IMG/VR virus record: IMGVR_UViG_3300023202_000383
Span: 62,001 to 126,000 of that record
DNA from: a virus
Direction: 5' to 3' (one strand)
DNA: 64,000 nt
A model generated the notes under the pieces. That model was given only the letters and a program-made list of their open reading frames with translations. It ran no database searches and had not been told where the DNA came from. A program made the position numbers and the translations under genes. Below are positions 1 through 64,000 of this stretch, piece after piece. How positions within the stretch are numbered: the first letter of the stretch is position 1; every line of letters starts with the position of its first letter.

Positions 1-144
1 AATCCTACGGCTAATACTGATAGCCTTGTGAAGACTTTTAAGTCTGATCTTGAAGCCGCTATTACTAATGTTAGTGCTGAGACTATTAAAATGAACTATT
101 CTGGTATCCTTTATGGTAGAGGCGGGCATAACTTCCCGGTTTAA
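1..144 (+). CDS. C-terminal end of an unidentified protein (5' truncated by window edge)
   Basis: Frame 1 is open from the first base to a TAA at 142-144 and gives 47 residues ending GRGGHNFPV. The next gene starts two bases after this stop, as in a coupled phage operon. Nothing in the visible part identifies a family; the Asn/Ser/Thr-rich composition would fit a virion protein, but that is a guess. Confidence 0.5.
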   Translation, partial: NPTANTDSLVKTFKSDLEAAITNVSAETIKMNYSGILYGRGGHNFPV

Positions 145-145
145 T

Positions 146-424
146 ATGCGACGATATACTCCACAAGACATTGTTAACTTGATTGAAGAGGATTTGGGGA
201 AATCTTCAACTCCTAATTATTTCCGAATAGTTCAAGACTATTTAAGCAGGAGAGTCAAAGAGCTTCAGGAGGAAGGTGAGGATAATCCTTATCCTTATGC
301 ATTGGGCGAAGCGGGTGCACATATGTCAAATCTGCTCTATGCTTTGGATCGCATAAAGATCTATGTGGATGACGAGCATGTTATTGACATAATCGATCAG
401 GCGATCGAAAAGTACACTAAATAA
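146..424 (+). CDS. small acidic hypothetical protein
   Basis: 92 residues starting MRRYTPQDIVNLIEED. I chose ATG 146, just after the upstream stop, rather than the longer in-frame start at 113, which would overlap the preceding gene. The protein is mostly helical in pattern, with charged stretches and no cysteines, membrane segment or recognised motif. Function unknown. Confidence 0.6.
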   Translation: MRRYTPQDIVNLIEEDLGKSSTPNYFRIVQDYLSRRVKELQEEGEDNPYPYALGEAGAHMSNLLYALDRIKIYVDDEHVIDIIDQAIEKYTK

Positions 425-437
425 GTTATAATTTAGA

Positions 438-1324
438 ATGAGATTGGGCTATTTATATTCTGTGACTCTCATGGAAGCCGACCTCATGGTCGGATTTGGT
501 CCACAAATCCAAAAAACATCCAAAGAACTAGGATTGCTCCAGAAGAGTTAGCTGGGTTTATTCAATCAATAAAAGATGAAACAAAAGTATATATCCCATG
601 GCTTATCAAACAGATTTCTCCATCAAAAGCGGGCAGTCAAAGATTGCGTCTTCCAGAAGACATACCAAGAATAATCAATGTCTTGCGGTCATTTAATAAA
701 TTAAAGACCAAACTGCCACATAAAGACATCAATAAATACACTTTTAGAGATTTAGAAGCGCAAGTAGATAAATTGAGCGGTACCGCTATAAAATCTAAAC
801 GCCAAAAAGCGAAAGATATAAAAGCTGAAGGAGTAGAGGATTACAGGGAAAATGCTTCATGGAAGATAATTAAAGTGACTACCGCTAAAGCAGCTTGTAT
901 TTTGTCTAAGAACACTAAGTGGTGCACAAGCGATGAAGGTGTAGCGGCAGGATATCTCCCGCTATATATCGTGTTTAAGAAAAGTGGCAGCAAGTTGATC
1001 AAAGTTGCACAGTATGATGCTGATTTTGATCAGGTTATGGATGTAAAAGATAATCCGATAGATCAAGTACCAAAATCATTGGCTGAATTGATGAAACCTC
1101 AATCGCCTAGTCCTGAACAAGCATATCGCTATGCTAAAGATGTCATCAAGGGAAGATGGCCCGATGGAGAAGAAACGATAAAGAAAGATCCTAAATGGGC
1201 TTATCACTATGCTCTCGATGTCATCAAGGGAAGATGGCCTGAGGCTGAGGAAACGATAAAGAATGATCCTGAATGGGCTTATCACTATGCTCTCGATGTC
1301 ATCAAGGGAAGATGGCCTGAGTGA
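438..1324 (+). pseudogene. AYxYAxxVIKGRWPE-repeat phage protein, frameshifted and 3' truncated
   Basis: ATG 438 opens a frame (MRLGYLYSVTLMEAD...) that stops after about 37 codons. A second frame is open from 437 to 1324 without an early ATG and continues the same protein from about base 533 (IAPEELAGFIQS). The break is at ctaggattgctcc near 528-540 and looks like loss of one base. The middle contains AACILSKNTKWCTSD and LYIVFKKSG, a pattern I know from phage proteins that carry 26-residue VIKGRWPEAE repeats. Two full repeats and part of a third follow (about 1117-1324), and translation stops inside the third at GRWPE. An endonuclease ORF begins 25 bp further on. Either a natural pseudogene or a sequencing indel plus a real early stop; TTG 644 could still start a shorter protein. 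Confidence 0.55.
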
Positions 1325-1348
1325 CAACATTAAGTTTTATGAAGTAGA

Positions 1349-3016
1349 TTACTTACTCCAGATAAATTTGAAATGGCCAGCGTCCCATAATCTGCGATAT
1401 CTATTATTGAACATATTTTCAGATTCAGTAAGAGACGGATCGAAATTATCTAATTTGTCCAATAATTTATGTTTTTGAAATTGATGTCTATTAAAGACCA
1501 TATTGTCTTTGACATAACAATATCCAGGCTGTGTTATTGAATCAAGTTTGAATCCCAGTGCTTTATATAAATTTCCAGCAGAGAATCTTCTGTCGCAGTA
1601 TGTCATTATTGTTTTTGGGCCATGCGATCTGGTAAAATGTCTAAGCAATTTACTTGCGCCGCCAATAACGTTGTTGTTTATTTTGTTGGCAAATCTTGAT
1701 ACTTCCCATTCGTATTTTTTGTGTTTGTTGAATCCCATACAACAAACGATTTCATTATCATATGTAAGAGCATATTTAACCCTTGAATTTATATGTCCTT
1801 GCATATGGTTGGTGCTCATAAAATCACTGAAGTTGTTATTGTCGAGTTCTACAATGTCACATTTTCTGGCATATATCTTGTTACTCAACCCCATCTTGTT
1901 TTTTATTATCGACTTGATTATGTCAGTTTTGTCTTTCCATTCGTTCTCATAGATTTGATATACTAGATAGTTATTGCTAAGAGCTAGATCCGCTTTATAA
2001 TAATGTCTATATTTTTCATCTTTAGTCTCTTTTTTGTTAAATGAATGCCAATATATTCCATGCATTTCTATTCCAAAGTCACCGGCATTACAGTCTACTT
2101 CATATGGGCTAATTATTGTTCTATCATTTATTATTACTTCACGATATTGTTCAATGAATTCAATAATTTCTCTCTGTGGATTTGTCATGTTGGCAGAACA
2201 TTTAGAGCATCCGCCTTTAGAAACCATCAATCTATTTGGAGTTGTTCTAAATTCACCATGTAATTTGCATTTTATAATTATTTCATTTTTATCGCCAATG
2301 TATTCAGACAATACTTTATAATGATCTTTATATATTTCTCGTATTTGGTCTACGAATTTATTATGGTTCTTTTTCTTAGCTTCATTTGCACAATCAACAC
2401 AACCATGTCCGCGTAAGTGATTTTCAGCTATTTGCTTGAATTCACCGTGGGTCGGACATTTTATTTTAATTATTGATTTTCTTCCGTTCTTTAATATAAC
2501 ACTGTTATAATCGTATTTGTCACTATGGATTCTACGTGCCTTTTCGATGAATTTATCAGTGGTCAACATCAATTTTGCATTGCCGCATTTTGAGCATCCT
2601 TTGCCTTTTAAATGATTGGCTGGTCTTTGTCTAAAGGTATAATTGTGTTCCTTGCATTTTATTATTGCGAATACACCACTTACTGTCTTTTTATTTGTGT
2701 ATCCAAGATATTCGTATTTATCGCCGTGTATTTTCTTCGAATCGGCAACAAAACTATCGAAGTTTCTTCTGAGCGAATTAATAATTTTATGGCCCGATTT
2801 TTCATATATTAGACGATTTCTCTTTTTATAATCTATATACTGCATTCCTTCTTTTGATGATCTGGTTTGTATATTGTGTTTTTTGAGTTTTAATGATACT
2901 AATTTTCCAGACCTGCCCACTGATTTTCCGATTTCTGATTGGCTTTTGTGTTGTATTATGTACTGATCATATAGCCAATCATAATCATCTAATTTTTGTG
3001 GATTTAGTTTACTCAT
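1349..3016 (-). CDS. putative homing endonuclease: HTH, zinc modules, Vsr/EDxHD-like nuclease, Mom/GNAT-like C-terminus
   Basis: 555 residues on the minus strand. Residues 1-60 look like a helix-turn-helix (QSEIGKSVGRSGKLVSLKLK). Residues about 84-276 hold three copies of a module of the form F..A..IH..KY.Y, IKC..H..F, HL.G.GC..C, resembling the DUF723-type zinc modules of phage endonucleases. A Vsr-like nuclease core follows (YEVD, then FGIEMHGIYWHS, then IYENEW). The C-terminal 150 residues (TNHMQGH, EVSRFA, MTYCDRRFS, NNRYRRLWDAG) are shared with the ORFs at 5937 and 13536 and resemble a Mom/GNAT fold. It points against the flanking genes and follows a truncated gene. Role by family: double-strand cleavage that spreads its own gene. 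Cleavage site unknown. Confidence 0.75.
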   Translation of the reverse strand: MSKLNPQKLDDYDWLYDQYIIQHKSQSEIGKSVGRSGKLVSLKLKKHNIQTRSSKEGMQYIDYKKRNRLIYEKSGHKIINSLRRNFDSFVADSKKIHGDKYEYLGYTNKKTVSGVFAIIKCKEHNYTFRQRPANHLKGKGCSKCGNAKLMLTTDKFIEKARRIHSDKYDYNSVILKNGRKSIIKIKCPTHGEFKQIAENHLRGHGCVDCANEAKKKNHNKFVDQIREIYKDHYKVLSEYIGDKNEIIIKCKLHGEFRTTPNRLMVSKGGCSKCSANMTNPQREIIEFIEQYREVIINDRTIISPYEVDCNAGDFGIEMHGIYWHSFNKKETKDEKYRHYYKADLALSNNYLVYQIYENEWKDKTDIIKSIIKNKMGLSNKIYARKCDIVELDNNNFSDFMSTNHMQGHINSRVKYALTYDNEIVCCMGFNKHKKYEWEVSRFANKINNNVIGGASKLLRHFTRSHGPKTIMTYCDRRFSAGNLYKALGFKLDSITQPGYCYVKDNMVFNRHQFQKHKLLDKLDNFDPSLTESENMFNNRYRRLWDAGHFKFIWSK

Positions 3017-3102
3017 ATGTTATATTTGCCTCAGTATCAAATACTTTATTAATTATGGATTGTGTCGATCTTTAGACTCCGTGTGTTATGATAGTAAATT
3101 AT

Positions 3103-3114
3103 TCAAAAATATTA
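3103..3114 (+). promoter_or_regulatory. candidate late promoter motif (tcaaaaatatta)
   Basis: The motif lies 24 bp before the start of the structural gene at 3138. The same caaaaatatta core occurs before the sheath (10601) and first tail-tube gene (15398), and variants occur at 34541 and 52851. I infer a late-promoter element; only recurrence and position support it. Confidence 0.3.
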
Positions 3115-3137
3115 TAGTAAGTATAGGAGAAATTATT

Positions 3138-3851
3138 ATGGCTATAATGGGACCATCCGAATTACCCTCTATTCTTAAAGTTAAGTCGGAAGAGCTTAAG
3201 AAGTATGTTCTGTCCAGGCTTGGCTTCCCGACTGTCGAGATAGAAATTGAAGAATCGCAGTTTGAATCAGTTCTAAGGACGACTGGTGATTGGATAGCTC
3301 ATTATTTTCCTAAAGAGCAGAAGCTCGCGTTCTTCAACACGGTTCCTCTGCAAGGCACTTATCCATTGCCAACTGATGCGTATTGGGTTCAAGAGGCAGC
3401 GTGGGATCCAGCAACAACTAGAATTGGTGATGTATTTGGTGCTGAATCATTCCTGTTTTGCTACAGCGGTGATTCCAACATAGTTAGAGAAGATGGAAAG
3501 CTTGTAAATATTAAAGAATGGGATGACTCATATAAGGCTCTTACCCCATATGGCCCGCGTAGGCTAGTCATAGAAGAACACCTTGAGTCACAGAGATTGG
3601 TATCTATTGAGTATGAAGGCGGTTCAATAGAATGCACACCAAACCACCCACTTAAAACGGACGGTATAAGTAACATGATAAATGGATGGGAATGTGCTGA
3701 GGATTGCAAATCTGTTACTTTAAACAATGGTAAGATTGTCCCCGTTATTGGTATTGCTGACATAGAACCTGGGCCAACATATACAGTTCATGCTATTGGC
3801 GCACATTGCTTATTTATATGCAAAGATGGTGAGTCAGTAGTAGGTCATTGA
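3138..3851 (+). CDS. virion structural protein, N-terminal half, fused to a Hint/mini-intein domain
   Basis: ATG 3138 has a good ribosome site (aggag). Residues 1-107 (MAIMGPSELPSILK ... DVFGAESFLF) look like the N-terminal part of a conserved T4-like neck/tail structural protein with an internal DWIAHYFPKEQKLAFF stretch. From Cys108 the sequence becomes a Hint domain: CYSGDSNIVREDG (block A), IECTPNHPLKTDG (block B) and TYTVHAIGAHCLF (block F). It ends in VVGH directly before TGA, so the terminal Asn/Gln and the +1 nucleophile of an intein are missing. The rest of the structural protein reappears, without a clean start, in the C-terminal part of the ORF at 5162-5902. The gene is thus fractured. 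Whether the two parts assemble, or the gene is dead, cannot be told. Confidence 0.65.
   Translation: MAIMGPSELPSILKVKSEELKKYVLSRLGFPTVEIEIEESQFESVLRTTGDWIAHYFPKEQKLAFFNTVPLQGTYPLPTDAYWVQEAAWDPATTRIGDVFGAESFLFCYSGDSNIVREDGKLVNIKEWDDSYKALTPYGPRRLVIEEHLESQRLVSIEYEGGSIECTPNHPLKTDGISNMINGWECAEDCKSVTLNNGKIVPVIGIADIEPGPTYTVHAIGAHCLFICKDGESVVGH
3459..3848 (+). mobile_element. degenerate mini-intein / Hint domain (130 aa) lacking the C-terminal Asn
   Basis: It runs from Cys108 of the 3138 ORF to its last codon, His237. Blocks A, B (TPNH) and F are recognisable and no LAGLIDADG insert is present, matching the size of mini-inteins. The last residues, VVGH, should be followed by Asn or Gln and then Ser/Thr/Cys; instead two TGA codons follow. 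N-terminal cleavage may be possible, but normal splicing should not be. Confidence 0.6.
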
Positions 3852-3949
3852 TGAAACTCAGAACGTTATATGAATCTATTGATTCCATCGATTTGGATTT
3901 GCGCAATTTGTTAGATATCGCTGGGATCCGTGGTAAACAAAGATTGTGA
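3851..3949 (+). CDS. 32-aa peptide beginning MKLRTLYESIDS
   Basis: ATG 3851 overlaps the TGA of the previous gene (TGATG), typical of coupled phage genes. Its first twelve residues match the pattern of the next gene (MKLKNLHESGDS) and of the gene at 61144 (MKLNLLHENVD). The peptide ends after 32 residues, so it may be a truncated paralogue of the 3970 gene. The shared N-terminus is discussed in the findings as a possible capsid-targeting propeptide. Confidence 0.4.
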   Translation: MKLRTLYESIDSIDLDLRNLLDIAGIRGKQRL

Positions 3950-3969
3950 GCCGATAATCGGACATTAAA

Positions 3970-4209
3970 ATGAAATTGAAGAATTTACATGAATCTGGTG
4001 ATTCTTTGATCCTTTTAAAGGACAAAGTTGAACGCATGAGATCAAGCACATTACACAAGATTGAGCAAGAAATAGAATTATTAGAAATCGGGTTACATGC
4101 ATTAAATAAAAATAAGCCGCATGTAACGGTAGATCATATGGAAAGATCTATTGATGCACTCAAAAAGCTTGCGGGATATCTAAACACATGGTGGGATACT
4201 AATTTATAA
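3970..4209 (+). CDS. small helical protein with MKLxxLxE N-terminus
   Basis: 79 residues, MKLKNLHESGDS followed by an amphipathic, probably coiled-coil helix (VERMRSSTLHKIEQEIELLE). It sits inside the block that interrupts the structural gene split between 3138 and 5902. The N-terminal LHE matches the LxE cleavage pattern of gp21-type prohead proteases, so an internal head protein is possible. Otherwise unrecognised. Confidence 0.5.
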   Translation: MKLKNLHESGDSLILLKDKVERMRSSTLHKIEQEIELLEIGLHALNKNKPHVTVDHMERSIDALKKLAGYLNTWWDTNL

Positions 4210-4251
4210 TCAAAATATGATTGCCAATCATATTGCGGGCAAATATGATGT

Positions 4252-5262
4252 ATGAAACCAGCCAATTTTGTTGATATAGATATTAAAAAACTCAAAAAGT
4301 TCTTTCGGACCCATACATTAGGCCAATGTGCGAAAGAATTCGGCTGCTCCAGTGCAACAATAAAGCGTAAACTGAAAGCAGCCGGTGTTGATACTTCTAT
4401 CCACAACAATAGCAGATTAGCTAAAGACTTATTCAAGAAATCCAAAAAAGATACATCATTTCTGACCGAGAATTTTTTGTATGATCAATATATAATCCAG
4501 AATAAAGATTCTAAGACAATAGCTGAAGAAAACAAGTTACATTATAATACTGTGCGCAATAGGATACAGAAATATGGTTTAAAGAAATCAGCAAAAAATG
4601 TGTCAGCATCTATGATGGTTAGGCATTATGAAAAAACTGGATATATGCATCCAGGTCAGAGACCAGATGTAATAAATAAGATCAATAAAAGAAGATCAAG
4701 ATATTATTATAAACCAGCTAAATCTAGTAAAAATTGTTTATTTAAATCGCTGCATGAATTATGTTACGCATTACTTTTAGACAATGATGACGATGTTGAA
4801 TCGTGGGATTATGAATTAATAAAGATCCCATATATTGATAGATTGACTGGCAGGCACAGGATGTATTATGTCGATTTCTCCGTTCAGGCTAAATCGGGCG
4901 ATAGATGGGTTGAGGTTAAGCCAGCTGAGAATATGATTCCGCACGACAAATATTTATATGCGTCCCAAGCCGCAAAACAAGCTGGGATTATGTTTAGGGG
5001 GCTCATAGGGGATGAAAAAAGTCGGGGATATGAACTATTTAAATCTGGATATATGAAAGATAACATTGAATTTAGGAATATTAAAGATATAAAAAATGAC
5101 AAGAATTATACTCTATGGTTCAAAAATATCAATGAAGTAGGTAAAATAAAACACGACCACTATGTTTACAAAGAAGAGGTTGGGCCGTATGTCAGAGTCA
5201 AGCTTAAAGCAAAAGCCAAGAATAAGTCTGGCACCTCTAACACATATCAATGCTATAACTGA
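4252..5262 (+). CDS. HTH plus PD-(D/E)XK nuclease, putative free-standing homing endonuclease
   Basis: 336 residues. Two helix-turn-helix units lie at about 15-45 (LGQCAKEFGCSSATIKRKL) and 75-110 (SKTIAEENKLHYNTVRNRI). A lysine/arginine-rich linker precedes a nuclease core at 165-225: Glu169 in a helix (SLHELCYALL), Asp208 in YYVDFS and the E-x-K pair Glu221-Lys223 in WVEVKP, a typical PD-(D/E)XK arrangement resembling TnsA-like enzymes. It lies inside the fractured structural gene, which fits a homing role like that of free-standing endonucleases in split-intein loci. Its last 100 bp overlap the next ORF. The family fold is well supported; homing is inferred from position. Confidence 0.7.
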   Translation: MKPANFVDIDIKKLKKFFRTHTLGQCAKEFGCSSATIKRKLKAAGVDTSIHNNSRLAKDLFKKSKKDTSFLTENFLYDQYIIQNKDSKTIAEENKLHYNTVRNRIQKYGLKKSAKNVSASMMVRHYEKTGYMHPGQRPDVINKINKRRSRYYYKPAKSSKNCLFKSLHELCYALLLDNDDDVESWDYELIKIPYIDRLTGRHRMYYVDFSVQAKSGDRWVEVKPAENMIPHDKYLYASQAAKQAGIMFRGLIGDEKSRGYELFKSGYMKDNIEFRNIKDIKNDKNYTLWFKNINEVGKIKHDHYVYKEEVGPYVRVKLKAKAKNKSGTSNTYQCYN

Positions 5263-5902
5263 CACGAAGACCAGTCAGATATTTCTATCTCACAAAGCGT
5301 TTGTTAGTAAAAAATGTAATGATATTCTAGTCGACGAGCTTGCCCATTTGGTATCTGGAGATGCTAGCCATGGCGAAGAATGGCAGGATTGCTGCAATAA
5401 TTTATATGATTCTGTACCAACACACAATCCAGAATTTGATGGATTAAAAAGAAGATTGGGGATACCAGAATATATCGGGGCGAACATCGGGAATATTACT
5501 GGAATTCAGAATGTATTGACCGATTATCATCTTCTACAGCAGTATAGACGATTTTCCCAGAAAATTTTGGGAACAGAGGGCCATTGGGAAGTGCTCGGAG
5601 ACAATAGAATTAGATTATATCCAACTCCCAGGGGCACATTCCCGGTAGTAGTGTTATATGTGCCCGTGATAACCAGATTCAGGTCACCTCAAGCGAGATT
5701 GCTAGCCATGGATATGCTTGTGGCTGAATCTAAGATAATGCTTGGAAATGCTAGGGCGAAATTTAGTTCAATTCCGTCGCCTGATGGTGGGTCGCTAACT
5801 CTTGATGGTGATACTCTTCGCCAGCAGGGCGAAGAGGAACGCGAGAAAATCGTTGAGAAGGCTAATCTTCTTGCGGAGCCTCTTCCTGTACTAAAATGGT
5901 AA
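5162..5902 (+). CDS. chimera: degenerate SprT-like domain fused to the C-terminal half of a virion structural protein
   Basis: 246 residues from ATG 5162; ATG 5189 is an alternative. Residues about 20-95 look like a SprT-like zinc metalloprotease (DILVDELAHLVSG, then SHGEEW), but the first metal His of HExxH is Asp. From about residue 110 (ANIGNITGIQNVLTDYHLLQ) to the end (EPLPVLKW) it reads as the missing half of the structural protein started at 3138: LGTEGHWEVL, IRLYPTPRG and LLAMDMLVAESKIM fit one conserved family. No intein C-part ending in His-Asn plus Cys/Ser/Thr precedes it; THN at about residue 100 is followed by Pro. The last 38 bp are repeated at 7620. Half-gene homology is from memory of family patterns. 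Confidence 0.55.
   Translation: MFTKKRLGRMSESSLKQKPRISLAPLTHINAITDTKTSQIFLSHKAFVSKKCNDILVDELAHLVSGDASHGEEWQDCCNNLYDSVPTHNPEFDGLKRRLGIPEYIGANIGNITGIQNVLTDYHLLQQYRRFSQKILGTEGHWEVLGDNRIRLYPTPRGTFPVVVLYVPVITRFRSPQARLLAMDMLVAESKIMLGNARAKFSSIPSPDGGSLTLDGDTLRQQGEEEREKIVEKANLLAEPLPVLKW
5863..5900 (+). repeat. 38-bp direct repeat, copy 1 (3' end of the structural gene)
   Basis: Starts taatcttcttgcggagcc and ends ctaaaatggt; identical over 38 bases to 7620-7657. This copy encodes the C-terminus LAEPLPVLKW of the plus-strand gene. The two copies bracket the endonuclease ORF at 5937, so the repeat marks the insertion. Confidence 0.9.
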
Positions 5903-5936
5903 TTATTTTAGCTGAATAATTACTATACTTATAAAA

Positions 5937-7622
5937 ATGAAAGTTGCAGATATAAATGAGCAGGCGTTAGTTGATGATTATAAATCTGGCGCATCTCTCA
6001 GAGATCTTGCCAATAAGTATGGTGCCAGCAGACCAACAATAAAAAAGAGGTTGTTAAAAAATGGTATAGGTATATTGTCATCTACTGACTATATTGCGAA
6101 GTACAATAAGAAGCACAGAGATAAATCTAACAAAAAGAATCGTCAGGGTATTGTGAAAAATCAGGTAGAATATGTAGATATTAATAGAACCACTGGGGAG
6201 TTTGTTGAGCAAGCGGCATCTATTCATAATAGTAGATATGACTATTCGTTAGTAGATTATAAGACTGCTGACGATAAAGTAATTATAATATGTCCTATTC
6301 ATAATAAATTTAGACAAACTCCGCATAGCCATTTAAAAGGCCATGGTTGCCCAAATTGCGGCAGAGAGGCTGGTATTAGCAAGAGATCTATCAAATTTAA
6401 TGAATTTCTTAATAGAGCTGTAGAAAAGCATGGAAATAAATTTAGATATATTGAAGATAGCTATAATGGGCTGAATTGTGATATAACAATCATATGTCAA
6501 GAACACGGGGAATATAATCAGAATGCAAGACAACATTTGTATGGCAGGCAATGCCCTCGATGTGCTGGCGGAGGATATATATCGACAACTAATGAATTCA
6601 TAAGCAAGGCCGTTGAGGTTCATGGCGGCAAATTTGATTATAGCCGCGTTGAATATTCAAACAATAAAACTCCAGTTACAATAGTTTGTCCAGTGCACGG
6701 CGAATTTATGCAGAAGCCGAATGGTCATTTGAATGGCCATGGGTGCTTGATGTGTGCTAGAGATGCGACTTCTTCTGCTGCAGAGTTTGAAATAGTTGAA
6801 TTTCTTAACTCAATTGGCATTAATAGTATTCAACATTCCCGGAGCATCATACCACCCCTTGAATTGGATATTTTTGTTCCTGATTTTAATGTAGCTATAG
6901 AATATAATGGCATATATTGGCATTCATTTGGTAATTTGGAGGAAGAAGATAAATATTCGCATTGCTGCAAATTAGATCGTTGCAAAAAACTTGGAGTCAG
7001 ACTAATCCAGATTTTCGAAAATGAGTGGATATATAAAAAAGATATAGTAAAATCGATGCTAGTGTACTTATTCAATAAAAGTAATAACAAGATTTATGCT
7101 AGAAATTGCGATATTAAAGAGATATCTACATCTCAATATAAAAAATTTACTGATGCTAATCATATGCAAGGATATAGGGCCGCTGCCGCGAGGTATGGTT
7201 TATTTGATGGGGATGAACTTGTTGCTATAGGATCATTTAATAAATATGGTAGTAGAGATTATTGGGAAGTTATCAGATTCGCCAATAAATTGAATCACCA
7301 TGTTGTCGGTGGTTTTTCTAAGATATTGAAACATTTTATAAGAAATGACAAACCTAGTAAAATTGTAACATATGCTGATAGAAGATATTCAGACGGCTCA
7401 TTATATAACAAATGTGGTTTTAAATATATATCGACTACTGATCCAAATTACTATTATGTCAATGGACTAGAAGTGAATAGCCGCCAAAAATTTCAAAAAC
7501 ATAAGCTTAAAGATAAATTGCGCGAGTTTGATAAAAATTTGACGGAAGCGGAAAATATGTTTAATAATGGGTACCGTAGATTATGGGATGCTGGCAATCT
7601 TAAATACCAGTTTCTTATTTAA
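5937..7622 (+). CDS. putative homing endonuclease: HTH, three zinc modules, Vsr/EDxHD-like nuclease, Mom/GNAT-like C-terminus
   Basis: 561 residues. HTH at about 8-42 (SLRDLANKYGASRPTIKKRL). Three Cys/His modules at about 88-141, 155-209 and 219-273, each with IHxxKxxY, CxxH and HLxGxGCxxC elements. Nuclease core at 283-370: helix EFEIVEFL, Asp311 (LELDIF), Glu322 and His329 in IEYNGIYWHS, then LIQIFENEW. The C-terminal domain, about 395-545, has NHMQGYR, LFDGDELVAIGSF, YWEVIRFA, VGGFSKILKHF, TYADRRYSDGSLY and GYRRLWDAG, shared with the ORFs at 1349 and 13536. The ORF sits between perfect 38-bp repeats, strong evidence that it inserted as a unit. Nuclease family well supported; the acyltransferase-like assignment is inferred. 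Confidence 0.78.
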   Translation: MKVADINEQALVDDYKSGASLRDLANKYGASRPTIKKRLLKNGIGILSSTDYIAKYNKKHRDKSNKKNRQGIVKNQVEYVDINRTTGEFVEQAASIHNSRYDYSLVDYKTADDKVIIICPIHNKFRQTPHSHLKGHGCPNCGREAGISKRSIKFNEFLNRAVEKHGNKFRYIEDSYNGLNCDITIICQEHGEYNQNARQHLYGRQCPRCAGGGYISTTNEFISKAVEVHGGKFDYSRVEYSNNKTPVTIVCPVHGEFMQKPNGHLNGHGCLMCARDATSSAAEFEIVEFLNSIGINSIQHSRSIIPPLELDIFVPDFNVAIEYNGIYWHSFGNLEEEDKYSHCCKLDRCKKLGVRLIQIFENEWIYKKDIVKSMLVYLFNKSNNKIYARNCDIKEISTSQYKKFTDANHMQGYRAAAARYGLFDGDELVAIGSFNKYGSRDYWEVIRFANKLNHHVVGGFSKILKHFIRNDKPSKIVTYADRRYSDGSLYNKCGFKYISTTDPNYYYVNGLEVNSRQKFQKHKLKDKLREFDKNLTEAENMFNNGYRRLWDAGNLKYQFLI

Positions 7623-8182
7623 TCTTCTTGCGGAGCCTCTTCCTGTACTAAAATGGTGACTTGCGACTTTATGGCATCTACGATGTCGCCAATAAGCGTG
7701 CCTTCGTAAGTCTTGCCTGCCTCTATCTTTTTGAGTGTTCTATGATGAGATGTTATGATAGTGCTGTGGTTGGATCTGTTGAGAAGCTTAGTTAGCTCTG
7801 GATAACTGAATCTCAACAGATCCCTTGCGGCGCATATTATAATATCTCTTGTTGTAGTGACTGCTCTTACTCTAGACTTACTAAGAACCTTTCTTTTGTC
7901 AACATTCATTATCTCGCAACCGATTCTAAGCACATCGTCGAATGTTGGTGCACGCGATAGCGTACCGTGGGTTGGTTTACTTGGTCTGTCGGTTTTGATG
8001 ATTGGCTTGCCTTCGGCTTCTTCAGCTCTTTTCCTAGATATAAAATATTCTAGGTTAAATTCAGGTTTTTTCCTTTCCGGCGGCGGCGTTGGCCATCCGT
8101 TTTCAACATCTGATTCATATAGCATCTGCTCTAGCTCTTCTTCGGTATATAATTCTGTTCTGTCCATGTAAACGTTGTTCAT
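7619..8182 (-). CDS. DnaA domain IV-containing DNA-binding protein (no AAA+ domain)
   Basis: 187 residues. The C-terminal half (about 81-158) reads like DnaA domain IV: an upstream helix (FDDVLRIGCEIM), VRAVTTTRDIIICAARDLL, SYPELTKLL and the signature-like NRSNHSTIITSHHR. The first 75 residues are acidic and low complexity (YTEEELEQML, PTPPPERKKP) and contain no ATPase motifs, so this is not a full initiator. By family the domain binds 9-bp DnaA-box-like DNA. It could be a phage replication or regulatory protein, or could compete with host DnaA. Its 3' end lies in the 38-bp repeat (7620-7657), and its TAA uses bases of the endonuclease stop. Confidence 0.7.
   Translation of the reverse strand: MNNVYMDRTELYTEEELEQMLYESDVENGWPTPPPERKKPEFNLEYFISRKRAEEAEGKPIIKTDRPSKPTHGTLSRAPTFDDVLRIGCEIMNVDKRKVLSKSRVRAVTTTRDIIICAARDLLRFSYPELTKLLNRSNHSTIITSHHRTLKKIEAGKTYEGTLIGDIVDAIKSQVTILVQEEAPQED
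7620..7657 (+). repeat. 38-bp direct repeat, copy 2 (3' end of DnaA-domain gene)
   Basis: Identical to 5863-5900. Here it encodes, on the minus strand, the C-terminus ILVQEEAPQED of the DnaA-domain protein, and its first bases also provide the stop of the plus-strand endonuclease. Confidence 0.9.
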
Positions 8183-8221
8183 GTTTTAGCGTCATATAAA
8201 AATTATCAAACATAAATTAGA

Positions 8222-8710
8222 ATGTCTTTTGAAACCATAAAAACCGAGCACCGGATCAACGTAATTAGCGGCAACAAGATACTTGTGCCTGGTTGTGAGC
8301 CGCAATCTACTATAAGCTCAACCACTCTTGCCAAAGAGCAGCAAGAAGATGGGATATGCAATGGGGCATTAGTTGATTTAGATGATGCATTAGATGCCAT
8401 ACCAGGATCTAGAGTCATCCTGGGTATGAATTGGGGGAACTTAGGGACACAGAAATTCTTTGTATTGCCGCCCGTTGATAATTCGTTATGTTGCAGGGGG
8501 TCGATAGCTTTGGAAGATTACTATGCTGTGCTTAGAGGATTGCCGTCTGCAGAGACAGAGCAAGATTTAGAGAATATAGTTGATAATTGCGATAGCTTTA
8601 ACAACTATCAGTGCGATGGATCTATTTTAGAAAGAACATTTGACGATCCAAGAGCATTAAATAGGACTGAATTGCCGCCCGCCAGCCAATCTCGTGGGAG
8701 GTGCATATGA
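8222..8710 (+). CDS. hypothetical virion-module protein
   Basis: 162 residues (MSFETIKTEHRINVISG...). It opens the neck/tail operon and overlaps the next gene (ATGA at 8707). It contains several cysteines (CEPQ, GICNGA, LCCRG, NCDSFNNYQC) but no clear metal motif. No family recognised; position suggests a neck or tail completion protein. Confidence 0.6.
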   Translation: MSFETIKTEHRINVISGNKILVPGCEPQSTISSTTLAKEQQEDGICNGALVDLDDALDAIPGSRVILGMNWGNLGTQKFFVLPPVDNSLCCRGSIALEDYYAVLRGLPSAETEQDLENIVDNCDSFNNYQCDGSILERTFDDPRALNRTELPPASQSRGRCI

Positions 8711-9279
8711 TACATAGATTTAGTCAAGTAAATGACAAAGCCAATGATGTTGCTGCTGGTCAAAAGCAGCCGTCATTTAGAAGTGATGTGTCTCAGGAAA
8801 ATCCTTTGATCCAGCTCCATGATCCTGATAGCCCCGATATGGCTTATGCTGCTAGGGTCGCCAAGGAAATAATCAGAATAAGTGGTGCGCATGTCATTGT
8901 TTATACAAGGACCCACAATAATGACGTTGATGACGTGTGGGAAGAGGACGCCAATCCAACATACAGAGCTGGTAAGCATTACAAAGCGTTCTTTGTGCCT
9001 GAGCCCATAAAAACAGAGCTTACTAGGTTTGGCAGCGATACTGAAAATAATGTCGAGATTGTGTTTGACAGGGAGCAGATATATCAAGACTTCGGTGACA
9101 GAATGCTGCATGCTGGGGATATTATTGAGGTCCCATACAATTCGGCATTTCACAGGCTGGGCAAGTTCAGGATACTAAATGCCAGGGATTCGGGTAATTT
9201 CAGATATAAGTTCCTTTACTTTACGTGCGAGTGCCAGAACATTACTGACGACATTACTATCAATATAGATCATCAATGA
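8707..9279 (+). CDS. putative neck/head-tail connector protein
   Basis: 190 residues. I chose ATG 8707, which has GGAGG five bases upstream and overlaps the previous stop (ATGA); a GTG at 8701 is the longer alternative. The middle is beta-rich (HVIVYTRT, VEIVFDREQIY, GDIIEVPYNSAFHRLGKFRI), consistent with a head-tail joining or neck protein lying before the gp15-like gene. The family is not firmly recognised. Confidence 0.55.
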   Translation: MIHRFSQVNDKANDVAAGQKQPSFRSDVSQENPLIQLHDPDSPDMAYAARVAKEIIRISGAHVIVYTRTHNNDVDDVWEEDANPTYRAGKHYKAFFVPEPIKTELTRFGSDTENNVEIVFDREQIYQDFGDRMLHAGDIIEVPYNSAFHRLGKFRILNARDSGNFRYKFLYFTCECQNITDDITINIDHQ

Positions 9280-9509
9280 TTAAAGGCGATGCTAATTTTG
9301 AATTTGATGCAGACAAGTTAACCGAAATGGTTAATGGTATTGTTGATGAATATGTCGATAAATTAAACGAGGAAATACAGATCAAGAACCCTGGATCAGC
9401 TGAAACGGAAGTAAATAGAGAGAAAAGAATTATAAAAATTTATGATGATACTCCTGAAGGATCGGGAGACAAAATCATACAATCAACTAAAGATATTTTG
9501 GGCTTATAA
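9276..9509 (+). CDS. small acidic hypothetical protein
   Basis: 77 residues, ATGA overlap with the upstream gene and TAATG overlap with the downstream gene, so firmly inside the tail operon. Helical N-terminus (FDADKLTEMVNGIVDEYVDKLNE), lysine-rich middle. No motif recognised. Confidence 0.6.
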   Translation: MIKGDANFEFDADKLTEMVNGIVDEYVDKLNEEIQIKNPGSAETEVNREKRIIKIYDDTPEGSGDKIIQSTKDILGL

Positions 9510-10363
9510 TGGCAATATATGATTTTAAAAACACCTATACGATAACTGGAGTCCCAGTTGCCGGGTCTACTCCGCTACATGGTGTGGTAGAGCAGAATCC
9601 TATAATTGACACGCACCCTCCAGGGATGTCTCAGGAATCAGACATACAGGGTGTCACTCCTGTAGGCTGGGAAGAAGGTAGAGTTGATGTTCAAGACGTT
9701 ATATATTCTTTGCAGCCTGGGTTTAGATATCTAGACCAAGCCATGAAAGCTTACTTTTCTGATATAAGAGTTCCAACTAAGGACTCTTATCGATTTGTCA
9801 GAACTATTGTGGCTGGAGCAGACAAATCTGTTCAGATATGGAAAGATGAACTTGCACATGGTAGAGTTGAGCTGCCAGTAATGTCGATCAATAGAGGCAA
9901 TCATTCGTTTAACTCGGCTAAGTTTAGTCCTCCGTATTTATCAGAAAATTTGATATTCTCAAATAGGCAGAAAACGAGGGTTAGGGAACAGTTTAGGCCC
10001 GTACCATTTATTGTAGACTACACATTGCATCTGTGGGCAGAGCACAAGAGAGACATCGAAAACATTGCGTATCAAATATTAATAAGATTTAACACACTAG
10101 CTGAATTCACAGCTTGCGACAATAAAGTTATGGGCAATGTGCAGATGAAATTGGGTGGAATGAGCGATGCGAGTGATAAAGATGCTGGTGCCGATCAGCT
10201 TGCCAAAACTAGGTATGATATATCAGTGTCTGCTGAGGCATGGTTGTCGTTGCCAGAAAGAATCTCGCCAACGGTTATAGGAAAAATTGGTGTTCTTAGG
10301 GAAGATCTTAGAATCTTCGAACCAGATGTATTCACGGAAAGATTTGGACAATTGAATTGTTAA
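9509..10363 (+). CDS. gp15-like tail sheath stabiliser / tail completion protein
   Basis: 284 residues. The segment VPFIVDYTLHLWAEHKRDIENIAYQILIRF resembles the T4 gp15 core, where a beta strand ending in YELSIFTR is followed by a helix leading to the ILP-F motif; VMSINRGNHSFNSAKFSPPY also fits. In T4 gp15 caps the tail tube and sheath and joins the tail to the head. The position two genes before the sheath supports this. The similarity is partial. Confidence 0.6.
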   Translation: MAIYDFKNTYTITGVPVAGSTPLHGVVEQNPIIDTHPPGMSQESDIQGVTPVGWEEGRVDVQDVIYSLQPGFRYLDQAMKAYFSDIRVPTKDSYRFVRTIVAGADKSVQIWKDELAHGRVELPVMSINRGNHSFNSAKFSPPYLSENLIFSNRQKTRVREQFRPVPFIVDYTLHLWAEHKRDIENIAYQILIRFNTLAEFTACDNKVMGNVQMKLGGMSDASDKDAGADQLAKTRYDISVSAEAWLSLPERISPTVIGKIGVLREDLRIFEPDVFTERFGQLNC

Positions 10364-10372
10364 GGAGAACAA

Positions 10373-10591
10373 ATGGCTAAGCACGAAAAAGTACGGTTGA
10401 CGAATATCTCTAGGCAGGCGATCAGTGTTCAAGTCAAGCCTCCTGGAGGTGACTTTTTCAGAGACGAACGGCAGGTAAGGATGGGCGCTGGTAAAAGTGT
10501 CGTTCTGCCGAAGGATTATCTATTGTGGCATCAGATTACTAATTTGAAAGGCAGTAGAAAACTACGAGTGGTAGATGTGACTAAGAAATAG
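10373..10591 (+). CDS. small basic hypothetical protein
   Basis: 72 residues with a good ribosome site (aggagaac before ATG 10373). Predicted beta-rich and basic (RQAISVQVKPPGG, RDERQVRMGAGKSVVL). It lies between the gp15-like gene and the sheath; such small tail-operon proteins are common in large phages. Function unknown. Confidence 0.6.
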   Translation: MAKHEKVRLTNISRQAISVQVKPPGGDFFRDERQVRMGAGKSVVLPKDYLLWHQITNLKGSRKLRVVDVTKK

Positions 10592-10600
10592 AAATTATCA

Positions 10601-10613
10601 CTCAAAAATATTA
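10601..10613 (+). promoter_or_regulatory. candidate late promoter motif (ctcaaaaatatta)
   Basis: Lies 28 bp before the sheath start and is preceded by gaaattatca. The scaffold upstream region has the same pair, gaaattat then ctcaaaaata, at 52836-52860. Inferred late promoter. Confidence 0.35.
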
Positions 10614-10641
10614 GGAAGAATTGCATTAGGAGATTTATGAT

Positions 10642-13455
10642 ATGGCTTTATTTCTAAGTCCAGGCGTATTTCCAAGAGAAATCGATCTGAGCACGCTGCC
10701 TACAGCTGACGGCGCGCTGCGTCCGGCTTTCATAGGAACAGCCCAAAAAGGCCCTGTTAATGAGCCGACGCTAGTCACCAACGGCCAGCAGTTTATAGAT
10801 ACTTTTGGTGAACCATTTCCGGACAGTGCTCTAGGATATGCGGTTTTGGCATATCTTACCGAGGGTAGATCTGCGTGGGTCCTGAGAGTTGGCGTAGAAT
10901 TCAAAGAGGGCATGGATGAAGATCTGGTGCCTGACTCGATCGATACGGCTGGAAGCAGGGAAGAGGGTTGGGGTAGAGTATCTCTGTTTAGAGGGATAGA
11001 CTTTGGTAGGATACTCTTCAGGGAAGTTACGAGCAGCAGACCAGTTGGTATCCATGGCGCGTCTGTTGACAGTATCGAATTCAATGACATAGATTCTGGT
11101 GGCGACGACGCCACTCTCGTGTTCTCTTCTACTGCGTATACTGGTACCGTAGACACTACATATACTCTCACTATAACTAGTGATCCAGTCAGTGGCGAAG
11201 TTCTAGATGGTGCGAGCTACGTAATAACGGATGACGATGACAACGAGATAGACTCTGGTACTCTTTCGGCGTTGACGGATCCGACGTTAAGTGATACTAT
11301 AGACTTGACGACTGAGCTCGGTTTAGCGTTCGCAGTAGACGTGACGGCTGGCGATCTTGGGGAAGGCGATGTCTTCACATTTAGAGCGACCCCGGATACA
11401 ACTTCGTTCTCGGTAACAGTTGAAGGTGTAACTAGGACTTACACTATAGCCGATGGTGATTATGAAAGTGCCGAAGAAGTAGTAATGGCTCTTGAAACAG
11501 CTATCGCCAGTACCGATGACGACATTACTCCGGTTGTTGCTTTGAACAGCTCTGGTGTAGAAGTCCCAGCTATAAGAACGGATGTTGCTGGTGAATGGAT
11601 CCAATTTGCTGGGTCGGAAGCATTGGCTGCAGAATTGGGAATAGCCAATTGGACTCTGGACGTTCCAAGAAGCTTCTTGCTCGCATCTGAAGCAGAGCGA
11701 TACAACATCGGCAGTGATAGCAATAGGGTCGTTCTTGATGTCATCGGGTCTGAAGATACAACGAGATTTGATTTCTCGATTGCTGTAAATGCCAATTACA
11801 CGGCGTCTGCTCTTGCATCGATTCTTGACGCAAACAGCACCGAGGGGCCAACCAAGTTCTTCGATGCGTTCGAAGTCACTTTGCCTGGTGGTACCAAGCA
11901 CTTTATGCTCACAACCACTACTGGCAACAAATTCGATCAGCTCAAGATGCAGGCGACATTCACATTCCAGAGAACTTTGGAATTTGCTGATGAAGTGGGG
12001 ATCGAGTTCCCATATACTAGGGCATTTAGGGCATTTAGTGACCTTCTTGGCAGGAATGTGCTGCCGGAATCGGGCTCCATTACGCAAGAGACCCCTGAAT
12101 CTTGCGAAGACGATCCATTGAGCTCTGAGTGTGCAGTTGATGCTGCATATTTCTCGAACATCGTTGGTTGGTTCATCGCCAAATCTCCTGGTACGTGGAC
12201 GGGCGATTTGAGCTTGTCTGTTGAGGTCTTTGATGAAGGTCTTGGCGATACAGCCGGTAGATTCAAAGTGACTGTGTTTGACGAAAACGGTATCGCTTTG
12301 GACGTTGTCGATGACGTCACATTTAATCCATCGGACACTAGATATATCGGCAATGTTGTCAATGAGGGCAGTCCAATTGGCGGGGTGAATGGTAATAGCT
12401 TCTATCAGTGGGAGCTTAGGCCAGATTTTCTTGTTGACGATTCTGATTCGAGGGTTCCTAGCCCGATATTCAGGGAATCATTCGAAGGCGGAGCAAATGG
12501 TATTCCATCAGATCCGTTGTTCTCGACCGAGCTTGACAATGCCGTAATCGGCAATCCGGCCAAGCCGAGCGGGTTGTTCTCACTAGACAATGCCGAGACT
12601 TTCGACTTCAATCTGCTTATGATCCCTGGGTTCAGCAGCGGGCCTGTTGTTTCTCAAGGTTTGCAATTCGCTGAAAACAGAGGGGACGTACTTTACATAG
12701 TCGACCCTCCGTTCGGCCTGAAGCCCCAGCAGGTTGTTGATTGGCATAATGGTCTGTTGTTTAGTGATCTCACGACTTCTCTAAACACCAGTTACGGAAC
12801 CCTATATCACAGCTGGCTGAAGATCAACGATCAATTCAACGGTGGTTCGATCTTTGTACCGCCGTCTGGTCATGTTGGTGCAGTCTTTGCCAGGACCGAA
12901 AGAGACACTGAGCAGTGGTTCGCGCCTGCGGGTCTCAATCGGGGCAGAATTCTTGATGCTCTTGATGTCGAGGTAAACCCGACCGAGGGCGAAAGAGATT
13001 TGATGTATGGCAACAACAATGCGGTCAATCCGATTGTTAATTTCATTCAAGATGGAATAACGGTCTTTGGGCAAAGAACCCTACAGCGTAGGGACAGTGC
13101 TCTCGACAGAAACAATGTCAGGATGCTTCTGATCTTCTTGAAGAAGAATTTGACCAGGCTGTTGAGAAACTTCCTGTTCGAGCCAAACGATCCTGTTCTG
13201 AGATCTCAGGTTGTAAGTGCAATCGAGCCCTTCTTGGCGGATATCGCTTCGAGACGCGGTTTGACAGCGTTTAATGTTATTTGTGATGAGACTAATAACA
13301 CGCCAGAGAGAATTGACAGGAATGAGCTTTGGGTAAGCGTGTTTATCCAGCCTACCAGAGCGGCTGAATTTATTGTATTGAATTTGGTAATTCTAAGAAC
13401 TGGTGCATCTTTCGGTGCCCAGGAAGTTCTTGCCGCTGGCGGCGTAGTAAACTAA
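10642..13455 (+). CDS. gp18: contractile tail sheath protein
   Basis: 937 residues, ribosome site aggag at about 10628. The N-terminus MALFLSPGVFPREIDLS is the standard sheath start, followed by AFIGTAQKGPVNEP. The C-terminal domain (about 690-937) has FAENRGDVLYIVDPPF, GLNRGRILDALDVE, VNPIVNFIQDGITVFGQRTLQ, VRMLLIFLKKNLTRLLRNFLFEPND (in two pieces) and a final AAEFIVLNLVI strand, all typical of phage sheaths. The size exceeds T4 gp18 (659) because of Thr/Asp-rich beta inserts in the middle (about 150-500), which should decorate the outside of the sheath. A strong terminator follows at 13471. Confidence 0.92.
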   Translation: MALFLSPGVFPREIDLSTLPTADGALRPAFIGTAQKGPVNEPTLVTNGQQFIDTFGEPFPDSALGYAVLAYLTEGRSAWVLRVGVEFKEGMDEDLVPDSIDTAGSREEGWGRVSLFRGIDFGRILFREVTSSRPVGIHGASVDSIEFNDIDSGGDDATLVFSSTAYTGTVDTTYTLTITSDPVSGEVLDGASYVITDDDDNEIDSGTLSALTDPTLSDTIDLTTELGLAFAVDVTAGDLGEGDVFTFRATPDTTSFSVTVEGVTRTYTIADGDYESAEEVVMALETAIASTDDDITPVVALNSSGVEVPAIRTDVAGEWIQFAGSEALAAELGIANWTLDVPRSFLLASEAERYNIGSDSNRVVLDVIGSEDTTRFDFSIAVNANYTASALASILDANSTEGPTKFFDAFEVTLPGGTKHFMLTTTTGNKFDQLKMQATFTFQRTLEFADEVGIEFPYTRAFRAFSDLLGRNVLPESGSITQETPESCEDDPLSSECAVDAAYFSNIVGWFIAKSPGTWTGDLSLSVEVFDEGLGDTAGRFKVTVFDENGIALDVVDDVTFNPSDTRYIGNVVNEGSPIGGVNGNSFYQWELRPDFLVDDSDSRVPSPIFRESFEGGANGIPSDPLFSTELDNAVIGNPAKPSGLFSLDNAETFDFNLLMIPGFSSGPVVSQGLQFAENRGDVLYIVDPPFGLKPQQVVDWHNGLLFSDLTTSLNTSYGTLYHSWLKINDQFNGGSIFVPPSGHVGAVFARTERDTEQWFAPAGLNRGRILDALDVEVNPTEGERDLMYGNNNAVNPIVNFIQDGITVFGQRTLQRRDSALDRNNVRMLLIFLKKNLTRLLRNFLFEPNDPVLRSQVVSAIEPFLADIASRRGLTAFNVICDETNNTPERIDRNELWVSVFIQPTRAAEFIVLNLVILRTGASFGAQEVLAAGGVVN

Positions 13456-13470
13456 AAATAAGTTTACAGA

Positions 13471-13500
13471 GAAAAAGGGCTCTTAATGGAGCCCTTTTTC
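13471..13500 (+). terminator. intrinsic terminator after the sheath gene
   Basis: Perfect 12-bp stem (gaaaaagggctc / gagccctttttc) with a 6-base loop, the 3' arm ending in a T run. It lies 15 bp past the sheath stop. The A-run on the other arm would make it work in both directions. Confidence 0.85.
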
Positions 13501-13535
13501 TATGTATATAAATGAAATAAGATGTAGGTGTCACT

Positions 13536-15374
13536 ATGATATTATGGGATAAAACTGAAATTAAATTTGGTACCAATAAAGATACTACCCGTAAACAGGA
13601 TAGTGTAATCGTAAAATGTGAAGCTTGTGATAGTGAGCTTATTAGGTCATATGTATCTGTTAAGAATACCATAAAACGTTCTGGTAAATATAACTGCCAT
13701 AGTTGTGCTACTAAGAACAATAAATTTATAGATGGATGCTCCAAGAGAGCATCTTCTAAATGGCAGGACCCAGAATACAGAAATAATAATTTAGCTGCAG
13801 TCAGGTCTGATGAGTACAGAGAAAAAAAGAGGAAAAGTTCCATTGAGAAATGGCAGGACCCAGAATATAGGAAGAAGCACTTATCTGAAGAAGCAATCAA
13901 GAAACGGTCAGTAAATTCAAGCAATGCAGCAAAAAAGAAATGGCAGGACCCAGAATATAGGAAGAAATTAAAAACTGTGTTGTCAGACAGAGCAAAAAGT
14001 CAGTGGGCTGATGATTCGTACAGAAGCAACATGTCAGCAATTCAATCTACTAATGCAAAGAAAGCATGGGCCAAAAAACGTGATAAATTCTTAGAAACAT
14101 TCAGATCAAATCGTTTTAGAGAATTAATGCGATCTATATCTTCAAGTCAATCAGACGCCACTAAGAAGCGCATAAGTCTAGCATCAAAAGAGTTATGGGA
14201 TAATGAATTATATAAGAACAGAATGATAAAAGTTCTATTCTCTCCAGAGATAAAACAAAAACGTGCAAAGGCAATAAAATTAAAAAAAGAAAGCGAAGAA
14301 TACAAGCATAAACTGGAGAAACGTAGATTATCAGCAGAACGCAATTTTAAAATTGCGGCATCGGAATTGAATCCAGAATATGATTACTCTTCCGTAGATT
14401 ATACAAATAGTAAAGATAAAGTTGAAATTATCTGTAATCTCCATGGGTCGTTTTGGCAAACCCCCAACAACCATACTTCTAAATTAAATAGGTGCCCAGC
14501 TTGTGCAAGTAATCAATCTAGATTACATCTTAATATAGAAAATTATATAAATTCAATCGGATATAAGACCATAACCAATGACAGGAGAGTTATCAAACCG
14601 TATGAATTAGATATAATGATATCTGATGCTGCTATTGGTATAGAAGTTGATGGGCTGTATTGGCATTCATATAATAAAATAGAAACTTCTGAGGAGAGAA
14701 AAAGACATAGCAATAAGGTTGATATGGCATCAGCAGCAGGAATTAGGTTGATTTGTATACGAGAGGACGAATGGAATAATAAATGTGATATTGTAAAATC
14801 TAGACTGCGTAATATATTGGGGTTGTCTAATAGAATTTATGCTAGAAAATGCAAAATAGTAGAAGTTGATAATAGTGCATACAAACAATTTGTTGAATCA
14901 ACACATTTGCAAGGATATAGAAGTGCATCCAGAATTTATGGTCTTGAATATGATAATGAATTAGTTAGTGTGATGTCATTCAATCCATATCGACCATCAA
15001 AGGCCGATAACCATTGGGAAATCATGAGGTTTTCAACGGCTTTAGATACAGTTGTGATTGGGGGTGCATCTAGATTATTTACAAAATTTATTAAGGACGT
15101 AGATCCAAAATATGTTCTATCATATGCTGATAGGCGATATGCTACTGGCAATGTATATTTTAAAATAGGTTTGGATTTTTCTGGGATAACGAGACCAAAT
15201 TATGTCTATGTGAAGAATGGTATGACATATTCAAGACAGAACTTCCAAAAACATAAGCTTCCAGACAAGTTAAACAATTATGATCCACGACTGACCGAAG
15301 CCGAAAATATGTTTAATAATGGATATCGTAGACTATGGGATGCTGGCAACTTTAAATTCATTTACAGGCGTTAA
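13536..15374 (+). CDS. putative homing endonuclease: zinc ribbon, NUMOD-like repeats, Vsr/EDxHD-like nuclease, Mom/GNAT-like C-terminus
   Basis: 612 residues inserted between the sheath terminator and the tail tube genes. Residues 25-65 form a CxxC...CxxC ribbon (CEACDSE, CHSCATK). About 70-270 is a basic helical array with three WQDPEYR units spaced exactly 90 bp, a NUMOD-like DNA-binding pattern. One zinc-type module follows (SELNPEYDYSSVDY, IICNLHGSFWQTP, CPACAS), then the nuclease core (YELDIMISDAAIGIEVDGLYWHS, cut here as YELD and IEVDGLYWHS; IREDEW). The C-terminal domain has STHLQGYRSASRIYGL, HWEIMRFSTAL, VIGGASRLFTKF, LSYADRRYATGNVYF and GYRRLWDAGNFKF. Family assignment is firm; target unknown. 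Confidence 0.77.
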   Translation: MILWDKTEIKFGTNKDTTRKQDSVIVKCEACDSELIRSYVSVKNTIKRSGKYNCHSCATKNNKFIDGCSKRASSKWQDPEYRNNNLAAVRSDEYREKKRKSSIEKWQDPEYRKKHLSEEAIKKRSVNSSNAAKKKWQDPEYRKKLKTVLSDRAKSQWADDSYRSNMSAIQSTNAKKAWAKKRDKFLETFRSNRFRELMRSISSSQSDATKKRISLASKELWDNELYKNRMIKVLFSPEIKQKRAKAIKLKKESEEYKHKLEKRRLSAERNFKIAASELNPEYDYSSVDYTNSKDKVEIICNLHGSFWQTPNNHTSKLNRCPACASNQSRLHLNIENYINSIGYKTITNDRRVIKPYELDIMISDAAIGIEVDGLYWHSYNKIETSEERKRHSNKVDMASAAGIRLICIREDEWNNKCDIVKSRLRNILGLSNRIYARKCKIVEVDNSAYKQFVESTHLQGYRSASRIYGLEYDNELVSVMSFNPYRPSKADNHWEIMRFSTALDTVVIGGASRLFTKFIKDVDPKYVLSYADRRYATGNVYFKIGLDFSGITRPNYVYVKNGMTYSRQNFQKHKLPDKLNNYDPRLTEAENMFNNGYRRLWDAGNFKFIYRR

Positions 15375-15397
15375 TTGATTCATAGATTTCTTCTCTT

Positions 15398-15409
15398 GCA
15401 AAAATATTA
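15398..15409 (+). promoter_or_regulatory. candidate late promoter motif (gcaaaaatatta)
   Basis: It stands 26 bp before the first tail-tube start and right after the inserted endonuclease gene. Same core as at 3103 and 10601. Confidence 0.35.
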
Positions 15410-15435
15410 TAGGAAATTTTTTGTAGGAGACAAAA

Positions 15436-16053
15436 ATGCCTGGTTTTTCAATAAATAATGGGGCTACTGCTACTGGCGGTGGGCCATCTCATACAACCGA
15501 ACCTCGTAGGATGCATAGATGGGTTTGGGAGGTTATGGGACCTGAAGCTGGTTTCACTCCTATGGGTGACACTTGGGCTAGCCAGTCTAGGACTCTGAAG
15601 CTTCTTCTTAAGTCCTGTAGCAGGCCATCGTACTCGTTCGAAACTCCTGAAATGCACCATAATCAGGAAAAGGCTTACTTTGCTGGTAAGCATACTTGGG
15701 AGTCGATCAACCTGACATGGTATGATGCTGAGCAGCCAGTTGATGTTTCCAGAGCAATTTGGGAATGGAATCAGGGTGTTCTGAATATGGAGCAGCAAAC
15801 CGTTGCCCCACCTTCATTTTATAAGAGACAGTCGAAGCTAACTATGCGTAATGGTTTGGGTGCGGCTAATGAATCTTGGGATATCCTAGGATCATGGCCA
15901 TCCCAGAGCAACTGGCAGGCTCTTGATTACACAAACCATGAACTACAGGTAGTTGAGGTTCGTCTGCATTTTGATAGAGCAGTCAGGGATCAAAGTGTCA
16001 ACGTTCCTAACTTGACTCTTGCCAATCCAGGTGCCTCAGTAAACCTGGTATAA
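15436..16053 (+). CDS. gp19: tail tube protein (paralogue 1)
   Basis: 205 residues, strong ribosome site (gtaggagacaaaaATG). Tube-type pattern: MPGFSINNG, HRWVWEVMGP, CSRPSYSFETPEM, AGKHTWESINLTWYDAE, SWDILGSWPSQSNW and a last strand LQVVEVRLHFD. T4 gp19 and its relatives assemble as hexameric rings inside the sheath. First of three tandem paralogues; having its own promoter-like motif and best ribosome site, this is probably the main tube subunit. Confidence 0.82.
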   Translation: MPGFSINNGATATGGGPSHTTEPRRMHRWVWEVMGPEAGFTPMGDTWASQSRTLKLLLKSCSRPSYSFETPEMHHNQEKAYFAGKHTWESINLTWYDAEQPVDVSRAIWEWNQGVLNMEQQTVAPPSFYKRQSKLTMRNGLGAANESWDILGSWPSQSNWQALDYTNHELQVVEVRLHFDRAVRDQSVNVPNLTLANPGASVNLV

Positions 16054-16058
16054 ATTAG

Positions 16059-16733
16059 ATGCCCGGTTTTAATGTTAATACTGGATCTCCAGGTAACCAG
16101 AATTTATTTGGTCTGGATACCTTCAATCACCATCCAGGCAGAGCCTTTGTAGGCGGAACTGGTGGTGGTTCTGGTGTTGATTTGGGAAGAGTATATAGGT
16201 GGTTGGTAAGAATACGAAATGTCGGTTCTAATACCGAAATTGAATTCGCATTAGCTGCGAAAAAGATATCTAGGCCAGAATTTACATTTGAGAAAATAAC
16301 TATACATCAGGGGCAAAATGAGATGTACCTCCCTGGTAAGTATAAGTGGTCTCCAATAGAGATTGAATTCTATGAAAAATTGGAACTAAAAGATGTTAAT
16401 CCAACTGGACGCAACGGTGCATTTAGAGTAGATTATGCTCCAACAGAAAGCAAATCTACTGCTATGCTAAGGAGATGGTGGTCACAAACTGTTTCCGATT
16501 ATAAATTGCATTCGATAAATCCGTCATTTAAGAAGATCATAGATATATATATGACAGATGGAAATGGGAGGCCAGCTCATGTGTGGAAATTGTTCGGAGC
16601 ATGGCCCATGAGTGTAAGTGGGTCTAGCTTCGACAATACTTCAACTGAACTATCAACATCGACCGTGAAAATATCATATGATACTGCTGAAGAACATGGA
16701 GCAAATGGATTTATAAATGATGAGGGCCTTTAA
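16059..16733 (+). CDS. tail tube-like protein (paralogue 2)
   Basis: 224 residues, MPGFNVNTGS start. Same order of elements as its upstream neighbour: VYRWLVRIRN, ISRPEFTFEKITIHQG, LPGKYKWSPIEIEFYE, VWKLFGAWPMSVSGSSFD and a final STVKISYDTAEE strand. Probably a variant tube subunit at a tail end or in the baseplate cap. It begins five bases after the previous stop and overlaps the next gene at TAATG. Confidence 0.7.
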   Translation: MPGFNVNTGSPGNQNLFGLDTFNHHPGRAFVGGTGGGSGVDLGRVYRWLVRIRNVGSNTEIEFALAAKKISRPEFTFEKITIHQGQNEMYLPGKYKWSPIEIEFYEKLELKDVNPTGRNGAFRVDYAPTESKSTAMLRRWWSQTVSDYKLHSINPSFKKIIDIYMTDGNGRPAHVWKLFGAWPMSVSGSSFDNTSTELSTSTVKISYDTAEEHGANGFINDEGL

Positions 16734-17332
16734 TGCCTGGATTCAAATTAGGCAAAATAGATAGTGGTACCAGGCGAGCTCTAGGTCCGAGCGATGTTGT
16801 ATATTCATATACTTGGGAAATCACAAGTCTGCCTTTCAATAGAGTATTCACGCAGGGGAATAGCCTTTTAAATAATATCCGCGAAAAAATTACTGGCCAG
16901 AGCAGCGTCCAGATATATGCTAAAGATGTGACTCTTCCGACATATAATTTCATAGATGAGAAGTATAAAAGTGCATCTCTTTCATATAAATATGCTAAAG
17001 AGATAAATTGGAATGACGTCAAGATAACGTTTTATGATACTAGGGGGATCATTAACCTTCTAAATTTAATGACCAGGCAAACTTGGGATAGGAATACTGG
17101 CATACGGCCAGCTGTGGAGTATAAGTTTGATAGTGTTATAACTGTGTTTAGGGGCGACGATGCCAATGTAAGGGATCGCAGCATTATTAGAGAAATAGAA
17201 GAAACATATAAATTAAGAGGGAGTTGGATCAAGCAACTAGATCAGGCACCTCTAACGTATGAAAGTAGTGATGCGCATACCGTGTCTGTGATCTTATCAT
17301 ATGATTGGGCGGAGTACGATCCGTCTGAATAA
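16733..17332 (+). CDS. tail tube-like protein (paralogue 3)
   Basis: 199 residues, MPGFKLGKIDSG start. Elements match paralogues 1 and 2 (VTLPTYNFIDEKY, YAKEINWNDVKITFYDTRG, YKLRGSWIKQLDQAPLTYES, HTVSVILSYDWAEYD) but it is the most diverged. TAATG overlap with the upstream gene implies coupled translation. Confidence 0.68.
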   Translation: MPGFKLGKIDSGTRRALGPSDVVYSYTWEITSLPFNRVFTQGNSLLNNIREKITGQSSVQIYAKDVTLPTYNFIDEKYKSASLSYKYAKEINWNDVKITFYDTRGIINLLNLMTRQTWDRNTGIRPAVEYKFDSVITVFRGDDANVRDRSIIREIEETYKLRGSWIKQLDQAPLTYESSDAHTVSVILSYDWAEYDPSE

Positions 17333-17370
17333 TTTTGATGTATTTTATATTATAGCAACTGGAGATAAAT

Positions 17371-18333
17371 ATGCCTCCGCAAGAAAATGAAATTCCGCTA
17401 GATAATCAACCAGCCGAAGACGTTCAAGGCGTTCAAGGCGTTCAAGGCGTTCAAGGCGTTCAAGGACCTAAAACGACTGATGCACAGGGCCCAGAAAAAT
17501 CTGAGGCTCATAATTTAATAGACCAAATCATCCATATGGGGTCGAAGGACTTACTGCCTTGGGAAGAGGTGGTGCTTCCAAGTCTTGGCCTCTATTATAA
17601 TGATAGAATCCCTGACGGTAAGGTTGCTGTCAGAGCAATGGATGTGCATGTAGAGAAAATCTTAGCGAATACGCGATTGGTTCAATCTGGTCATGCTATA
17701 GAACATTTGTTTGCTAGATGTGTGCAATTGCCAGAGGGTGTCGATGCATTGAGTTTGCTGGTTAGTGACAGGACATTTTTGTTATATGTGATACGCGGAA
17801 TTACGTACGGCAACAAATATGAATTCCTTGCAACGTGCGGAGATTGCGGTCAATCATCGACATTTCTTTATGACATCAATAAGATGTCAGAGACGATAAA
17901 GCAAGCAAACCCGGATCTTGGCAAGGAGCCGTTCAAGGTTCCTTTGCCCATGCTTAGTAAGAAATTCGATAAGGATGTGTGGGTTGGCGTTAGATTTGCT
18001 AGGGGCAGAGATGCGTTCGAGCTTATGGAACGCAAGAAAATGAACAGAAGAATTGGGACTTCTGTTGGTGAAATGTCTGCTGAAGAGAATGATGATGTCA
18101 CTGAGAATTTAGCAGTACTTATACAAAACTTCATGGGTGAAACAATAGGCCCAGATAAGATTAGGGCATTTGTTGATACTTTGCATGCATCCGATTCGTC
18201 TACTATAAGAGAATTCATTAGGAAAAATGAGCCGGGCATTGACTCTACTGTCAACCTACAGTGCCCGGTATGCGACTCTTCTCTTAGAATTGCTTTGCCG
18301 ATTACTGAAACCTTTTTTCGTCGGGCGGGATAG
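17371..18333 (+). CDS. gp26-like baseplate hub assembly protein, zero frame
   Basis: 320 residues with a good ribosome site (ctggagataaatATG). After a disordered N-terminus carrying five VQG repeats comes LPSLGLYYNDRIPDGKVAVR, a typical start of T4-like hub proteins of the gp26 group, then LLVSDRTFLLYVIRGITYG. Two zinc pairs are seen, CGDCGQ at about 155 and CPVCDSS at about 300. It stops ten codons after a TTTTTT run at 18313-18318. Homologous proteins, as I recall them, continue past this point with a Phe-Phe motif and a helical tail, which here lies in frame +1 (18317-18550). See findings for frameshifting versus indel. Confidence 0.65.
   Translation: MPPQENEIPLDNQPAEDVQGVQGVQGVQGVQGPKTTDAQGPEKSEAHNLIDQIIHMGSKDLLPWEEVVLPSLGLYYNDRIPDGKVAVRAMDVHVEKILANTRLVQSGHAIEHLFARCVQLPEGVDALSLLVSDRTFLLYVIRGITYGNKYEFLATCGDCGQSSTFLYDINKMSETIKQANPDLGKEPFKVPLPMLSKKFDKDVWVGVRFARGRDAFELMERKKMNRRIGTSVGEMSAEENDDVTENLAVLIQNFMGETIGPDKIRAFVDTLHASDSSTIREFIRKNEPGIDSTVNLQCPVCDSSLRIALPITETFFRRAG
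17422..17466 (+). repeat. five tandem 9-bp repeats (gttcaaggc)
   Basis: Five units in a row, the last ending gga, coding for Val-Gln-Gly repeats in the flexible N-terminal tail of the hub protein. In-frame unit length means copy number can vary without breaking the gene. Confidence 0.9.
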
Positions 18334-18550
18334 TTTTGCGATAGACAATGAGTATTATCATATTCTTGAGCAGCAGTTCCAGCTCAAGATGCAAGGCAAT
18401 CTCAGCTTAATAGAACAAACAATGCTTAATGCCGAAGACCGCCAATGGTGGATAAATAGGCTCAACAAGCATTTCGAAGAACAGAATAAGAAGCAAACCA
18501 CTCAGCAGCCGATGAGCGACATGCCGCCGCTCCCGGATTATCCTCAATAA
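18317..18550 (+). CDS. frame +1 continuation of the hub protein or small overlapping gene
   Basis: After the T6 run the +1 frame reads VGRDSFAIDNEYYHILEQQF (cut), then LSLIEQTMLNAEDRQWWINRLNK split over the next residues, and ends in a Gln/Pro-rich tail. The frame has no ATG before Met at KMQGNL, so a separate start is unlikely. The helical pattern, with an aromatic near the junction and a W-I-N-R-L helix, fits the C-terminal segment of T4-like hub/chaperone proteins. Either a +1 programmed shift at acc-ttt-ttt-c or one extra T in the homopolymer explains it. The start given is the first codon after the presumed shift. Confidence 0.5.
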   Translation, partial: FVGRDSFAIDNEYYHILEQQFQLKMQGNLSLIEQTMLNAEDRQWWINRLNKHFEEQNKKQTTQQPMSDMPPLPDYPQ

Positions 18551-18578
18551 TTCAAATATATTGTGAGGAGGTATCCGG

Positions 18579-19388
18579 ATGCCTGAGTTTACTAGAATAT
18601 CTGGCAGAAGAGGGTCTGTTGTAAATCTGGACGTCGATTTTTATAAAGGCGGCCAGCTTGCCGATCCAATACTGTACAGAGTTGAAATATTCAGGGGTAA
18701 AGTTACACCTGAAAATATTGTCGCTGCATTTCAGTTAGATGAGCCAGAATCCAGTTCATATCCATTGCCGGTTGTGCAATTGGAGGATTCTAGCGGTCCG
18801 ATAGCTGGCAAATTCAGGCTTCCGTGGTTAGTTCCGGACGATCTTGTGGTTCCGGACACCTATTTTGACACTTGGTTTTTCTTTACTAGTGATCCAAGAT
18901 CTGGATCTGGCGATACGTTAGAAAACCATCAAGATGAATTAATAGAAGCTTGCCATAGATTCTTTGTTTATCCTGATGAGTGGCACACAGACCCTAAATT
19001 GCAGACAATTAGGTTTGGATATGAGCCCCTTGATCAGAAGTTCCACAAGCCTGAAGTTCGTCCTTTAGAGGTTGGCGTAATGCCGTTACCTCTTTATGAT
19101 TTTGATTTCAATTTAATAGTGCCTATGATACCGTTCATGCAGGCGACTATATCGATAGAGACTGAAAATTGCGAGTCGCTGGTAGAGGACGAACCGATGG
19201 AGATAAAGCTCCGTCAAGGAGCATATAGAACTAATCCGTTTGTGTTTAGTTACCTTCTCGATACGTCGCAATTTCTTATAGGCACATATAGATATAGAAT
19301 TACTACTACGTTGCCGTGTGGTACCACTAGGGTCAGTCCGACCTTTATATTTACGATAAGTGGTATCGGCCAACGTGTTGGAACATGA
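18579..19388 (+). CDS. hypothetical tail/baseplate protein
   Basis: 269 residues with one of the best ribosome sites in the window (gtgaggaggtatccggATG). Beta-rich, with Ig-like-looking stretches (GSVVNLDVDFYKGGQL, ATISIETENCESLV, GTYRYRITTTLPCGTTRVSP). No family recognised. It overlaps the primase start (ATGA at 19385). Confidence 0.6.
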   Translation: MPEFTRISGRRGSVVNLDVDFYKGGQLADPILYRVEIFRGKVTPENIVAAFQLDEPESSSYPLPVVQLEDSSGPIAGKFRLPWLVPDDLVVPDTYFDTWFFFTSDPRSGSGDTLENHQDELIEACHRFFVYPDEWHTDPKLQTIRFGYEPLDQKFHKPEVRPLEVGVMPLPLYDFDFNLIVPMIPFMQATISIETENCESLVEDEPMEIKLRQGAYRTNPFVFSYLLDTSQFLIGTYRYRITTTLPCGTTRVSPTFIFTISGIGQRVGT

Positions 19389-20368
19389 TAAAGCCCACTC
19401 CTGAACAGATATCTGCGTGGATTGAATCGAATTTTGATACAAAGCCCAGAAAGGGCGGGCTTGAACTACGTATCAATAATCCATTCGATGGCGATACTGG
19501 ATATCATATGAACATATCTGTGGTTAAGGCATGTTGTCATGATTGGCGTGGAGATGATTGGGCTAGGGGATATAAACCGTCATTCCTTAGATTCGTGCAG
19601 TTATATCGCAATTGCAGCTTCGCTCAAGCTGTTAAAGAGGTGTGCGGCCAAGATGTTACTATTAGGTCTCTGCAGAATAAATTGCGCGATGATGCTAAAA
19701 AGGCTGAAGAAAAGAAGAAATCTGAGAATCTTGGGTTACCTAAAAACAAGAAAATCGTAGAATCGGATTCTAGATTCGCTAGGATTGTCAAAAATTGGCT
19801 CAAGTCCAGAGGGTTAACGGAAGAGCTTATGGAATTATATGACATTCGCTATGCTGGTGGCGATGTCATATGGCCATATTATGAATATGATGAATTGGTT
19901 TATTGGCAGAGCCGTAATTATATGAATAAAAATTTTCTTTTCCCGCCTGAAGATGTAGGGGTTACGAAGGGAATGTTCATATATGGGTTCGACTTGATAG
20001 AGCCTAGTGATTATATTATAATTACAGAGGCGATATTCGATTGTATGACTATTGGTGCCCAGTGTTGCGCCAGTGGTGGTGCTGCGTTGACAAATATGCA
20101 GATTAGAAAGATAAAGGCGTTGAACCCGGTCAATGGTGTAATTCTGGCACCCGACAATGATGAAGCGGGGCTCAAGAGCTTACGGGACAACTATTTCCTT
20201 ATTGAGAAATACTTCAAGGTATATCACAGTATCCCTCCGAAGTTCCACGGCAAGAAAGACATAAAGGACTGGAACGACTTAGGCCGCATTGTAGGATTCA
20301 GAAAAACGAGAGAGATATTTGAGTCGTCTATTAAGAAATTAGAAATTAGCGACGTCGCCAAATTATAA
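19385..20368 (+). CDS. DnaG/T4 gp61-like DNA primase with Toprim domain, zinc site lost
   Basis: 327 residues. The N-terminal part keeps the shape of the primase zinc domain (NPFDGDTGYHMNIS, ACCHDW) but lacks the four ordered Cys/His ligands. The catalytic part has the Toprim elements IITEAIFDCMTIGA (Glu), ASGGAALT and VILAPDNDEAGLKSLRDNY (the DxD-like acidic motif). Role: makes RNA primers for phage lagging-strand synthesis, usually with a replicative helicase. It is translationally coupled inside a tail operon, which is an unusual place for it. Confidence 0.72.
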   Translation: MIKPTPEQISAWIESNFDTKPRKGGLELRINNPFDGDTGYHMNISVVKACCHDWRGDDWARGYKPSFLRFVQLYRNCSFAQAVKEVCGQDVTIRSLQNKLRDDAKKAEEKKKSENLGLPKNKKIVESDSRFARIVKNWLKSRGLTEELMELYDIRYAGGDVIWPYYEYDELVYWQSRNYMNKNFLFPPEDVGVTKGMFIYGFDLIEPSDYIIITEAIFDCMTIGAQCCASGGAALTNMQIRKIKALNPVNGVILAPDNDEAGLKSLRDNYFLIEKYFKVYHSIPPKFHGKKDIKDWNDLGRIVGFRKTREIFESSIKKLEISDVAKL

Positions 20369-20656
20369 TTTCTTTATTTCATATTTTCTTAATATCGTAA
20401 GCTTTGATGGATCAGTGCTGTATGTTCTGAATGCTTTGCCATATTCCGGGCAATATTCTTTAAACCAATCTATTTTCTCCTGTGGGGTCATTATGTCTAT
20501 ATATAATAGGTGATCTCTCATAATTGTAACGGTATTATCTGATAGCTTTTCTGCCAGAAGGCATTTTACTTTGCCTTCTGACTCTTCTAGTGGGTATATA
20601 AGTATGTAGGATGTTTTGGAATCCCCCTTATACCTGCACCAGTATAGTTCCTGCAT
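20363..20656 (-). CDS. hypothetical protein, convergent to primase
   Basis: 97 residues from the inner Met (MQELYWCRYKGDSKTSYIL). The longer 113-residue version would overlap the start of the plus-strand gene at 20692, so the inner start is preferred. Alternating hydrophobic strands (YILIYPLEES, VKCLLAEKL, VTIMRDHLLYIDI) suggest a small alpha-beta protein. Its stop overlaps the primase stop by 6 bp. Function unknown. Confidence 0.5.
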   Translation of the reverse strand: MQELYWCRYKGDSKTSYILIYPLEESEGKVKCLLAEKLSDNTVTIMRDHLLYIDIMTPQEKIDWFKEYCPEYGKAFRTYSTDPSKLTILRKYEIKKL

Positions 20657-20691
20657 GGATATGAAATACTGGTTACAAATATAAATGAGAT

Positions 20692-22191
20692 ATGGTACTA
20701 CCACAAACTACATCATGGTCAGTAGACCTATATATAGGAACTTCAGATACAAATCTTGGTGGAGAAAGATTTACTGGTGGCAGACGTAGATCTGGCTTGA
20801 ATGCTGTGCAGAAGTTTGAAGTAGTCAGTTTTATAAATCACGGCACCATGATAAGGGCTAAAGTCGAATCGCCAGATTTGCAACTCAATGCGATTTTTGA
20901 TGATGAATACTTGATGAATGCTAGAAAGCTTGATCAGCCTACATTGGTTAGATATAGAGTAAAGTGGGCTGAGGGTGACGAATCTATTGCTAAATGGCAG
21001 ACAGCGATACTGACTGATATACATACCAATGGAAAGGCCGCTAGAGGGGCGTCATTCGAATTTATAGCGATAGATCCAATTACATTTTTTGTCACTCAGG
21101 GGTCGGCATCTGGAAGAGTGTACAAAGGAAGAGTTGGTACTACTGAAGTAAATGGTCGCAAGATTAAAGGCGTAATTGAGCAAGTTCTTGACGATTACGT
21201 GCCAGATAAAATAACGCTTTCTGTGCCCCAAGGTAGGCAAGATATAGACGGCAACAGGAGAGTTTTCAATATAAAGAAGTTTGTGTCTGCTACAACAGAT
21301 GCTCCTCATAGATATCATATGATGAGACAAGATCCCAAGACATTTATAATGTCCATGTTAGATTGGTCAGCAGATTTCCTAGCGGATACTAATAGCGAGT
21401 CGACATCTTGGATTATAAATTATGGTGAAGATGTTGATGAACGCGGCCAAGTTACTCTCAGCATAAATATTGAAGAAAGTTATGCTCCTTGGCTTCGCAG
21501 CAGGCCGTTTAAAGACCAGACAAAAACGATTATCCTTAGATATGGTGGCACTAACGATCAAAAACTTAGAGATATAATAAAATGGGAGTTTTTAGCTAGT
21601 CCATTTGTCTCTGTTATCAATACTAGATTGGCTACTAGTGGAATATCCGCTATTTCTGGGCAATATCTAGACATAACAAATGCCAATGAATCTGATGAAG
21701 TGTTTGTTGATGATACTAATACTGGGAATAAGTCTAATCCTAGGATAGACATAAGCCGTGGGTTCGCTAAGCCGGAAATCATCAATAGGGGTAGCACTAT
21801 TGGTGGTCTTGGCACAACATATATCCCATCAGTTCCTGAATTTAGCGCTGGAGAACTTGGCAGAAAATACGGTCAATATATAACTGGCAGATCTAGGCAG
21901 ACATATTTCAATATGATAAATTTAGTTAGCAGATTAAAGATAACTTCTAGAGGAGTACCAGACTTATTCGACCCTACGGAATTGGGCAAATCATTCGTGA
22001 ATGTTCAATTCCAGAGACCGCAGGTGTCTGCCGAGGATGTTAATTTGAGGACTTTGTTTGATGGTAATTGGCTGCTATATGGATGGAACCATAGATTAAC
22101 AAGATTAAATGGTAATTGGGAAACTGATTTATATGTTTCTAGGTTCGATTATGATGCTAATGCTATACCAGGACCATTAGGAAATGCCTGA
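20692..22191 (+). CDS. putative baseplate hub/tail structural protein
   Basis: 499 residues, beta-rich, with no signal or membrane segment. Stretches such as FEVVSFINHGTMIRAKVESP, WQTAILTDIHTNGKAARGAS, FIMSMLDWSADFLADTNS and LDGNWLLYGWNHRLTR-like text (FDGNWLLYGWNHRLTR) suggest a hub domain of the gp27 type, which sits under the tube. The position just before the tape measure supports a hub role, but I do not recognise the family with certainty. Confidence 0.5.
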   Translation: MVLPQTTSWSVDLYIGTSDTNLGGERFTGGRRRSGLNAVQKFEVVSFINHGTMIRAKVESPDLQLNAIFDDEYLMNARKLDQPTLVRYRVKWAEGDESIAKWQTAILTDIHTNGKAARGASFEFIAIDPITFFVTQGSASGRVYKGRVGTTEVNGRKIKGVIEQVLDDYVPDKITLSVPQGRQDIDGNRRVFNIKKFVSATTDAPHRYHMMRQDPKTFIMSMLDWSADFLADTNSESTSWIINYGEDVDERGQVTLSINIEESYAPWLRSRPFKDQTKTIILRYGGTNDQKLRDIIKWEFLASPFVSVINTRLATSGISAISGQYLDITNANESDEVFVDDTNTGNKSNPRIDISRGFAKPEIINRGSTIGGLGTTYIPSVPEFSAGELGRKYGQYITGRSRQTYFNMINLVSRLKITSRGVPDLFDPTELGKSFVNVQFQRPQVSAEDVNLRTLFDGNWLLYGWNHRLTRLNGNWETDLYVSRFDYDANAIPGPLGNA

Positions 22192-24853
22192 TCCACTTGA
22201 CATAGTAGGCAAAATATCGTTTGCGCTCGACGAAGGCAGCGTGGGCGATGTACGCAATCAGTTAAGCGACATTGCAGACGAAATATCTGGTGAATTTGGT
22301 GGAACTATATCTGATATGTCAAAAAAGGCATCAGAGGGAGTGAAAGAATGGAAGGCTGATGTTGATAAGGTTACCCATGAATATCGGAAGCTTGAGCGAG
22401 CTATTAGAAGAGGCGACATAACAACAGAAGAGGCGATAAAAGGATATGAAGAACTCAGCAAGCAGGCCGATCTATTGCATGAGCAGGAAGAAGCAATTGG
22501 GGTTGCACATGATGTTTTAACTGCAAAAAGAATTGATAATTTGGATATGATTCAAAAAAGTAGTGATAAAAGTCTAGAAAATCTTAAAAAAGAGCATAGT
22601 CTGCTTGGTAAAATAGACAAGGTTATGGCTGGGTTTGGTGTGAAAACCAAATTTGCCGAACTTACCGATGCTAAGAAAGCAATGGCTGCTGCCGCCGGAT
22701 TCTTGCAAGAGAAGGTTAAAGAACTCTTTATAGAGCAAGGAAAATACATCACTCAAAATTTTGTGATGTACGGGTCCATAACTGATATTAATGAACAGAT
22801 ATTAGAAGCCGGTGCTGGGTTTGGTGTTCTGTCGAAAACAGCTAGGGAATCTGCTGAACAATTAATGGCCCAATCGATAAATTTAGGAAGATTGGAAACA
22901 TCGTTAGGAGACTTGGCTGGTGAAGTTGGTAATTTTGTAGACATGACCGGCGTATCTGCAGCTTCTGCGGCCAAATTAACTAAGCAATTTGAGGCTCAAG
23001 GCTTAAGCATGGGCCATTTAAGAAGCATGTTTGAAACAGTCAAAGGGGCCATGGCCGGATTCGCTGTCACCGGAGAGGAAGCTGGTCAAATAATCGATAG
23101 GCTTGCGAAATCTGCAATGATGCTCACTGCCAGAATGGGCGAGACGAGATTTGCAGAGTATTCCGAGAAGCTATCGGTTGTGATGGGCTTAACGAAAGGA
23201 GTAGGTGGAGATTTACAAGCTGTTAGTCAAGTTTTTCAAACATTAGAGACAGATGCCACAAAATTTGCTGTCGCATTGGGTGCTGAAGGATTATATGCTC
23301 CGCTAGAAGACCAAATAGGCATTATAATAGAAAGATCCGATGAACTAATGCAAATGGTTAAGGGAACGCCAGAGTTTATGCAAGAACAGATGGCTCAAGC
23401 TATGCTCAATATGTCTATGGGTACAGTGCGGGCGTTCCAATTGATAAGAAAAGAGGCAGCGAAAGAATTTGGCAAAACTGTTGACGAGATAACGCCTGCA
23501 ATGATAAAATCATATGCTGAGCAGAAAAGGATTCATACAGACGCCATCAGAAATTTCACGGAGCTTACTGAATCTTTTGTAAATAATATAAAAGTATTAT
23601 TGGTACCGTTGGTGAAAGGTATAAATTATATTTCTGAATTGTTAGTATCAGGAATGAGAGCTGTAGAAAAATGGACTGAAGGATGGGATGATTGGGCTAA
23701 AATAACAGGCACTGTCATAGCTTCAATAACGTCGATAGCTTTGGCTATTGCCACATTAATAGGCGGCCTTAAGTTATTTAGTAAGACTGCGTCTGCAGTT
23801 GTTAGCGATATCGCCGAGGCATTTATTGATAATTTGTCGTACGCAATATTTAGGGCTATGAAGGCTATCGGCGCAGGTCTAACAGCGATGTCTAGAGGTC
23901 TTCGTGCTCTTGCGAATCCGAAAGTGGTTGTGGGTCTTGTGTTATTGACTGCTTCGGCTATTGGATTAGGATTTGCGCTAAAATTGGCAGCGCCGTTTGT
24001 TGAGGCATTTGGAAAAGCGCTTACCGACGTTCTCAAAGAAATAACTATTGAAAAGGCTGCGGCAGTCGGGGTGCTTGGGGTATCATTTGCTGCTTTCGGC
24101 GGTGCTTTGGCGTTGGGAGCTGTTGGGATGTTTGCCGGTGCTGCTGCAATGGCGGCATTAGCAGGTCCGATGGAGCGTGTTGTAGATGCTGCATTTAAAG
24201 TTAGGTCTATAGGCCCTAGATTCCATCAATCGTTTGAGAATATAGCGAAAGGCGTGGAAGCGATAGCCGAATCGAGTTGGCTAAGATTTTCAGCTGGTGC
24301 TGCTTCGATAGCTTTTGGCTTGAGAATGATCACTAGTGCTGTATCTAGTAACATAGCATCGGCTTCGTTGATACCGGACGTTGCAGATGCCCTATCTAAT
24401 ATGTCTAGATCTATATCGATGTTTTCAGATGTCGAGGATATTAGGAAAGTTGGGCCTGCTCTTGATTCTGCTTTAGTATCTATGGACAAATCACTCGAGA
24501 AGTACTCTGATTCAATAGTCGAGAATATAACCAATGTAAGCGATTCCTTGGCGGCCATGATCGATAATTTAGAGAGGATGCAAAAATCTGCCGAAGAGGT
24601 GAGAGCCAAAACTGTCTTGCCTGGTGGTGTCAACGCGCCGCCAGCTGCCGGTGGTGGAACAGATGCATCTAGCACAATAGTTGAAAAATTGGATGAATTG
24701 ATAGCTGTTGCGGTTGGTATGAATATAGATGGCAAAAATATTGAAGAAGTCAGAGCAGCTTTGATAGAATATCTACCGATAATTGCCGAGAACGAATCTG
24801 CTGCCTCTGGAGGAATTTCTAGATTCGCTTCGCATTGGGGTATGTCACCATAA
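22184..24853 (+). CDS. tail tape measure protein
   Basis: 889 residues overlapping the previous gene by 8 bp. Long helical N-terminal half (LERAIRRGDITTEEAIKGYEEL, cut in the middle), then Gly/Ala-rich hydrophobic segments at about 510-540 (AKITGTVIASITSIALAIA), 590-610 and 630-670 (AAAVGVLGVSFAAFGGALAL), and a Pro/Gly linker near the C-terminus (PGGVNAPPAAGGG). This mix of coiled coil and membrane-active segments is typical of tape measures, which fix tail length and enter the membrane on injection. Confidence 0.75.
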   Translation: MPDPLDIVGKISFALDEGSVGDVRNQLSDIADEISGEFGGTISDMSKKASEGVKEWKADVDKVTHEYRKLERAIRRGDITTEEAIKGYEELSKQADLLHEQEEAIGVAHDVLTAKRIDNLDMIQKSSDKSLENLKKEHSLLGKIDKVMAGFGVKTKFAELTDAKKAMAAAAGFLQEKVKELFIEQGKYITQNFVMYGSITDINEQILEAGAGFGVLSKTARESAEQLMAQSINLGRLETSLGDLAGEVGNFVDMTGVSAASAAKLTKQFEAQGLSMGHLRSMFETVKGAMAGFAVTGEEAGQIIDRLAKSAMMLTARMGETRFAEYSEKLSVVMGLTKGVGGDLQAVSQVFQTLETDATKFAVALGAEGLYAPLEDQIGIIIERSDELMQMVKGTPEFMQEQMAQAMLNMSMGTVRAFQLIRKEAAKEFGKTVDEITPAMIKSYAEQKRIHTDAIRNFTELTESFVNNIKVLLVPLVKGINYISELLVSGMRAVEKWTEGWDDWAKITGTVIASITSIALAIATLIGGLKLFSKTASAVVSDIAEAFIDNLSYAIFRAMKAIGAGLTAMSRGLRALANPKVVVGLVLLTASAIGLGFALKLAAPFVEAFGKALTDVLKEITIEKAAAVGVLGVSFAAFGGALALGAVGMFAGAAAMAALAGPMERVVDAAFKVRSIGPRFHQSFENIAKGVEAIAESSWLRFSAGAASIAFGLRMITSAVSSNIASASLIPDVADALSNMSRSISMFSDVEDIRKVGPALDSALVSMDKSLEKYSDSIVENITNVSDSLAAMIDNLERMQKSAEEVRAKTVLPGGVNAPPAAGGGTDASSTIVEKLDELIAVAVGMNIDGKNIEEVRAALIEYLPIIAENESAASGGISRFASHWGMSP

Positions 24854-26046
24854 TGACAGCATATAACTCAAATTATCTGATAGGTGCTGATAGAGATATT
24901 CTTGACCCAAGAAATGTCAGAATGCAATTTGTGATCCAGCAGTCTGGTGGGCAGCAGGCCACTAGAAATGTTAAAACTAGATCTGGCGTTCCTATACAGG
25001 TACAGGTCATACCGAAAAATAGGGGCAATATCTATTATGATGTGCCGTTTCAGTTTCCGCCTATCATAAAGACTGATAGCAAAGGCGGAAATTGGAAAGA
25101 GTTTAATTTGTTTCAAGCAGAACCGCTTCCTCTATTTATGGGTGGTTCTCCTAGAACCATTACTATGCAATGGTCTTACATAATAACTAGTCAGATGTCG
25201 CCATTTAAGTATAGAGTTGGCACTCAAGGAGCTATGCTTACTTCTGCTGATGGCGACAAGACGAGGGTCAGATGGGATGTTGAGACAGTTGCCAATATAG
25301 TTAAAGCCATTAGGGGATATTTTTATAACACTGTAGCATCTGCTTTGGTTGTAAGATTTTACGCATACAATATTGTTGGCCCAAACAATAATCAGGAAGA
25401 GTGGTCATTTAGATTAGAAAACGTTAGCGTGTCACATAGCGACACACTAATATCAGACTCTGTCTTTGATAGAGAAGTTATTGTTTTAGACGAGAATGGA
25501 CTGCCTAGAATAGTTTCTGAGACAGTCCAAGAAGATGTTGAGATCAGAGCAACCCAAACAATACCTCAGTTTAAAATAGGCAATGGTGGGATCACTCATG
25601 TCAGAGATGCAAATGGAAATTTAGTACCTGCAAATGTGAGAAATGTTACAGATTCGAAAGAAAGTGCATTCGAGAATTCAGTCTTACGCGGTTTTGATGG
25701 GTCTGCAAAATTAGATGATATTTCGACTACGAGCAAATCGAATTCAGATGGGACTACAACTTTTACTGCGACATTGGACAATGCTACCAGAAGTGTAACT
25801 AGAGATAAACTGCAAGTTGGTAGCAATTTTTCTCGCAAAGTATATCCACTCAGAACTGATATATCCGTCACTCTGAAATTTTATACTGATATGGATCCTG
25901 AGGCGGCTAGTTCTAGAGCTGAAAGTGTAGGTGCTGAACTCGATGCTGAACAAGCCAATAAAGCGCAAAAATTGATCAGTGTAAATAATCCGTTTATTAG
26001 AAACATGCCATCTCTTAGAAATGGTACATTAGTAGATTGGTTCTGA
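24853..26046 (+). CDS. putative baseplate / tail tube cap protein
   Basis: 397 residues. I chose ATG 24853 (TAATG overlap with the tape measure stop) over 24835. Contains DPRNVRMQFVIQQSGG, PIQVQVIPKNRGNIYYDVPF and PLPLFMGGSPRTITMQWSYI, patterns I associate with T4-like tube-initiation and baseplate proteins of the gp48/gp54 group. The C-terminal third is low complexity and Ser/Thr-rich. Family assignment tentative. Confidence 0.5.
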   Translation: MTAYNSNYLIGADRDILDPRNVRMQFVIQQSGGQQATRNVKTRSGVPIQVQVIPKNRGNIYYDVPFQFPPIIKTDSKGGNWKEFNLFQAEPLPLFMGGSPRTITMQWSYIITSQMSPFKYRVGTQGAMLTSADGDKTRVRWDVETVANIVKAIRGYFYNTVASALVVRFYAYNIVGPNNNQEEWSFRLENVSVSHSDTLISDSVFDREVIVLDENGLPRIVSETVQEDVEIRATQTIPQFKIGNGGITHVRDANGNLVPANVRNVTDSKESAFENSVLRGFDGSAKLDDISTTSKSNSDGTTTFTATLDNATRSVTRDKLQVGSNFSRKVYPLRTDISVTLKFYTDMDPEAASSRAESVGAELDAEQANKAQKLISVNNPFIRNMPSLRNGTLVDWF

Positions 26047-26047
26047 T

Positions 26048-26347
26048 ATGGCTAATATAGTAAGATTCGCAGATTCAAGGTTTAGGCAAACTGAACTAAT
26101 TCGTATTGATGGTGTCAGAACGTTTGGGCTTTGGGAAGACTTCATAAAAGATTTGCCATTTGATTTGTTCACTGTCCCTAATAATTTGGCTGGAAGAGCC
26201 GATGAAGTTTCAGAGGTAGTATATGGGACCCCCAAATTGTTTTGGGCTATAATTGCGTATAATAATGTTAGAGATCCCTTAAATTGGCCTCCGGCTGGGA
26301 TTACAATAAAAGTACCTGTTGTATCGTCTCTATTGTCAGAATTATGA
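26048..26347 (+). CDS. gp53-like baseplate wedge protein (LysM-like)
   Basis: 99 residues. FDLFTVPNNLAGRADEVSEV, VYGTPKLFWAIIAYNNVRDP and the final PPAGITIKVP form the compact pattern of gp53 / LysM-type wedge proteins (YGT..LFW...N...DP...L..G..I.IP). It couples wedges around the hub. TTATGA overlap with the spike gene. Confidence 0.72.
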   Translation: MANIVRFADSRFRQTELIRIDGVRTFGLWEDFIKDLPFDLFTVPNNLAGRADEVSEVVYGTPKLFWAIIAYNNVRDPLNWPPAGITIKVPVVSSLLSEL

Positions 26348-28467
26348 CAGATGTTTTAGACAAAATGTGGCAAGGCTTTTTCGAGACACGAAATAAGCCC
26401 TTGCATTTTAGGTTTCAAGGCAAGTATCGTGCACTTGTTGTAGAGACGAACGACCCACTGCGCGTGCATAGAATAAAGTTTCTATGCCCTGAGCTTCATG
26501 ATGCCAATGTGAATCCGTCGGATGCTCCGTGGGCAGTGCCTGCAACTGATTTTGGCACAAAAGGATGCGGCAGGTGGTCATATCCTTGCATAGGCGATTA
26601 TGTATGGATAGAATTTGAGAAGCAACATGCATATGCGCCAGTATATACTGGATTTTGCGACCCAACTAGGCGTAGGTTCTATACATTACCTTCTATATAT
26701 GGCCCCACACCGATCCCTGTAGATCCGCGTGGTAATCCTGTTCCACAAAACAGAAGACCTGTTGATTTTGATCCAGACTACATGCCAAGAGATAATCGCC
26801 CGATGTCTCATGGATGGCAAGATAGATATGGTAATTTAGATGTACACAATGCCGTAGGATTTTTCCCGGCTGAGCATAGGGATGCTCCGCCCCCGCCTGG
26901 CGTTGACGCTTTTACTTCAAATTTGATGCAACAGGCTAAGAAGAGCATTAATTTTGAATCCAATGAAGCAAGACCTAAAGTAAACGATCCGGATACTAAG
27001 TATATGCTCAGAATGTCCAAGTATGGGCATATGATGATACAATCCGACATTGGTTATTTGTGGAAAAGAGATGGGGACCAAGGTGAATTTACTGGAGATT
27101 TTGATCAAGATGCGCAATTTGAAGTAGATAGATGGCTATATATCCAGAAGCTTATCAATGAAGATGCTCCTTCTGGTAAAGACCAGCGCCGTTTGATGCT
27201 TATGAGTCGGCTAGGCCATAAGCTTGAATTTAGAGATGTAGGGTGGAACAGAACGAGAGATGGTGAATTTGGCCCGGCGTCTGACATATCAGACTCTGAT
27301 TTGGATGAGAGGTGGGTAAAGCTTAGAACTAAAGGTGGTCATTTAATACAGGCATCTGATATTGGCTTTGATCCTATAAATGACGAATATGTTAGCAGGC
27401 TCCTTTTAGATGAAGCCAGGAATGCTGGCGATCTAGATAATGAAAAATCGTTTGGGAATGACGCTAGATTTCTTAGATTCGTAACCAGAAGCGGCATTAA
27501 AATAGCAATAGATGATCGTACAAGCAATGTGACTAGAGCACATGCAGAAGATCTCACAAATGAAGAGATAGGCATAGGTGTTTTATTAAAGGGCAGAGCG
27601 ACGCCTGGAGCTGGTGCGGCGTATGGGGCATTGTCTGGCGATCCTAAGGGATTTTATTGGCAGTTTGATGAAAGACCTGAGAGAAATAGCACGACATGGG
27701 GAACACCTCTTGGATCTGCTATTGAGATGACCGATGATAGGGAAGCTATTGTAATAGCTCCTGGATTGAGAAATCTTCCAACGCAGTGGGAAAGATTGAG
27801 AAATAATGAATTTCTTACTCAATCGGCATTCGATCTATCTCCACATGAAGAAGCACATCACCTCATAATAGATCATGAGCTTGAAACAATAAGACTTAAA
27901 ACCAGGGCCGGGCAGGGTGAGAACCCGTTCTTCCCCAGAACTTCATCATCGTCTGGCGAGCATGCTGGTCTTGAGATGAGAGACGGACCATCTGGCTCTG
28001 CTTGGTTAGAACTGATTGATATTGAAAGTCGTGGAATATGGTTTAGTCAGGAGGTTGGCGTTGGTATATGGAGAGCCAAAAGCGGCTCTGACATGGCGGT
28101 TTGGATAGATGACCAGCAAAATCAGATTGTCGTAAGAAACAATCTTGGGAAGATTCAAATATTCTGCTCTGGCGACACGGAAATAAAGAGTTCGGCCAAT
28201 ATCAATCTAGATGCTGCATTAAGTATAAATCTTAAAGCTGGTCTTGGTATCAATATGCAGACCCCAACTGGGCAATTCTCATTCTCTGATGCATTTGATG
28301 CATCTGGTGACATAAGAGGTAACAATATTTTGGGCATATTCCCGCAAATCAAGCAGGGCGATGGCGGCACGCCTGGCTCCCCATCCGGCACACCGTCGCC
28401 AGCTGTGTCGATACCTACTACACCTCTGCCGTCTAAGACTGAACCAGACGATAGATATCCTGGATAG
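26344..28467 (+). CDS. gp5-like baseplate central spike/hub protein without lysozyme domain
   Basis: 707 residues from ATG 26344, which overlaps the gp53 stop; the longer in-frame start at 26284 would cover the gp53 gene. Residues about 25-130 form an OB-fold with HRIKFLCPELHD, APWAVPATDFG, GRWSYPCIGDYVWIEFEKQH and APVYTGFCDP, as at the N-terminus of gp5/VgrG-type hubs. The C-terminal part (about 560-690) has short repeated beta strands (INLDAALSINLKAGLGINMQ) expected for a trimeric beta-helix needle, ending in a Pro-rich tail. No lysozyme catalytic motif is visible in between. Confidence 0.75.
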   Translation: MTDVLDKMWQGFFETRNKPLHFRFQGKYRALVVETNDPLRVHRIKFLCPELHDANVNPSDAPWAVPATDFGTKGCGRWSYPCIGDYVWIEFEKQHAYAPVYTGFCDPTRRRFYTLPSIYGPTPIPVDPRGNPVPQNRRPVDFDPDYMPRDNRPMSHGWQDRYGNLDVHNAVGFFPAEHRDAPPPPGVDAFTSNLMQQAKKSINFESNEARPKVNDPDTKYMLRMSKYGHMMIQSDIGYLWKRDGDQGEFTGDFDQDAQFEVDRWLYIQKLINEDAPSGKDQRRLMLMSRLGHKLEFRDVGWNRTRDGEFGPASDISDSDLDERWVKLRTKGGHLIQASDIGFDPINDEYVSRLLLDEARNAGDLDNEKSFGNDARFLRFVTRSGIKIAIDDRTSNVTRAHAEDLTNEEIGIGVLLKGRATPGAGAAYGALSGDPKGFYWQFDERPERNSTTWGTPLGSAIEMTDDREAIVIAPGLRNLPTQWERLRNNEFLTQSAFDLSPHEEAHHLIIDHELETIRLKTRAGQGENPFFPRTSSSSGEHAGLEMRDGPSGSAWLELIDIESRGIWFSQEVGVGIWRAKSGSDMAVWIDDQQNQIVVRNNLGKIQIFCSGDTEIKSSANINLDAALSINLKAGLGINMQTPTGQFSFSDAFDASGDIRGNNILGIFPQIKQGDGGTPGSPSGTPSPAVSIPTTPLPSKTEPDDRYPG

Positions 28468-28483
28468 CCAAATATAGGAAGAG

Positions 28484-29212
28484 ATGATTGTAAGCAGACC
28501 TACTGGAGAATTTCTGGAACTTCTGCCCAAAAGTGAGGTGGATGATGCCAGTGTTATATTTACAATCAGCAATGAGATACCTCCTAGGCCAGACCTTGAT
28601 TTTTCAATAGTAACAGTGGGTCAAGAAAGAATATCAATCCCTAAAATCCATTCTATAAATGATAGAGTTAGAGCAGCGGGCGAGTTAATATTTACAACTA
28701 AAGTTAGTCAATCTGATATACTGGGTGATGGCAGGAAACCGTTTGTGACTGGTGAAGTTTTAGAATTTACTGAGGAAGATGATACGGATATAAATCCGAA
28801 GTTTGTTGGCGATGAGATTGAGACGAAGCACAACAATAATTATCCAAATTATGAAAGCTTCGGGATCACTAGAGATCAAGATGAATCAATATTTGATGCT
28901 GCTCTTTCCGCCCAACAAGTGATCCTAGATAGTATAGCTGGTTTGCAAGAGAGATATAAAGAACTTCAAACTGAAATATCGGATCTCAAAAAAGAAGAGA
29001 ATGAGATAACTAGGTTGCTGTCTGCCTTTAGTGTTGTTATAGATGCGGGACAGGACAATGACGATATACTTGATGCTGTTCAGAAATTGAATAGCAGATT
29101 GGTTGTTAACGGTGAAAGAAGACAAACAGCTATAGATGAGATAAACGCCATACCAGATGATCTCGTTACAAAGAGAGATGAACTTAATTCGATAACGGAG
29201 ATCGTCAAATGA
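28484..29212 (+). CDS. hypothetical baseplate-module protein with coiled coil
   Basis: 242 residues, ribosome site aggaag before ATG 28484. The N-terminal 120 residues are beta-rich; residues about 150-240 form a coiled coil (LQERYKELQTEISDLKKEEN) with a second heptad stretch at the end. It overlaps the gp25 gene (ATGA at 29209). No family recognised. Confidence 0.58.
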   Translation: MIVSRPTGEFLELLPKSEVDDASVIFTISNEIPPRPDLDFSIVTVGQERISIPKIHSINDRVRAAGELIFTTKVSQSDILGDGRKPFVTGEVLEFTEEDDTDINPKFVGDEIETKHNNNYPNYESFGITRDQDESIFDAALSAQQVILDSIAGLQERYKELQTEISDLKKEENEITRLLSAFSVVIDAGQDNDDILDAVQKLNSRLVVNGERRQTAIDEINAIPDDLVTKRDELNSITEIVK

Positions 29213-29613
29213 TTGATAAACTTCTTATCGATTATAGAGGATTTAATCCACCGATTTTTGGTGGGCAACAGAACATATTATCCAGACAATCTGGTGAACG
29301 ACTCATTAAAAATGACTTATTGCAATTGTTATTGACATCTCCTGGCGAAAGAGTGATGAGGCCAGATTTTGGGACGATAATAAAAGAATCGCTGTTTGAA
29401 CCAATAGACAGTGTGACTTTGAGAGATATTGAAAAAGATGTCAATAATAAGATAAGGACGTTTGAACCGAGAGTAAGTGCTACAGCCAATGTTGCATTGG
29501 ATGCCGATAATAACACGTTAAGAATAACGGTGTCTGGGATTGTATTGGAGAGGCCGAATAGCCTGTTTGAATTTGAGACCAGCATACCATTAAGAGTTGG
29601 AGATGTTTCATAA
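29209..29613 (+). CDS. gp25: gp25-like baseplate wedge protein
   Basis: 134 residues. The conserved LLTSPGERVMRPDFGTII core and NNKIRTFEPRVSATANVAL fit the gp25/GpW lysozyme-like wedge family exactly in order and size (T4 gp25 is 132 residues). In the baseplate it contacts the sheath initiator and the gp6 ring. It overlaps its neighbours on both sides. Confidence 0.88.
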   Translation: MIDKLLIDYRGFNPPIFGGQQNILSRQSGERLIKNDLLQLLLTSPGERVMRPDFGTIIKESLFEPIDSVTLRDIEKDVNNKIRTFEPRVSATANVALDADNNTLRITVSGIVLERPNSLFEFETSIPLRVGDVS

Positions 29614-31598
29614 TGGTGAATCAATTCGGTGGACAAACGAGGACGTCGTTTTTCTCTAACGAAGGCCAAAACCAAGTTAGAGAAACGCTGTTCCAGTTGC
29701 CCGTTGACCCAGAGCAGTTTGGTGTTTTGCTGCCTCCAGCTGACTTGCGTAGGCTTGATTTTAGTGCCCTTGAATTCACTACTGCTAGAAGAGCATTGAT
29801 TGAGTACATCAGGACCTACTTCCCTGATGATTTTAATGATTTTGTTGCCAATAATGGCATTATAATGCTCGTTGAATTGCTGTCATATATTACGGCAGTT
29901 CTAAGTTTGAGGGCTGATGTTTTAGCAAACGAAGCGTTTTTGCCGACAGCCAATACTGAGAATGCTGTCGTAAACCATCTTGCATTGATATCTCAGAAGA
30001 TACGCAGAGCATCTCCTGCCGTAACTGACATAGAGTTATCGATTCCTAATAGGTTGGGATCTGATGTCAGGGTTCCGCCTGGATTATCTTTCCAGATTTC
30101 TGGTGGTGATGGTGACAATATTACATATGAAGTGTTCAGATCGCCTGATGATTTTACGTCAGATATAATAATTCCAGCTGGTAAACGTGGAATAATAGCG
30201 TTTGGAATAGAAGGTAGGACAAAGAGCCAAACGAGTATAAGCGAAGGCATATCCGATCAGAGGATATCTATACTTGATGACTCTATACTTGAGAGTCCAG
30301 TGAGAGTAACGGTTTCTGGTGCTGGGTCTAGCAATCAATGGGATAGGATTGAGTTCATAGAGCAAGCCAACCCTACTGATGAAGTTTTCGAAGCCAGATT
30401 CTTTGAAGGTGAATTGCAGATAGTATTTGGGAACAATGTTACTGGTGCGATCCCAGAGAATGGTGCTACAATAGAAGTGGAATACCGCACTGGCGGCGGC
30501 AGAAGAGGCAGGATTGGTGCTGGTGTTATAGACGAAACCAGGCCGATTACTCCTGAATTTCCATTTACTGCTACTATAGACGTCAGGTTTAGAAACATAA
30601 GTGGCAGCTCTGGTGGCGATGATCAGGAATCGATAGACGAGGCTAAGAGAAGAGCACCGAGGGATTTTGCTACTAGAAATGTCGCGGTGGCTGCCGAAGA
30701 CTACGCACAGTTGGTTAATTCGTTTAGCCACCCGACATTTGGGTCAGTAAGTAAATCTCTTGCTACAATAAGAACGGGACTAAATTCCAATAGAGTGGAA
30801 TTGCATATTCTGGCAGAGGGCACAGATGGAGCGATAACTACGCCTAGTGTCGGTTTAAAAAAGGCAGTGGACACATTTATTACCGATCTGAATGTGTTGA
30901 CAGACCATGTCGTTGTTCTTGATGCTATTATAAAGAATGTAGATTTAGAAATGCAGGTAATAATCAACAGAAGAGCAGATCCTACTGTTGTAAAGCAAGC
31001 AGTCAATGACGCCATAGATAACTTCTTCGACATCAACAATTTCGACTTGGGTGATCCATTTTATGTATCTCGCTTGTGCGATGCGATCCAGAGTGTAGAT
31101 GGTGTTTCTTACGTTGACATAATCAAGCCATCTGATAACATTCTTCCGGTTGATAGGTTGGGCGAACAGAGAGTGCTTAATGTTGAGGTCCAAACCAAGA
31201 CTGTAACACATCCTGAATTTGGCAATGGCGATAATGCTGGATACAAAATAAATGGGATAGAAGGCAAAGAGTTAAATCTTGAGATCGGCGTTGAATATAC
31301 ATTTAATGTCGATGCCGATGGTCAACCATTCTATTTGACTACTAGCAATGTAGGCCAAGACCCAGACGCTATAATAACTGATGGTGTTGAAAGCAGCACA
31401 GATGGGTATCCCACTGATTCTGGATCATTTACATTCACTCCATCAGAAAGCACTCCCAGTGCATTCTGGTATCAATCATTAGCCGGTAATAGCCTAGGAT
31501 GGAAAATAAATGTCGTCCAGCAGGGGATTGGCAGGAACGAAATCATAAGACTCGGAGATCGTCAGCTCAAGTTCTTCTTTGAAAGAAGACCGACGTAA
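29613..31598 (+). CDS. gp6: gp6/gpJ-like baseplate wedge protein
   Basis: 661 residues, close to T4 gp6 (660). N-terminal ALIEYIRTYFPDDFNDFVAN and LVELLSYITAVLSLRADVLA, followed by EAFLPTA, are the standard gp6/J start; RRAPRDFATRNVAVAAEDYA fits the conserved middle. The Gly/Asp-rich C-terminus (about 560-640) looks like an extra beta domain. It forms the inter-wedge ring that drives sheath contraction. Last gene of the baseplate operon. Confidence 0.88.
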   Translation: MVNQFGGQTRTSFFSNEGQNQVRETLFQLPVDPEQFGVLLPPADLRRLDFSALEFTTARRALIEYIRTYFPDDFNDFVANNGIIMLVELLSYITAVLSLRADVLANEAFLPTANTENAVVNHLALISQKIRRASPAVTDIELSIPNRLGSDVRVPPGLSFQISGGDGDNITYEVFRSPDDFTSDIIIPAGKRGIIAFGIEGRTKSQTSISEGISDQRISILDDSILESPVRVTVSGAGSSNQWDRIEFIEQANPTDEVFEARFFEGELQIVFGNNVTGAIPENGATIEVEYRTGGGRRGRIGAGVIDETRPITPEFPFTATIDVRFRNISGSSGGDDQESIDEAKRRAPRDFATRNVAVAAEDYAQLVNSFSHPTFGSVSKSLATIRTGLNSNRVELHILAEGTDGAITTPSVGLKKAVDTFITDLNVLTDHVVVLDAIIKNVDLEMQVIINRRADPTVVKQAVNDAIDNFFDINNFDLGDPFYVSRLCDAIQSVDGVSYVDIIKPSDNILPVDRLGEQRVLNVEVQTKTVTHPEFGNGDNAGYKINGIEGKELNLEIGVEYTFNVDADGQPFYLTTSNVGQDPDAIITDGVESSTDGYPTDSGSFTFTPSESTPSAFWYQSLAGNSLGWKINVVQQGIGRNEIIRLGDRQLKFFFERRPT

Positions 31599-31616
31599 TT
31601 ATTTTCTTAATCCAAC

Positions 31617-31636
31617 CGATGCCGCCCACGGCATCG
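31617..31636 (+). terminator. hairpin between convergent genes, weak terminator candidate
   Basis: Eight-bp GC-rich stem (cgatgccg / cggcatcg) with a ccca loop, 19 bp past the gp6 stop and before the end of the minus-strand gene at 31661. No T run follows on either strand, so intrinsic termination is uncertain; it may only protect the mRNA 3' end. Confidence 0.4.
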
Positions 31637-31660
31637 TAACGCGTACCGGAAAGACAATAA

Positions 31661-31945
31661 TTATAGTACTCTTAGGCCATCGCTGTGCATTAAATTGGAT
31701 TTCGCGTATTTAGCTAGTTGTATGGCGATTCTGGCTTTATCGTAATCGTGTCCGCATTCATATATTATTGGAGTGTGCGGCAATTCAGGGTCAACCACTA
31801 TCATCATAGCGGTAGGGATATCCCTTTCTTCGCATTTCTTGCTTATTTCTTCGTACCACAACTTATATAGCTCGTCGTGTTTTTCTTTTAGTTGTTCTTC
31901 ATTAATTTCTGTATTATTAGATTTTGTGCTACTTTTCTTAGCCAT
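31661..31945 (-). CDS. hypothetical protein with basic N-terminus
   Basis: 94 residues from MAKKSSTKSNNTEINEEQ, with a tggag ribosome site on the minus strand. The C-terminal half (DIPTAMMIVVDPELPHTPIIY, cut) suggests an alpha-beta domain. Its start codon overlaps that of the opposite gene at 31944 (shared CATG), so initiation of one may affect the other. Function unknown. Confidence 0.5.
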   Translation of the reverse strand: MAKKSSTKSNNTEINEEQLKEKHDELYKLWYEEISKKCEERDIPTAMMIVVDPELPHTPIIYECGHDYDKARIAIQLAKYAKSNLMHSDGLRVL

Positions 31946-32582
31946 GTCTACTCCAGATGATAAAATTTGGGCGACCTTCAAATACTGTAGTGATGCCTTC
32001 GCTTCTGTTGGCCATCCTGTTTCATTTCCGCCTAATACTGATCCAAAAACAACCTACAAGTGGAGATATCTTAAGCGTTTCCATGAACAAGTGACCGAAA
32101 TGGGCTTAAGTAGCAATAGTATATTTAAAATTGCTGTTGCGATGGCTTTGGAAGCTAAGAAGAAAGGGCACCTTAGAAGAAAGGGCATGGCTATATTGGC
32201 ATCCGACAATCTATTGGAAGTTGGATGCAAGTTGTTGGAAGCAGAAGATAAAGCGCAAGACAATATAATCGATAGGATTGTGGCTAGCAGGAAATTTGTT
32301 GAATCGCTTGATAATCCTATCGACAGAATGATATCATCGGCAAGTGATGAAGCATTGCCTAATATTGTCATGTGGCACATGGATGGTAGTATATCGACAG
32401 TATACTTGTCTATTTCAAAGACATGTAATGCGGCTATGCGCAAAATAGACAAGGACGATAGAAAATTACTGCCCGACGCTGTTGAATTAATCAAAGCAAG
32501 AAGAAAAGTCGAAAAACCAGCACGACTAAAAGCTAGAGTCAGAGCCATGATGGGCAATGATTGGATCTACCAAGGAGTATAA
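31944..32582 (+). CDS. helical hypothetical protein
   Basis: 212 residues from ATG 31944 (MSTPDDKIWATFKYCSDAF). The earlier in-frame start at 31773 runs antisense over the gene at 31661 and gives a hydrophobic low-complexity leader, so it is rejected. No clear ribosome site precedes 31944. Mostly helical, basic C-terminus (IKARRKVEKPARLKARVRAM). No family recognised. Lies before replication/recombination genes. Confidence 0.5.
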   Translation: MSTPDDKIWATFKYCSDAFASVGHPVSFPPNTDPKTTYKWRYLKRFHEQVTEMGLSSNSIFKIAVAMALEAKKKGHLRRKGMAILASDNLLEVGCKLLEAEDKAQDNIIDRIVASRKFVESLDNPIDRMISSASDEALPNIVMWHMDGSISTVYLSISKTCNAAMRKIDKDDRKLLPDAVELIKARRKVEKPARLKARVRAMMGNDWIYQGV

Positions 32583-32583
32583 A

Positions 32584-33027
32584 ATGAAGATAGGATTCAC
32601 TGGAACACGTGAAGGGATGACGGATGAGCAGAAGAGCAAAGTATCTGAAATTCTAAAGGATTTCGATATAGAAGAAGCTCACCATGGAGATTGTGTTGGA
32701 GCTGATTCTGACTTCCACGAGATGTTAGATGAAAATGTTATCCATATTCATCCACCTAAAAACGAATCTAAAAGGGCGTTTTGTGAGGGAGGTATTGTTT
32801 ATTCTGGGAGACCGTATCTTGTAAGAAACAGAGATATAGTCAATAGCAGCGATATTTTGATAGCTACGCCAAAAGATATGAAAGAACATTTTAGGTCGTC
32901 GGGAACTTGGGCTACCATTAGGTTCGCAAGACACAGAAAAATTCCGATATATATTGTATGGCCTGATGGTACGCTAAAGGTAGAGAATGCTAGTCAGAAT
33001 ACTGAACAATCAGACGCTAAAGTTTGA
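32584..33027 (+). CDS. SLOG-superfamily (YspA/DprA-like) Rossmann protein
   Basis: 147 residues from ATG 32584 (ggagtataaaATG); the longer start at 32557 is less likely. KIGFTGTREGMTDEQ opens the domain, AHHGDCVGADSDFHEM matches the conserved H-G-x-x-x-G-A-D motif, and the rest is alternating strand and helix (VIHIHPP, ILIATPKD, WATIRFARHRKIPIYIVWP). SLOG proteins bind nucleotide-derived ligands or nucleic acid; phage versions are common and mostly uncharacterised. Confidence 0.75.
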   Translation: MKIGFTGTREGMTDEQKSKVSEILKDFDIEEAHHGDCVGADSDFHEMLDENVIHIHPPKNESKRAFCEGGIVYSGRPYLVRNRDIVNSSDILIATPKDMKEHFRSSGTWATIRFARHRKIPIYIVWPDGTLKVENASQNTEQSDAKV

Positions 33028-34534
33028 GCAAATTACTCAACCTGAAGAAGATGTAATAATTAAAGAATTCAGTATCAAGCATCCAAGAAGTATATATATT
33101 GATACTGAAATGGGCAACTTCGACGGTTGGATACGCAAGTACAGATATAAAACTCAAACTATGAGCAGAGCACTGCTCGGTGAATTGATATCTGTTTGTA
33201 AAAAGCATGGGCTGCCGCTTAATATAAAAGATGATAGGCCGCCTCCTAAGTACCCGGCACCAGATCCAGAATCGATCAAAGACGACATATTGCCTGGGAT
33301 TGTCTTAGATCCTCATCAATTGCGGGCTGCAAAGGCATGTTGTAGAGCTGAATGTGGATTGGTAAGTGTTCCAACAGGCGGCGGCAAAAGCGAGATAATA
33401 GCTGTTATTGCTAAAATGTATAACTGTCCGACTGTTATTATAGCTGAACAGATAGTTGTAATTGAACAAATAAAGAAGAGGCTAGAACTCAGAGATGTTG
33501 TAGAGGAAGTTGGCTTGTTCTGTTGTGGTAAGAGACCAAATGATCAGCAGGTCATTGTTGGATCTATTCAATCTATCATAATTCCATCCAATCCTCCAAA
33601 GAAATTAAAAAAAGATACACCCGAAAGTTATGAAGCTAAGATGAAAGGATATAAAACTAGGCGAAAGAATGCTAGAACGTTGAGAGAAATAATTAAGAAG
33701 TGTGATCTTTTGATGGTAGATGAATGCGATAAAGCAACTACTCGCAATTATAGAAAGCTGTTCAGATATTGGTATAAAGGCCGTCGCAGGTATGGTTTTT
33801 CCGGGACCTGTGAGGACCCTGCAAAGCCGGTAGAAAATCTCAATATGAAGGAGAATTTAGGCTCTATTATCGCTAGGGCATCTAGGGCCGAGCTTGAAGC
33901 TATAAATAGGATTATCCCAGTAACATACACTGCTATGGCTTTCGGTGACCCATCTCAGAAACATAACAAAGCTGCATATGATATAGCAGAAAATGATCAT
34001 ATAGTCGAGAATGAGAAATTTCATAAATTAGTGTCGAAGCTTGCGATTATGAAGTCCAATGAGTCTGACGATCATGGTGTGCTGATATTGGTCGAAAAGA
34101 TAAATCTCGGCAAAGCGTTGGAAGAATTGATTCCTGGATCTAAATTTATATATGGTAAGACTAGCAAAACAAAACGCAGAAAGATTATAGAGGGGTTCGA
34201 GAATAGAGATATAAAAGTCTTGATCGGCGGTAAAATTGTAAAACGCGGCCTTGATCTTAATGGTGGGTGCGAATCATTAATTATCGCTACCGGCGGGCGA
34301 CTATGGTCTGACTTTGATCAAAAAGTTGGTAGGGCTGTTAGGCAGAACAAACGTGGATTTTCTGAGATTTATGACTTTTACTTTTTGTGTAATTATTATT
34401 TATATGAACATTCTAGGGGTCGTTTGAAGGCAATAGTCAATATGGGATATCCTGCCAAAGTAATATTCCCACATGTTGTTCTAGAGGCCAAGAAGTTCAT
34501 CAAATCTAGGTTTAGGATTCCTAAAAAGAAGTAA
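32987..34534 (+). CDS. uvsW: UvsW-like SF2 DNA helicase
   Basis: 515 residues, starting 41 bp inside the previous gene. The N-terminal domain (about 1-85) with GNFDGWIRKYRY and LLGELISVCKKHGL matches the UvsW start. Helicase motifs: Q-like LDPHQLRAA, motif I VSVPTGGGKSE, motif II LLMVDECDK, motif III YGFSGTCED, motif V VKRGLDLNGGCE, motif VI QKVGRAVRQNKRG. UvsW in T4 unwinds R-loops and branched DNA and helps change from origin to recombination-driven replication. Confidence 0.85.
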   Translation: MLVRILNNQTLKFEQITQPEEDVIIKEFSIKHPRSIYIDTEMGNFDGWIRKYRYKTQTMSRALLGELISVCKKHGLPLNIKDDRPPPKYPAPDPESIKDDILPGIVLDPHQLRAAKACCRAECGLVSVPTGGGKSEIIAVIAKMYNCPTVIIAEQIVVIEQIKKRLELRDVVEEVGLFCCGKRPNDQQVIVGSIQSIIIPSNPPKKLKKDTPESYEAKMKGYKTRRKNARTLREIIKKCDLLMVDECDKATTRNYRKLFRYWYKGRRRYGFSGTCEDPAKPVENLNMKENLGSIIARASRAELEAINRIIPVTYTAMAFGDPSQKHNKAAYDIAENDHIVENEKFHKLVSKLAIMKSNESDDHGVLILVEKINLGKALEELIPGSKFIYGKTSKTKRRKIIEGFENRDIKVLIGGKIVKRGLDLNGGCESLIIATGGRLWSDFDQKVGRAVRQNKRGFSEIYDFYFLCNYYLYEHSRGRLKAIVNMGYPAKVIFPHVVLEAKKFIKSRFRIPKKK

Positions 34535-34540
34535 TTCTTA

Positions 34541-34552
34541 GTAAAAATATTA
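34541..34552 (+). promoter_or_regulatory. candidate promoter motif (gtaaaaatatta)
   Basis: It lies 71 bp before the sigma-factor gene, just after the helicase stop. Same core as the motifs before virion genes, but the spacing to the start is longer. Confidence 0.25.
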
Positions 34553-34622
34553 CCCAGAGTGTTTTTCTCTATTTGTGAAGTGAGTAAATAATTATAGAGT
34601 TACTCATTTTACGCGGGATGCT

Positions 34623-36821
34623 ATGGGTAAATTAAAAGTACCTGAAGTAATAAATATACCTACCCAAAATATCCGTCAACTTTATTTTGACAACAATAAA
34701 GTTGAGGATCTTCTGGTCAGATATGTATGGACTGGATGCACGGATGTAAAAATGCGTGATGGGGTTATGGAGCATGCCGAAGAATTAATTAGGCAAATCA
34801 TTAGAGCTCATAATCTGCACAGAATATATCCTGGCCATGAAGAGTCGACATTTGGCGATTTGTTTCAGACTGCATGGGTTCAGATAGAAAAGACGCTATA
34901 TAAATATAAGGCCCGTCCCTACTGTGCATATTGCCATGATATGAATAGGCCTCAGGATTCGTGCTTGTATGTCCCTGGCCCAATCGAATATGGTATTCTG
35001 ACGCCAGAGGATGTGGCCAAGAAAAAACTCAAATGCCCTAACAAAAAATGTGAGAAATTTGGTAAAGCGCCGGACAAAATCATATATAGGGGAGAATCCA
35101 AAGTCTTCAACTTGTGGTGCGTCAGGCCAGAAACCACAATATTTGGAGTCAACGGTATAGATACCATTGATAATGTTTCTAGAAGAATTGGATATGATGA
35201 TAGAGAGGAAATGTGGACAATTGGTATGAATGGCAGCCCAAGAAAGGTTATTGCTGGAATTTCTAAGCCATTGACCAATGTTATCGATATCAGGACAGAA
35301 CTTGGTTACGAAATAGGATGTACACCAGAACATTCATTAATGTGCGATAGTGGATGGGAAAAAGCCAAGAATATTAAAATTGGCGATCTAGTAGCAATTG
35401 AATACAATCAACAATTTTATGTTGATAACAATAATATAGATATAGAATTAACAAAGAATAAACCTGGTTGCAGCGGCGTTCGGAATGATGATTGGCATCC
35501 TCCCAAAATGTTTAATGAAGAGTTATCATATATTTTGGGGCTATATGTGGCGGAGGGTTCGTGTTCAAAAACGCAAGTTGCTATATATAATATTGATAGT
35601 GATGTTGTAAATGCATTAGTAAATAACAATTTAGGGTTAAAATTTGTAAACCATCCGAAAAAACAGGTTACAATATGTTGCAATAAGAGGTTTTCTGAAT
35701 TTGTCGATAAACTTGGATTTGGAAACAAGGCCTGTGATAAACAAATACCACAAATAATGATGCGGATGTCTAAGGAAAACATCATAGCAATGATTAGGGG
35801 AATTGCTGATGGTGATGGTCATTCATCATCCCACAACGGCACTGTTGGATTTACTAGTACCTCAGTAAAATTGATAGACCAATTGAGAATGCTTTTGTTA
35901 AATCTTGGGTTACTTACTAAAATAAGTGTAGATAATAGAACAATCAATGAGTTTAGAAAAGGTAATAAAACTTATAAATCTAACAAGAGTATAGCATACC
36001 AATTGCAATTGCCGACAGATGATTCAAAAAGATTTTATGATACTGTAGGATTTGGTATTAAGCGTAAGCAGGCCAAACAAAATAAATTAAAGCAACCGAG
36101 GAGACACATATATGGTCTAAATGATAAATTCAGAAGATTATATAATAAATATGGCTGCGGTGATCTTGGATATGATAAGATTAGGACTGTTATACGAACG
36201 GATAGGACAAGATGTGTATTATCTACTGCTATAACTATGCTACATAATTGGTCTAAATTTTCTGATGATAAAGATTATAAATCTATAAAGAATATAATAG
36301 ACAAGCATATCTCGAGCGGCGTCAGATCTATATTGGTCCCAGTTATAGGCATTAGGGAAGGGATGAGTCCAGTACATGAAATATCTGTTGACTCAGAGGA
36401 TCATTCATATATAGCAAATGGTATAGTATCACACAATTCACAAGTTGCAAGAACTGTGATATTGGCATATATCAAAAAAGAAGGCAGAGATTATAAGAAT
36501 TCCGGTGCATATAAGAAGCACCTTGAAAGTCAGACTAGGTCTGATAGCGATAAGATGAATAGGTTCCTGGATGAAGCAACCGAGATATTGAAGTACAATA
36601 ATACCCATGCTGAGATATTAGAAGCGTTGAAGCACATAGTAAGAACTGATTCCAGACCATATGAAGGGATAATTGGCAAGCTTGTCAAGCATTCTGGGCA
36701 ATCCAGAGCCCAAGTCGCGGGGTTCTTGAGAATGATAAGGCTGAGATGCGACGAATTCACTGATTCGCCTCTAAATGAAGATATCGATAGAGAAAAGTCG
36801 TACTCTACAGATGACGAATAA
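34623..36821 (+). CDS. gp55-like late-transcription sigma factor interrupted by an intein
   Basis: 732 residues, of which 440 are intein. The 292-residue extein has a sigma region-2-like part (STFGDLFQTAWVQIEKTLYK), a Cys-rich insert (CAYCHDMNRPQDSC, CPNKKCEKF) and, across the splice site, KVFNLW joined to SQVARTVILAYIKKEGRDY, which fits the region-2 helix of phage late sigma factors. A C-terminal helical domain follows. In T4 gp55 directs host RNA polymerase to TATAAATA late promoters. The extein is longer than T4 gp55 (185) because of the zinc insert. Sigma identity is good but not certain. Confidence 0.7.
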   Translation: MGKLKVPEVINIPTQNIRQLYFDNNKVEDLLVRYVWTGCTDVKMRDGVMEHAEELIRQIIRAHNLHRIYPGHEESTFGDLFQTAWVQIEKTLYKYKARPYCAYCHDMNRPQDSCLYVPGPIEYGILTPEDVAKKKLKCPNKKCEKFGKAPDKIIYRGESKVFNLWCVRPETTIFGVNGIDTIDNVSRRIGYDDREEMWTIGMNGSPRKVIAGISKPLTNVIDIRTELGYEIGCTPEHSLMCDSGWEKAKNIKIGDLVAIEYNQQFYVDNNNIDIELTKNKPGCSGVRNDDWHPPKMFNEELSYILGLYVAEGSCSKTQVAIYNIDSDVVNALVNNNLGLKFVNHPKKQVTICCNKRFSEFVDKLGFGNKACDKQIPQIMMRMSKENIIAMIRGIADGDGHSSSHNGTVGFTSTSVKLIDQLRMLLLNLGLLTKISVDNRTINEFRKGNKTYKSNKSIAYQLQLPTDDSKRFYDTVGFGIKRKQAKQNKLKQPRRHIYGLNDKFRRLYNKYGCGDLGYDKIRTVIRTDRTRCVLSTAITMLHNWSKFSDDKDYKSIKNIIDKHISSGVRSILVPVIGIREGMSPVHEISVDSEDHSYIANGIVSHNSQVARTVILAYIKKEGRDYKNSGAYKKHLESQTRSDSDKMNRFLDEATEILKYNNTHAEILEALKHIVRTDSRPYEGIIGKLVKHSGQSRAQVAGFLRMIRLRCDEFTDSPLNEDIDREKSYSTDDE
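35118..36437 (+). mobile_element. LAGLIDADG intein in the sigma factor (440 aa)
   Basis: Starts with Cys (CVRPETTIFGVNG, block A), block B GYEIGCTPEHSLMC, endonuclease motifs LSYILGLYVAEGS and IRGIADGDGH, block F HEISVDSEDHSYIANG and ends GIVSHN followed by Ser. All splicing residues (Cys1, TxxH, His-Asn, +1 Ser) are present, so it should splice and may be an active homing element. Confidence 0.9.
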
Positions 36822-36841
36822 ATATAATTTGGAGGTTGCCT

Positions 36842-37510
36842 GTGTCAAAAGACATTAAAGAATCAAGTGTAGATCCTGTAGAAAGAGTACAGCGTAAAGT
36901 TAGAGGCAAGAAAGTTGGTAAGGATAAGAAAAAGCCTGAACCAACTGTAAGGCGTGACGCTGAGCCTGTAACAAAGAAGAAAAACGACCCCAACAATACT
37001 GCATATGGCAAGGGCAGTTTAAGGGGATCTAAACATAAGTGGATCAATAAGAGAAAATCCAGAGACTACCATAGAGCTGAAGAGTTTTTGCTCAGTTCAG
37101 AAAGCAAGCCCATATATGAAGTTATCGAAAATTTGTCAGATATTGATGATTTCTCGAGCATTGTACAGTTGATCGATAGGTTATTGGAAGAAGAAACCAA
37201 GTTTGATGATAATTGGTTATCTACGATCAGGGATACTGTAGTGACTATAGCCGAAGCCCGTGGTATGAGATCGGAGCCATTTGTTGTGAAAATTGGCGAC
37301 GAAGAGGGGCAGAAAAAAGCTGAGAGGAAAATGAAATCGTTGCTAAGGCAAGATATGTATGAGATGTTTACTCATAAATGGATAGAGAAGGTAATTGACA
37401 GAAAGCACAATATTATAAGATATTTTGCCGTAGCAGAACAATCTTATGGGGACAGGCTAAGAAAAGCGGAAGAAAATCCTAATATAGAAATTATAAAGAT
37501 CTTTTCTTAG
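36842..37510 (+). CDS. hypothetical protein with basic N-terminal tail
   Basis: 222 residues from GTG 36842 with GGAGG seven bases upstream; TTG 36836 is too close to that site. The first 80 residues are strongly basic (KVRGKKVGKDKKKPEP, KHKWINKRKSRDY), suggesting nucleic-acid binding; the rest is helical. It lies between the sigma factor and the head genes. No family recognised. Confidence 0.6.
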   Translation: MSKDIKESSVDPVERVQRKVRGKKVGKDKKKPEPTVRRDAEPVTKKKNDPNNTAYGKGSLRGSKHKWINKRKSRDYHRAEEFLLSSESKPIYEVIENLSDIDDFSSIVQLIDRLLEEETKFDDNWLSTIRDTVVTIAEARGMRSEPFVVKIGDEEGQKKAERKMKSLLRQDMYEMFTHKWIEKVIDRKHNIIRYFAVAEQSYGDRLRKAEENPNIEIIKIFS

Positions 37511-37544
37511 CAAAGATACTTTAGCTAAAATGGAGAATTTTACT

Positions 37545-38780
37545 ATGGATAGGTATGATCCGAAACTTATCGCTGAGCAGATGGATTTTGAACCAGAAGA
37601 TGTCGATGTCGATGTGAATGACGTCCCTTCTGACGTCCCTTCTGACGTCCCTTCTGACGTCCCTTCTGATGTCGCTGGCGATATGGATTATGATGCGCCT
37701 GATGACTATGATGTTCATGATGAAGGCGAAGATGAAGGCCCAGTTGTTCATCTTACAAGAGAGCTTTTAAAACAGCTAGTCCAGGAAGTCATGGAATTAG
37801 AACTTGGCGACTGGGTTGGCGACAGAGATCTCGCCAGTGAATTAGCAGACAAGGCCGAAGAGCTTTGTTGCGGCGATGAAGATGAAGCGGTCGATTTGAC
37901 CACTGAACATCTTGATGACCTTAAATCTGTCTTGTCGCCAGGAGATGAAGACGAAGATGAAGACGAAGATGGGGGCGAAGCTGGTGATGGTGGCGAAGAG
38001 GGCGACGAAGCTAGTGATGATGAGGGCGAAGATGACGGCGGCGATGATGAAGATTATGAAGACGACATGAAGAAGGGTGACTATGATAAGGACCCCCATG
38101 CTGCAGCCCTAGGCGGCAAGGGCGATGAGGAGGATCCACATGCCGCAGCATTAGGGCGAAAAGAAGATAAGGACGAGCAGGGCAACCCAATCCAGGAGAT
38201 GGCTGATTCCATGTGTGCTATTCCTGGGTGCCCGCATGAGTGTGCATGTAAGCAATGCTGCTGCTGCGAATCACATTGCGAATGTTTAGAGCAGGTTGGT
38301 CCTGGTGCTGAGATGATGGCTGGCGATTATGAAGAGGCGGACATGGAGGCTCATTGTGCTGCCGGTGATTATGAAAAAGATGAGGAGAGATATAGCGAGT
38401 CTCATAAGAAGCTCATCGGTCGCAACAAAGAAGTTGTGGAAGAGGACAAGAAAGAGGCCAAGCCTGAACCAAGAATCAAGCCACTAACTGAAAGTGGTAA
38501 AATTCGTCATATCATATCAGAGAGCGTTTCTAAAGTCGTCAAAAACATATCTGAATCGTACGATATGAAGTTTGAAGACACTAAAAATCCAGACATTGTA
38601 AAAATAGTGTCTGAGCACAAAGAATCTCAGCTTAAGTTAATCGAAGAGAATATCAACCTTGTTCTTGAAAGCAAGAGCTGGCTCATGAGTCGGGATGCAG
38701 AAAAGCTTATTGGATACAATAAATGCAGCCTTATCAAGCCAGAGAAGGCTAAGCATTATTACTTGTTGTTCGATAAGTAA
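37545..38780 (+). CDS. acidic head-module protein with Cys cluster and DPHAAALG motifs
   Basis: 411 residues from ATG 37545, which has ggag nine bases upstream; ATG 37530 has none. It contains four SDVP repeats, very acidic low-complexity blocks, two DPHAAALG motifs, a Cys-rich cluster (CAIPGCPHECACKQCCCCES) and a basic helical C-terminus. The same DPHAAALGRK motif ends the protein at 45822. Acidic, repeat-rich proteins near the portal and scaffold genes are often prohead core components; the possible cleavage sites PLTESG, IISES and NISES would fit. Function inferred from context only. Confidence 0.6.
   Translation: MDRYDPKLIAEQMDFEPEDVDVDVNDVPSDVPSDVPSDVPSDVAGDMDYDAPDDYDVHDEGEDEGPVVHLTRELLKQLVQEVMELELGDWVGDRDLASELADKAEELCCGDEDEAVDLTTEHLDDLKSVLSPGDEDEDEDEDGGEAGDGGEEGDEASDDEGEDDGGDDEDYEDDMKKGDYDKDPHAAALGGKGDEEDPHAAALGRKEDKDEQGNPIQEMADSMCAIPGCPHECACKQCCCCESHCECLEQVGPGAEMMAGDYEEADMEAHCAAGDYEKDEERYSESHKKLIGRNKEVVEEDKKEAKPEPRIKPLTESGKIRHIISESVSKVVKNISESYDMKFEDTKNPDIVKIVSEHKESQLKLIEENINLVLESKSWLMSRDAEKLIGYNKCSLIKPEKAKHYYLLFDK
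37620..37667 (+). repeat. four perfect 12-bp tandem repeats (gacgtcccttct)
   Basis: Four identical units coding Asp-Val-Pro-Ser in the acidic protein at 37545, followed by a diverged gatgtcgct unit. Perfect identity shows recent expansion. Confidence 0.9.
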
Positions 38781-38788
38781 GGAAAGTG

Positions 38789-38872
38789 ATGTCCGATAAA
38801 GATTTTATCAAGCGTATCGCTGGCCTAATAAGTGAAGATGCAGACGGCGGTAGTAGGAATTATCTGTTATAA
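38789..38872 (+). CDS. 27-aa peptide MSDKDFIKRIAGLISE...
   Basis: Has a good ribosome site (aaggaaagtgATG) 9 bp after the acidic protein gene, and its stop overlaps the 3' end of TerL on the other strand. LISED fits the I/LxE protease pattern. It could be a real small head peptide or a gene truncated at the TerL boundary. Confidence 0.4.
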   Translation: MSDKDFIKRIAGLISEDADGGSRNYLL

Positions 38873-41800
38873 TTAATATTATGTTTTCGGTGCGAGATCA
38901 CTTGTCTCGTATCTATCGGTCTACCACCTAGCTGGTTGGTAAATTTCGCTAGCTCTTGCTCCGGCGTCATTTGGTTATTGTTCATTGTCATCATAGTATA
39001 TGGCATCAATATATTGGGGTCATTTGTGTGCACCAGCTGAGCTTGATGCTGAGCCAAATTCGCTCGCTGCTTGGCTTCCAATACCATATCTTGGTCTTTA
39101 TTCTTGATTGGGATAAGCCCAGCTGCATCTTCTGCTACAGCATCATTAATGGCTACGAAGGCTAGAGCTGCGGCCATAACGAGGTCGTCGTGATTACCTC
39201 GACCTTTTTGCGCCCCAGTTTTACCGGTCTCGAATCCTAGTCTATTTCGTTCTTTGACGTAAATCACTAATTGATCTAACAGTCTTTCACTTCTTATATA
39301 ATATCCGTCACCTTCATTTTCTGATATGCAGATTTTCAACATCTTGTTTAATGTTGCTTTGCCAGATTGGCTAGTTGCAAATCCTATTGGGCCTAGCTGG
39401 TTTGTATTATGCCTCTTTTTCCTCCATAGAGATGGATAAAGCAGATCTTGCATGTCGTCTATAAAGCTGTCACCTATGCCAGTACGTTCTATGCATGCTA
39501 ATGCATTATTGTACCATCTTCCTAAATAATCGACTATTTTAGAGAATGTGTCTGGTCTGACCTTACCCAAGTATTCAGCAACTTGTTCCATCGTGTCTAC
39601 GTCGAATATCTGTATCGCTGAAAAGTCTTGGTTCTTGCCGGTTGCAATATCGACTCCCATTACATAAGTGTGTCCTGGGTTGTCGCTTACTAGTTTGCCG
39701 TTTTTCAGGACAGATTTATCTGGTTTTACTGGTTTTCTCCAGATTCTTAGACCTTCATCTGCTGTGTTTCCTCTAAACTCTAGGTGTTCTTTGTTGCCCG
39801 TTTGCGGATGTATATACTCAACAATATCGGCAGGAATTTCAGGTAGAAACGATTCATCCACCATTTTCATCACTCTAGCTATCGCGGTTGGGCTAAGGAC
39901 TGTACTGCCGCTGCCTATAAACTCAGCGAGAATTTCTTGCCTGAATAGGTGAGATTCACCCTTCTGTTGCATGTCACGGTATTCGCCTTCAAGCCAAGGC
40001 GACCAATATGGTCCGTATTTTTCTATTCTTGCTTTATCGCGGCATTTTTCAATGTCGTCTATTGGAGCAAGCCTTTTTTGCTCTCCGCTTACGTCATCTT
40101 TCCATTCAAGCGCCCAATCCATATCCCACCAATTTATTTCGATGGCATTAAAGTTATTCAAATCTTTCTTTGCGTCAGTCCATGTGCTCCAGTACCAGTT
40201 GCCAAGGCCATTTGGAGTCTGGTGACCTATAAATCCATTATAAGATACTGAATGTGCCCACTTGTCTTCGTTGTTGTCCGGTAGCGAGAAATCATAGACT
40301 TCTTTATTTGAATAATCTACAGATTCTATTTTAGACCAAATTATTTTGTCGTTTATATAATCACCATATTTAGAAACGTCAATATTGTTTTGAGAAGCAA
40401 CATTTAACAGTTTTAAAAGTACCTTTCTGCTTACATTTTTCTTGTGTCGAGCCTTATTGCTCAATACGACATTCAAATTTAACCCATATTTGTGTTTTAG
40501 TGTCCAAGTACCAAATGGCAAATCATCAAATATTTCTTTACATATTTTGTGCCCGTTTGGTATGATATCATAACTAGTGCCACTTCTTGTGCCTTCGCAC
40601 AGCGATCGGTTTTTTTGTTTTCTATCAAATCCAAATTTTATTTCATCAAAAAAGATTGATGAATAATATTTACTGCATTCTATAATATAGGTATCATGAT
40701 TGTGCTGTGATACCTTGGTCTTTTTATTGTTCTTAATATATTCATTTGCTGATTCCGCTGTTCTTATGCGTTGTGTTGTAATTACCCCGAAGTTGTTTAA
40801 TATGATACGTATTTGTTTGGCTAGATCGGCCGATGTTGTTGTATATCCAACTAGCCCATCGCGTTTTCTGCTGTGGCCATCTCCGTCATACATTCCAGAC
40901 AGTAGTGATGCGATGATTTGTTTGCTGCATTGCATCAATCTGTTTGGTATTCGCTTATTCGGCGCATTGGTATGTTCAAATCCTAAATGCAACATTAGTT
41001 CCCACAAATTAGTGGAAAAAATTTGCCAATGGATTCCATCAGTATTTGTCCACGGCAATTTTAGTCTGTCAAGAACGCGAGATATATCATCGCCGCAGGT
41101 TATGGTAATCTTGTGGCTATTGCAATTTTTGGAACTATATACAGACCCCTCGGCAATATACAGGCCGAATAAATAAGCCAAATCTGGTGTGATTTTGGCT
41201 GGGTTAAATGGGTACTTAACGTTTGTTGATGGGTCAAATCCAGTTATGCTAGTGTTGTCACCCCAGCAGTTCATGCCATATTGTGTCGATAACCAATCGC
41301 CTATCTCTAATTCAGACAATGCATACCACCCAAATCCTTTGTTTTGTTTATAGGCATACATTTGATGTGCTAGCGACCCTTCAATTTCGCCATATCGTGT
41401 TGTCAACTTTTTTGTATCTGCCACTCCGCTGTTGTAGAAAAAACCACCTTCTCTTAATTTATTACGACCCAAAACGTTGTATTTGGGAACAGCATATGTG
41501 CCAGATTGTTTGTCGTTTATAAAATTATCGACTAGCGTTGGACCTTGATCAGTTACTACATATGTGCCCTTAGGAACACATGATATGACTATCAGAGCAC
41601 CACCATGCATGAGAGTAGACCTACCGGCAGCCCACATCGCTTCCATGTGCGGCATGAACGCTGCCTCGTCGATGATATTCAATGATGAGGCGTATGATCT
41701 AAGTGTATCTGGCGACGATGTCAGAGATCGTATAGTAGATCCATTGGTGAATCCGAACTGATGCTCGTTATCGATTGGAGTCTGCCATATCTGCTTCATC

Positions 41801-42144
41801 CAATCTGGGAGATTATTATATACAAATTTTACGTTTCTATTTAAGAATTCTTTAGCTTCGAGATCTCTTTTGGAGACTATTAGTATTGTCTTATTGCTAT
41901 GGAACATAGCAAACCATAAACAATATGCCCCAGTAAGCGTAGAGACGCCCGTTTGTCTACATTTTTTAAAAATATTGAATTGGTGATTCCTAAAATCTTC
42001 GAGACACCTTTTTTGATAACTAAATAATTGGAAGTCGAGCAATCCAATGCTCGGGTGTTTGATCTTGCAGAATGTCTGTATAAAGTATGATACTGATTTC
42101 TTACATCTACCAATCAGTATTTTTAGTTTATCTGCGTCTGACAT
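38860..42144 (-). CDS. terL: terminase large subunit interrupted by an intein
   Basis: 1094 residues, 640 of extein and 454 of intein, on the minus strand. ATPase: KKCRQTGVSTL at 60-70 (Walker A type), SLNIIDEAAF at about 154-163 (Walker B with catalytic Glu) and ALIVIS joined after splicing to TPNGLGNWYW, the STPNG coupling motif. Nuclease: HTYVMGVDIATGKNQDFSAI, LACIERTGIGDSFIDD and RGNHDDLVMAAALA carry the acidic residues of the RNase H-like domain. TerL drives ATP-dependent packaging and cuts the concatemer. It is divergent from the TerS-like and portal genes. Confidence 0.93.
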   Translation of the reverse strand: MSDADKLKILIGRCKKSVSYFIQTFCKIKHPSIGLLDFQLFSYQKRCLEDFRNHQFNIFKKCRQTGVSTLTGAYCLWFAMFHSNKTILIVSKRDLEAKEFLNRNVKFVYNNLPDWMKQIWQTPIDNEHQFGFTNGSTIRSLTSSPDTLRSYASSLNIIDEAAFMPHMEAMWAAGRSTLMHGGALIVISCVPKGTYVVTDQGPTLVDNFINDKQSGTYAVPKYNVLGRNKLREGGFFYNSGVADTKKLTTRYGEIEGSLAHQMYAYKQNKGFGWYALSELEIGDWLSTQYGMNCWGDNTSITGFDPSTNVKYPFNPAKITPDLAYLFGLYIAEGSVYSSKNCNSHKITITCGDDISRVLDRLKLPWTNTDGIHWQIFSTNLWELMLHLGFEHTNAPNKRIPNRLMQCSKQIIASLLSGMYDGDGHSRKRDGLVGYTTTSADLAKQIRIILNNFGVITTQRIRTAESANEYIKNNKKTKVSQHNHDTYIIECSKYYSSIFFDEIKFGFDRKQKNRSLCEGTRSGTSYDIIPNGHKICKEIFDDLPFGTWTLKHKYGLNLNVVLSNKARHKKNVSRKVLLKLLNVASQNNIDVSKYGDYINDKIIWSKIESVDYSNKEVYDFSLPDNNEDKWAHSVSYNGFIGHQTPNGLGNWYWSTWTDAKKDLNNFNAIEINWWDMDWALEWKDDVSGEQKRLAPIDDIEKCRDKARIEKYGPYWSPWLEGEYRDMQQKGESHLFRQEILAEFIGSGSTVLSPTAIARVMKMVDESFLPEIPADIVEYIHPQTGNKEHLEFRGNTADEGLRIWRKPVKPDKSVLKNGKLVSDNPGHTYVMGVDIATGKNQDFSAIQIFDVDTMEQVAEYLGKVRPDTFSKIVDYLGRWYNNALACIERTGIGDSFIDDMQDLLYPSLWRKKRHNTNQLGPIGFATSQSGKATLNKMLKICISENEGDGYYIRSERLLDQLVIYVKERNRLGFETGKTGAQKGRGNHDDLVMAAALAFVAINDAVAEDAAGLIPIKNKDQDMVLEAKQRANLAQHQAQLVHTNDPNILMPYTMMTMNNNQMTPEQELAKFTNQLGGRPIDTRQVISHRKHNINYNR
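40219..41580 (-). mobile_element. LAGLIDADG intein in TerL (454 aa), ending in Gln
   Basis: Cys1 is residue 189 (CVPKGTYVVTDQGPTLVDNF). Endonuclease motifs LAYLFGLYIAEGS and ASLLSGMYDGDGH. Block F is VYDFSLPDNNEDKWAHSVSY and the end is GFIGHQ followed by Thr. A C-terminal Gln replaces the usual Asn; such inteins are known and can splice. Insertion is exactly between Ser and Thr of the STPNG motif. Confidence 0.9.
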
Positions 42145-42208
42145 AATTTCTCCATATACTTGTTACTATAGTATATTTTCTATCAAATTTTTGTATAGGA
42201 GAGTCTGT

Positions 42209-42712
42209 ATGCCAGAAAAAGATCCCGAAAAAGATTTGGAATTAGATGATGATTTGATGGACATACTCGATTCTGTGGAAGAAGAGGAGTCGGGTGAAGA
42301 AGTCAAGTCTAAACCCAAAAAAGAAGTCGAAACTATCGAGGCCACTAGCGATTCTGATTCGACTGCAGATGACAGCGGTCCGTCAGAACTTCAGAGAGTA
42401 TTGGATGATTTCGACTCGATTAAGAGAGATTTGCTATATTCGTTCCAGGAAGACAGAGACAAGATACAAAATTTTGTTGATTATTTAGAGAAAGAATTGC
42501 AAAGTGACCCCAAGAGTTATTATGTTGAGGGCATATCTTCTCTCTTGTCAACAAAAGCCAGTATTTCCAGCAACGCCATAAGAGTGCTTGATTCTATTGC
42601 TAAAATTGTATCTGCTTCGAAGAACCATCCTGGAATATCTCAAAGCGAATCGCCTGTTTCGCCGAAAGATTTGGATAAGTACCTTGGAAAGTTTGACGAA
42701 GAAGCGCCATAA
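42209..42712 (+). CDS. putative terminase small subunit
   Basis: 167 residues from ATG 42209 (tataggagagtctgtATG). Acidic N-terminus (LELDDDLMDILDSVEEEE), then helical text (ELQRVLDDFDSIKRDLLYSF, NFVDYLEKELQ, ISSLLSTKASISSNAIRVLD) similar in layout to the T4 gp16 central helices. Its place between TerL (divergent) and portal fits a TerS. The sequence signature is weak. Confidence 0.5.
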   Translation: MPEKDPEKDLELDDDLMDILDSVEEEESGEEVKSKPKKEVETIEATSDSDSTADDSGPSELQRVLDDFDSIKRDLLYSFQEDRDKIQNFVDYLEKELQSDPKSYYVEGISSLLSTKASISSNAIRVLDSIAKIVSASKNHPGISQSESPVSPKDLDKYLGKFDEEAP

Positions 42713-42747
42713 TTGTATTTTACAATTGGAAATATTAAGAGAAGCTA

Positions 42748-45738
42748 ATGGCTTGGCAACTATTTGATAGAATTAGAGGGTTTACTAGATCTGCTGGTAT
42801 ATATCAGCAGGACCGCCTGCTTCAAGACCAGCCTTCTATAGATAAGTTAATTTCTGGCAATCAATTTCTAGACTTCAATCAGCAGCAAGCACTTCTAGAC
42901 CAGACCAATCTTCAAATAAATAGACTTGAGCGATACAAAGATTATGACCAGATGGATGAAGTTGGCGAAGCGTCGCTCGCGTTAGACCTATATGCTGATG
43001 AGTCATCGATAGTTGACCCAGAATACAAGCATACTGTCATTATAAAGTCTGCACATTCTTCTGTAAAACATGCTCTTGAAGACCTGTTTCACAATCGAAT
43101 ATTAATAGATAGAATAATCAGGGCGATGGTGCGGTACTTGGTAAAGTACGGCGATGCTCCGTTTGAAATCATACCAACGACTGATAGAGATGGCGTTGCG
43201 ACCATCAAATTCATAAATGTTTATAACTTCACTAGGGTTGAAACGAAGTATGGTGATCTAGTTGGCTTCTTCCATCAAGATGAGATGGCGGCTGAGCCGA
43301 CGTTTCTGCACCCGTGGCAGGTTGTGCATTTTAGGCTTACTGAGTATGGTAATATTTATCACCCTTACGGGCGGTGCGCCGAATTCGGCACTAGGGTTTC
43401 CACGCCATCCGGATATAAGAATATTGAAGATTTTAAACCTGGGGATGATGTATACTGCTTTGCTAACAACAAATTAGTCCCGACTAAGGTGGTTGCTGCA
43501 TGTCATTCTGGCGAGAAGAAAATATTAAAAATTAAGACGCGGCATTTTGAAAATAGATGTAGCGAAAATCATCCAGTAATGGTTCGGCAGTGGAATCTGA
43601 AGCCGTTTAAGTATGGCAAGAAGTGGTTCGCTGATCTTGTCTATAAGAGAGCTGACGAAGTTGAGATTGGCGATGAATTAGTTGTTCCTAGAACACCTGA
43701 ATCTAATAATTATAATATTCTTGGCAATATCGGCAGCATGAACGTTGTCGCTGATGAAAAATTCGCGAGATTATTCGGATTCTTGATTGGCGATGGATGG
43801 TTGATGCGCAGGCATGGCAAAAACACCGGTGTTGAATTTGCTAATGGAGTAGACTCGAATCTTAATAAATATTATGGAGAATTATTGGATAATTATTCTC
43901 CTAATAAGATAAGGTCTTATAAGAAAAATGGGTCTCAAAGCACTTTAGTAGAAGATGCGACACATACATGCTCGAAAGATTTTGCTGATTTCTTAGAGAA
44001 AAAATGTGGATTCATTCAGGGTTCATACAATAAGAGAATCCCGCAGTGGGTATATTCTAGCCCAATGTCGGTCCAGAAGGAATTTATCCGTGGGTTGATT
44101 GATTCGGATGGTAGTAGTAATGTTGACGAATGGAAGTGTGAAAGGCTGCAGCTTGAGCTATCAAATTATGAATTAATAAAAGATGTTAAGATGCTTCTGC
44201 ATAAAATGGGTCTCAAGTGTGGGCAGATTCTAAAAAGAAACCGAGACGAAGACACTACTATAATCCATAGCCAAGAGTATGATAGACTCGATTCGTGGAC
44301 AATATACTTTTATAGATCAGACTTATTTGAAGCTGCTGGAAGACATGTGCAGCATTTAGCTGGTTCTCGTGGGTACAACTCTCGCAAGAAGGAATCTTCT
44401 AAATTTGGCAAAGATGTGATTTTTGAACCAGTAGTGTCTATAGAAGATGGCGGAACAAAGCCAACTGCTGATATTCAAGTTGATCACCCAGCATCAAACT
44501 TCGTTGCTGATGGTGTTGTTGTTCATAATTCTATCTTAGAGGGCGGAAGAAAGGCGTTCAAACAGTTGCGCCTTATGGAAGATGCAGCCCTTATATATAG
44601 AATCACGAGGGCTCCGGAGAAGAGGTTGTTCTCGATACCTGTTGGTAATATTCCAACTAAAGAAGTGCCTGAATATATTCAGGCTATCGCTCGGCAGTTC
44701 AAGAATCAACGATTCTACGATCCAAGGACGGGCGAATTTAACGAGAGGTATTCGCCGCTTATTCAAGAGGATGATTTCTTCTTGCCCAAGCGACCTGATG
44801 GAAGTGGCCCTGCAATTGACATACTCAAAGGTGCAGAGAATCTTGATCAGATAGCCGATATAGACTATTTCAAGAAGAAGATGGTCGCGCCTATGCATAT
44901 CCCATTTAGCAGGGTTGGCATAGGTGAAGGTTCTGGTGAAAATAGCGAGAAGTCTTTGGCATCTGAACATTCTCAATTTGCCAAGGCGGTTCAGTACGTC
45001 CAAAGAGAGATCGCCATAGGCTTACAGAAGGTCGCTATATGCCACCTGGCTATGGCTGGATATACTGCAAAGCAGATTAAAGATTTCTCGATTACGATGA
45101 CCGCCACTAATGCTATCGATGAATTATATAGAATAGAAACATGGTCTGGCAGGACCAGGGTCATGGCCGATCTCAAGGACCTTGGTTGGTTCCCGGACGT
45201 GTGGATTGTCACGAGATTTACGGATCTTAGCCCGGACGAGATTCAAGAACTCAAGACGATGGAGTCTCAGCTTGGAAGTGATGAAGGGGTGGATGAAGAG
45301 GCTCTTGGTCTTGGGGGAGGGGGAGGCGGAGGCGGTGGGATAGATGATCTGCTTGGCGCAGAAGAGGGCGAAGGTCTTGATGAGCTTGAAGGCCTTGAAG
45401 CCGAAGGAGAGGGTGGAGAAGATGGCGAGGCTGAGGATTTAGAGGATCTTGGTCTTGGCGAGAAATCTATGTATAATGCATATAAGGAAAAGAAAGTTCT
45501 GCAAGAACACAAGTTGCAGAGAAAGCGTAGAATAATAAAGGAATTCGTAGAGAAGATAAGAAACATGGGTATGAATAATGGGGGCGAGAAAGCTAATGAG
45601 ACATCTGCCTACGAAAATCTTAGGATGGAGAATGAGTTTGACGGACTAGAATCCAAGTCGAATATTGGTGGAGGTGTTTTAGAAGAAGATATTAAGAGCG
45701 AAGCCAAAGAAGAATATAAGAAAATATTGAGTGAATAA
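42748..45738 (+). CDS. gp20: portal protein interrupted by an intein
   Basis: 996 residues, 611 of extein and 385 of intein. N-terminal portal pattern: LERYKDYDQMDEVGEASLAL, ALDLYADESSI, IIRAMVRYLVKYGDAPFEII (cut). The intein lies after HPYGR; the extein resumes SILEGGRKAFKQLRLMEDAA, LIYRITRAPEKRLF and VGNIPTKE, all typical T4 gp20 elements. The C-terminus carries a nine-Gly run and acidic repeats, then a basic helical end. It forms the dodecameric ring for DNA entry and neck attachment. Confidence 0.92.
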   Translation: MAWQLFDRIRGFTRSAGIYQQDRLLQDQPSIDKLISGNQFLDFNQQQALLDQTNLQINRLERYKDYDQMDEVGEASLALDLYADESSIVDPEYKHTVIIKSAHSSVKHALEDLFHNRILIDRIIRAMVRYLVKYGDAPFEIIPTTDRDGVATIKFINVYNFTRVETKYGDLVGFFHQDEMAAEPTFLHPWQVVHFRLTEYGNIYHPYGRCAEFGTRVSTPSGYKNIEDFKPGDDVYCFANNKLVPTKVVAACHSGEKKILKIKTRHFENRCSENHPVMVRQWNLKPFKYGKKWFADLVYKRADEVEIGDELVVPRTPESNNYNILGNIGSMNVVADEKFARLFGFLIGDGWLMRRHGKNTGVEFANGVDSNLNKYYGELLDNYSPNKIRSYKKNGSQSTLVEDATHTCSKDFADFLEKKCGFIQGSYNKRIPQWVYSSPMSVQKEFIRGLIDSDGSSNVDEWKCERLQLELSNYELIKDVKMLLHKMGLKCGQILKRNRDEDTTIIHSQEYDRLDSWTIYFYRSDLFEAAGRHVQHLAGSRGYNSRKKESSKFGKDVIFEPVVSIEDGGTKPTADIQVDHPASNFVADGVVVHNSILEGGRKAFKQLRLMEDAALIYRITRAPEKRLFSIPVGNIPTKEVPEYIQAIARQFKNQRFYDPRTGEFNERYSPLIQEDDFFLPKRPDGSGPAIDILKGAENLDQIADIDYFKKKMVAPMHIPFSRVGIGEGSGENSEKSLASEHSQFAKAVQYVQREIAIGLQKVAICHLAMAGYTAKQIKDFSITMTATNAIDELYRIETWSGRTRVMADLKDLGWFPDVWIVTRFTDLSPDEIQELKTMESQLGSDEGVDEEALGLGGGGGGGGGIDDLLGAEEGEGLDELEGLEAEGEGGEDGEAEDLEDLGLGEKSMYNAYKEKKVLQEHKLQRKRRIIKEFVEKIRNMGMNNGGEKANETSAYENLRMENEFDGLESKSNIGGGVLEEDIKSEAKEEYKKILSE
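43375..44529 (+). mobile_element. LAGLIDADG intein in the portal protein (385 aa)
   Basis: Starts CAEFGTRVSTPSGYKNIEDF (block A). Block B is NRCSENHPVMVR, with Ser in place of the usual Thr before the ENH. Endonuclease motifs LFGFLIGDGWL and FIRGLIDSDGS, block F ADIQVDHPASNFVADG, end VVVHN followed by Ser. All splice-critical residues are present, so it is probably active. Confidence 0.92.
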
Positions 45739-45821
45739 CGCAATTCCAATATAAATTGGAAATTAATTCCAGACAAAAATATTTACGAGTACATCTTCAT
45801 CCAAATTGTAGGAGTATTATG

Positions 45822-48596
45822 ATGGATAATCGAGATTTTCAGCAATCCGCCATCACGGAATCGGTGGCAATGGATAGCAGGAAATTCTTGTCCGCTATCA
45901 ACAACTCTGCCCAGAGCCAAATAAAGTTTTTTCAAGAAGCTGTTCAAAAGCTCGGCAGTCGTGTAGATTCTGACTGGAATCTTGTAGCTCTCCATTCGGA
46001 CAAGCTTTTCTTTGAAGACCAGGATGGTCGTTTTTATGTGGCCAGCCATTCTAAAGAAAAGGGCGGAAGAATAGAGATCAACGACATTAAGCAGGTTGTC
46101 GTAACAGAAGGCGACAAGGCCCCTGTGTTCGAGTCTGCCTGCAATCAGCTTGTTGACGCTATCGAAGAAGGCAATACTAAGAAGATAGATGCCGCCTTCA
46201 GCAAGATAGCTGCAAATAGGTTTAGGCCAACGGCTGTTCCGAATAGCGGATATGTAAAGACTAAAGACGATATTGTCAGACATGTTGCTATTCACAATCC
46301 TGCAGTTGAGGAAGAAGGCAAGGTTTTTGATCTAGCTGATAGGATCGTCGAATCTATAGACGATAAATACAATATTATAGAAGGATCGGTTTCCGGTTCG
46401 TTCCGTAGCTCTGATTTTGAGCTGCCGATTACGGAATTAACTGTTCGTAGAGTAGTTGCGAACAGTATGAAATCTGTTGCTGAAAATGCGTATAAGAATG
46501 AAAATTTCCAGAAGCTTGTTGAATCAACTGCTGGTTTGATATGCAAAGGAAATGTTGAAAAAGCTGTTGCTCAAGCAGCGGTATTCTTAAAAGAGAACCA
46601 AGAATTTAGTCTTCTCAGCAGCTCTGAGACCAGAGAATTAGTGAACAACACTCTTGCCGCCTGCGGCGTGATGAATGAATCTCTGGTAGATGATACTACT
46701 ACTCTGTTTAGGAAGACGAATCTTAAGGTCAACAGAGGCGACATAGTAGAGGCTTGGAAGAGAACTGCTAAGAGAGCAAGTCATGCTGTTATGTATGAGA
46801 ATGTTCTTGCTCTTGAAGAAGCCGATGACTTCAATAAGACATACGATAAGTTCTTAGGAACTATTTTCGAGAGTGCTGATAGAGCTAAGGCCGTTAAGTG
46901 GGCACTTGGCAAGATCAAGAATGAGGTAGCTGGGGATGAAACCCTGACTGCTGAAATCGAAGAGATGATCGAAAATGTTGACACCGGCAGTGCGCAGGCG
47001 GTCAGCAACGCAGAGAGCTTATTGGCCAGAATATCCGAAGGCTTAAACGACGCTAGCACAGACATAGACAATTATGATGATCTGGGCGGCGAAATGGGCA
47101 TGGAGCCAGAGGATGAGTTTGCTGAGCCTGAGCCTGAACCAGAGGCGGAGCCAGAGACTGGTGATAAGTCTGGCACTACTATCAACATTTATACTGGCGA
47201 TAATGGCGCGGAGGTTAAGGACGATGGGTCAGAGCCTGATCTCGGCCTAGACGATGAGGGTGAAGATGTCGGAGACATAGGCGAGGAAGGTGAAGAACTC
47301 GACCTAGACGATCTACTTGCATCTGAGTCCAAAGATGATGGCGACACTATCGATGAAGATTCGGCTGCTCAAAAGGCGCTGCTTGATGCCATAGAAAATG
47401 GTCTCAACATTTCGGAAGATCTGTCGGAAGGCTTAGACGAAGATGAGGAAGTTGAGCCTTACGCGCTTCCTGAGGGCCTAGAATCTGGGGAGATCAATCA
47501 CGATTATGGCAGCCCAGCGTTAGTTGAAGCTGATGAGAGAGATATCGCAAATGCTAAGAGAGTCCTCTCTAGGGTTGGTGGTGGTGAGCGAGACGATATG
47601 ATGAAAGTCGAGTTCGAGGCCAGGCAAATGGCTGACGAACAAGACATGAACAGGGATGAAACTAACGAATTCGTCGAGTCCGTTCTTGCTGGCTGGTCAG
47701 ATGCCAGGAGAGACGACATCGAAGAGTCGCAATACAAGCAACCATCCAAACTATATACTCCTCGCAGAGGCATGAAGCGTGCTGCTATGCGTGAGGGCGT
47801 CAAGTGGCTTGACCGTGAAGGTACTGGCGTTCTTGGCGAGTATGGTGATGTGAGGTTTGTCCTTGACCACGCAGATCCGCCTGTATTCCTTAGTGAGGAT
47901 GGGCAGATTGAAATAGGTATCCCTGAGCAATATGTTGAGGATGTCTTAAAGCTTGCAGAGATAAAAGAAGGCGATCCGGCAGATGAAGCCGCATTCCTTG
48001 AATGGTTTAATGAGAATGTGGAGCAGCTTCGCTTGAGCGAGTCCTCGGATGATGATGCTCTTGATGAATCGGTTGCTAGGATGAAAGTCGACTCAGCTGG
48101 CAATGCTGAAGTTGAAGTAGACACCGATGGCGGTGCGATACCAGAAATGCCAATGGAGCCAACCGAGCCAGAAATGCTTCCGATCGAAGAGCCTATGGCT
48201 GATTATGATGATGTCGACGACTATACAGATGTAGATGTTGACACTGATGATGCAGCCGCAGTTGGAGTAATGGCCGATTATGATGAGGTCGAAGGCGAGA
48301 ATGACATCGAGCCTCAAGAAGTCGAGATGACCAATTATGCTGGTGATTACGATGAAGAAGAATACGATGAAGAAGAAGCGGGGATGGAAACCCACAAAGA
48401 CATGCCCGATGAAATGGAAGAAGTAGATGCGGGCGATGGTGACGAAGAAGCTGAAATGAAATCTGAGCTTCCAGACTTCATTAAGAAGAAGAAAGAAGAA
48501 AGCAAAGACAAGGGCGATGAGGACGAAGACCCCCATGCCGCAGCTCTAGGACGCAAAAACGGCGACAAGGACGACAAAGAGGGTGATGACGATTAA
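45822..48596 (+). CDS. large acidic prohead core / internal head protein
   Basis: 924 residues; ATG 45822 has ggag seven bases upstream and ATG 45819 is the other option. N-terminus MDNRDFQQSAITESVAMDSR contains an IxE site. A helical half (about 1-430) is followed by very acidic low-complexity blocks and an ending DEDPHAAALGRK plus acidic tail, shared with the 37545 protein. A middle segment (YTPRRGMKRAAMREGVKWL to EWFNENVEQL) looks folded. Its place between portal and protease is that of T4 core proteins gp67/gp68, though this is far larger. Internal head role inferred. Confidence 0.65.
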   Translation: MDNRDFQQSAITESVAMDSRKFLSAINNSAQSQIKFFQEAVQKLGSRVDSDWNLVALHSDKLFFEDQDGRFYVASHSKEKGGRIEINDIKQVVVTEGDKAPVFESACNQLVDAIEEGNTKKIDAAFSKIAANRFRPTAVPNSGYVKTKDDIVRHVAIHNPAVEEEGKVFDLADRIVESIDDKYNIIEGSVSGSFRSSDFELPITELTVRRVVANSMKSVAENAYKNENFQKLVESTAGLICKGNVEKAVAQAAVFLKENQEFSLLSSSETRELVNNTLAACGVMNESLVDDTTTLFRKTNLKVNRGDIVEAWKRTAKRASHAVMYENVLALEEADDFNKTYDKFLGTIFESADRAKAVKWALGKIKNEVAGDETLTAEIEEMIENVDTGSAQAVSNAESLLARISEGLNDASTDIDNYDDLGGEMGMEPEDEFAEPEPEPEAEPETGDKSGTTINIYTGDNGAEVKDDGSEPDLGLDDEGEDVGDIGEEGEELDLDDLLASESKDDGDTIDEDSAAQKALLDAIENGLNISEDLSEGLDEDEEVEPYALPEGLESGEINHDYGSPALVEADERDIANAKRVLSRVGGGERDDMMKVEFEARQMADEQDMNRDETNEFVESVLAGWSDARRDDIEESQYKQPSKLYTPRRGMKRAAMREGVKWLDREGTGVLGEYGDVRFVLDHADPPVFLSEDGQIEIGIPEQYVEDVLKLAEIKEGDPADEAAFLEWFNENVEQLRLSESSDDDALDESVARMKVDSAGNAEVEVDTDGGAIPEMPMEPTEPEMLPIEEPMADYDDVDDYTDVDVDTDDAAAVGVMADYDEVEGENDIEPQEVEMTNYAGDYDEEEYDEEEAGMETHKDMPDEMEEVDAGDGDEEAEMKSELPDFIKKKKEESKDKGDEDEDPHAAALGRKNGDKDDKEGDDD

Positions 48597-48625
48597 TCGC
48601 ATCGGTGCTTGAGCGCAGCGGGTGG

Positions 48626-48658
48626 AAGGGCGGGTTAGGAAACTAACCCGCCCTTTTT
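48626..48658 (+). terminator. intrinsic terminator with GAAA tetraloop
   Basis: Thirteen-bp stem aagggcgggttag / ctaacccgccctt closed by gaaa and followed by a short T run. It separates the acidic core gene from the protease gene. Confidence 0.9.
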
Positions 48659-48688
48659 ATTTGTTCAAATATAAATCAGGAGATTATT

Positions 48689-49372
48689 ATGAATACAGTG
48701 ATTAATAGAGGCGCTATTGCTCAAACTGGCCAGGTTCCTGCTGGCACTCAGTTTATCCAAGACACCTTCCCTCTAAAAATTTTAGAGTCGAAGAGAGACG
48801 TTAATGAGTCAATAGGTGGCAAACCAACCCTAAAGATCACTGGCGTCATCCAAAAGGCTGATGAAGCAAATCAGAATGGTCGTGTTTATCCATATGATGT
48901 TCTGGCAGAAGCTGTAGACAATATTCAAGAAGATTTAGAGACTAGAGCTGTTATCGGAGAATTCGATCATCCAAGTGACGCAAAAATTCATCTGGACAGA
49001 GTTAGTCATATTATGACTAGAGTTTGGATGGAAGGCAAGTACGTTTATGGTGTTGCTGAAGTTTTAGAAGAGATGCCATGTGGTCAAATGCTCGGTGCAT
49101 TGCTTCGTAGTAAAGCTAGAGTTGGCATTTCTTCTAGAGGTGTTGGAGACATGGAGGCCGTCAATGAAGGGGCGGACGGGGAGATGCACCGAGTGCTTCC
49201 CGGTTATTCATTTGTCACTTGGGACATCGTAGGTGAGCCAAGTGTCAAAGAAGCCGTGATGAGCGTGATGGAGAGTCGCAACAGGATTGTAACTAGAGCC
49301 AAGAAGGCGAATATCGATCCATGTGAGGCTTTGGTCACAGAAATTAACAAATGGCTCAGAAGTATCCGATAA
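48689..49372 (+). CDS. gp21: prohead core protein protease (gp21-like)
   Basis: 227 residues, ribosome site aggag before ATG 48689. IQKADEANQNGRVYPYDVL starts the domain; catalytic residues fit the family: His in VIGEFDHPSDAK and Ser in ARVGISSRGVGD, with YSFVTWDIVGEPS near the end. T4 gp21 (212 residues) cleaves head proteins after an L/I-x-E pattern during maturation. The motifs LxE and IxE recur in other proteins of this window. An endonuclease ORF is inserted 13 bp after the stop. Confidence 0.88.
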   Translation: MNTVINRGAIAQTGQVPAGTQFIQDTFPLKILESKRDVNESIGGKPTLKITGVIQKADEANQNGRVYPYDVLAEAVDNIQEDLETRAVIGEFDHPSDAKIHLDRVSHIMTRVWMEGKYVYGVAEVLEEMPCGQMLGALLRSKARVGISSRGVGDMEAVNEGADGEMHRVLPGYSFVTWDIVGEPSVKEAVMSVMESRNRIVTRAKKANIDPCEALVTEINKWLRSIR

Positions 49373-49385
49373 GTATCTAATCTTT

Positions 49386-50783
49386 ATGGATTATGTTACT
49401 AATCAAGTCGTAGAGTATATATGTTCAGATTGTAAAAAGTCACAAAAAATGAAGTATCGCCGGACCAGATATAATGGTTGGCGATGTAAAAGTTGTAAAT
49501 TAAAAGCATTACACAAGTCTGGCCATTATGATGGCAAGATTGGGTTGAATAAATTATCTGAAGAAGATAAAGATAAATTATCTAAAATAACTTCTGACAG
49601 ATGGAAAAATAAAGAATATCGACGTAAATGGAAAGAATCGAGAAATAAAACCAAAGAAAAAAGATCTAAAATATCGAAGGAGATATGGTCTGACCAAAAC
49701 AGGAAAGATAAATTATCAGAATTGCTCAAAGAAAGGTGGAAGGATCCAGAATACAGAAAATTAAAAAGTGAACAAAGCAAAAAATTATGGAATGATAAAG
49801 ATTATAGATCAAAAACTAGATTCAATAGAGGCAAAATATCGGGATTGCAGGAAACATTTTATTCTATATTAGATGATTTAGGATATGTTGCTTCTGATAG
49901 ATCTGCAGAAAAGCATTATTTTAGAGAATATGAGAACAAGCCGGATGATATAGAATGTTCAGTCGGCAATAAGGGTCCTTATAGTGTTGATTGTGTCATT
50001 CCTAAGTCAGATGGAACATATTTGGCTATTGATATTAATGGAGAATGGCCACACAGCCAACCAAATCGCGTCAAAATAGACGATGCAAAAATGTCATATA
50101 TGAGAAGTTATTTATCAGATCAATATGACTATAGAGTTATATGGGAAGTTGATTTTTTAAGCAAGAATAAGCTTGTTGACACGCTAAAAGAATGGCTAGG
50201 GATAAATGACATCAAAATATCCGAGTTTAGTTTCTCTGATATAGAGATCAAAAAATGTGTGGCTAGCGAATATAGAATATTATTGGGCAAGTATCATTAT
50301 TTGTCAACTGGCACAAGAGGTGGTATTTCTTATGGTGCATACTTGGATAACAAATTAACTGCTGTGTGCATGTTTTCGCCTCTTTCCAGGCAAAATATAT
50401 TGATCCCCAAAGAATATAATCGAAACCAATGTAGAGAACTGTCTAGATTCTGCATTGATCCAAGATACCAGAAAAAGAATTTTGGGTCTTGGTTTATATC
50501 TAGGTGCATTAAACTCTTACATAGAAATATTAAATTTATAATATCATATGCAGACACTACATTTGATCACGATGGGTCAGTATACAAAGCGAGCAATTTT
50601 AAATTAGATAAGGAAGTCCCACCTGATTATTGGTACATGAGGCAAGATGGTTGGGTGCTGCATAAGAGGACAGTATATGGGCACGCCGTTAGAATGTCTA
50701 TGAAAGAATCTGAATATGCAGAAAAACATTATTTAAGAAAAGTATATGGAAATAAAAAACTTAGGTTTGTATATAACCGGTAA
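49386..50783 (+). CDS. putative homing endonuclease with the clearest Mom-like C-terminal domain
   Basis: 465 residues from ATG 49386; the track-length start at 49323 would overlap the protease gene. CSDC and CKSC at residues 13-37 form a zinc ribbon. A basic array of RWKNKEYRRKWKES / RWKDPEYRKLKSE / LWNDKDYRSKT units follows. Nuclease core at about 160-260: YSVDCVIPK, LAIDINGEWPHSQ, VIWEVDFL. The last 190 residues read like Mu Mom: GKYHYLSTG, AYLDNKLTAVCMFSP, CRELSRFCIDPRYQKKNFGS, ISYADTTFDHDGSVYKASNF and a final LRKVYGNKKLRFVY. Mom modifies adenine through an acyl-type group. Whether this domain is catalytic is unknown. Confidence 0.75.
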   Translation: MDYVTNQVVEYICSDCKKSQKMKYRRTRYNGWRCKSCKLKALHKSGHYDGKIGLNKLSEEDKDKLSKITSDRWKNKEYRRKWKESRNKTKEKRSKISKEIWSDQNRKDKLSELLKERWKDPEYRKLKSEQSKKLWNDKDYRSKTRFNRGKISGLQETFYSILDDLGYVASDRSAEKHYFREYENKPDDIECSVGNKGPYSVDCVIPKSDGTYLAIDINGEWPHSQPNRVKIDDAKMSYMRSYLSDQYDYRVIWEVDFLSKNKLVDTLKEWLGINDIKISEFSFSDIEIKKCVASEYRILLGKYHYLSTGTRGGISYGAYLDNKLTAVCMFSPLSRQNILIPKEYNRNQCRELSRFCIDPRYQKKNFGSWFISRCIKLLHRNIKFIISYADTTFDHDGSVYKASNFKLDKEVPPDYWYMRQDGWVLHKRTVYGHAVRMSMKESEYAEKHYLRKVYGNKKLRFVYNR

Positions 50784-50790
50784 GCAGTAA

Positions 50791-51576
50791 TCATACCTCA
50801 AAATCTGGGTCGGTTGCCATATCTAGGATTTTGTTGTCTTTTAGAGCTGCACGAAGCTGTTTTGACTTTATTAGCATTTGATAGTCTTTGCTATCAAACC
50901 ATTTTTTGACCATATTGTATAGTGTTATTGCATTTTCATTCGTCAGATCATGATCTTCTGCAAACACGGGTGAAACGTAATCATTGCCGATTTTCTTTGG
51001 AGTCATTCTTATCTGAATAGCTCCCCGCTCTTTAGACTTTAAAATGTGCTTTGGGTCTGCACCAGGCACTTCCAACATCCTAAATATTATGTTGCTTATA
51101 TCATCTGTGATATAGTCTGTAAATATCCAATAATGACCGGATGACGATTCTATTGTCGCGGATCCGAGATTCCACACAGATTTTATCCAATGCTGCCCAG
51201 CTATCAGGTTTTCTCTTGAGTCACAATCTAAAACCAAGACGTGAATCGGCTTATCTCTCTTCACAAAACATTGTATGGTGCCGTAGTTGGCTTCGTCGGT
51301 AAGCAGATTATTCATAAACTGACTATATCCATCGGAACTTACTTTGCGGCTTCTGTATGTCTCGTCATATGGGTTTTTGCTAACTTTGTCTGTTTCTAGG
51401 ACAAAGTATTTATCCATTGGGCCTGCTAATTCTAAGAATGGGTTCTTGCTTGTTGTTGGGAATTCATCATCATTGCCATCAGCGTCTTTTAGCATCTGCA
51501 CCAATTCTTGCATTTCACTATCTTGCTCGTATTCATCTGGTTCATTCTTGAAGAAAATGTTTTTCAATATCGACAT
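50791..51576 (-). CDS. hypothetical protein with primase/polymerase-like acidic motif
   Basis: 261 residues. HVLVLDCDSRENLIAG followed by ATIESSSGHYWIFTDY resembles the hhDhD and SxH motifs of archaeo-eukaryotic-type primases, and GAIQIRMTPKKIG could be the third region. Only motif-level resemblance; no fold proof. It is on the minus strand, inside the head module, and its start overlaps the next minus-strand ORF by 35 bp, so the two likely form an operon. Confidence 0.5.
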   Translation of the reverse strand: MSILKNIFFKNEPDEYEQDSEMQELVQMLKDADGNDDEFPTTSKNPFLELAGPMDKYFVLETDKVSKNPYDETYRSRKVSSDGYSQFMNNLLTDEANYGTIQCFVKRDKPIHVLVLDCDSRENLIAGQHWIKSVWNLGSATIESSSGHYWIFTDYITDDISNIIFRMLEVPGADPKHILKSKERGAIQIRMTPKKIGNDYVSPVFAEDHDLTNENAITLYNMVKKWFDSKDYQMLIKSKQLRAALKDNKILDMATDPDFEV

Positions 51577-51898
51577 CTTGTGTTATTCTCCTGATTTCAT
51601 TAGCTAGAGCTTTGCCAGTTATTGTGCCTGCGTAGTTTGGATCTTTCCATTGCTTCTTGGCTTTATTGCTAGCTTTCTTTTTCTTTTCCTTGGTCCAGGC
51701 TGCAGTTCCGGCACATGATTTGCATGTGTATTTCTTCTTGCCGCGTTTGTTTTGCCTATATACAGCACCGATCGTCACTTCAAATTCTTTGTTGCACTTC
51801 GAGCATTTGATTTTAATCTTGGAGTCAATAGTCTTAGGTGCTGTGTATGTTATTTCCCATTCACCCATATTATCGATTGCGTCTAATATTTTGCTCAT
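51542..51898 (-). CDS. orphan zinc ribbon plus NUMOD-like motif, endonuclease N-terminal fragment
   Basis: 118 residues. CSKCNKE and CKSCAGT form a zinc ribbon like those starting the endonucleases at 13536 and 49386, and KKQWKDPNYAG is the same motif as their WQDPEYR units. The nuclease and Mom-like parts are absent. Either a remnant of a homing gene or a domesticated DNA-binding protein that regulates the operon with the 50791 gene. Confidence 0.6.
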   Translation of the reverse strand: MSKILDAIDNMGEWEITYTAPKTIDSKIKIKCSKCNKEFEVTIGAVYRQNKRGKKKYTCKSCAGTAAWTKEKKKKASNKAKKQWKDPNYAGTITGKALANEIRRITQDVDIEKHFLQE

Positions 51899-51982
51899 TT
51901 GTGTCCAGTGATCTGATTTGGCATCTATAATAATTAATCAAAGATATAACAGAGGGTAGAGGAATCCGAGTCAGGAGCCAAA

Positions 51983-52453
51983 ATGATTGATCAGATTTAT
52001 ATGCTAGGTACAATAAGTGAAACGTGGCTAGCTGGCGTTATTATAGCTGTCGCATTATTGATTTTAAAAGTAGTTGATTGGATGATTTCTAAGGCGGAGA
52101 AGAAGGAGCTTTCTACTCTTAGAGAAGCAATCACTAGTTCTATTAATTCAGTTGGGTCTACTTTATCAGAAGATCTAGGTGAAGTTAAAGGATTAATACA
52201 CAAGAACATCGAGATCTCACAAAAGACGTGGGAGCTTCACAACAAATATGATGAGGATGGAGTCCCACTTGTTTATGTTCCAAGAAGTTGGGTAAATCTT
52301 CAAAGTGAGATTGCCAAAACATGCGATTCTATTAGTAGATCTCAAGAATCCATAACTAGAACCCAGGAAGCTTGCCTGAAGGTTTTGGAAAAGATGAATG
52401 ATAGAATGGTTGATGGCAAGATGATAAATAAGGATTCAAGCAAGAAAGACTGA
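51983..52453 (+). CDS. small membrane protein with one N-terminal transmembrane helix
   Basis: 156 residues. Residues about 13-34 (ETWLAGVIIAVALLILKVVD) form one membrane helix, followed by basic KAEKKEL and a long helical, probably coiled-coil, cytosolic or periplasmic part. The ribosome site is weak (gagtcaggagccaaaATG gives cagga). Holin, spanin or superinfection-exclusion roles are all possible; none is shown. Confidence 0.58.
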   Translation: MIDQIYMLGTISETWLAGVIIAVALLILKVVDWMISKAEKKELSTLREAITSSINSVGSTLSEDLGEVKGLIHKNIEISQKTWELHNKYDEDGVPLVYVPRSWVNLQSEIAKTCDSISRSQESITRTQEACLKVLEKMNDRMVDGKMINKDSSKKD

Positions 52454-52516
52454 TGCAAATATATTTATGATTAATTTGGGATTGATAAATCCTGTCAACA
52501 TTCAAGGAGAATCGAA

Positions 52517-52822
52517 ATGCTGAAGCCAGTACGTTCAAGTCTAAAAGGTGGCGTTCACAATGCAGGCGGAAGTCTGTCCGGTGATGGTCATCGCATGAAG
52601 GGCCAGGGCAAAGGCGTCAACGTCAATGCAGGCAGTGACCAGGTTGGTGGCAAGGCCGTCAAGATGGGTATGCAGGGCGGCGATAATTCTGCTTCTGTTA
52701 AAACAGTAGGCATGGTTGGCCGTAGTCATGGTGATGGTAATGGTGGCGGAACAACTGCCAAGATGGGCCAGCAGGGTGGTGACAACTCTGGTGGTATCAA
52801 GACCGTCCCAATGGGCAAGTAA
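52517..52822 (+). CDS. glycine-rich basic protein with repeated KMGxQGGDNS units
   Basis: 101 residues, about a third Gly, ribosome site aggag. KMGMQGGDNSASVKTVGMV and KMGQQGGDNSGGIKTVPMG are two copies of one unit, about 37 residues apart. No cysteines or membrane segment. It is next to the scaffold gene, so a small head or core protein is possible. Confidence 0.6.
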   Translation: MLKPVRSSLKGGVHNAGGSLSGDGHRMKGQGKGVNVNAGSDQVGGKAVKMGMQGGDNSASVKTVGMVGRSHGDGNGGGTTAKMGQQGGDNSGGIKTVPMGK

Positions 52823-52842
52823 TTTCTGTATTATAGAAATTA
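52820..52842 (+). other. 8-bp hairpin before the scaffold gene
   Basis: taatttct / agaaatta with a 7-base loop, beginning at the stop of the Gly-rich gene. AT-rich with no T run; may be a weak mRNA end or processing site. Confidence 0.3.
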
Positions 52843-52847
52843 TAAAT

Positions 52848-52860
52848 TCACTCAAAAATA
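52848..52860 (+). promoter_or_regulatory. candidate late promoter motif (cactcaaaaata)
   Basis: Lies 16 bp before the scaffold start; shares gaaattat ... ctcaaaaata with the sheath upstream region (10591-10610). Inferred late promoter for scaffold and capsid genes. Confidence 0.35.
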
Positions 52861-52875
52861 CCCTGGAGCCTGAAA

Positions 52876-53580
52876 ATGGACAAGATTCGTGAATTACTGA
52901 ATAAGTTGGGGTCTGAGGAGCTTACAAAGAAGATCCTTGAGGCTTTCGACGGTCACGAAGATGAAATTCGCAAGACCCTCGAGGAAGAGTATGAAACTCG
53001 CCTCAAGAAAGCGAAAGAAGTTTGCGTAGAAGAGGTTGAGGCTTATAAGCGTGAATTGGCACGCAAGGTCCAAGTCTTCTGCGAATCTCGTGCAGATAAA
53101 ATTGAAGGTCAGATAGCCAAGCAAGTGGCAATTCGTGAGTCTGATGCTGAGACCAAGCTTAAGAAGATCGCCGCAGAAGTTGAAGGCGTAGAGCTAAATG
53201 GTCCAAGCGATGATGACGTCCGAGCCATGCAAGAGGAACTAAAATCTCTTAAGAAACAGCTTGCAGCTATCTCTGAGCAGCGTAACAACGCTGTGAATAA
53301 GGCTAACCGTGCACACGGTGTGGCCGAAAGTGCTCTCGAAAGGAACCGTGAGCTAGAATCGAAGCTTGAGGAAGCCAAGAAGGCTAAGTCTGAACCGATC
53401 GAGGAGAGCAAGAAGGGCAAGAAGGACAAGAAAGAAGTCAAGCCTTCGAAGCCAGCTAGCACTCGCAAGACCCTCAAGGAAAATGTTTCGAAGTCACGCA
53501 AGGGCGGGGCAAATTCTGAGCCCAAGCCAAAGCCAAGTGGCTTCAATCCAGAGACAATCGCGTCCCAGATGGACGAGTAA
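52876..53580 (+). CDS. gp22: prohead scaffold protein (gp22-like)
   Basis: 234 residues. Highly charged and almost fully helical: IRKTLEEEYETRLKKAKEVC, a coiled coil at about 115-180, and a Lys/Glu/Pro-rich C-terminus ending GFNPETIASQMDE. T4 gp22 has the same place (protease, scaffold, capsid) and composition. Its ending resembles the start of the acidic protein at 37545 (YDPKLIAEQMDF). Identified by context and composition more than by sequence. Confidence 0.72.
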   Translation: MDKIRELLNKLGSEELTKKILEAFDGHEDEIRKTLEEEYETRLKKAKEVCVEEVEAYKRELARKVQVFCESRADKIEGQIAKQVAIRESDAETKLKKIAAEVEGVELNGPSDDDVRAMQEELKSLKKQLAAISEQRNNAVNKANRAHGVAESALERNRELESKLEEAKKAKSEPIEESKKGKKDKKEVKPSKPASTRKTLKENVSKSRKGGANSEPKPKPSGFNPETIASQMDE

Positions 53581-53600
53581 TTTTTTAAAGGAAATTGACT

Positions 53601-55151
53601 ATGAGCCACGTGCAGAACACGATTACTGAGACCGCAGACGCCCACAAGGAGTCTGTATTGGTTGAGGCACGTAGGAATACTATGGTCAAGAAGTGGTCGC
53701 CAGTCCTTGCCAAGTGCAAGGAGGTTAACAGAAAGAAGTATGGCCTCATGGCCCAGCTTCTTGAGAACCAGCATCAAGCTTGGAACCCAGAGGGTGGCAA
53801 CTCGATGCTGTTCGAGGATGTTACCACAACTGGCAACGTAGCGGACTTTACCCGCTTCGCACTTCCTCTGATTCGTAAGTCCTACCAGCGTCTGATTGCC
53901 GACAATCTTGTTGGCGTTCAGCCGATGACTCAGCCAGCATCGCTGATCTTCTATATTCGTTATCGTTACGCCATCTCCAAGGGCCAGACGGTTGCGGGTA
54001 CGCAGATCATGCGTCAAAACACCAGCCAGCAGTTCGCTAAGCAGAACGGCTGGGCACTCGATCCGTTCTACTCTTCGCAGTACGTACGTAACGAGGAAGC
54101 CACAGTCGCTGCCGGTACTGGCACTGAGACAGTCACCAAGGTGCTGGATCAGCGTCCGATCTTGGCTGGTACAGTGGTTGTTAACGTTTACGAAGCCGAT
54201 CAGTTCAACCAGCAGTGCGATCTTGACGATGCGTTCCTGCAGGTTACATATGATTCGGACGGCAACGTTGACACCGTTCTTCTCAACTCCGACGACACTG
54301 ATGTAACAGCGGGCCTGGTCGTTGACGAGATGTCCTCGTCCTTCGACGGTTCCACTGGTACTGTCACGCTTGTCGTCACAGGTGCATTCCCAGCGGGTGC
54401 CCGTGCTTTCGTTGACTACGAGTACGACCTCGAAGCCAACCCATTCCAGCCAGAGCTGACTCTGAGCATCGACAGCGACTCGGTCGCCGCCGTTACTCGT
54501 AAGCTCAAGACCGCTTGGTCGCTGGAGGCCGCACAGGACCTCAAGGCTGTCCATAACATCGACGCAGAGGCAACTCTGACCGATCTTATGGCCGACGAAA
54601 TGGTCGCGGAAATCGATCGTGAAATCATCAACGATCTCATCATCGCCGCAGCCATTAGGGCTAACCACAACTTCGCCACCGCAGCCGGTGCCTCGGTCAA
54701 CTTTACTGACCGTAACATCGCCCTGCTCTACAAGGTGCTCGAAGTTGCCAACATCATTCACAGAGCCACCTTGCGTGGTCCTGCCAACTGGATGGTCACC
54801 TCGGCTGACATCGCTTCGAAGTTCGAGCAGCTGAATGACTTCCGTGGCAGCGACGCTCTGGCGGATGAGGGAATCGATATCGGCATCATGAATGCCGGTA
54901 CGATTCAGGGTAAGCTGAAGCTGTACAAGGATCCGCTGTTCCCGAACTGCCGAATCCTGATGGGTTATAAGGGTAATAGCGTCCTTGACGCTGGGTACTT
55001 CTATGCTCCGTACATTCCGCTTCTCAGCACTCCAACCGTGCTCGATCCTAACTCCTTTGTCCCGAACAAGGGTGTGATGACGAGATATGGTAAGAAGCTG
55101 ATAGAAGACGGTGGGCTCTACTATGGAACTGTTACCGTGTCCAATCTGTAA
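53601..55151 (+). CDS. gp23: major capsid protein (gp23-like)
   Basis: 516 residues from ATG 53601 (aaaggaaattgactATG); T4 gp23 is 521. NPEGGNSMLFEDVTTTGNVA, FTRFALPLIRKSYQRLIADN, LVGVQPMTQPASLIFYIRYR, DLKAVHNIDAEATLTDLMAD and ILMGYKGNSVLDAGYFYAPY are conserved gp23 segments. The start, MSHVQNTITETADAH, contains an IxE site that may be used for propeptide cleavage. Codon use is clearly different from the neighbours (C-ending codons, high GC), fitting high expression. A terminator follows. Confidence 0.95.
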   Translation: MSHVQNTITETADAHKESVLVEARRNTMVKKWSPVLAKCKEVNRKKYGLMAQLLENQHQAWNPEGGNSMLFEDVTTTGNVADFTRFALPLIRKSYQRLIADNLVGVQPMTQPASLIFYIRYRYAISKGQTVAGTQIMRQNTSQQFAKQNGWALDPFYSSQYVRNEEATVAAGTGTETVTKVLDQRPILAGTVVVNVYEADQFNQQCDLDDAFLQVTYDSDGNVDTVLLNSDDTDVTAGLVVDEMSSSFDGSTGTVTLVVTGAFPAGARAFVDYEYDLEANPFQPELTLSIDSDSVAAVTRKLKTAWSLEAAQDLKAVHNIDAEATLTDLMADEMVAEIDREIINDLIIAAAIRANHNFATAAGASVNFTDRNIALLYKVLEVANIIHRATLRGPANWMVTSADIASKFEQLNDFRGSDALADEGIDIGIMNAGTIQGKLKLYKDPLFPNCRILMGYKGNSVLDAGYFYAPYIPLLSTPTVLDPNSFVPNKGVMTRYGKKLIEDGGLYYGTVTVSNL

Positions 55152-55182
55152 TAATTTTTACGGAACACGGTATTAGCCATAA

Positions 55183-55217
55183 AAAGGCGGCTTGGAGACA
55201 AGCCGCCTTTCTTTTTT
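55183..55217 (+). terminator. intrinsic terminator after the capsid gene
   Basis: Twelve-bp stem aaaggcggcttg / caagccgccttt with a gaga loop, then ctttttt. Ends the head operon. Confidence 0.92.
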
Positions 55218-55270
55218 ATATAATAACAATATATTAGAGACATATCATCATTACTTTTTAGGAATATAAA

Positions 55271-57355
55271 ATGCCGAAATTTAAACAAACTCTACCAGCC
55301 AAACAAATTGAAAAGTGGATACAAAATGGAATGTCAATGAGTGAAGTTGCGAGGCGACTAAATAAAAGTGTTGGTAGCATATCTAATTTCTGCAAAAAGC
55401 ATAGTATAAAATCTAATTTTTCTAGTAAAGCCGTTAATATTCCGGTTGATGAAGCCTATAAACTATATCAAAATGGCGTAAGTATGTATAAGTTAGGAGA
55501 GAAGTATAACCGCCCGCCGTCTCTCGTGAAAAAGAAGCTATTAAAGAAGTATCCAGATCTTTGTATTAGAGATATGGATTCTGCAAAAAGACCAGAATTA
55601 CTCAATGACCCAATAATGCTCGCCGATGAAATGAAGTGCAAGTCATTAAGGCGCATCGCTAAAGAATTAAAAGTTAAAGTTCAAACTGTTAGCAGCGCTG
55701 CAAAAAGGCTTGGGCTAACTGAACTTATAAGAGATCAACTTGTTACAGATAAGCCTGAAGATATTCGGTTGCTATATGAATCTGGACTTAGTCTCACGAG
55801 TTTAGCGGACATCTATAATACTTATCCAACAACGATATCGAATATTATAAAAAGAGCGAAAGGGGCGACTAGACCAAGCGGGGGTGTGATACGTGATTCT
55901 AAATATGATGAATTAAATGATAAGGAATGGTTAAAACACCAATATCATGATCTTGATAGATCTATGGCGTTTATAGCGGCGTGGCTTGGTACGTCTATTG
56001 GGAATGTGTCTCACGCCCTTGACAAACATGGTATTTTAAAGAAACCAAAGAGAAAAGTATACTCTAAATTACGTAGGAAAATTTCGAAACATACGCTCAC
56101 CACCAAATGGGGAACTTGGAAATTGCAGAGCAAGGCCGAGATTGAATTTGTTAATAATATTCCTCAATCCGCTAAATTTGTAGAGTATGAACCTGAAACT
56201 TTAGAATATAATGGTGTTGAATACACACCTGATTTTAGAGTAGATGGTGAATATATTGAGATAAAACCTCCATCATATGCTTGCGAGCCAGGTGTAGATA
56301 GACAAAGATTCGTTAAACAGTTGTGCATTGCTAATAAGAACAACATAGCAATCAAGCCGTGGTATAACGGAAAGTTTTTGGATTATAAAGAAATTGAAGA
56401 CATTGATAAATATTTTGCTTTAAATTGGAAAGTTGTGTTTGATTCATCAAATGTATGCTTCGAATTTTTAAAATCATATGGTTTTAGGCCAGTAGAATGG
56501 AATAAAGATTTTTTGCTCGGCGCACTAAATAAATTACATTCTATTCCAGAAAATCAATGGCTTAACGCCAATTATCAGTGTTCTAAAATAATTGATATGA
56601 TTAGACATTTTAATCCACACTTCTGGTCTTCAACTCACAAAGGTTACAACACTATCAAGATGGCATTTGAGCCTGGTAATCAGACTATACTTAAACAGGC
56701 CTTAGAAAGTTTATGGGAGAAGAAGAGAAATATTAATATTTATGGTCTCGTTCGGATAATAGCGAAGAAGTTTAAAGATTTTGCTATGGTTAGTATTTTT
56801 AAACCGTGGGTCGCTAAGCACGTATATAATAAATTACTTCCGGATGGCGGTATTGTTATAGACCCATGCATGGGTTGGGGCGGTAGATTTTTGGGTACTA
56901 TAGGATATGATATAAAGTATATCGGGTATGACCTAAATAACAATGCGGTGCAATCAAATACTAATTTGGTCGAATTTGTAGGATCTTTGTCGATGCACGA
57001 TCCTGATTTTTCCGTTGCTGATTCTTCTGTCATTGATTGGCCAGATGGTGATTTATTGTTTACTAGTCCACCATATGATGATACCGAATATTATGATGGA
57101 TTAAAAGAACAGTGTCGAGATACGACGCCGATTTATGAGAATATTATGAGGTTTAAGGAGAAGATTGCTTTGAACATCCCTAAGCGTCATACGGATAAGT
57201 GTGTCGAGATTGCTGAGAAACATGGTCGGAAGTTAATTGATATGTATAAGATGAGGACTTCTAATTTTATGGGGAGGCGTGAGAGTACGTTTGAGCCGAT
57301 TCTTATATTTGATAAGCTTCGTGCCAATGGCGTCTTGCCGCTGCGTGTGGTTTAG
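55271..57355 (+). CDS. HTH array, PD-(D/E)XK nuclease and DNA methyltransferase in one protein
   Basis: 694 residues. Four or five helix-turn-helix units fill residues 10-255 (for example SMSEVARRLNKSVGSISNF, SLRRIAKELKVKVQTVSSA, SLTSLADIYNTYPTTISNI). The nuclease core is at 288-335: Glu290-Glu292 helix, TPDF at 319-322 and EIK at 330-332. The C-terminal domain is a SAM-dependent DNA methyltransferase: motif I DPCMGWGGRFLG at 531-542, IGYDLN at 551-556 and catalytic motif FTSPPYDDTEYY at 597-608 (SPPY type, N4-cytosine or N6-adenine). The last residues GVLPLRVV come from the repeat array that follows. It sits just after the capsid terminator. Could be a compact restriction-modification enzyme or a self-protecting homing nuclease. 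Confidence 0.75.
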   Translation: MPKFKQTLPAKQIEKWIQNGMSMSEVARRLNKSVGSISNFCKKHSIKSNFSSKAVNIPVDEAYKLYQNGVSMYKLGEKYNRPPSLVKKKLLKKYPDLCIRDMDSAKRPELLNDPIMLADEMKCKSLRRIAKELKVKVQTVSSAAKRLGLTELIRDQLVTDKPEDIRLLYESGLSLTSLADIYNTYPTTISNIIKRAKGATRPSGGVIRDSKYDELNDKEWLKHQYHDLDRSMAFIAAWLGTSIGNVSHALDKHGILKKPKRKVYSKLRRKISKHTLTTKWGTWKLQSKAEIEFVNNIPQSAKFVEYEPETLEYNGVEYTPDFRVDGEYIEIKPPSYACEPGVDRQRFVKQLCIANKNNIAIKPWYNGKFLDYKEIEDIDKYFALNWKVVFDSSNVCFEFLKSYGFRPVEWNKDFLLGALNKLHSIPENQWLNANYQCSKIIDMIRHFNPHFWSSTHKGYNTIKMAFEPGNQTILKQALESLWEKKRNINIYGLVRIIAKKFKDFAMVSIFKPWVAKHVYNKLLPDGGIVIDPCMGWGGRFLGTIGYDIKYIGYDLNNNAVQSNTNLVEFVGSLSMHDPDFSVADSSVIDWPDGDLLFTSPPYDDTEYYDGLKEQCRDTTPIYENIMRFKEKIALNIPKRHTDKCVEIAEKHGRKLIDMYKMRTSNFMGRRESTFEPILIFDKLRANGVLPLRVV

Positions 57356-57577
57356 TGTGGTGTCTGTTCGGTCCTGCCGCTGCGTGGGATCAGGTAAGGT
57401 AAAGTTTTGCCGCTGCGTGGAGTCAGGTATAGTTCAGTTAGATCATGTTTTGCCGCTGCGTGTGGTCATGTGCAGTTGAGTGCTGTCCTGCCGTTGTGTG
57501 TGGTGTAGTGGCATTCTGTTCCGCCGCTGCGTTGCGTACAGTCCTGTTTCGTCACGTCAAGTCCTGCCGCTATTTTT
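57336..57577 (+). repeat. array of seven interspersed tgccgctgcgtg repeats
   Basis: Copies of tgccgctgcgtgtgg or variants begin at 57336, 57375, 57408, 57451, 57489, 57522 and 57565. Distances are 39, 33, 43, 38, 33 and 43 bp, so a period of about 115 bp made of three units appears twice. The stretch is GC- and GT-rich compared with its surroundings and forms the 3' ends of the methyltransferase gene and of the small minus-strand gene. Confidence 0.8.
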
Positions 57578-57633
57578 ATCCATTGCTTTAATTCTTCATC
57601 AAGAATTGGGTCGCCGTGTTGTGGGTCTGCCAT
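57466..57633 (-). CDS. small protein whose 3' end runs into the repeat array
   Basis: 55 residues from ATG 57633, which has a strong site on the minus strand (caaggagatcgatATG). N-terminus MADPQHGDPILDEELKQWIK looks like a genuine helical gene start; the C-terminal half (CTQRSGGTECHYTTHNGRTA) is coded by the repeat array and looks unrelated. I infer a gene truncated by the array. Confidence 0.5.
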   Translation of the reverse strand: MADPQHGDPILDEELKQWIKIAAGLDVTKQDCTQRSGGTECHYTTHNGRTALNCT

Positions 57634-57810
57634 ATCGATCTCCTTGTATTGCGACATCAATGTCAGTTGCATTTGTTTTCTGAAATTAGTATTTCTTGCC
57701 ACTTGTCTGTGTGTTATTAAAATGACTACAGTTGGGTGCAGATAACTATTGTGGAAAGCTAACGACAAGCTGCGAGATTCGGATCTAGAACCAATAAATA
57801 TTAAAGATAA

Positions 57811-58176
57811 ATGAAATTCGAAGCAATAAAAGTTGTTGGTGTCAAAGACGATAGATTGTGCAATGACATCCAAGATCCCGACGTAGAAGCATGGGTCTTA
57901 TGTACAGTAGAAACTAGCGAAGTACAATATGGTGCATTCATAACTAACGGTGATAAGCATCGGGGGGTGCGAACGACGATTGGGTGGAGTATTGATGCTG
58001 CAAAAGATCTGCAATCGTTGCATGGCTTTAGTGTCTACGATACTTTAAAATCGATATATATTGACGAATTGCAGAAATGTCTTAACAGGGGTTGGGCTAG
58101 CATAGAAGGGGAATGTTTCTTTGATGGCCAAGAAAATTCGGAGATCAAAGAAATAGTTAAAACATATCTGAGTTAG
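57811..58176 (+). CDS. hypothetical protein
   Basis: 121 residues (MKFEAIKVVGVKDDRLCND). Beta-strand-rich first half (VEAWVLCTVETSEVQYGAFI), helical C-terminus. It starts a run of small genes in one direction. No family recognised. Confidence 0.58.
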   Translation: MKFEAIKVVGVKDDRLCNDIQDPDVEAWVLCTVETSEVQYGAFITNGDKHRGVRTTIGWSIDAAKDLQSLHGFSVYDTLKSIYIDELQKCLNRGWASIEGECFFDGQENSEIKEIVKTYLS

Positions 58177-58179
58177 GTC

Positions 58180-58776
58180 ATGTTAGAAGACGAAAATATT
58201 AGATTCATCCATGTACCAAAGACTGGTGGGTCGTCTGTCTCATGTGTCTTGTTTGGCGATGGCAAAAGGGGAACTGGTCATCAGCCGGTTTGGCAATGTC
58301 CTCCGAAGTTAAACCAAAATCAAGTTACTGTGGCGTTTGTGCGCAACCCATTAGATCGTTTGGTATCGACTTATTCGTACCTTCTTGCTGATGGGCAAAA
58401 CAATAGAGACAAATCCGATAGCCAGAAGTTTATAAAACCGCATGGGGGATTTAAACAATTTGTTGAGGCTTTAAGTCAAGATCCGGATTTTTATTTCGAG
58501 CAGCAGCATTTGAAACCACAGTTATATTACCTGTCTGAATCTGGTAACAATGTCTGTGCCAATATAGACTGGTTGTGTAGATATGAGAGATTTGACGCAG
58601 ATTTACGCAGGCTATGTCTTGCATTCGGCAAGGAATACCGAAATATCAGAATAAATGCCTCAAAGCATGAGCATCATATCTATTATTATGATGATAAAAC
58701 AGCTGATTTAGTGATGCAGGTATATCATCAGGACTTTGAAGCTTTCGGATATCCTACTTGCCTAAAGACGGGTTAA
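58180..58776 (+). CDS. sulfotransferase-family protein
   Basis: 198 residues. FIHVPKTGGSSVSCVLF at 9-25 is the 5'-phosphosulfate-binding loop and VAFVRNPLDRLVSTYSYLL at about 57-75 is the 3'-phosphate-binding motif of PAPS sulfotransferases; YERFDADL near 135 also fits. By family it moves sulfate from PAPS to a hydroxyl or amine of a carbohydrate or other small acceptor. In a phage it may alter host surface glycans or virion glycans. It starts 3 bp after the previous stop. Confidence 0.8.
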   Translation: MLEDENIRFIHVPKTGGSSVSCVLFGDGKRGTGHQPVWQCPPKLNQNQVTVAFVRNPLDRLVSTYSYLLADGQNNRDKSDSQKFIKPHGGFKQFVEALSQDPDFYFEQQHLKPQLYYLSESGNNVCANIDWLCRYERFDADLRRLCLAFGKEYRNIRINASKHEHHIYYYDDKTADLVMQVYHQDFEAFGYPTCLKTG

Positions 58777-58848
58777 TGCCGAGACCGAATGTTGTATGTA
58801 GCGGGAAAACGGGAAAATTGAAGCTATGAATAATGGTTGGGATTGGCA

Positions 58849-59148
58849 ATGCTAAGAAATATCATAGAATTTGTGTTTTTTAGATCCGGTAAGTGGTATC
58901 CAGTCGATAAGTTCGTTGCTCGTGGAAAAGATTGGGACCAATCCATTTCTCATTTAGAAATTTCTAAATTAGAAGAACAGGCTGAGCCATACATGGGCGA
59001 TCGTGAGCAATTTATGTTGTTTTATATTGATAAAAGCGATGATACTAGATTGAAAGTGGAATCGTGCATCGGTGAATTTAGACGTGGAAAACTGATGATA
59101 AGTAATGATGAAAACGTAATTAGGGCATTCAGACGCAACAATAAATGA
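58849..59148 (+). CDS. small hypothetical protein
   Basis: 99 residues from ATG 58849 (MLRNIIEFVFFRSGKWYPVD). TTG 58837 is the longer option. Overlaps the next gene by 4 bp (ATGA). It belongs to a run of small coupled genes ending with thyA. No motif recognised. Confidence 0.55.
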   Translation: MLRNIIEFVFFRSGKWYPVDKFVARGKDWDQSISHLEISKLEEQAEPYMGDREQFMLFYIDKSDDTRLKVESCIGEFRRGKLMISNDENVIRAFRRNNK

Positions 59149-59573
59149 GTGCGATATATGTCCATGATATAGTAGCGCCAGCCGGGGAGTGGTTGCCTAG
59201 AAATTCTATGACCAAGCTTGAATGGGACAGAGTATATTCTGGTATGATTTACTCTGCATTTGGGGCAAATGATCCGTCATTTGATAATCTTAGACTAATG
59301 CTGCGAGTAGGCACTGTCGAACCATATGGCGGTTTATTCATGGTAGATATTAAATGCATGGATGATCAATACTCGAGAATACATATGATACCAGTGTGGG
59401 AAGTGGGACGTGATATCTTTAATGACGGCATTGAATATAGACTCCATAATTGGGTGTCTGATGGCTCGCCTATTAAAACAGGAATGTACTTAAGGTCTAA
59501 GCAGAAGAGTTCTCCTATTGCCAACGATAGGAGAATTAGAGAAGTGATCCAAGACTTTTTGGATTCTATGTGA
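59145..59573 (+). CDS. small hypothetical protein
   Basis: 142 residues. Mixed alpha-beta pattern (RLMLRVGTVEPYGGLFMVDI, HMIPVWEVGRDIF) and a helical end. Overlaps both neighbours by 4 bp, indicating coupled translation. Function unknown. Confidence 0.58.
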   Translation: MSAIYVHDIVAPAGEWLPRNSMTKLEWDRVYSGMIYSAFGANDPSFDNLRLMLRVGTVEPYGGLFMVDIKCMDDQYSRIHMIPVWEVGRDIFNDGIEYRLHNWVSDGSPIKTGMYLRSKQKSSPIANDRRIREVIQDFLDSM

Positions 59574-59881
59574 TGAATAAAATAGCAGAATTGATTGCCG
59601 ATCGAATTTGGTCGAGATTGTCTCGCGATGGCAATTATTATATTAACACAATGGACCCCTCGAAAATTTCCTTTGGAAGAAAGATGTCTGATATCTTGTT
59701 GACCATTAATGATGATAAGGTTTCTATAGAAAGATTAGTTATTTGGTCATCTGGAAGGCGTATTAGATCTCCAATGTGGGGCAAACGATTTCATGATTTT
59801 GCTGATCCAGACTTTGATCCAGAAAAATGGGTTATAGAAGCAGAAGCGAAATTCAGGGAAATGATTGAATTGTATTCATGA
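59570..59881 (+). CDS. small hypothetical protein
   Basis: 103 residues. Starts ATGATG, so 59570 or 59573 may be used. IADRIWSRLSRDGNYYI and a C-terminal helix (EKWVIEAEAKFREMIELY) suggest an alpha-beta fold. Similar in plan to the ORFs at 62658 and 63115 (a strand-helix start with a closing helix), possibly distant paralogues. Confidence 0.55.
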   Translation: MMNKIAELIADRIWSRLSRDGNYYINTMDPSKISFGRKMSDILLTINDDKVSIERLVIWSSGRRIRSPMWGKRFHDFADPDFDPEKWVIEAEAKFREMIELYS

Positions 59882-60201
59882 CTGATAACGAACGATGGCT
59901 AGTTAATACACTGCGTCAGCTTGATGAACTCAATACTGAGATGAACCAAGCCCGTAAGAGAGGTAAGAATACTGGTATTCCTGGGATGCGCGGCGGAGAT
60001 TGGCTTGAAGCTAGTGGATGGGAGGAAGTGGACGTAGAGAGTCCATATCGCTGGAAGTCGCCTGAAAATGGCACTGTTTTGTGCTTTGAGAGAGCTTTCC
60101 ATCAAGAACGGAATAGAATACGAAGAGATATGGAATTGCTACTTGAGCAGTTTAGAGTAAAATACCCTTTAAATGGGTCTTCTGCAAAGGTTCAAAAATG
60201 A
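59878..60201 (+). CDS. small helical hypothetical protein
   Basis: 107 residues. N-terminal coiled-coil-like helix ([20 protein letters not shown]), a Trp-rich middle ([20 protein letters not shown]) and a second helix. Overlaps thyA by 4 bp. Confidence 0.56.
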
Positions 60202-60992
60202 GACAATATCTAGAAATGCTTGACTATGTTTTAAATTGCGGAGAAAAAAGGCCAGATCGCACTGGCACAGGAACAATCTCTGCGTTTGGTGGACAGATGT
60301 TTTTCGATTTGAATGAAGGATTCCCGCTGGTAACCACTAAGAAAGTCCATTTAAAATCGGTTATTCATGAACTTTTGTGGATGCTTAGTGGAAATACCAA
60401 TACAAAATATCTGAACGACAATGGTGTGACAATATGGGATGAATGGGCTGATGATAACGGCGATTTAGGTCCAATATATGGGCACCAATGGAGGTCTTGG
60501 CCTGATGGCGAGAATGTGTTTGATCAAATTGCGAATGCACTGTATTCGATCAAGACAAATCCATATTCTAGAAGACATATAATCTCTGCGTGGAATGTTG
60601 GTCAACTTGGTGAGATGGCTTTGGCACCTTGCCATGTAATGTTTCAGTTTTATGTATCTGTCGATGGGACTCTTAGCTGTCAGATGTATCAAAGGTCAGC
60701 GGATTTGTTTTTGGGTGTACCATTCAATATTGCTTCTTATGCTATGCTCACACATATGATGGCACAAGTGACTGGATTAAAGCCCGGCCACTTCATTCAC
60801 GTGCTTGGCGATGTTCATATCTATAGTAACCATGTTGAGCAGGCCGAGTTGCAGCTTTCTAGAGAACCGAGACAATTACCTAAGCTCAAGCTCAATCCCG
60901 ATATTATATCGATTGATGATTTTACGTATGATGATATCTCTGTTGAAGGTTATGACCCACACCCGACAATAAAAGCATCAATATCTGTTTGA
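60198..60992 (+). CDS. thyA: thymidylate synthase
   Basis: 264 residues, the same length as the E. coli enzyme. [10 protein letters not shown]-like start ([18 protein letters not shown]), [30 protein letters not shown], the active-site Cys in [32 protein letters not shown] and the final [10 protein letters not shown]-like [16 protein letters not shown]. It makes dTMP from dUMP with methylenetetrahydrofolate. No intron is present, unlike T4 td. Confidence 0.96.
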
Positions 60993-61001
60993 GGGTCAAT
61001 A

Positions 61002-61106
61002 ATGGATGATTTGGAAGTTAAAGTGCTCGAAGCTTTAGTTGATGGTCCGTTGCATATGGCGGAAATTATAGATAAAACGTTATATGAAGAAGATAGATCT
61101 TCGTAG
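61002..61106 (+). CDS. 34-aa winged-helix fragment
   Basis: MDDLEVKVLEALVDGPLHMA then EIIDKTLYEEDRSS, preceded by a gagg ribosome site. The text reads like the first two helices of a winged helix domain, but it stops before the recognition helix. Either a real tiny protein or a truncated regulator. Confidence 0.4.
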   Translation: MDDLEVKVLEALVDGPLHMAEIIDKTLYEEDRSS

Positions 61107-61143
61107 AGATCGAAAGCTAGAGCTTGCGTAACAAATATATTAT

Positions 61144-61512
61144 ATGAAGCTTAATTTATTACATGAAAACGTAGATCCAGATGAAATTGAAAAAGGTGAT
61201 TGGATTAAGCTTTTCGGGATAGCCGATGACGTTTATGGACGATTTCTCGGTCGCAAGAAATCGAAACGCAGTCCGGTGGGAGATAGAATATTAGGACAAT
61301 TTTTAGTCCCGGCGTTTGTCGGAGAAGTAGATCCTGAATCTCCATCACCATATTTGGTAAGATGGATACCATTAGATCAAGCCGAGAAAGCGACGCCAGA
61401 TGGCACATGGGAATCGTGGCGGCACGATCTGACTGGTGAGACGGTTACCCATCCGCCGAAATGGCGTAGATTTTATGAGATGGATAAGTATAAGAAATAT
61501 TGGTTATATTAA
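61144..61512 (+). CDS. hypothetical protein with MKLxxLxE N-terminus
   Basis: 122 residues. MKLNLLHENVDPDEIEKGDW resembles the starts of the genes at 3851 and 3970. The remainder is beta-rich, with many Trp/Pro residues (LVRWIPLDQ, WESWRHDLTG, HPPKWRRFYEMDKY). Possibly an internal head protein with a cleavable N-terminus, see findings. Confidence 0.58.
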   Translation: MKLNLLHENVDPDEIEKGDWIKLFGIADDVYGRFLGRKKSKRSPVGDRILGQFLVPAFVGEVDPESPSPYLVRWIPLDQAEKATPDGTWESWRHDLTGETVTHPPKWRRFYEMDKYKKYWLY

Positions 61513-61913
61513 AATCTCTGAATTACTATAAAGCATAAATAATCTAGGTTTTTGGGTTTCTTTGGTGCGTCTAAGATTTGTCTAACACCATACTTGCCAT
61601 TTCCCCATTTAGTTATGAGGTATGGCATTAAATGTAGATCTGCACCAAATGGATCTAATTCGCATGCTTTGCTGTGTGATGAACTATGTTCTATTATGCA
61701 CAATCCTGTCTTTCTTAGGCAACTCATCCATGTAGTTAAGCATGTTTCCGGATCATAGCTATGGTCGAATGAATTGCTATAGATAAAGTCGGTATTGCAC
61801 ACCCATTCTGGTTTGGCATCGTGAAAATCCCATTGGATGGTGTTCGGAAAGAATTCTGCTGTTTCTGATATTTCTGTGCCTATTACATGACACCCTAGAT
61901 ATTTATAATAAAG
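61509..61913 (-). pseudogene. 5'-truncated class I SAM-dependent methyltransferase
   Basis: The minus-strand frame is open from 61913 to the TAA at 61509. It reads LGCHVIGTEISETAEFFPNT, then WDFHDAKPEWV, then TDFIYSNSFDHSYDPETCLT, IIEHSSSHSKACELDPFGAD, a methyltransferase pattern starting in the second strand. The SAM-binding glycine loop and the start are missing; an in-frame TGA precedes at 61914. Only GTG 61802 could start a shorter piece. Remnant gene, likely cut when the 61941 region was rearranged. Confidence 0.6.
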
Positions 61914-61940
61914 TCAAATGTCTGTAAATGGAGGTAAATT

Positions 61941-62138
61941 ATGCCAGCAAAAAGCGAAGCACAACGTAGGGCAGCTGGGGCGGCCCTCAGTGCAAAAAGA
62001 GGTAAGACCAGTCCTAAGACCTTAAAAGGTGCATCTAAGCAGATGCATGATTCTATGACAGAGAAAGAGCTTGAAGATTTCGCCAGGAAAGAGTCGTTTG
62101 AATTGGCATTGGATACTGTTTTAGAATCAATAGGCTGA
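61941..62138 (+). CDS. small basic DUF3008-like protein
   Basis: 65 residues with a strong ribosome site (aatggaggtaaattATG). MPAKSEAQRRAAGAALSAKR followed by LKGASKQMHDSMTEKELEDFA fits the DUF3008 pattern seen in phages and bacteria. Function of the family unknown; it is small, basic and helical. Confidence 0.72.
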   Translation: MPAKSEAQRRAAGAALSAKRGKTSPKTLKGASKQMHDSMTEKELEDFARKESFELALDTVLESIG

Positions 62139-62187
62139 TTTTTAGCACGCTCATGTCAATACACGTTTGACATGAGCGTGCTAAAAA
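62139..62187 (+). repeat. perfect 21-bp inverted repeat with 7-base loop covering a start codon
   Basis: Left arm 62139-62159, loop tacacgt, right arm 62167-62187; the arms start ttttt and end aaaaa and match without error. The start codon of the next gene (ATG 62172) lies in the right arm, and the left arm holds the same ATG on the other strand. No T run follows, so it is not an ordinary terminator. Confidence 0.92.
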
Positions 62188-62510
62188 GAGCTGCAGTCGA
62201 ATCAGAGGAAGGTTGGAGAGAGAAAGTTCTCCCAACTATGCCATTTATAAAATTCCCGGACGGCTGGGAAATAAAAATTATTCCACCTATTCAAGGTGCT
62301 ACAACGAGGTTTATTGCAAAAATTGAGGGCATTGAGATATCGGTTTATTCAGATCATTTTGAAAACCTAGGCTGCTATGGTAAGCCGTATTGGGAAATAC
62401 ACCCCATCGGTGGGGATGTTGCTAGATATGATTTGGACAAGCCAGATGAAATGATACTTGGAATATGCGAATCTGTAGTTGAACAAATGTCTAGAAAACA
62501 GACGAAATGA
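62172..62510 (+). CDS. small hypothetical protein starting inside a hairpin
   Basis: 112 residues (MSVLKRAAVESEEGWREKVL). The first codons are in the 3' arm of the 21-bp inverted repeat, so its ribosome-binding region (ttgac) would be paired in the mRNA. Beta-rich middle, helical end. Overlaps the next gene at ATGA. Confidence 0.55.
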   Translation: MSVLKRAAVESEEGWREKVLPTMPFIKFPDGWEIKIIPPIQGATTRFIAKIEGIEISVYSDHFENLGCYGKPYWEIHPIGGDVARYDLDKPDEMILGICESVVEQMSRKQTK

Positions 62511-62695
62511 ATTGGATATTTAGAGTATTTACGCCGATGATGCGGCCAGACATATCACGCGCTCTAAGTGATCCAAGCACTATTGCTGCTTTCAAGAAAT
62601 TCCAAAAATCTTTATGCGCCAACATAATAATGATCCCCCGATGCCCCTCAAATAAAAATGCACATATTCAGCGCAGCAAATCGAAGGTCCCTTGA
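62507..62695 (+). CDS. short hypothetical protein
   Basis: 62 residues, ATGA overlap with the upstream gene. N-terminal half (MNWIFRVFTPMMRPDISRAL) is hydrophobic and helical; the end is basic and overlaps the next gene by 38 bp in another frame. Weakly supported. Confidence 0.42.
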   Translation: MNWIFRVFTPMMRPDISRALSDPSTIAAFKKFQKSLCANIIMIPRCPSNKNAHIQRSKSKVP

Positions 62696-63131
62696 AGAAG
62701 CGTCGGTTTTGGGCTTATGTTCAATTCGTGACGGAAAGATTGTAACGGACATAGATGGCCCACATTCTGACGCATTTGTGTGCTTTAGATTTGTCCTTAC
62801 TAATGATGCCAAAATAGAAAAGATGGCATCAGATGTTGCTGCAAACATGGCATTCAAGGATATGACCGAGAGTCTCGTTCTTGGTTATAGAGGCAAGAGT
62901 GTTGTGGATGTAGGATACTTTTATGCGCCACGTGTGTCACTCCATATCATCCCGGACGATGGTTTTGAATTTGTTTTGGGCGATACAATATTGGTTAATT
63001 CTGATTGTGATGGTTGGGTATTTTGTAAGTCAGGTAAAGTGATATCTCCATCACCATTTAATTTATATATCGAAGATTGCAATATGTTGTTGTCGTTGAT
63101 AAAAGAATATACTAATGAAGTCGGTGAATGA
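62658..63131 (+). CDS. hypothetical protein with a capsid-like GYFYAP segment
   Basis: 157 residues. LVLGYRGKSVVDVGYFYAPR matches ILMGYKGNSVLDAGYFYAPY of the capsid protein (53601) at 13 of 23 positions over the full segment. The rest (LGDTILVNSDCDGWVFCKSG, LLSLIKEY) is not capsid-like. No good ribosome site precedes ATG 62658. Function unknown. Confidence 0.55.
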   Translation: MHIFSAANRRSLEEASVLGLCSIRDGKIVTDIDGPHSDAFVCFRFVLTNDAKIEKMASDVAANMAFKDMTESLVLGYRGKSVVDVGYFYAPRVSLHIIPDDGFEFVLGDTILVNSDCDGWVFCKSGKVISPSPFNLYIEDCNMLLSLIKEYTNEVGE

Positions 63132-63423
63132 TATGGATATGAGCGGAATTGATCTTAGATATAAGTCGGTTGATGGGTCTATGATTGCTGGGATCGTTGA
63201 TAAATATCTGAATTCAGTGTGGCCGAGGTTGGTTCTAGAAGAAGGCGGTCCGTGTGAATTGTTTTATTGGAAGTCGCATGAATCTAAAGTCAATGAAAAC
63301 TTTGCTGAAATGATTTATGTGATATGGGATGGCAACGAATGTATTGTAGTTGTTGAAAATGACATGGAAAATGCTATCAAAGAACTAATGAAGATTCACA
63401 TAAACTCAGTCAAACCCGCTTAA
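63115..63423 (+). CDS. small hypothetical protein
   Basis: 102 residues from ATG 63115; ATG 63133, just after the upstream stop, is an equal alternative (96 residues). Strand-helix pattern (MIYVIWDGNECIVVVENDME). The 3' end overlaps the minus-strand gene at 63406 by 18 bp. Confidence 0.52.
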   Translation: MKSVNDMDMSGIDLRYKSVDGSMIAGIVDKYLNSVWPRLVLEEGGPCELFYWKSHESKVNENFAEMIYVIWDGNECIVVVENDMENAIKELMKIHINSVKPA

Positions 63424-63891
63424 TTTAGTCCATTTGTCAATCGCTAAGTATTTCCCCCAATGACCATGCATTTTCCCGGGTTTGCCGTGTTTTGTTATAG
63501 TTGTTGATGGTGTTATCAGAGCTTCGTCGGTATTATTTCGACCGTAGATTATCACTCCATTCTTATATCCTATTATATTTATTGCATCATCGATGATTTG
63601 TATTTGGTAATCGTTTACAAACAACCCATCATTGTCTATCTCGCTCCATTTGCCATACAATATTTTTATGTCTCCACACCAATCTCCATCATCTGCAAAG
63701 TCCAATGATAATCCATCGTCGTGAACAAATTCGTGCTTGATCTTAGTTAGCTTAGATTTTAAGGCGGCACTGCCTATGTCAATAAAATGTTGTTCTTTTA
63801 CTGGATATAATGGATCATTTAGTTTTGGGTCTCTAAATCCACTCCTCTGTGCCCACATAGCATAAAGCCAATTTGTGAGTTCTTGTTTCAT
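63406..63891 (-). CDS. hypothetical protein
   Basis: 161 residues. Helical start (LTNWLYAMWAQRSGF), then beta-rich (DIKILYGKWSEIDNDGLFVN) and a Lys/His-rich end (KHGKPGKMHGHWGKYLAID). It may be a distant relative of the small proteins at 59145-59881 and 62172. The upstream tatggtatataaaat looks like a -10 type promoter on the minus strand. Confidence 0.55.
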   Translation of the reverse strand: MKQELTNWLYAMWAQRSGFRDPKLNDPLYPVKEQHFIDIGSAALKSKLTKIKHEFVHDDGLSLDFADDGDWCGDIKILYGKWSEIDNDGLFVNDYQIQIIDDAINIIGYKNGVIIYGRNNTDEALITPSTTITKHGKPGKMHGHWGKYLAIDKWTKLSGFD

Positions 63892-63932
63892 CTTATTTTA
63901 TATACCATAATGACAAGAAAATATAAAGTAGA

Positions 63933-64000
63933 ATGTTTTCGGCAATCAAATCATTCTTTAAAAAACGAAAATCTATTGCAAATAAGTCTACCCCAAAGGG
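63933..64000 (+). CDS. start of a gene cut by the window end
   Basis: ATG 63933 gives MFSAIKSFFKKRKSIANKST to the edge. A second open frame from ATG 63910 also runs off the end, so the choice is uncertain. Confidence 0.35.
   Translation, partial: MFSAIKSFFKKRKSIANKSTPK

Follow-up and report, generated by a model that had tools for sequence, protein, structure and literature searches.

A single open reading frame directly behind the major capsid gene gp23 of a giant phage encodes a helix-turn-helix (HTH) array, a PD-(D/E)XK nuclease and an SPPY methyltransferase in one chain. The gene is probably mobile, a free-standing homing-endonuclease cassette equipped with a DNA modifier that protects its carrier. 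In relatives, cutter-plus-modifier genes are interchangeable at this one spot, which suggests that they are mobile genes and that DNA marking spares the carrier while competitors are cut. The window referred to below is the whole stretch of viral DNA analysed, 64,000 nt of IMG/VR record IMGVR_UViG_3300023202_000383 (positions 62,001 to 126,000).

The fused gene and its protein

The ORF at 55271-57355 is one unbroken, intact reading frame with its own start codon, which lies 119 nt past the gp23 stop and 53 nt past the gp23 terminator hairpin (Table 1). Pfam recognized the HTH region (HTH_38 at E = 3e-18 over three stretches, and HTH_23) and matched no domain in the remainder of the protein. 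The AlphaFold model, for which an 82-sequence alignment served as input (pLDDT 89.9), contains exactly five three-helix HTH units, where four or five had been proposed. Next comes the alpha/beta core of the nuclease, whose first helix carries E290; D321 lies between strands, and E330-x-K332 occupies the strand that follows. A helical segment leads to a complete class-I methyltransferase, in which DPCMGWGGR and SPPY are both present. All six aligned homologues retain the four nuclease residues, and conservation exceeds 90% at the key methylase positions of the 82 sequences; no catalytic residue was found to be lost in either domain. The preliminary description, which had placed an HTH array, a nuclease core and methyltransferase motifs in a single polypeptide, is borne out in each of these parts.

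Table 1. Features of the gp23 region and of companion elements in the window
Feature	Position	Strand	Evidence
Whole ORF: HTH array, PD-(D/E)XK nuclease and SPPY methyltransferase, 694 aa	55271..57355	+	sequence, structure prediction
gp23 major capsid protein; the slot begins directly 3'	53595..55151	+	Pfam Gp23 E=3e-78
gp23 intrinsic terminator, GGCGGCTT-GGAGAC-AAGCCGCC, T-rich tail	55186..55217	+	sequence
AGGA, likely ribosome-binding site of the ORF	55260..55263	+	sequence
Five three-helix HTH units, residues 10-43, 59-93, 114-146, 162-195, 218-252	55298..56026	+	Pfam, predicted structure
PD-(D/E)XK nuclease domain, residues 274-365; E290, D321, E330, K332	56090..56365	+	alignment, predicted structure
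Helical segment, residues 377-503, common to fused methylases of the window's clade	56399..56779	+	alignment, predicted structure
SAM-dependent amino-methyltransferase domain, residues 504-682	56780..57316	+	conservation, predicted structure, Foldseek, profiles
Methylase motif I, DPCMGWGGR, residues 531-539	56861..56887	+	82-sequence conservation
Methylase catalytic motif IV, SPPY (TSPPY = residues 598-602)	57065..57076	+	82-sequence conservation
Six to seven repeats of ~20 nt, core TGCCGCTGCGTG	57328..57571	+	sequence
Companion element, Zn/NUMOD-like + Vsr-like nuclease + Mom	49323..50783	+	Pfam Mom 3.8e-22; PHROG Mom-like 3.3e-26
Companion element, HTH + treble-clef repeats + Vsr-like nuclease + Mom-like domain	5937..7622	+	domain searches

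Another virus (L001) carries a syntenic, 60%-identical copy of the ORF. Between the two copies, pN is far below pS in every domain, with dS saturated, so that both halves of the protein appear to be maintained. The HTH array probably serves target recognition. The free-standing endonuclease at 4252, to which the HTH-nuclease half had been likened, shares the general layout (HTH plus TnsA-like nuclease), but sequence kinship between the two did not hold up (BLASTP E = 1.8). An intein or intron at the locus was considered and rejected, as a start codon and homologues of its own were seen for the N-terminal half and no splicing domain was found.

At the end of the ORF lies an array of short repeats spaced 33-43 nt apart, the first copy of which encodes the final residues of the protein. 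The exact TGCCGCTGCGTG core occurs nowhere else in the genome, and no such array was found beside the relatives of the ORF.

Substrate of the methylase

The window methylase belongs to a large phage family, PHROG 12517, whose members are usually stand-alone proteins of about 330 aa (75 of 80 loci). It combines motif I and [DNS]PPY in a class-I SAM fold, as DNA amino-methyltransferases (N6A/N4C) do, and the fold was recognized by Foldseek as that of class-I methyltransferases. A profile search returned a modification methylase (2zie, 3e-7) and a DNA N4-cytosine methylase (8s9n, 0.005), the viral-structure matches are N4-cytosine DNA methylases, and in the fused relative L065 the domain scores above cut-off for PF01555 (N6_N4_Mtase). 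The best PDB fold matches, by contrast, are tRNA and rRNA amino-methylases such as TrmN, Trm11 and METTL5. Weighed against these RNA matches, the profile and structure relatives point to DNA, on which the domain is predicted, and likely, to act.

It is barely plausible that the SPPY domain gives no self-protection, acting instead on RNA or serving as an accessory for structure or DNA binding. Besides the PDB matches, the motif order seen in the profile search (I before IV), which is permuted relative to beta-class DNA methylases, is in favour of this reading. Nevertheless, the matches to DNA methylases speak against it, and so does the finding that this methylase alternates with Mom, a DNA modifier, in the slot behind gp23.

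Pairing of nuclease and modifier behind gp23

The contents of the slot were surveyed across relatives. A gp23 search gave 80 loci, which together with loci collected earlier were reduced to 47 non-redundant neighbourhoods, in which gp23 shares less than 97% identity and 1.4 kb or more of downstream sequence is available. Methylases fused to a nuclease of the PD-(D/E)XK (6 loci), LAGLIDADG (5), HNH (3) or TnsA-like (2) type were found, along with overlapping HNH and methylase genes (6), nuclease-Mom fusions (3), HNH genes alone (9) and a truncated TnsA-like gene (1); 12 loci had none of these. The nine HNH-only sites reveal that the slot can carry a nuclease without a modifier. The reverse, a slot methylase without a nuclease, was found in 0 of 22 cases (Fisher p = 1e-4), and an overlapping HNH gene accompanies all six methylases that lack a live fused nuclease versus 0 of 16 that have one (p = 1e-5), although the loci are metagenomic contigs and kin by descent, so these p-values overstate independence. 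Judged from these sequences, the pairing of nuclease and methylase at the gp23 slot appears to be obligate.

The HNH and methylase genes overlap by 14-29 nt at their junctions. In L012 the PD-(D/E)XK domain is deleted and an overlapping HNH gene is present, and L016-L018 have no fused nuclease half. Outside the census, L020 contains a LAGLIDADG domain without both catalytic Asp residues, paired with an overlapping HNH gene. L015 is an exception: its fused nuclease is live, and 145 nt downstream there is also a distinct HNH gene. L019, likewise outside the census, is an HTH-methylase ended by the contig edge and has no upstream HNH gene.

These counts bear on the proposal that the methylase is the working part, marking the genome against host restriction, and that the nuclease half is selfish, a passenger that joined a safe neighbouring gene. 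The mostly stand-alone occurrence of the methylase family elsewhere in phages and the lost, dead or absent nuclease halves of L012 and L016-L018 are in its favour. Against it, each of the 22 slot methylases is accompanied by a nuclease, an overlapping HNH gene is present in all six cases without a live fused nuclease, and the same layout has been reached with several nuclease folds and with two modification chemistries. The proposal is decidedly unlikely.

Among cellular genomes there was one close match, in an array (gp23, HNH, HTH-methylase, nuclease-Mom) on L193, a 7-kb contig in a Lokiarchaeota bin, which is very probably a misbinned virus.

Exchange of nuclease folds

Relatives of the window methylase are fused to PD-(D/E)XK nucleases (L001, L011, L014, L015, L020, L091), TnsA-like nucleases (L021, L233), LAGLIDADG nucleases of two Pfam types (L013, L030, L047, L059, L065, L219, L231), HNH nucleases (L234, L266, L271) and a Vsr-like nuclease with zinc fingers (L005). 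On the methylase tree the label of the live nuclease changes at least 13 times, with long branches that leave the deep nodes unsure. Sister pairs on this tree include L021 (labelled PD-(D/E)XK) with L059 (LAGLIDADG), and L023 with L063; moreover, the LAGLIDADG fusion L013 is nested within the window's own methylase clade. Fusions of nuclease and methylase thus appear to have arisen independently and repeatedly.

In L020, positions 1108-4900 hold two methylase fusions in tandem, a dead-looking LAGLIDADG-methylase followed by a live PD-(D/E)XK-methylase, with the overlapping HNH gene upstream.

Turnover of the slot and fragments of gp23

On the gp23 tree, slot contents change at least 29 times, versus 31.2 changes expected from random labels, and turnover appears near-random. 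Pairs of gp23 genes at 90-94% identity carry different slot contents, and in such pairs DNA homology extends to the gp23 stop codon and stops there. Vertical inheritance of the slot methylase, a reading of L011-L019, was rejected in view of the 47-locus census and the gp23 tree.

Behind several cassettes, fragments of the gp23 3' end were found. L015 carries a direct repeat of about 54 bp (the last 41 nt plus about 13 nt), L219 a 34-nt piece, and L228 a deleted gp23 3' end that is nearer to the L225 allele than to its own gp23. A profile of the gp23 3' end gave 14 matches, some of them individually weak, versus 0 in reversed, 0-1 in shuffled and 0 in upstream sequence. Such fossils are what would be left if the cassettes had entered by way of repair at the 3' end of gp23. 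Slot turnover, nuclease exchange, pairing and these fossils lend good comparative support to two earlier suggestions, that the gene is a mobile insertion after the capsid terminator and that it may be a homing nuclease with its own protective methylase.

Near the window cassette no nucleotide-level gp23 fossil was found. No clean two-sided empty site was seen among the 11 pairs compared, because the downstream flanks are not alignable, and gp23 identity revealed no clear co-conversion step. Elsewhere in the window, a small unrelated ORF (62658-63131) includes 27 residues (62874-62954) that share about 52% identity with a conserved part of gp23 close to its C-terminus.

Mom fusions and Hef-like endonucleases

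The architecture, first thought unusual, is not unique and belongs to a large class that includes nuclease-Mom fusions. The window genome encodes one methylase of the present kind and seven Mom-domain matches (P0003 and six other ORFs), five of them above the Pfam cut-off. Each lies in an open frame some 500-620 codons long whose N-terminus resembles a nuclease, in one case a double HNH. Over about 300 residues, the nuclease-Mom proteins can be aligned with Hef-like homing endonucleases from Campylobacter phages, and also with a phage TG1 ORF located between nrdA and nrdB. The C-terminus of the Hef-like proteins in turn matches the Mom domain (E = 6e-12), and the two groups are collinear. Hef of phage U5 cuts nrdB, according to a review (PMC2988022).

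The companion element at 49323-50783 lies between gp21 (48689-49372) and a gp22-like gene; its nuclease motif, IDINGEWPHS, is possibly altered. By eye, an eighth candidate was seen on the minus strand (1349-3016, 555 aa), with HTH, treble-clef repeats, a Vsr-like core (EMHGIYWHSF) and a Mom/Hef-like C-terminus.

Nuclease-Mom fusions are already known from jumbo phages, where Mom fused to REase-fold nucleases was interpreted as restriction-modification (R-M)-like (PMC7824862). By the same reading, the window ORF would be a phage-borne single-chain R-M enzyme acting at short, frequent sites, whose methylase guards the whole phage genome and whose nuclease destroys DNA of the host or superinfecting DNA; that the gene moves at the gp23 slot would then be secondary. 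The enzymatic pair would be identical, and the overlapping HNH-methylase genes resemble R-M operons. Yet most of the nuclease folds (LAGLIDADG, HNH/EndoVII-like, Hef-like) are those of homing enzymes, an array of five HTH units points to a target that is long and rare, and the slot is a classical position of intronless homing; the gp23 fossils also speak against an R-M role. NCBIfam gave no R-M family match and PADLOC only weak type II methylase matches. An R-M role of this kind is unlikely; a compact R-M enzyme evolved from a homing nuclease, as was also suggested at the outset, is possible.

Type IIG/IIC enzymes (BpuSI, MmeI, Eco57I type) likewise join PD-(D/E)XK and an amino-methylase in one polypeptide. 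The BpuSI type, however, consists of nuclease, gamma-methylase and C-terminal specificity domain (PMC4081073), whereas the window ORF begins with its HTH array and stops about 92 residues past SPPY, while still within the methylase fold; no C-terminal or fused S target-recognition domain follows. Searches of Pfam, NCBIfam and PADLOC matched no type IIG family of such a layout, and with the specificity domain also missing, type IIG membership was rejected. A Mom-family C-terminal domain is absent as well, the C-terminus being the methylase.

Proposed homing with a built-in modifier

The window ORF has the features of a free-standing homing endonuclease. It is intergenic beside a conserved gene with no intron or intein, its kind occurs sporadically at the gp23 slot of close relatives, and it has a homing-nuclease fold with intact catalytic residues (the PD-(D/E)XK residues are invariant, and sister cassettes are LAGLIDADG and HNH). 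From these comparisons we infer cleavage, the base methylated, the target site, protection and transfer in mixed infection as follows. The HTH array would bind a target that lies most likely in or near the conserved gp23 3' end. The PD-(D/E)XK domain would cleave this target in co-infecting relatives without the cassette, while the methylase would mark the same target in the carrier. Repair of the break templated by the carrier would then transfer the cassette, together with gp23 sequence close by, to the cleaved genome. Since the gene adjoins gp23 without interrupting it, its insertion cannot destroy the target, and methylation would supply the immunity that introns gain by site disruption. 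A linked modifier acting as immunity would also account for the obligate pairing, the interchangeability of methylase and Mom, and the repeated independent fusions.

Self-sparing by free-standing homing endonucleases has been attributed mainly to differences in target sequence. If the present reading is true, a built-in modifier lets the gene invade any phage with an intact conserved target, homing endonucleases are tied to the evolution of R-M, and several nuclease-modifier fusions in giant phages such as the window's are explained. It would also provide a mechanistic reading for the C-terminal half of Hef-like homing endonucleases and make the question of self-sparing directly testable. Whether modification enzymes (methylases, Mom) replace site disruption as immunity in intronless homing generally, with T4-like giant phages harbouring a large class of such mobile genes that pair diverse nuclease folds with diverse modifiers, either fused or encoded by overlapping genes, is to us an evenly balanced question.

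Several known systems share parts of this arrangement. T4 Seg, Mob and Hef occupy intergenic slots beside conserved essential genes, and the window slot is that of segD, located between T4 genes 23 and 24; free-standing endonucleases cleave hundreds to thousands of bp from their own gene (PMC2988022). As among T4-type free-standing endonucleases, different nuclease folds occupy one slot, and the nuclease is joined to an HTH or zinc DNA-binding region. A difference is that no modification enzyme is known from Seg or Mob, whereas the window ORF, for which homing would be the predicted behaviour, includes a methylase. The jumbo-phage nuclease-Mom fusions (PMC7824862), about seven of which occur in the window genome, also join nuclease and DNA modifier in one chain and use the same slot in relatives, but they carry Mom (N6-adenine acyl-type) and no SAM methylase, usually with a Vsr/REase-fold nuclease. 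In the ShiLan element a mobile nuclease is likewise associated with a phage methylase gene; there the HNH is an other-frame insertion into the methylase (PMC11855218), whereas the window ORF is one in-frame polypeptide with an intact methylase. The PhiPA3 gp210 endonuclease is used against a co-infecting relative, as the window ORF may be, but is intron-encoded and without a modifier (PMC11620839).

The literature searched, which excluded most subscription papers and REBASE, yielded no fusion of a homing endonuclease and a methylase. Nor did this literature contain a prior account of the methylase series, the fold swapping, the gp23 slot or the Mom-like C-terminus of Hef-like homing endonucleases.

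Other genes of the window

The gp20 portal gene (42748-45738) contains an intein with a LAGLIDADG_3 domain. A 1094-aa ORF on the minus strand (38860-42144), with LAGLIDADG_3 at 411-469 and no further Pfam match, is perhaps another intein host, and a 263-aa ORF (3060-3851) has a weak Vint/Hint-domain match. Downstream of the cassette, 58180-58776 encodes a phage-borne sulfotransferase family protein (Pfam Sulfotransfer_2, 7e-13).
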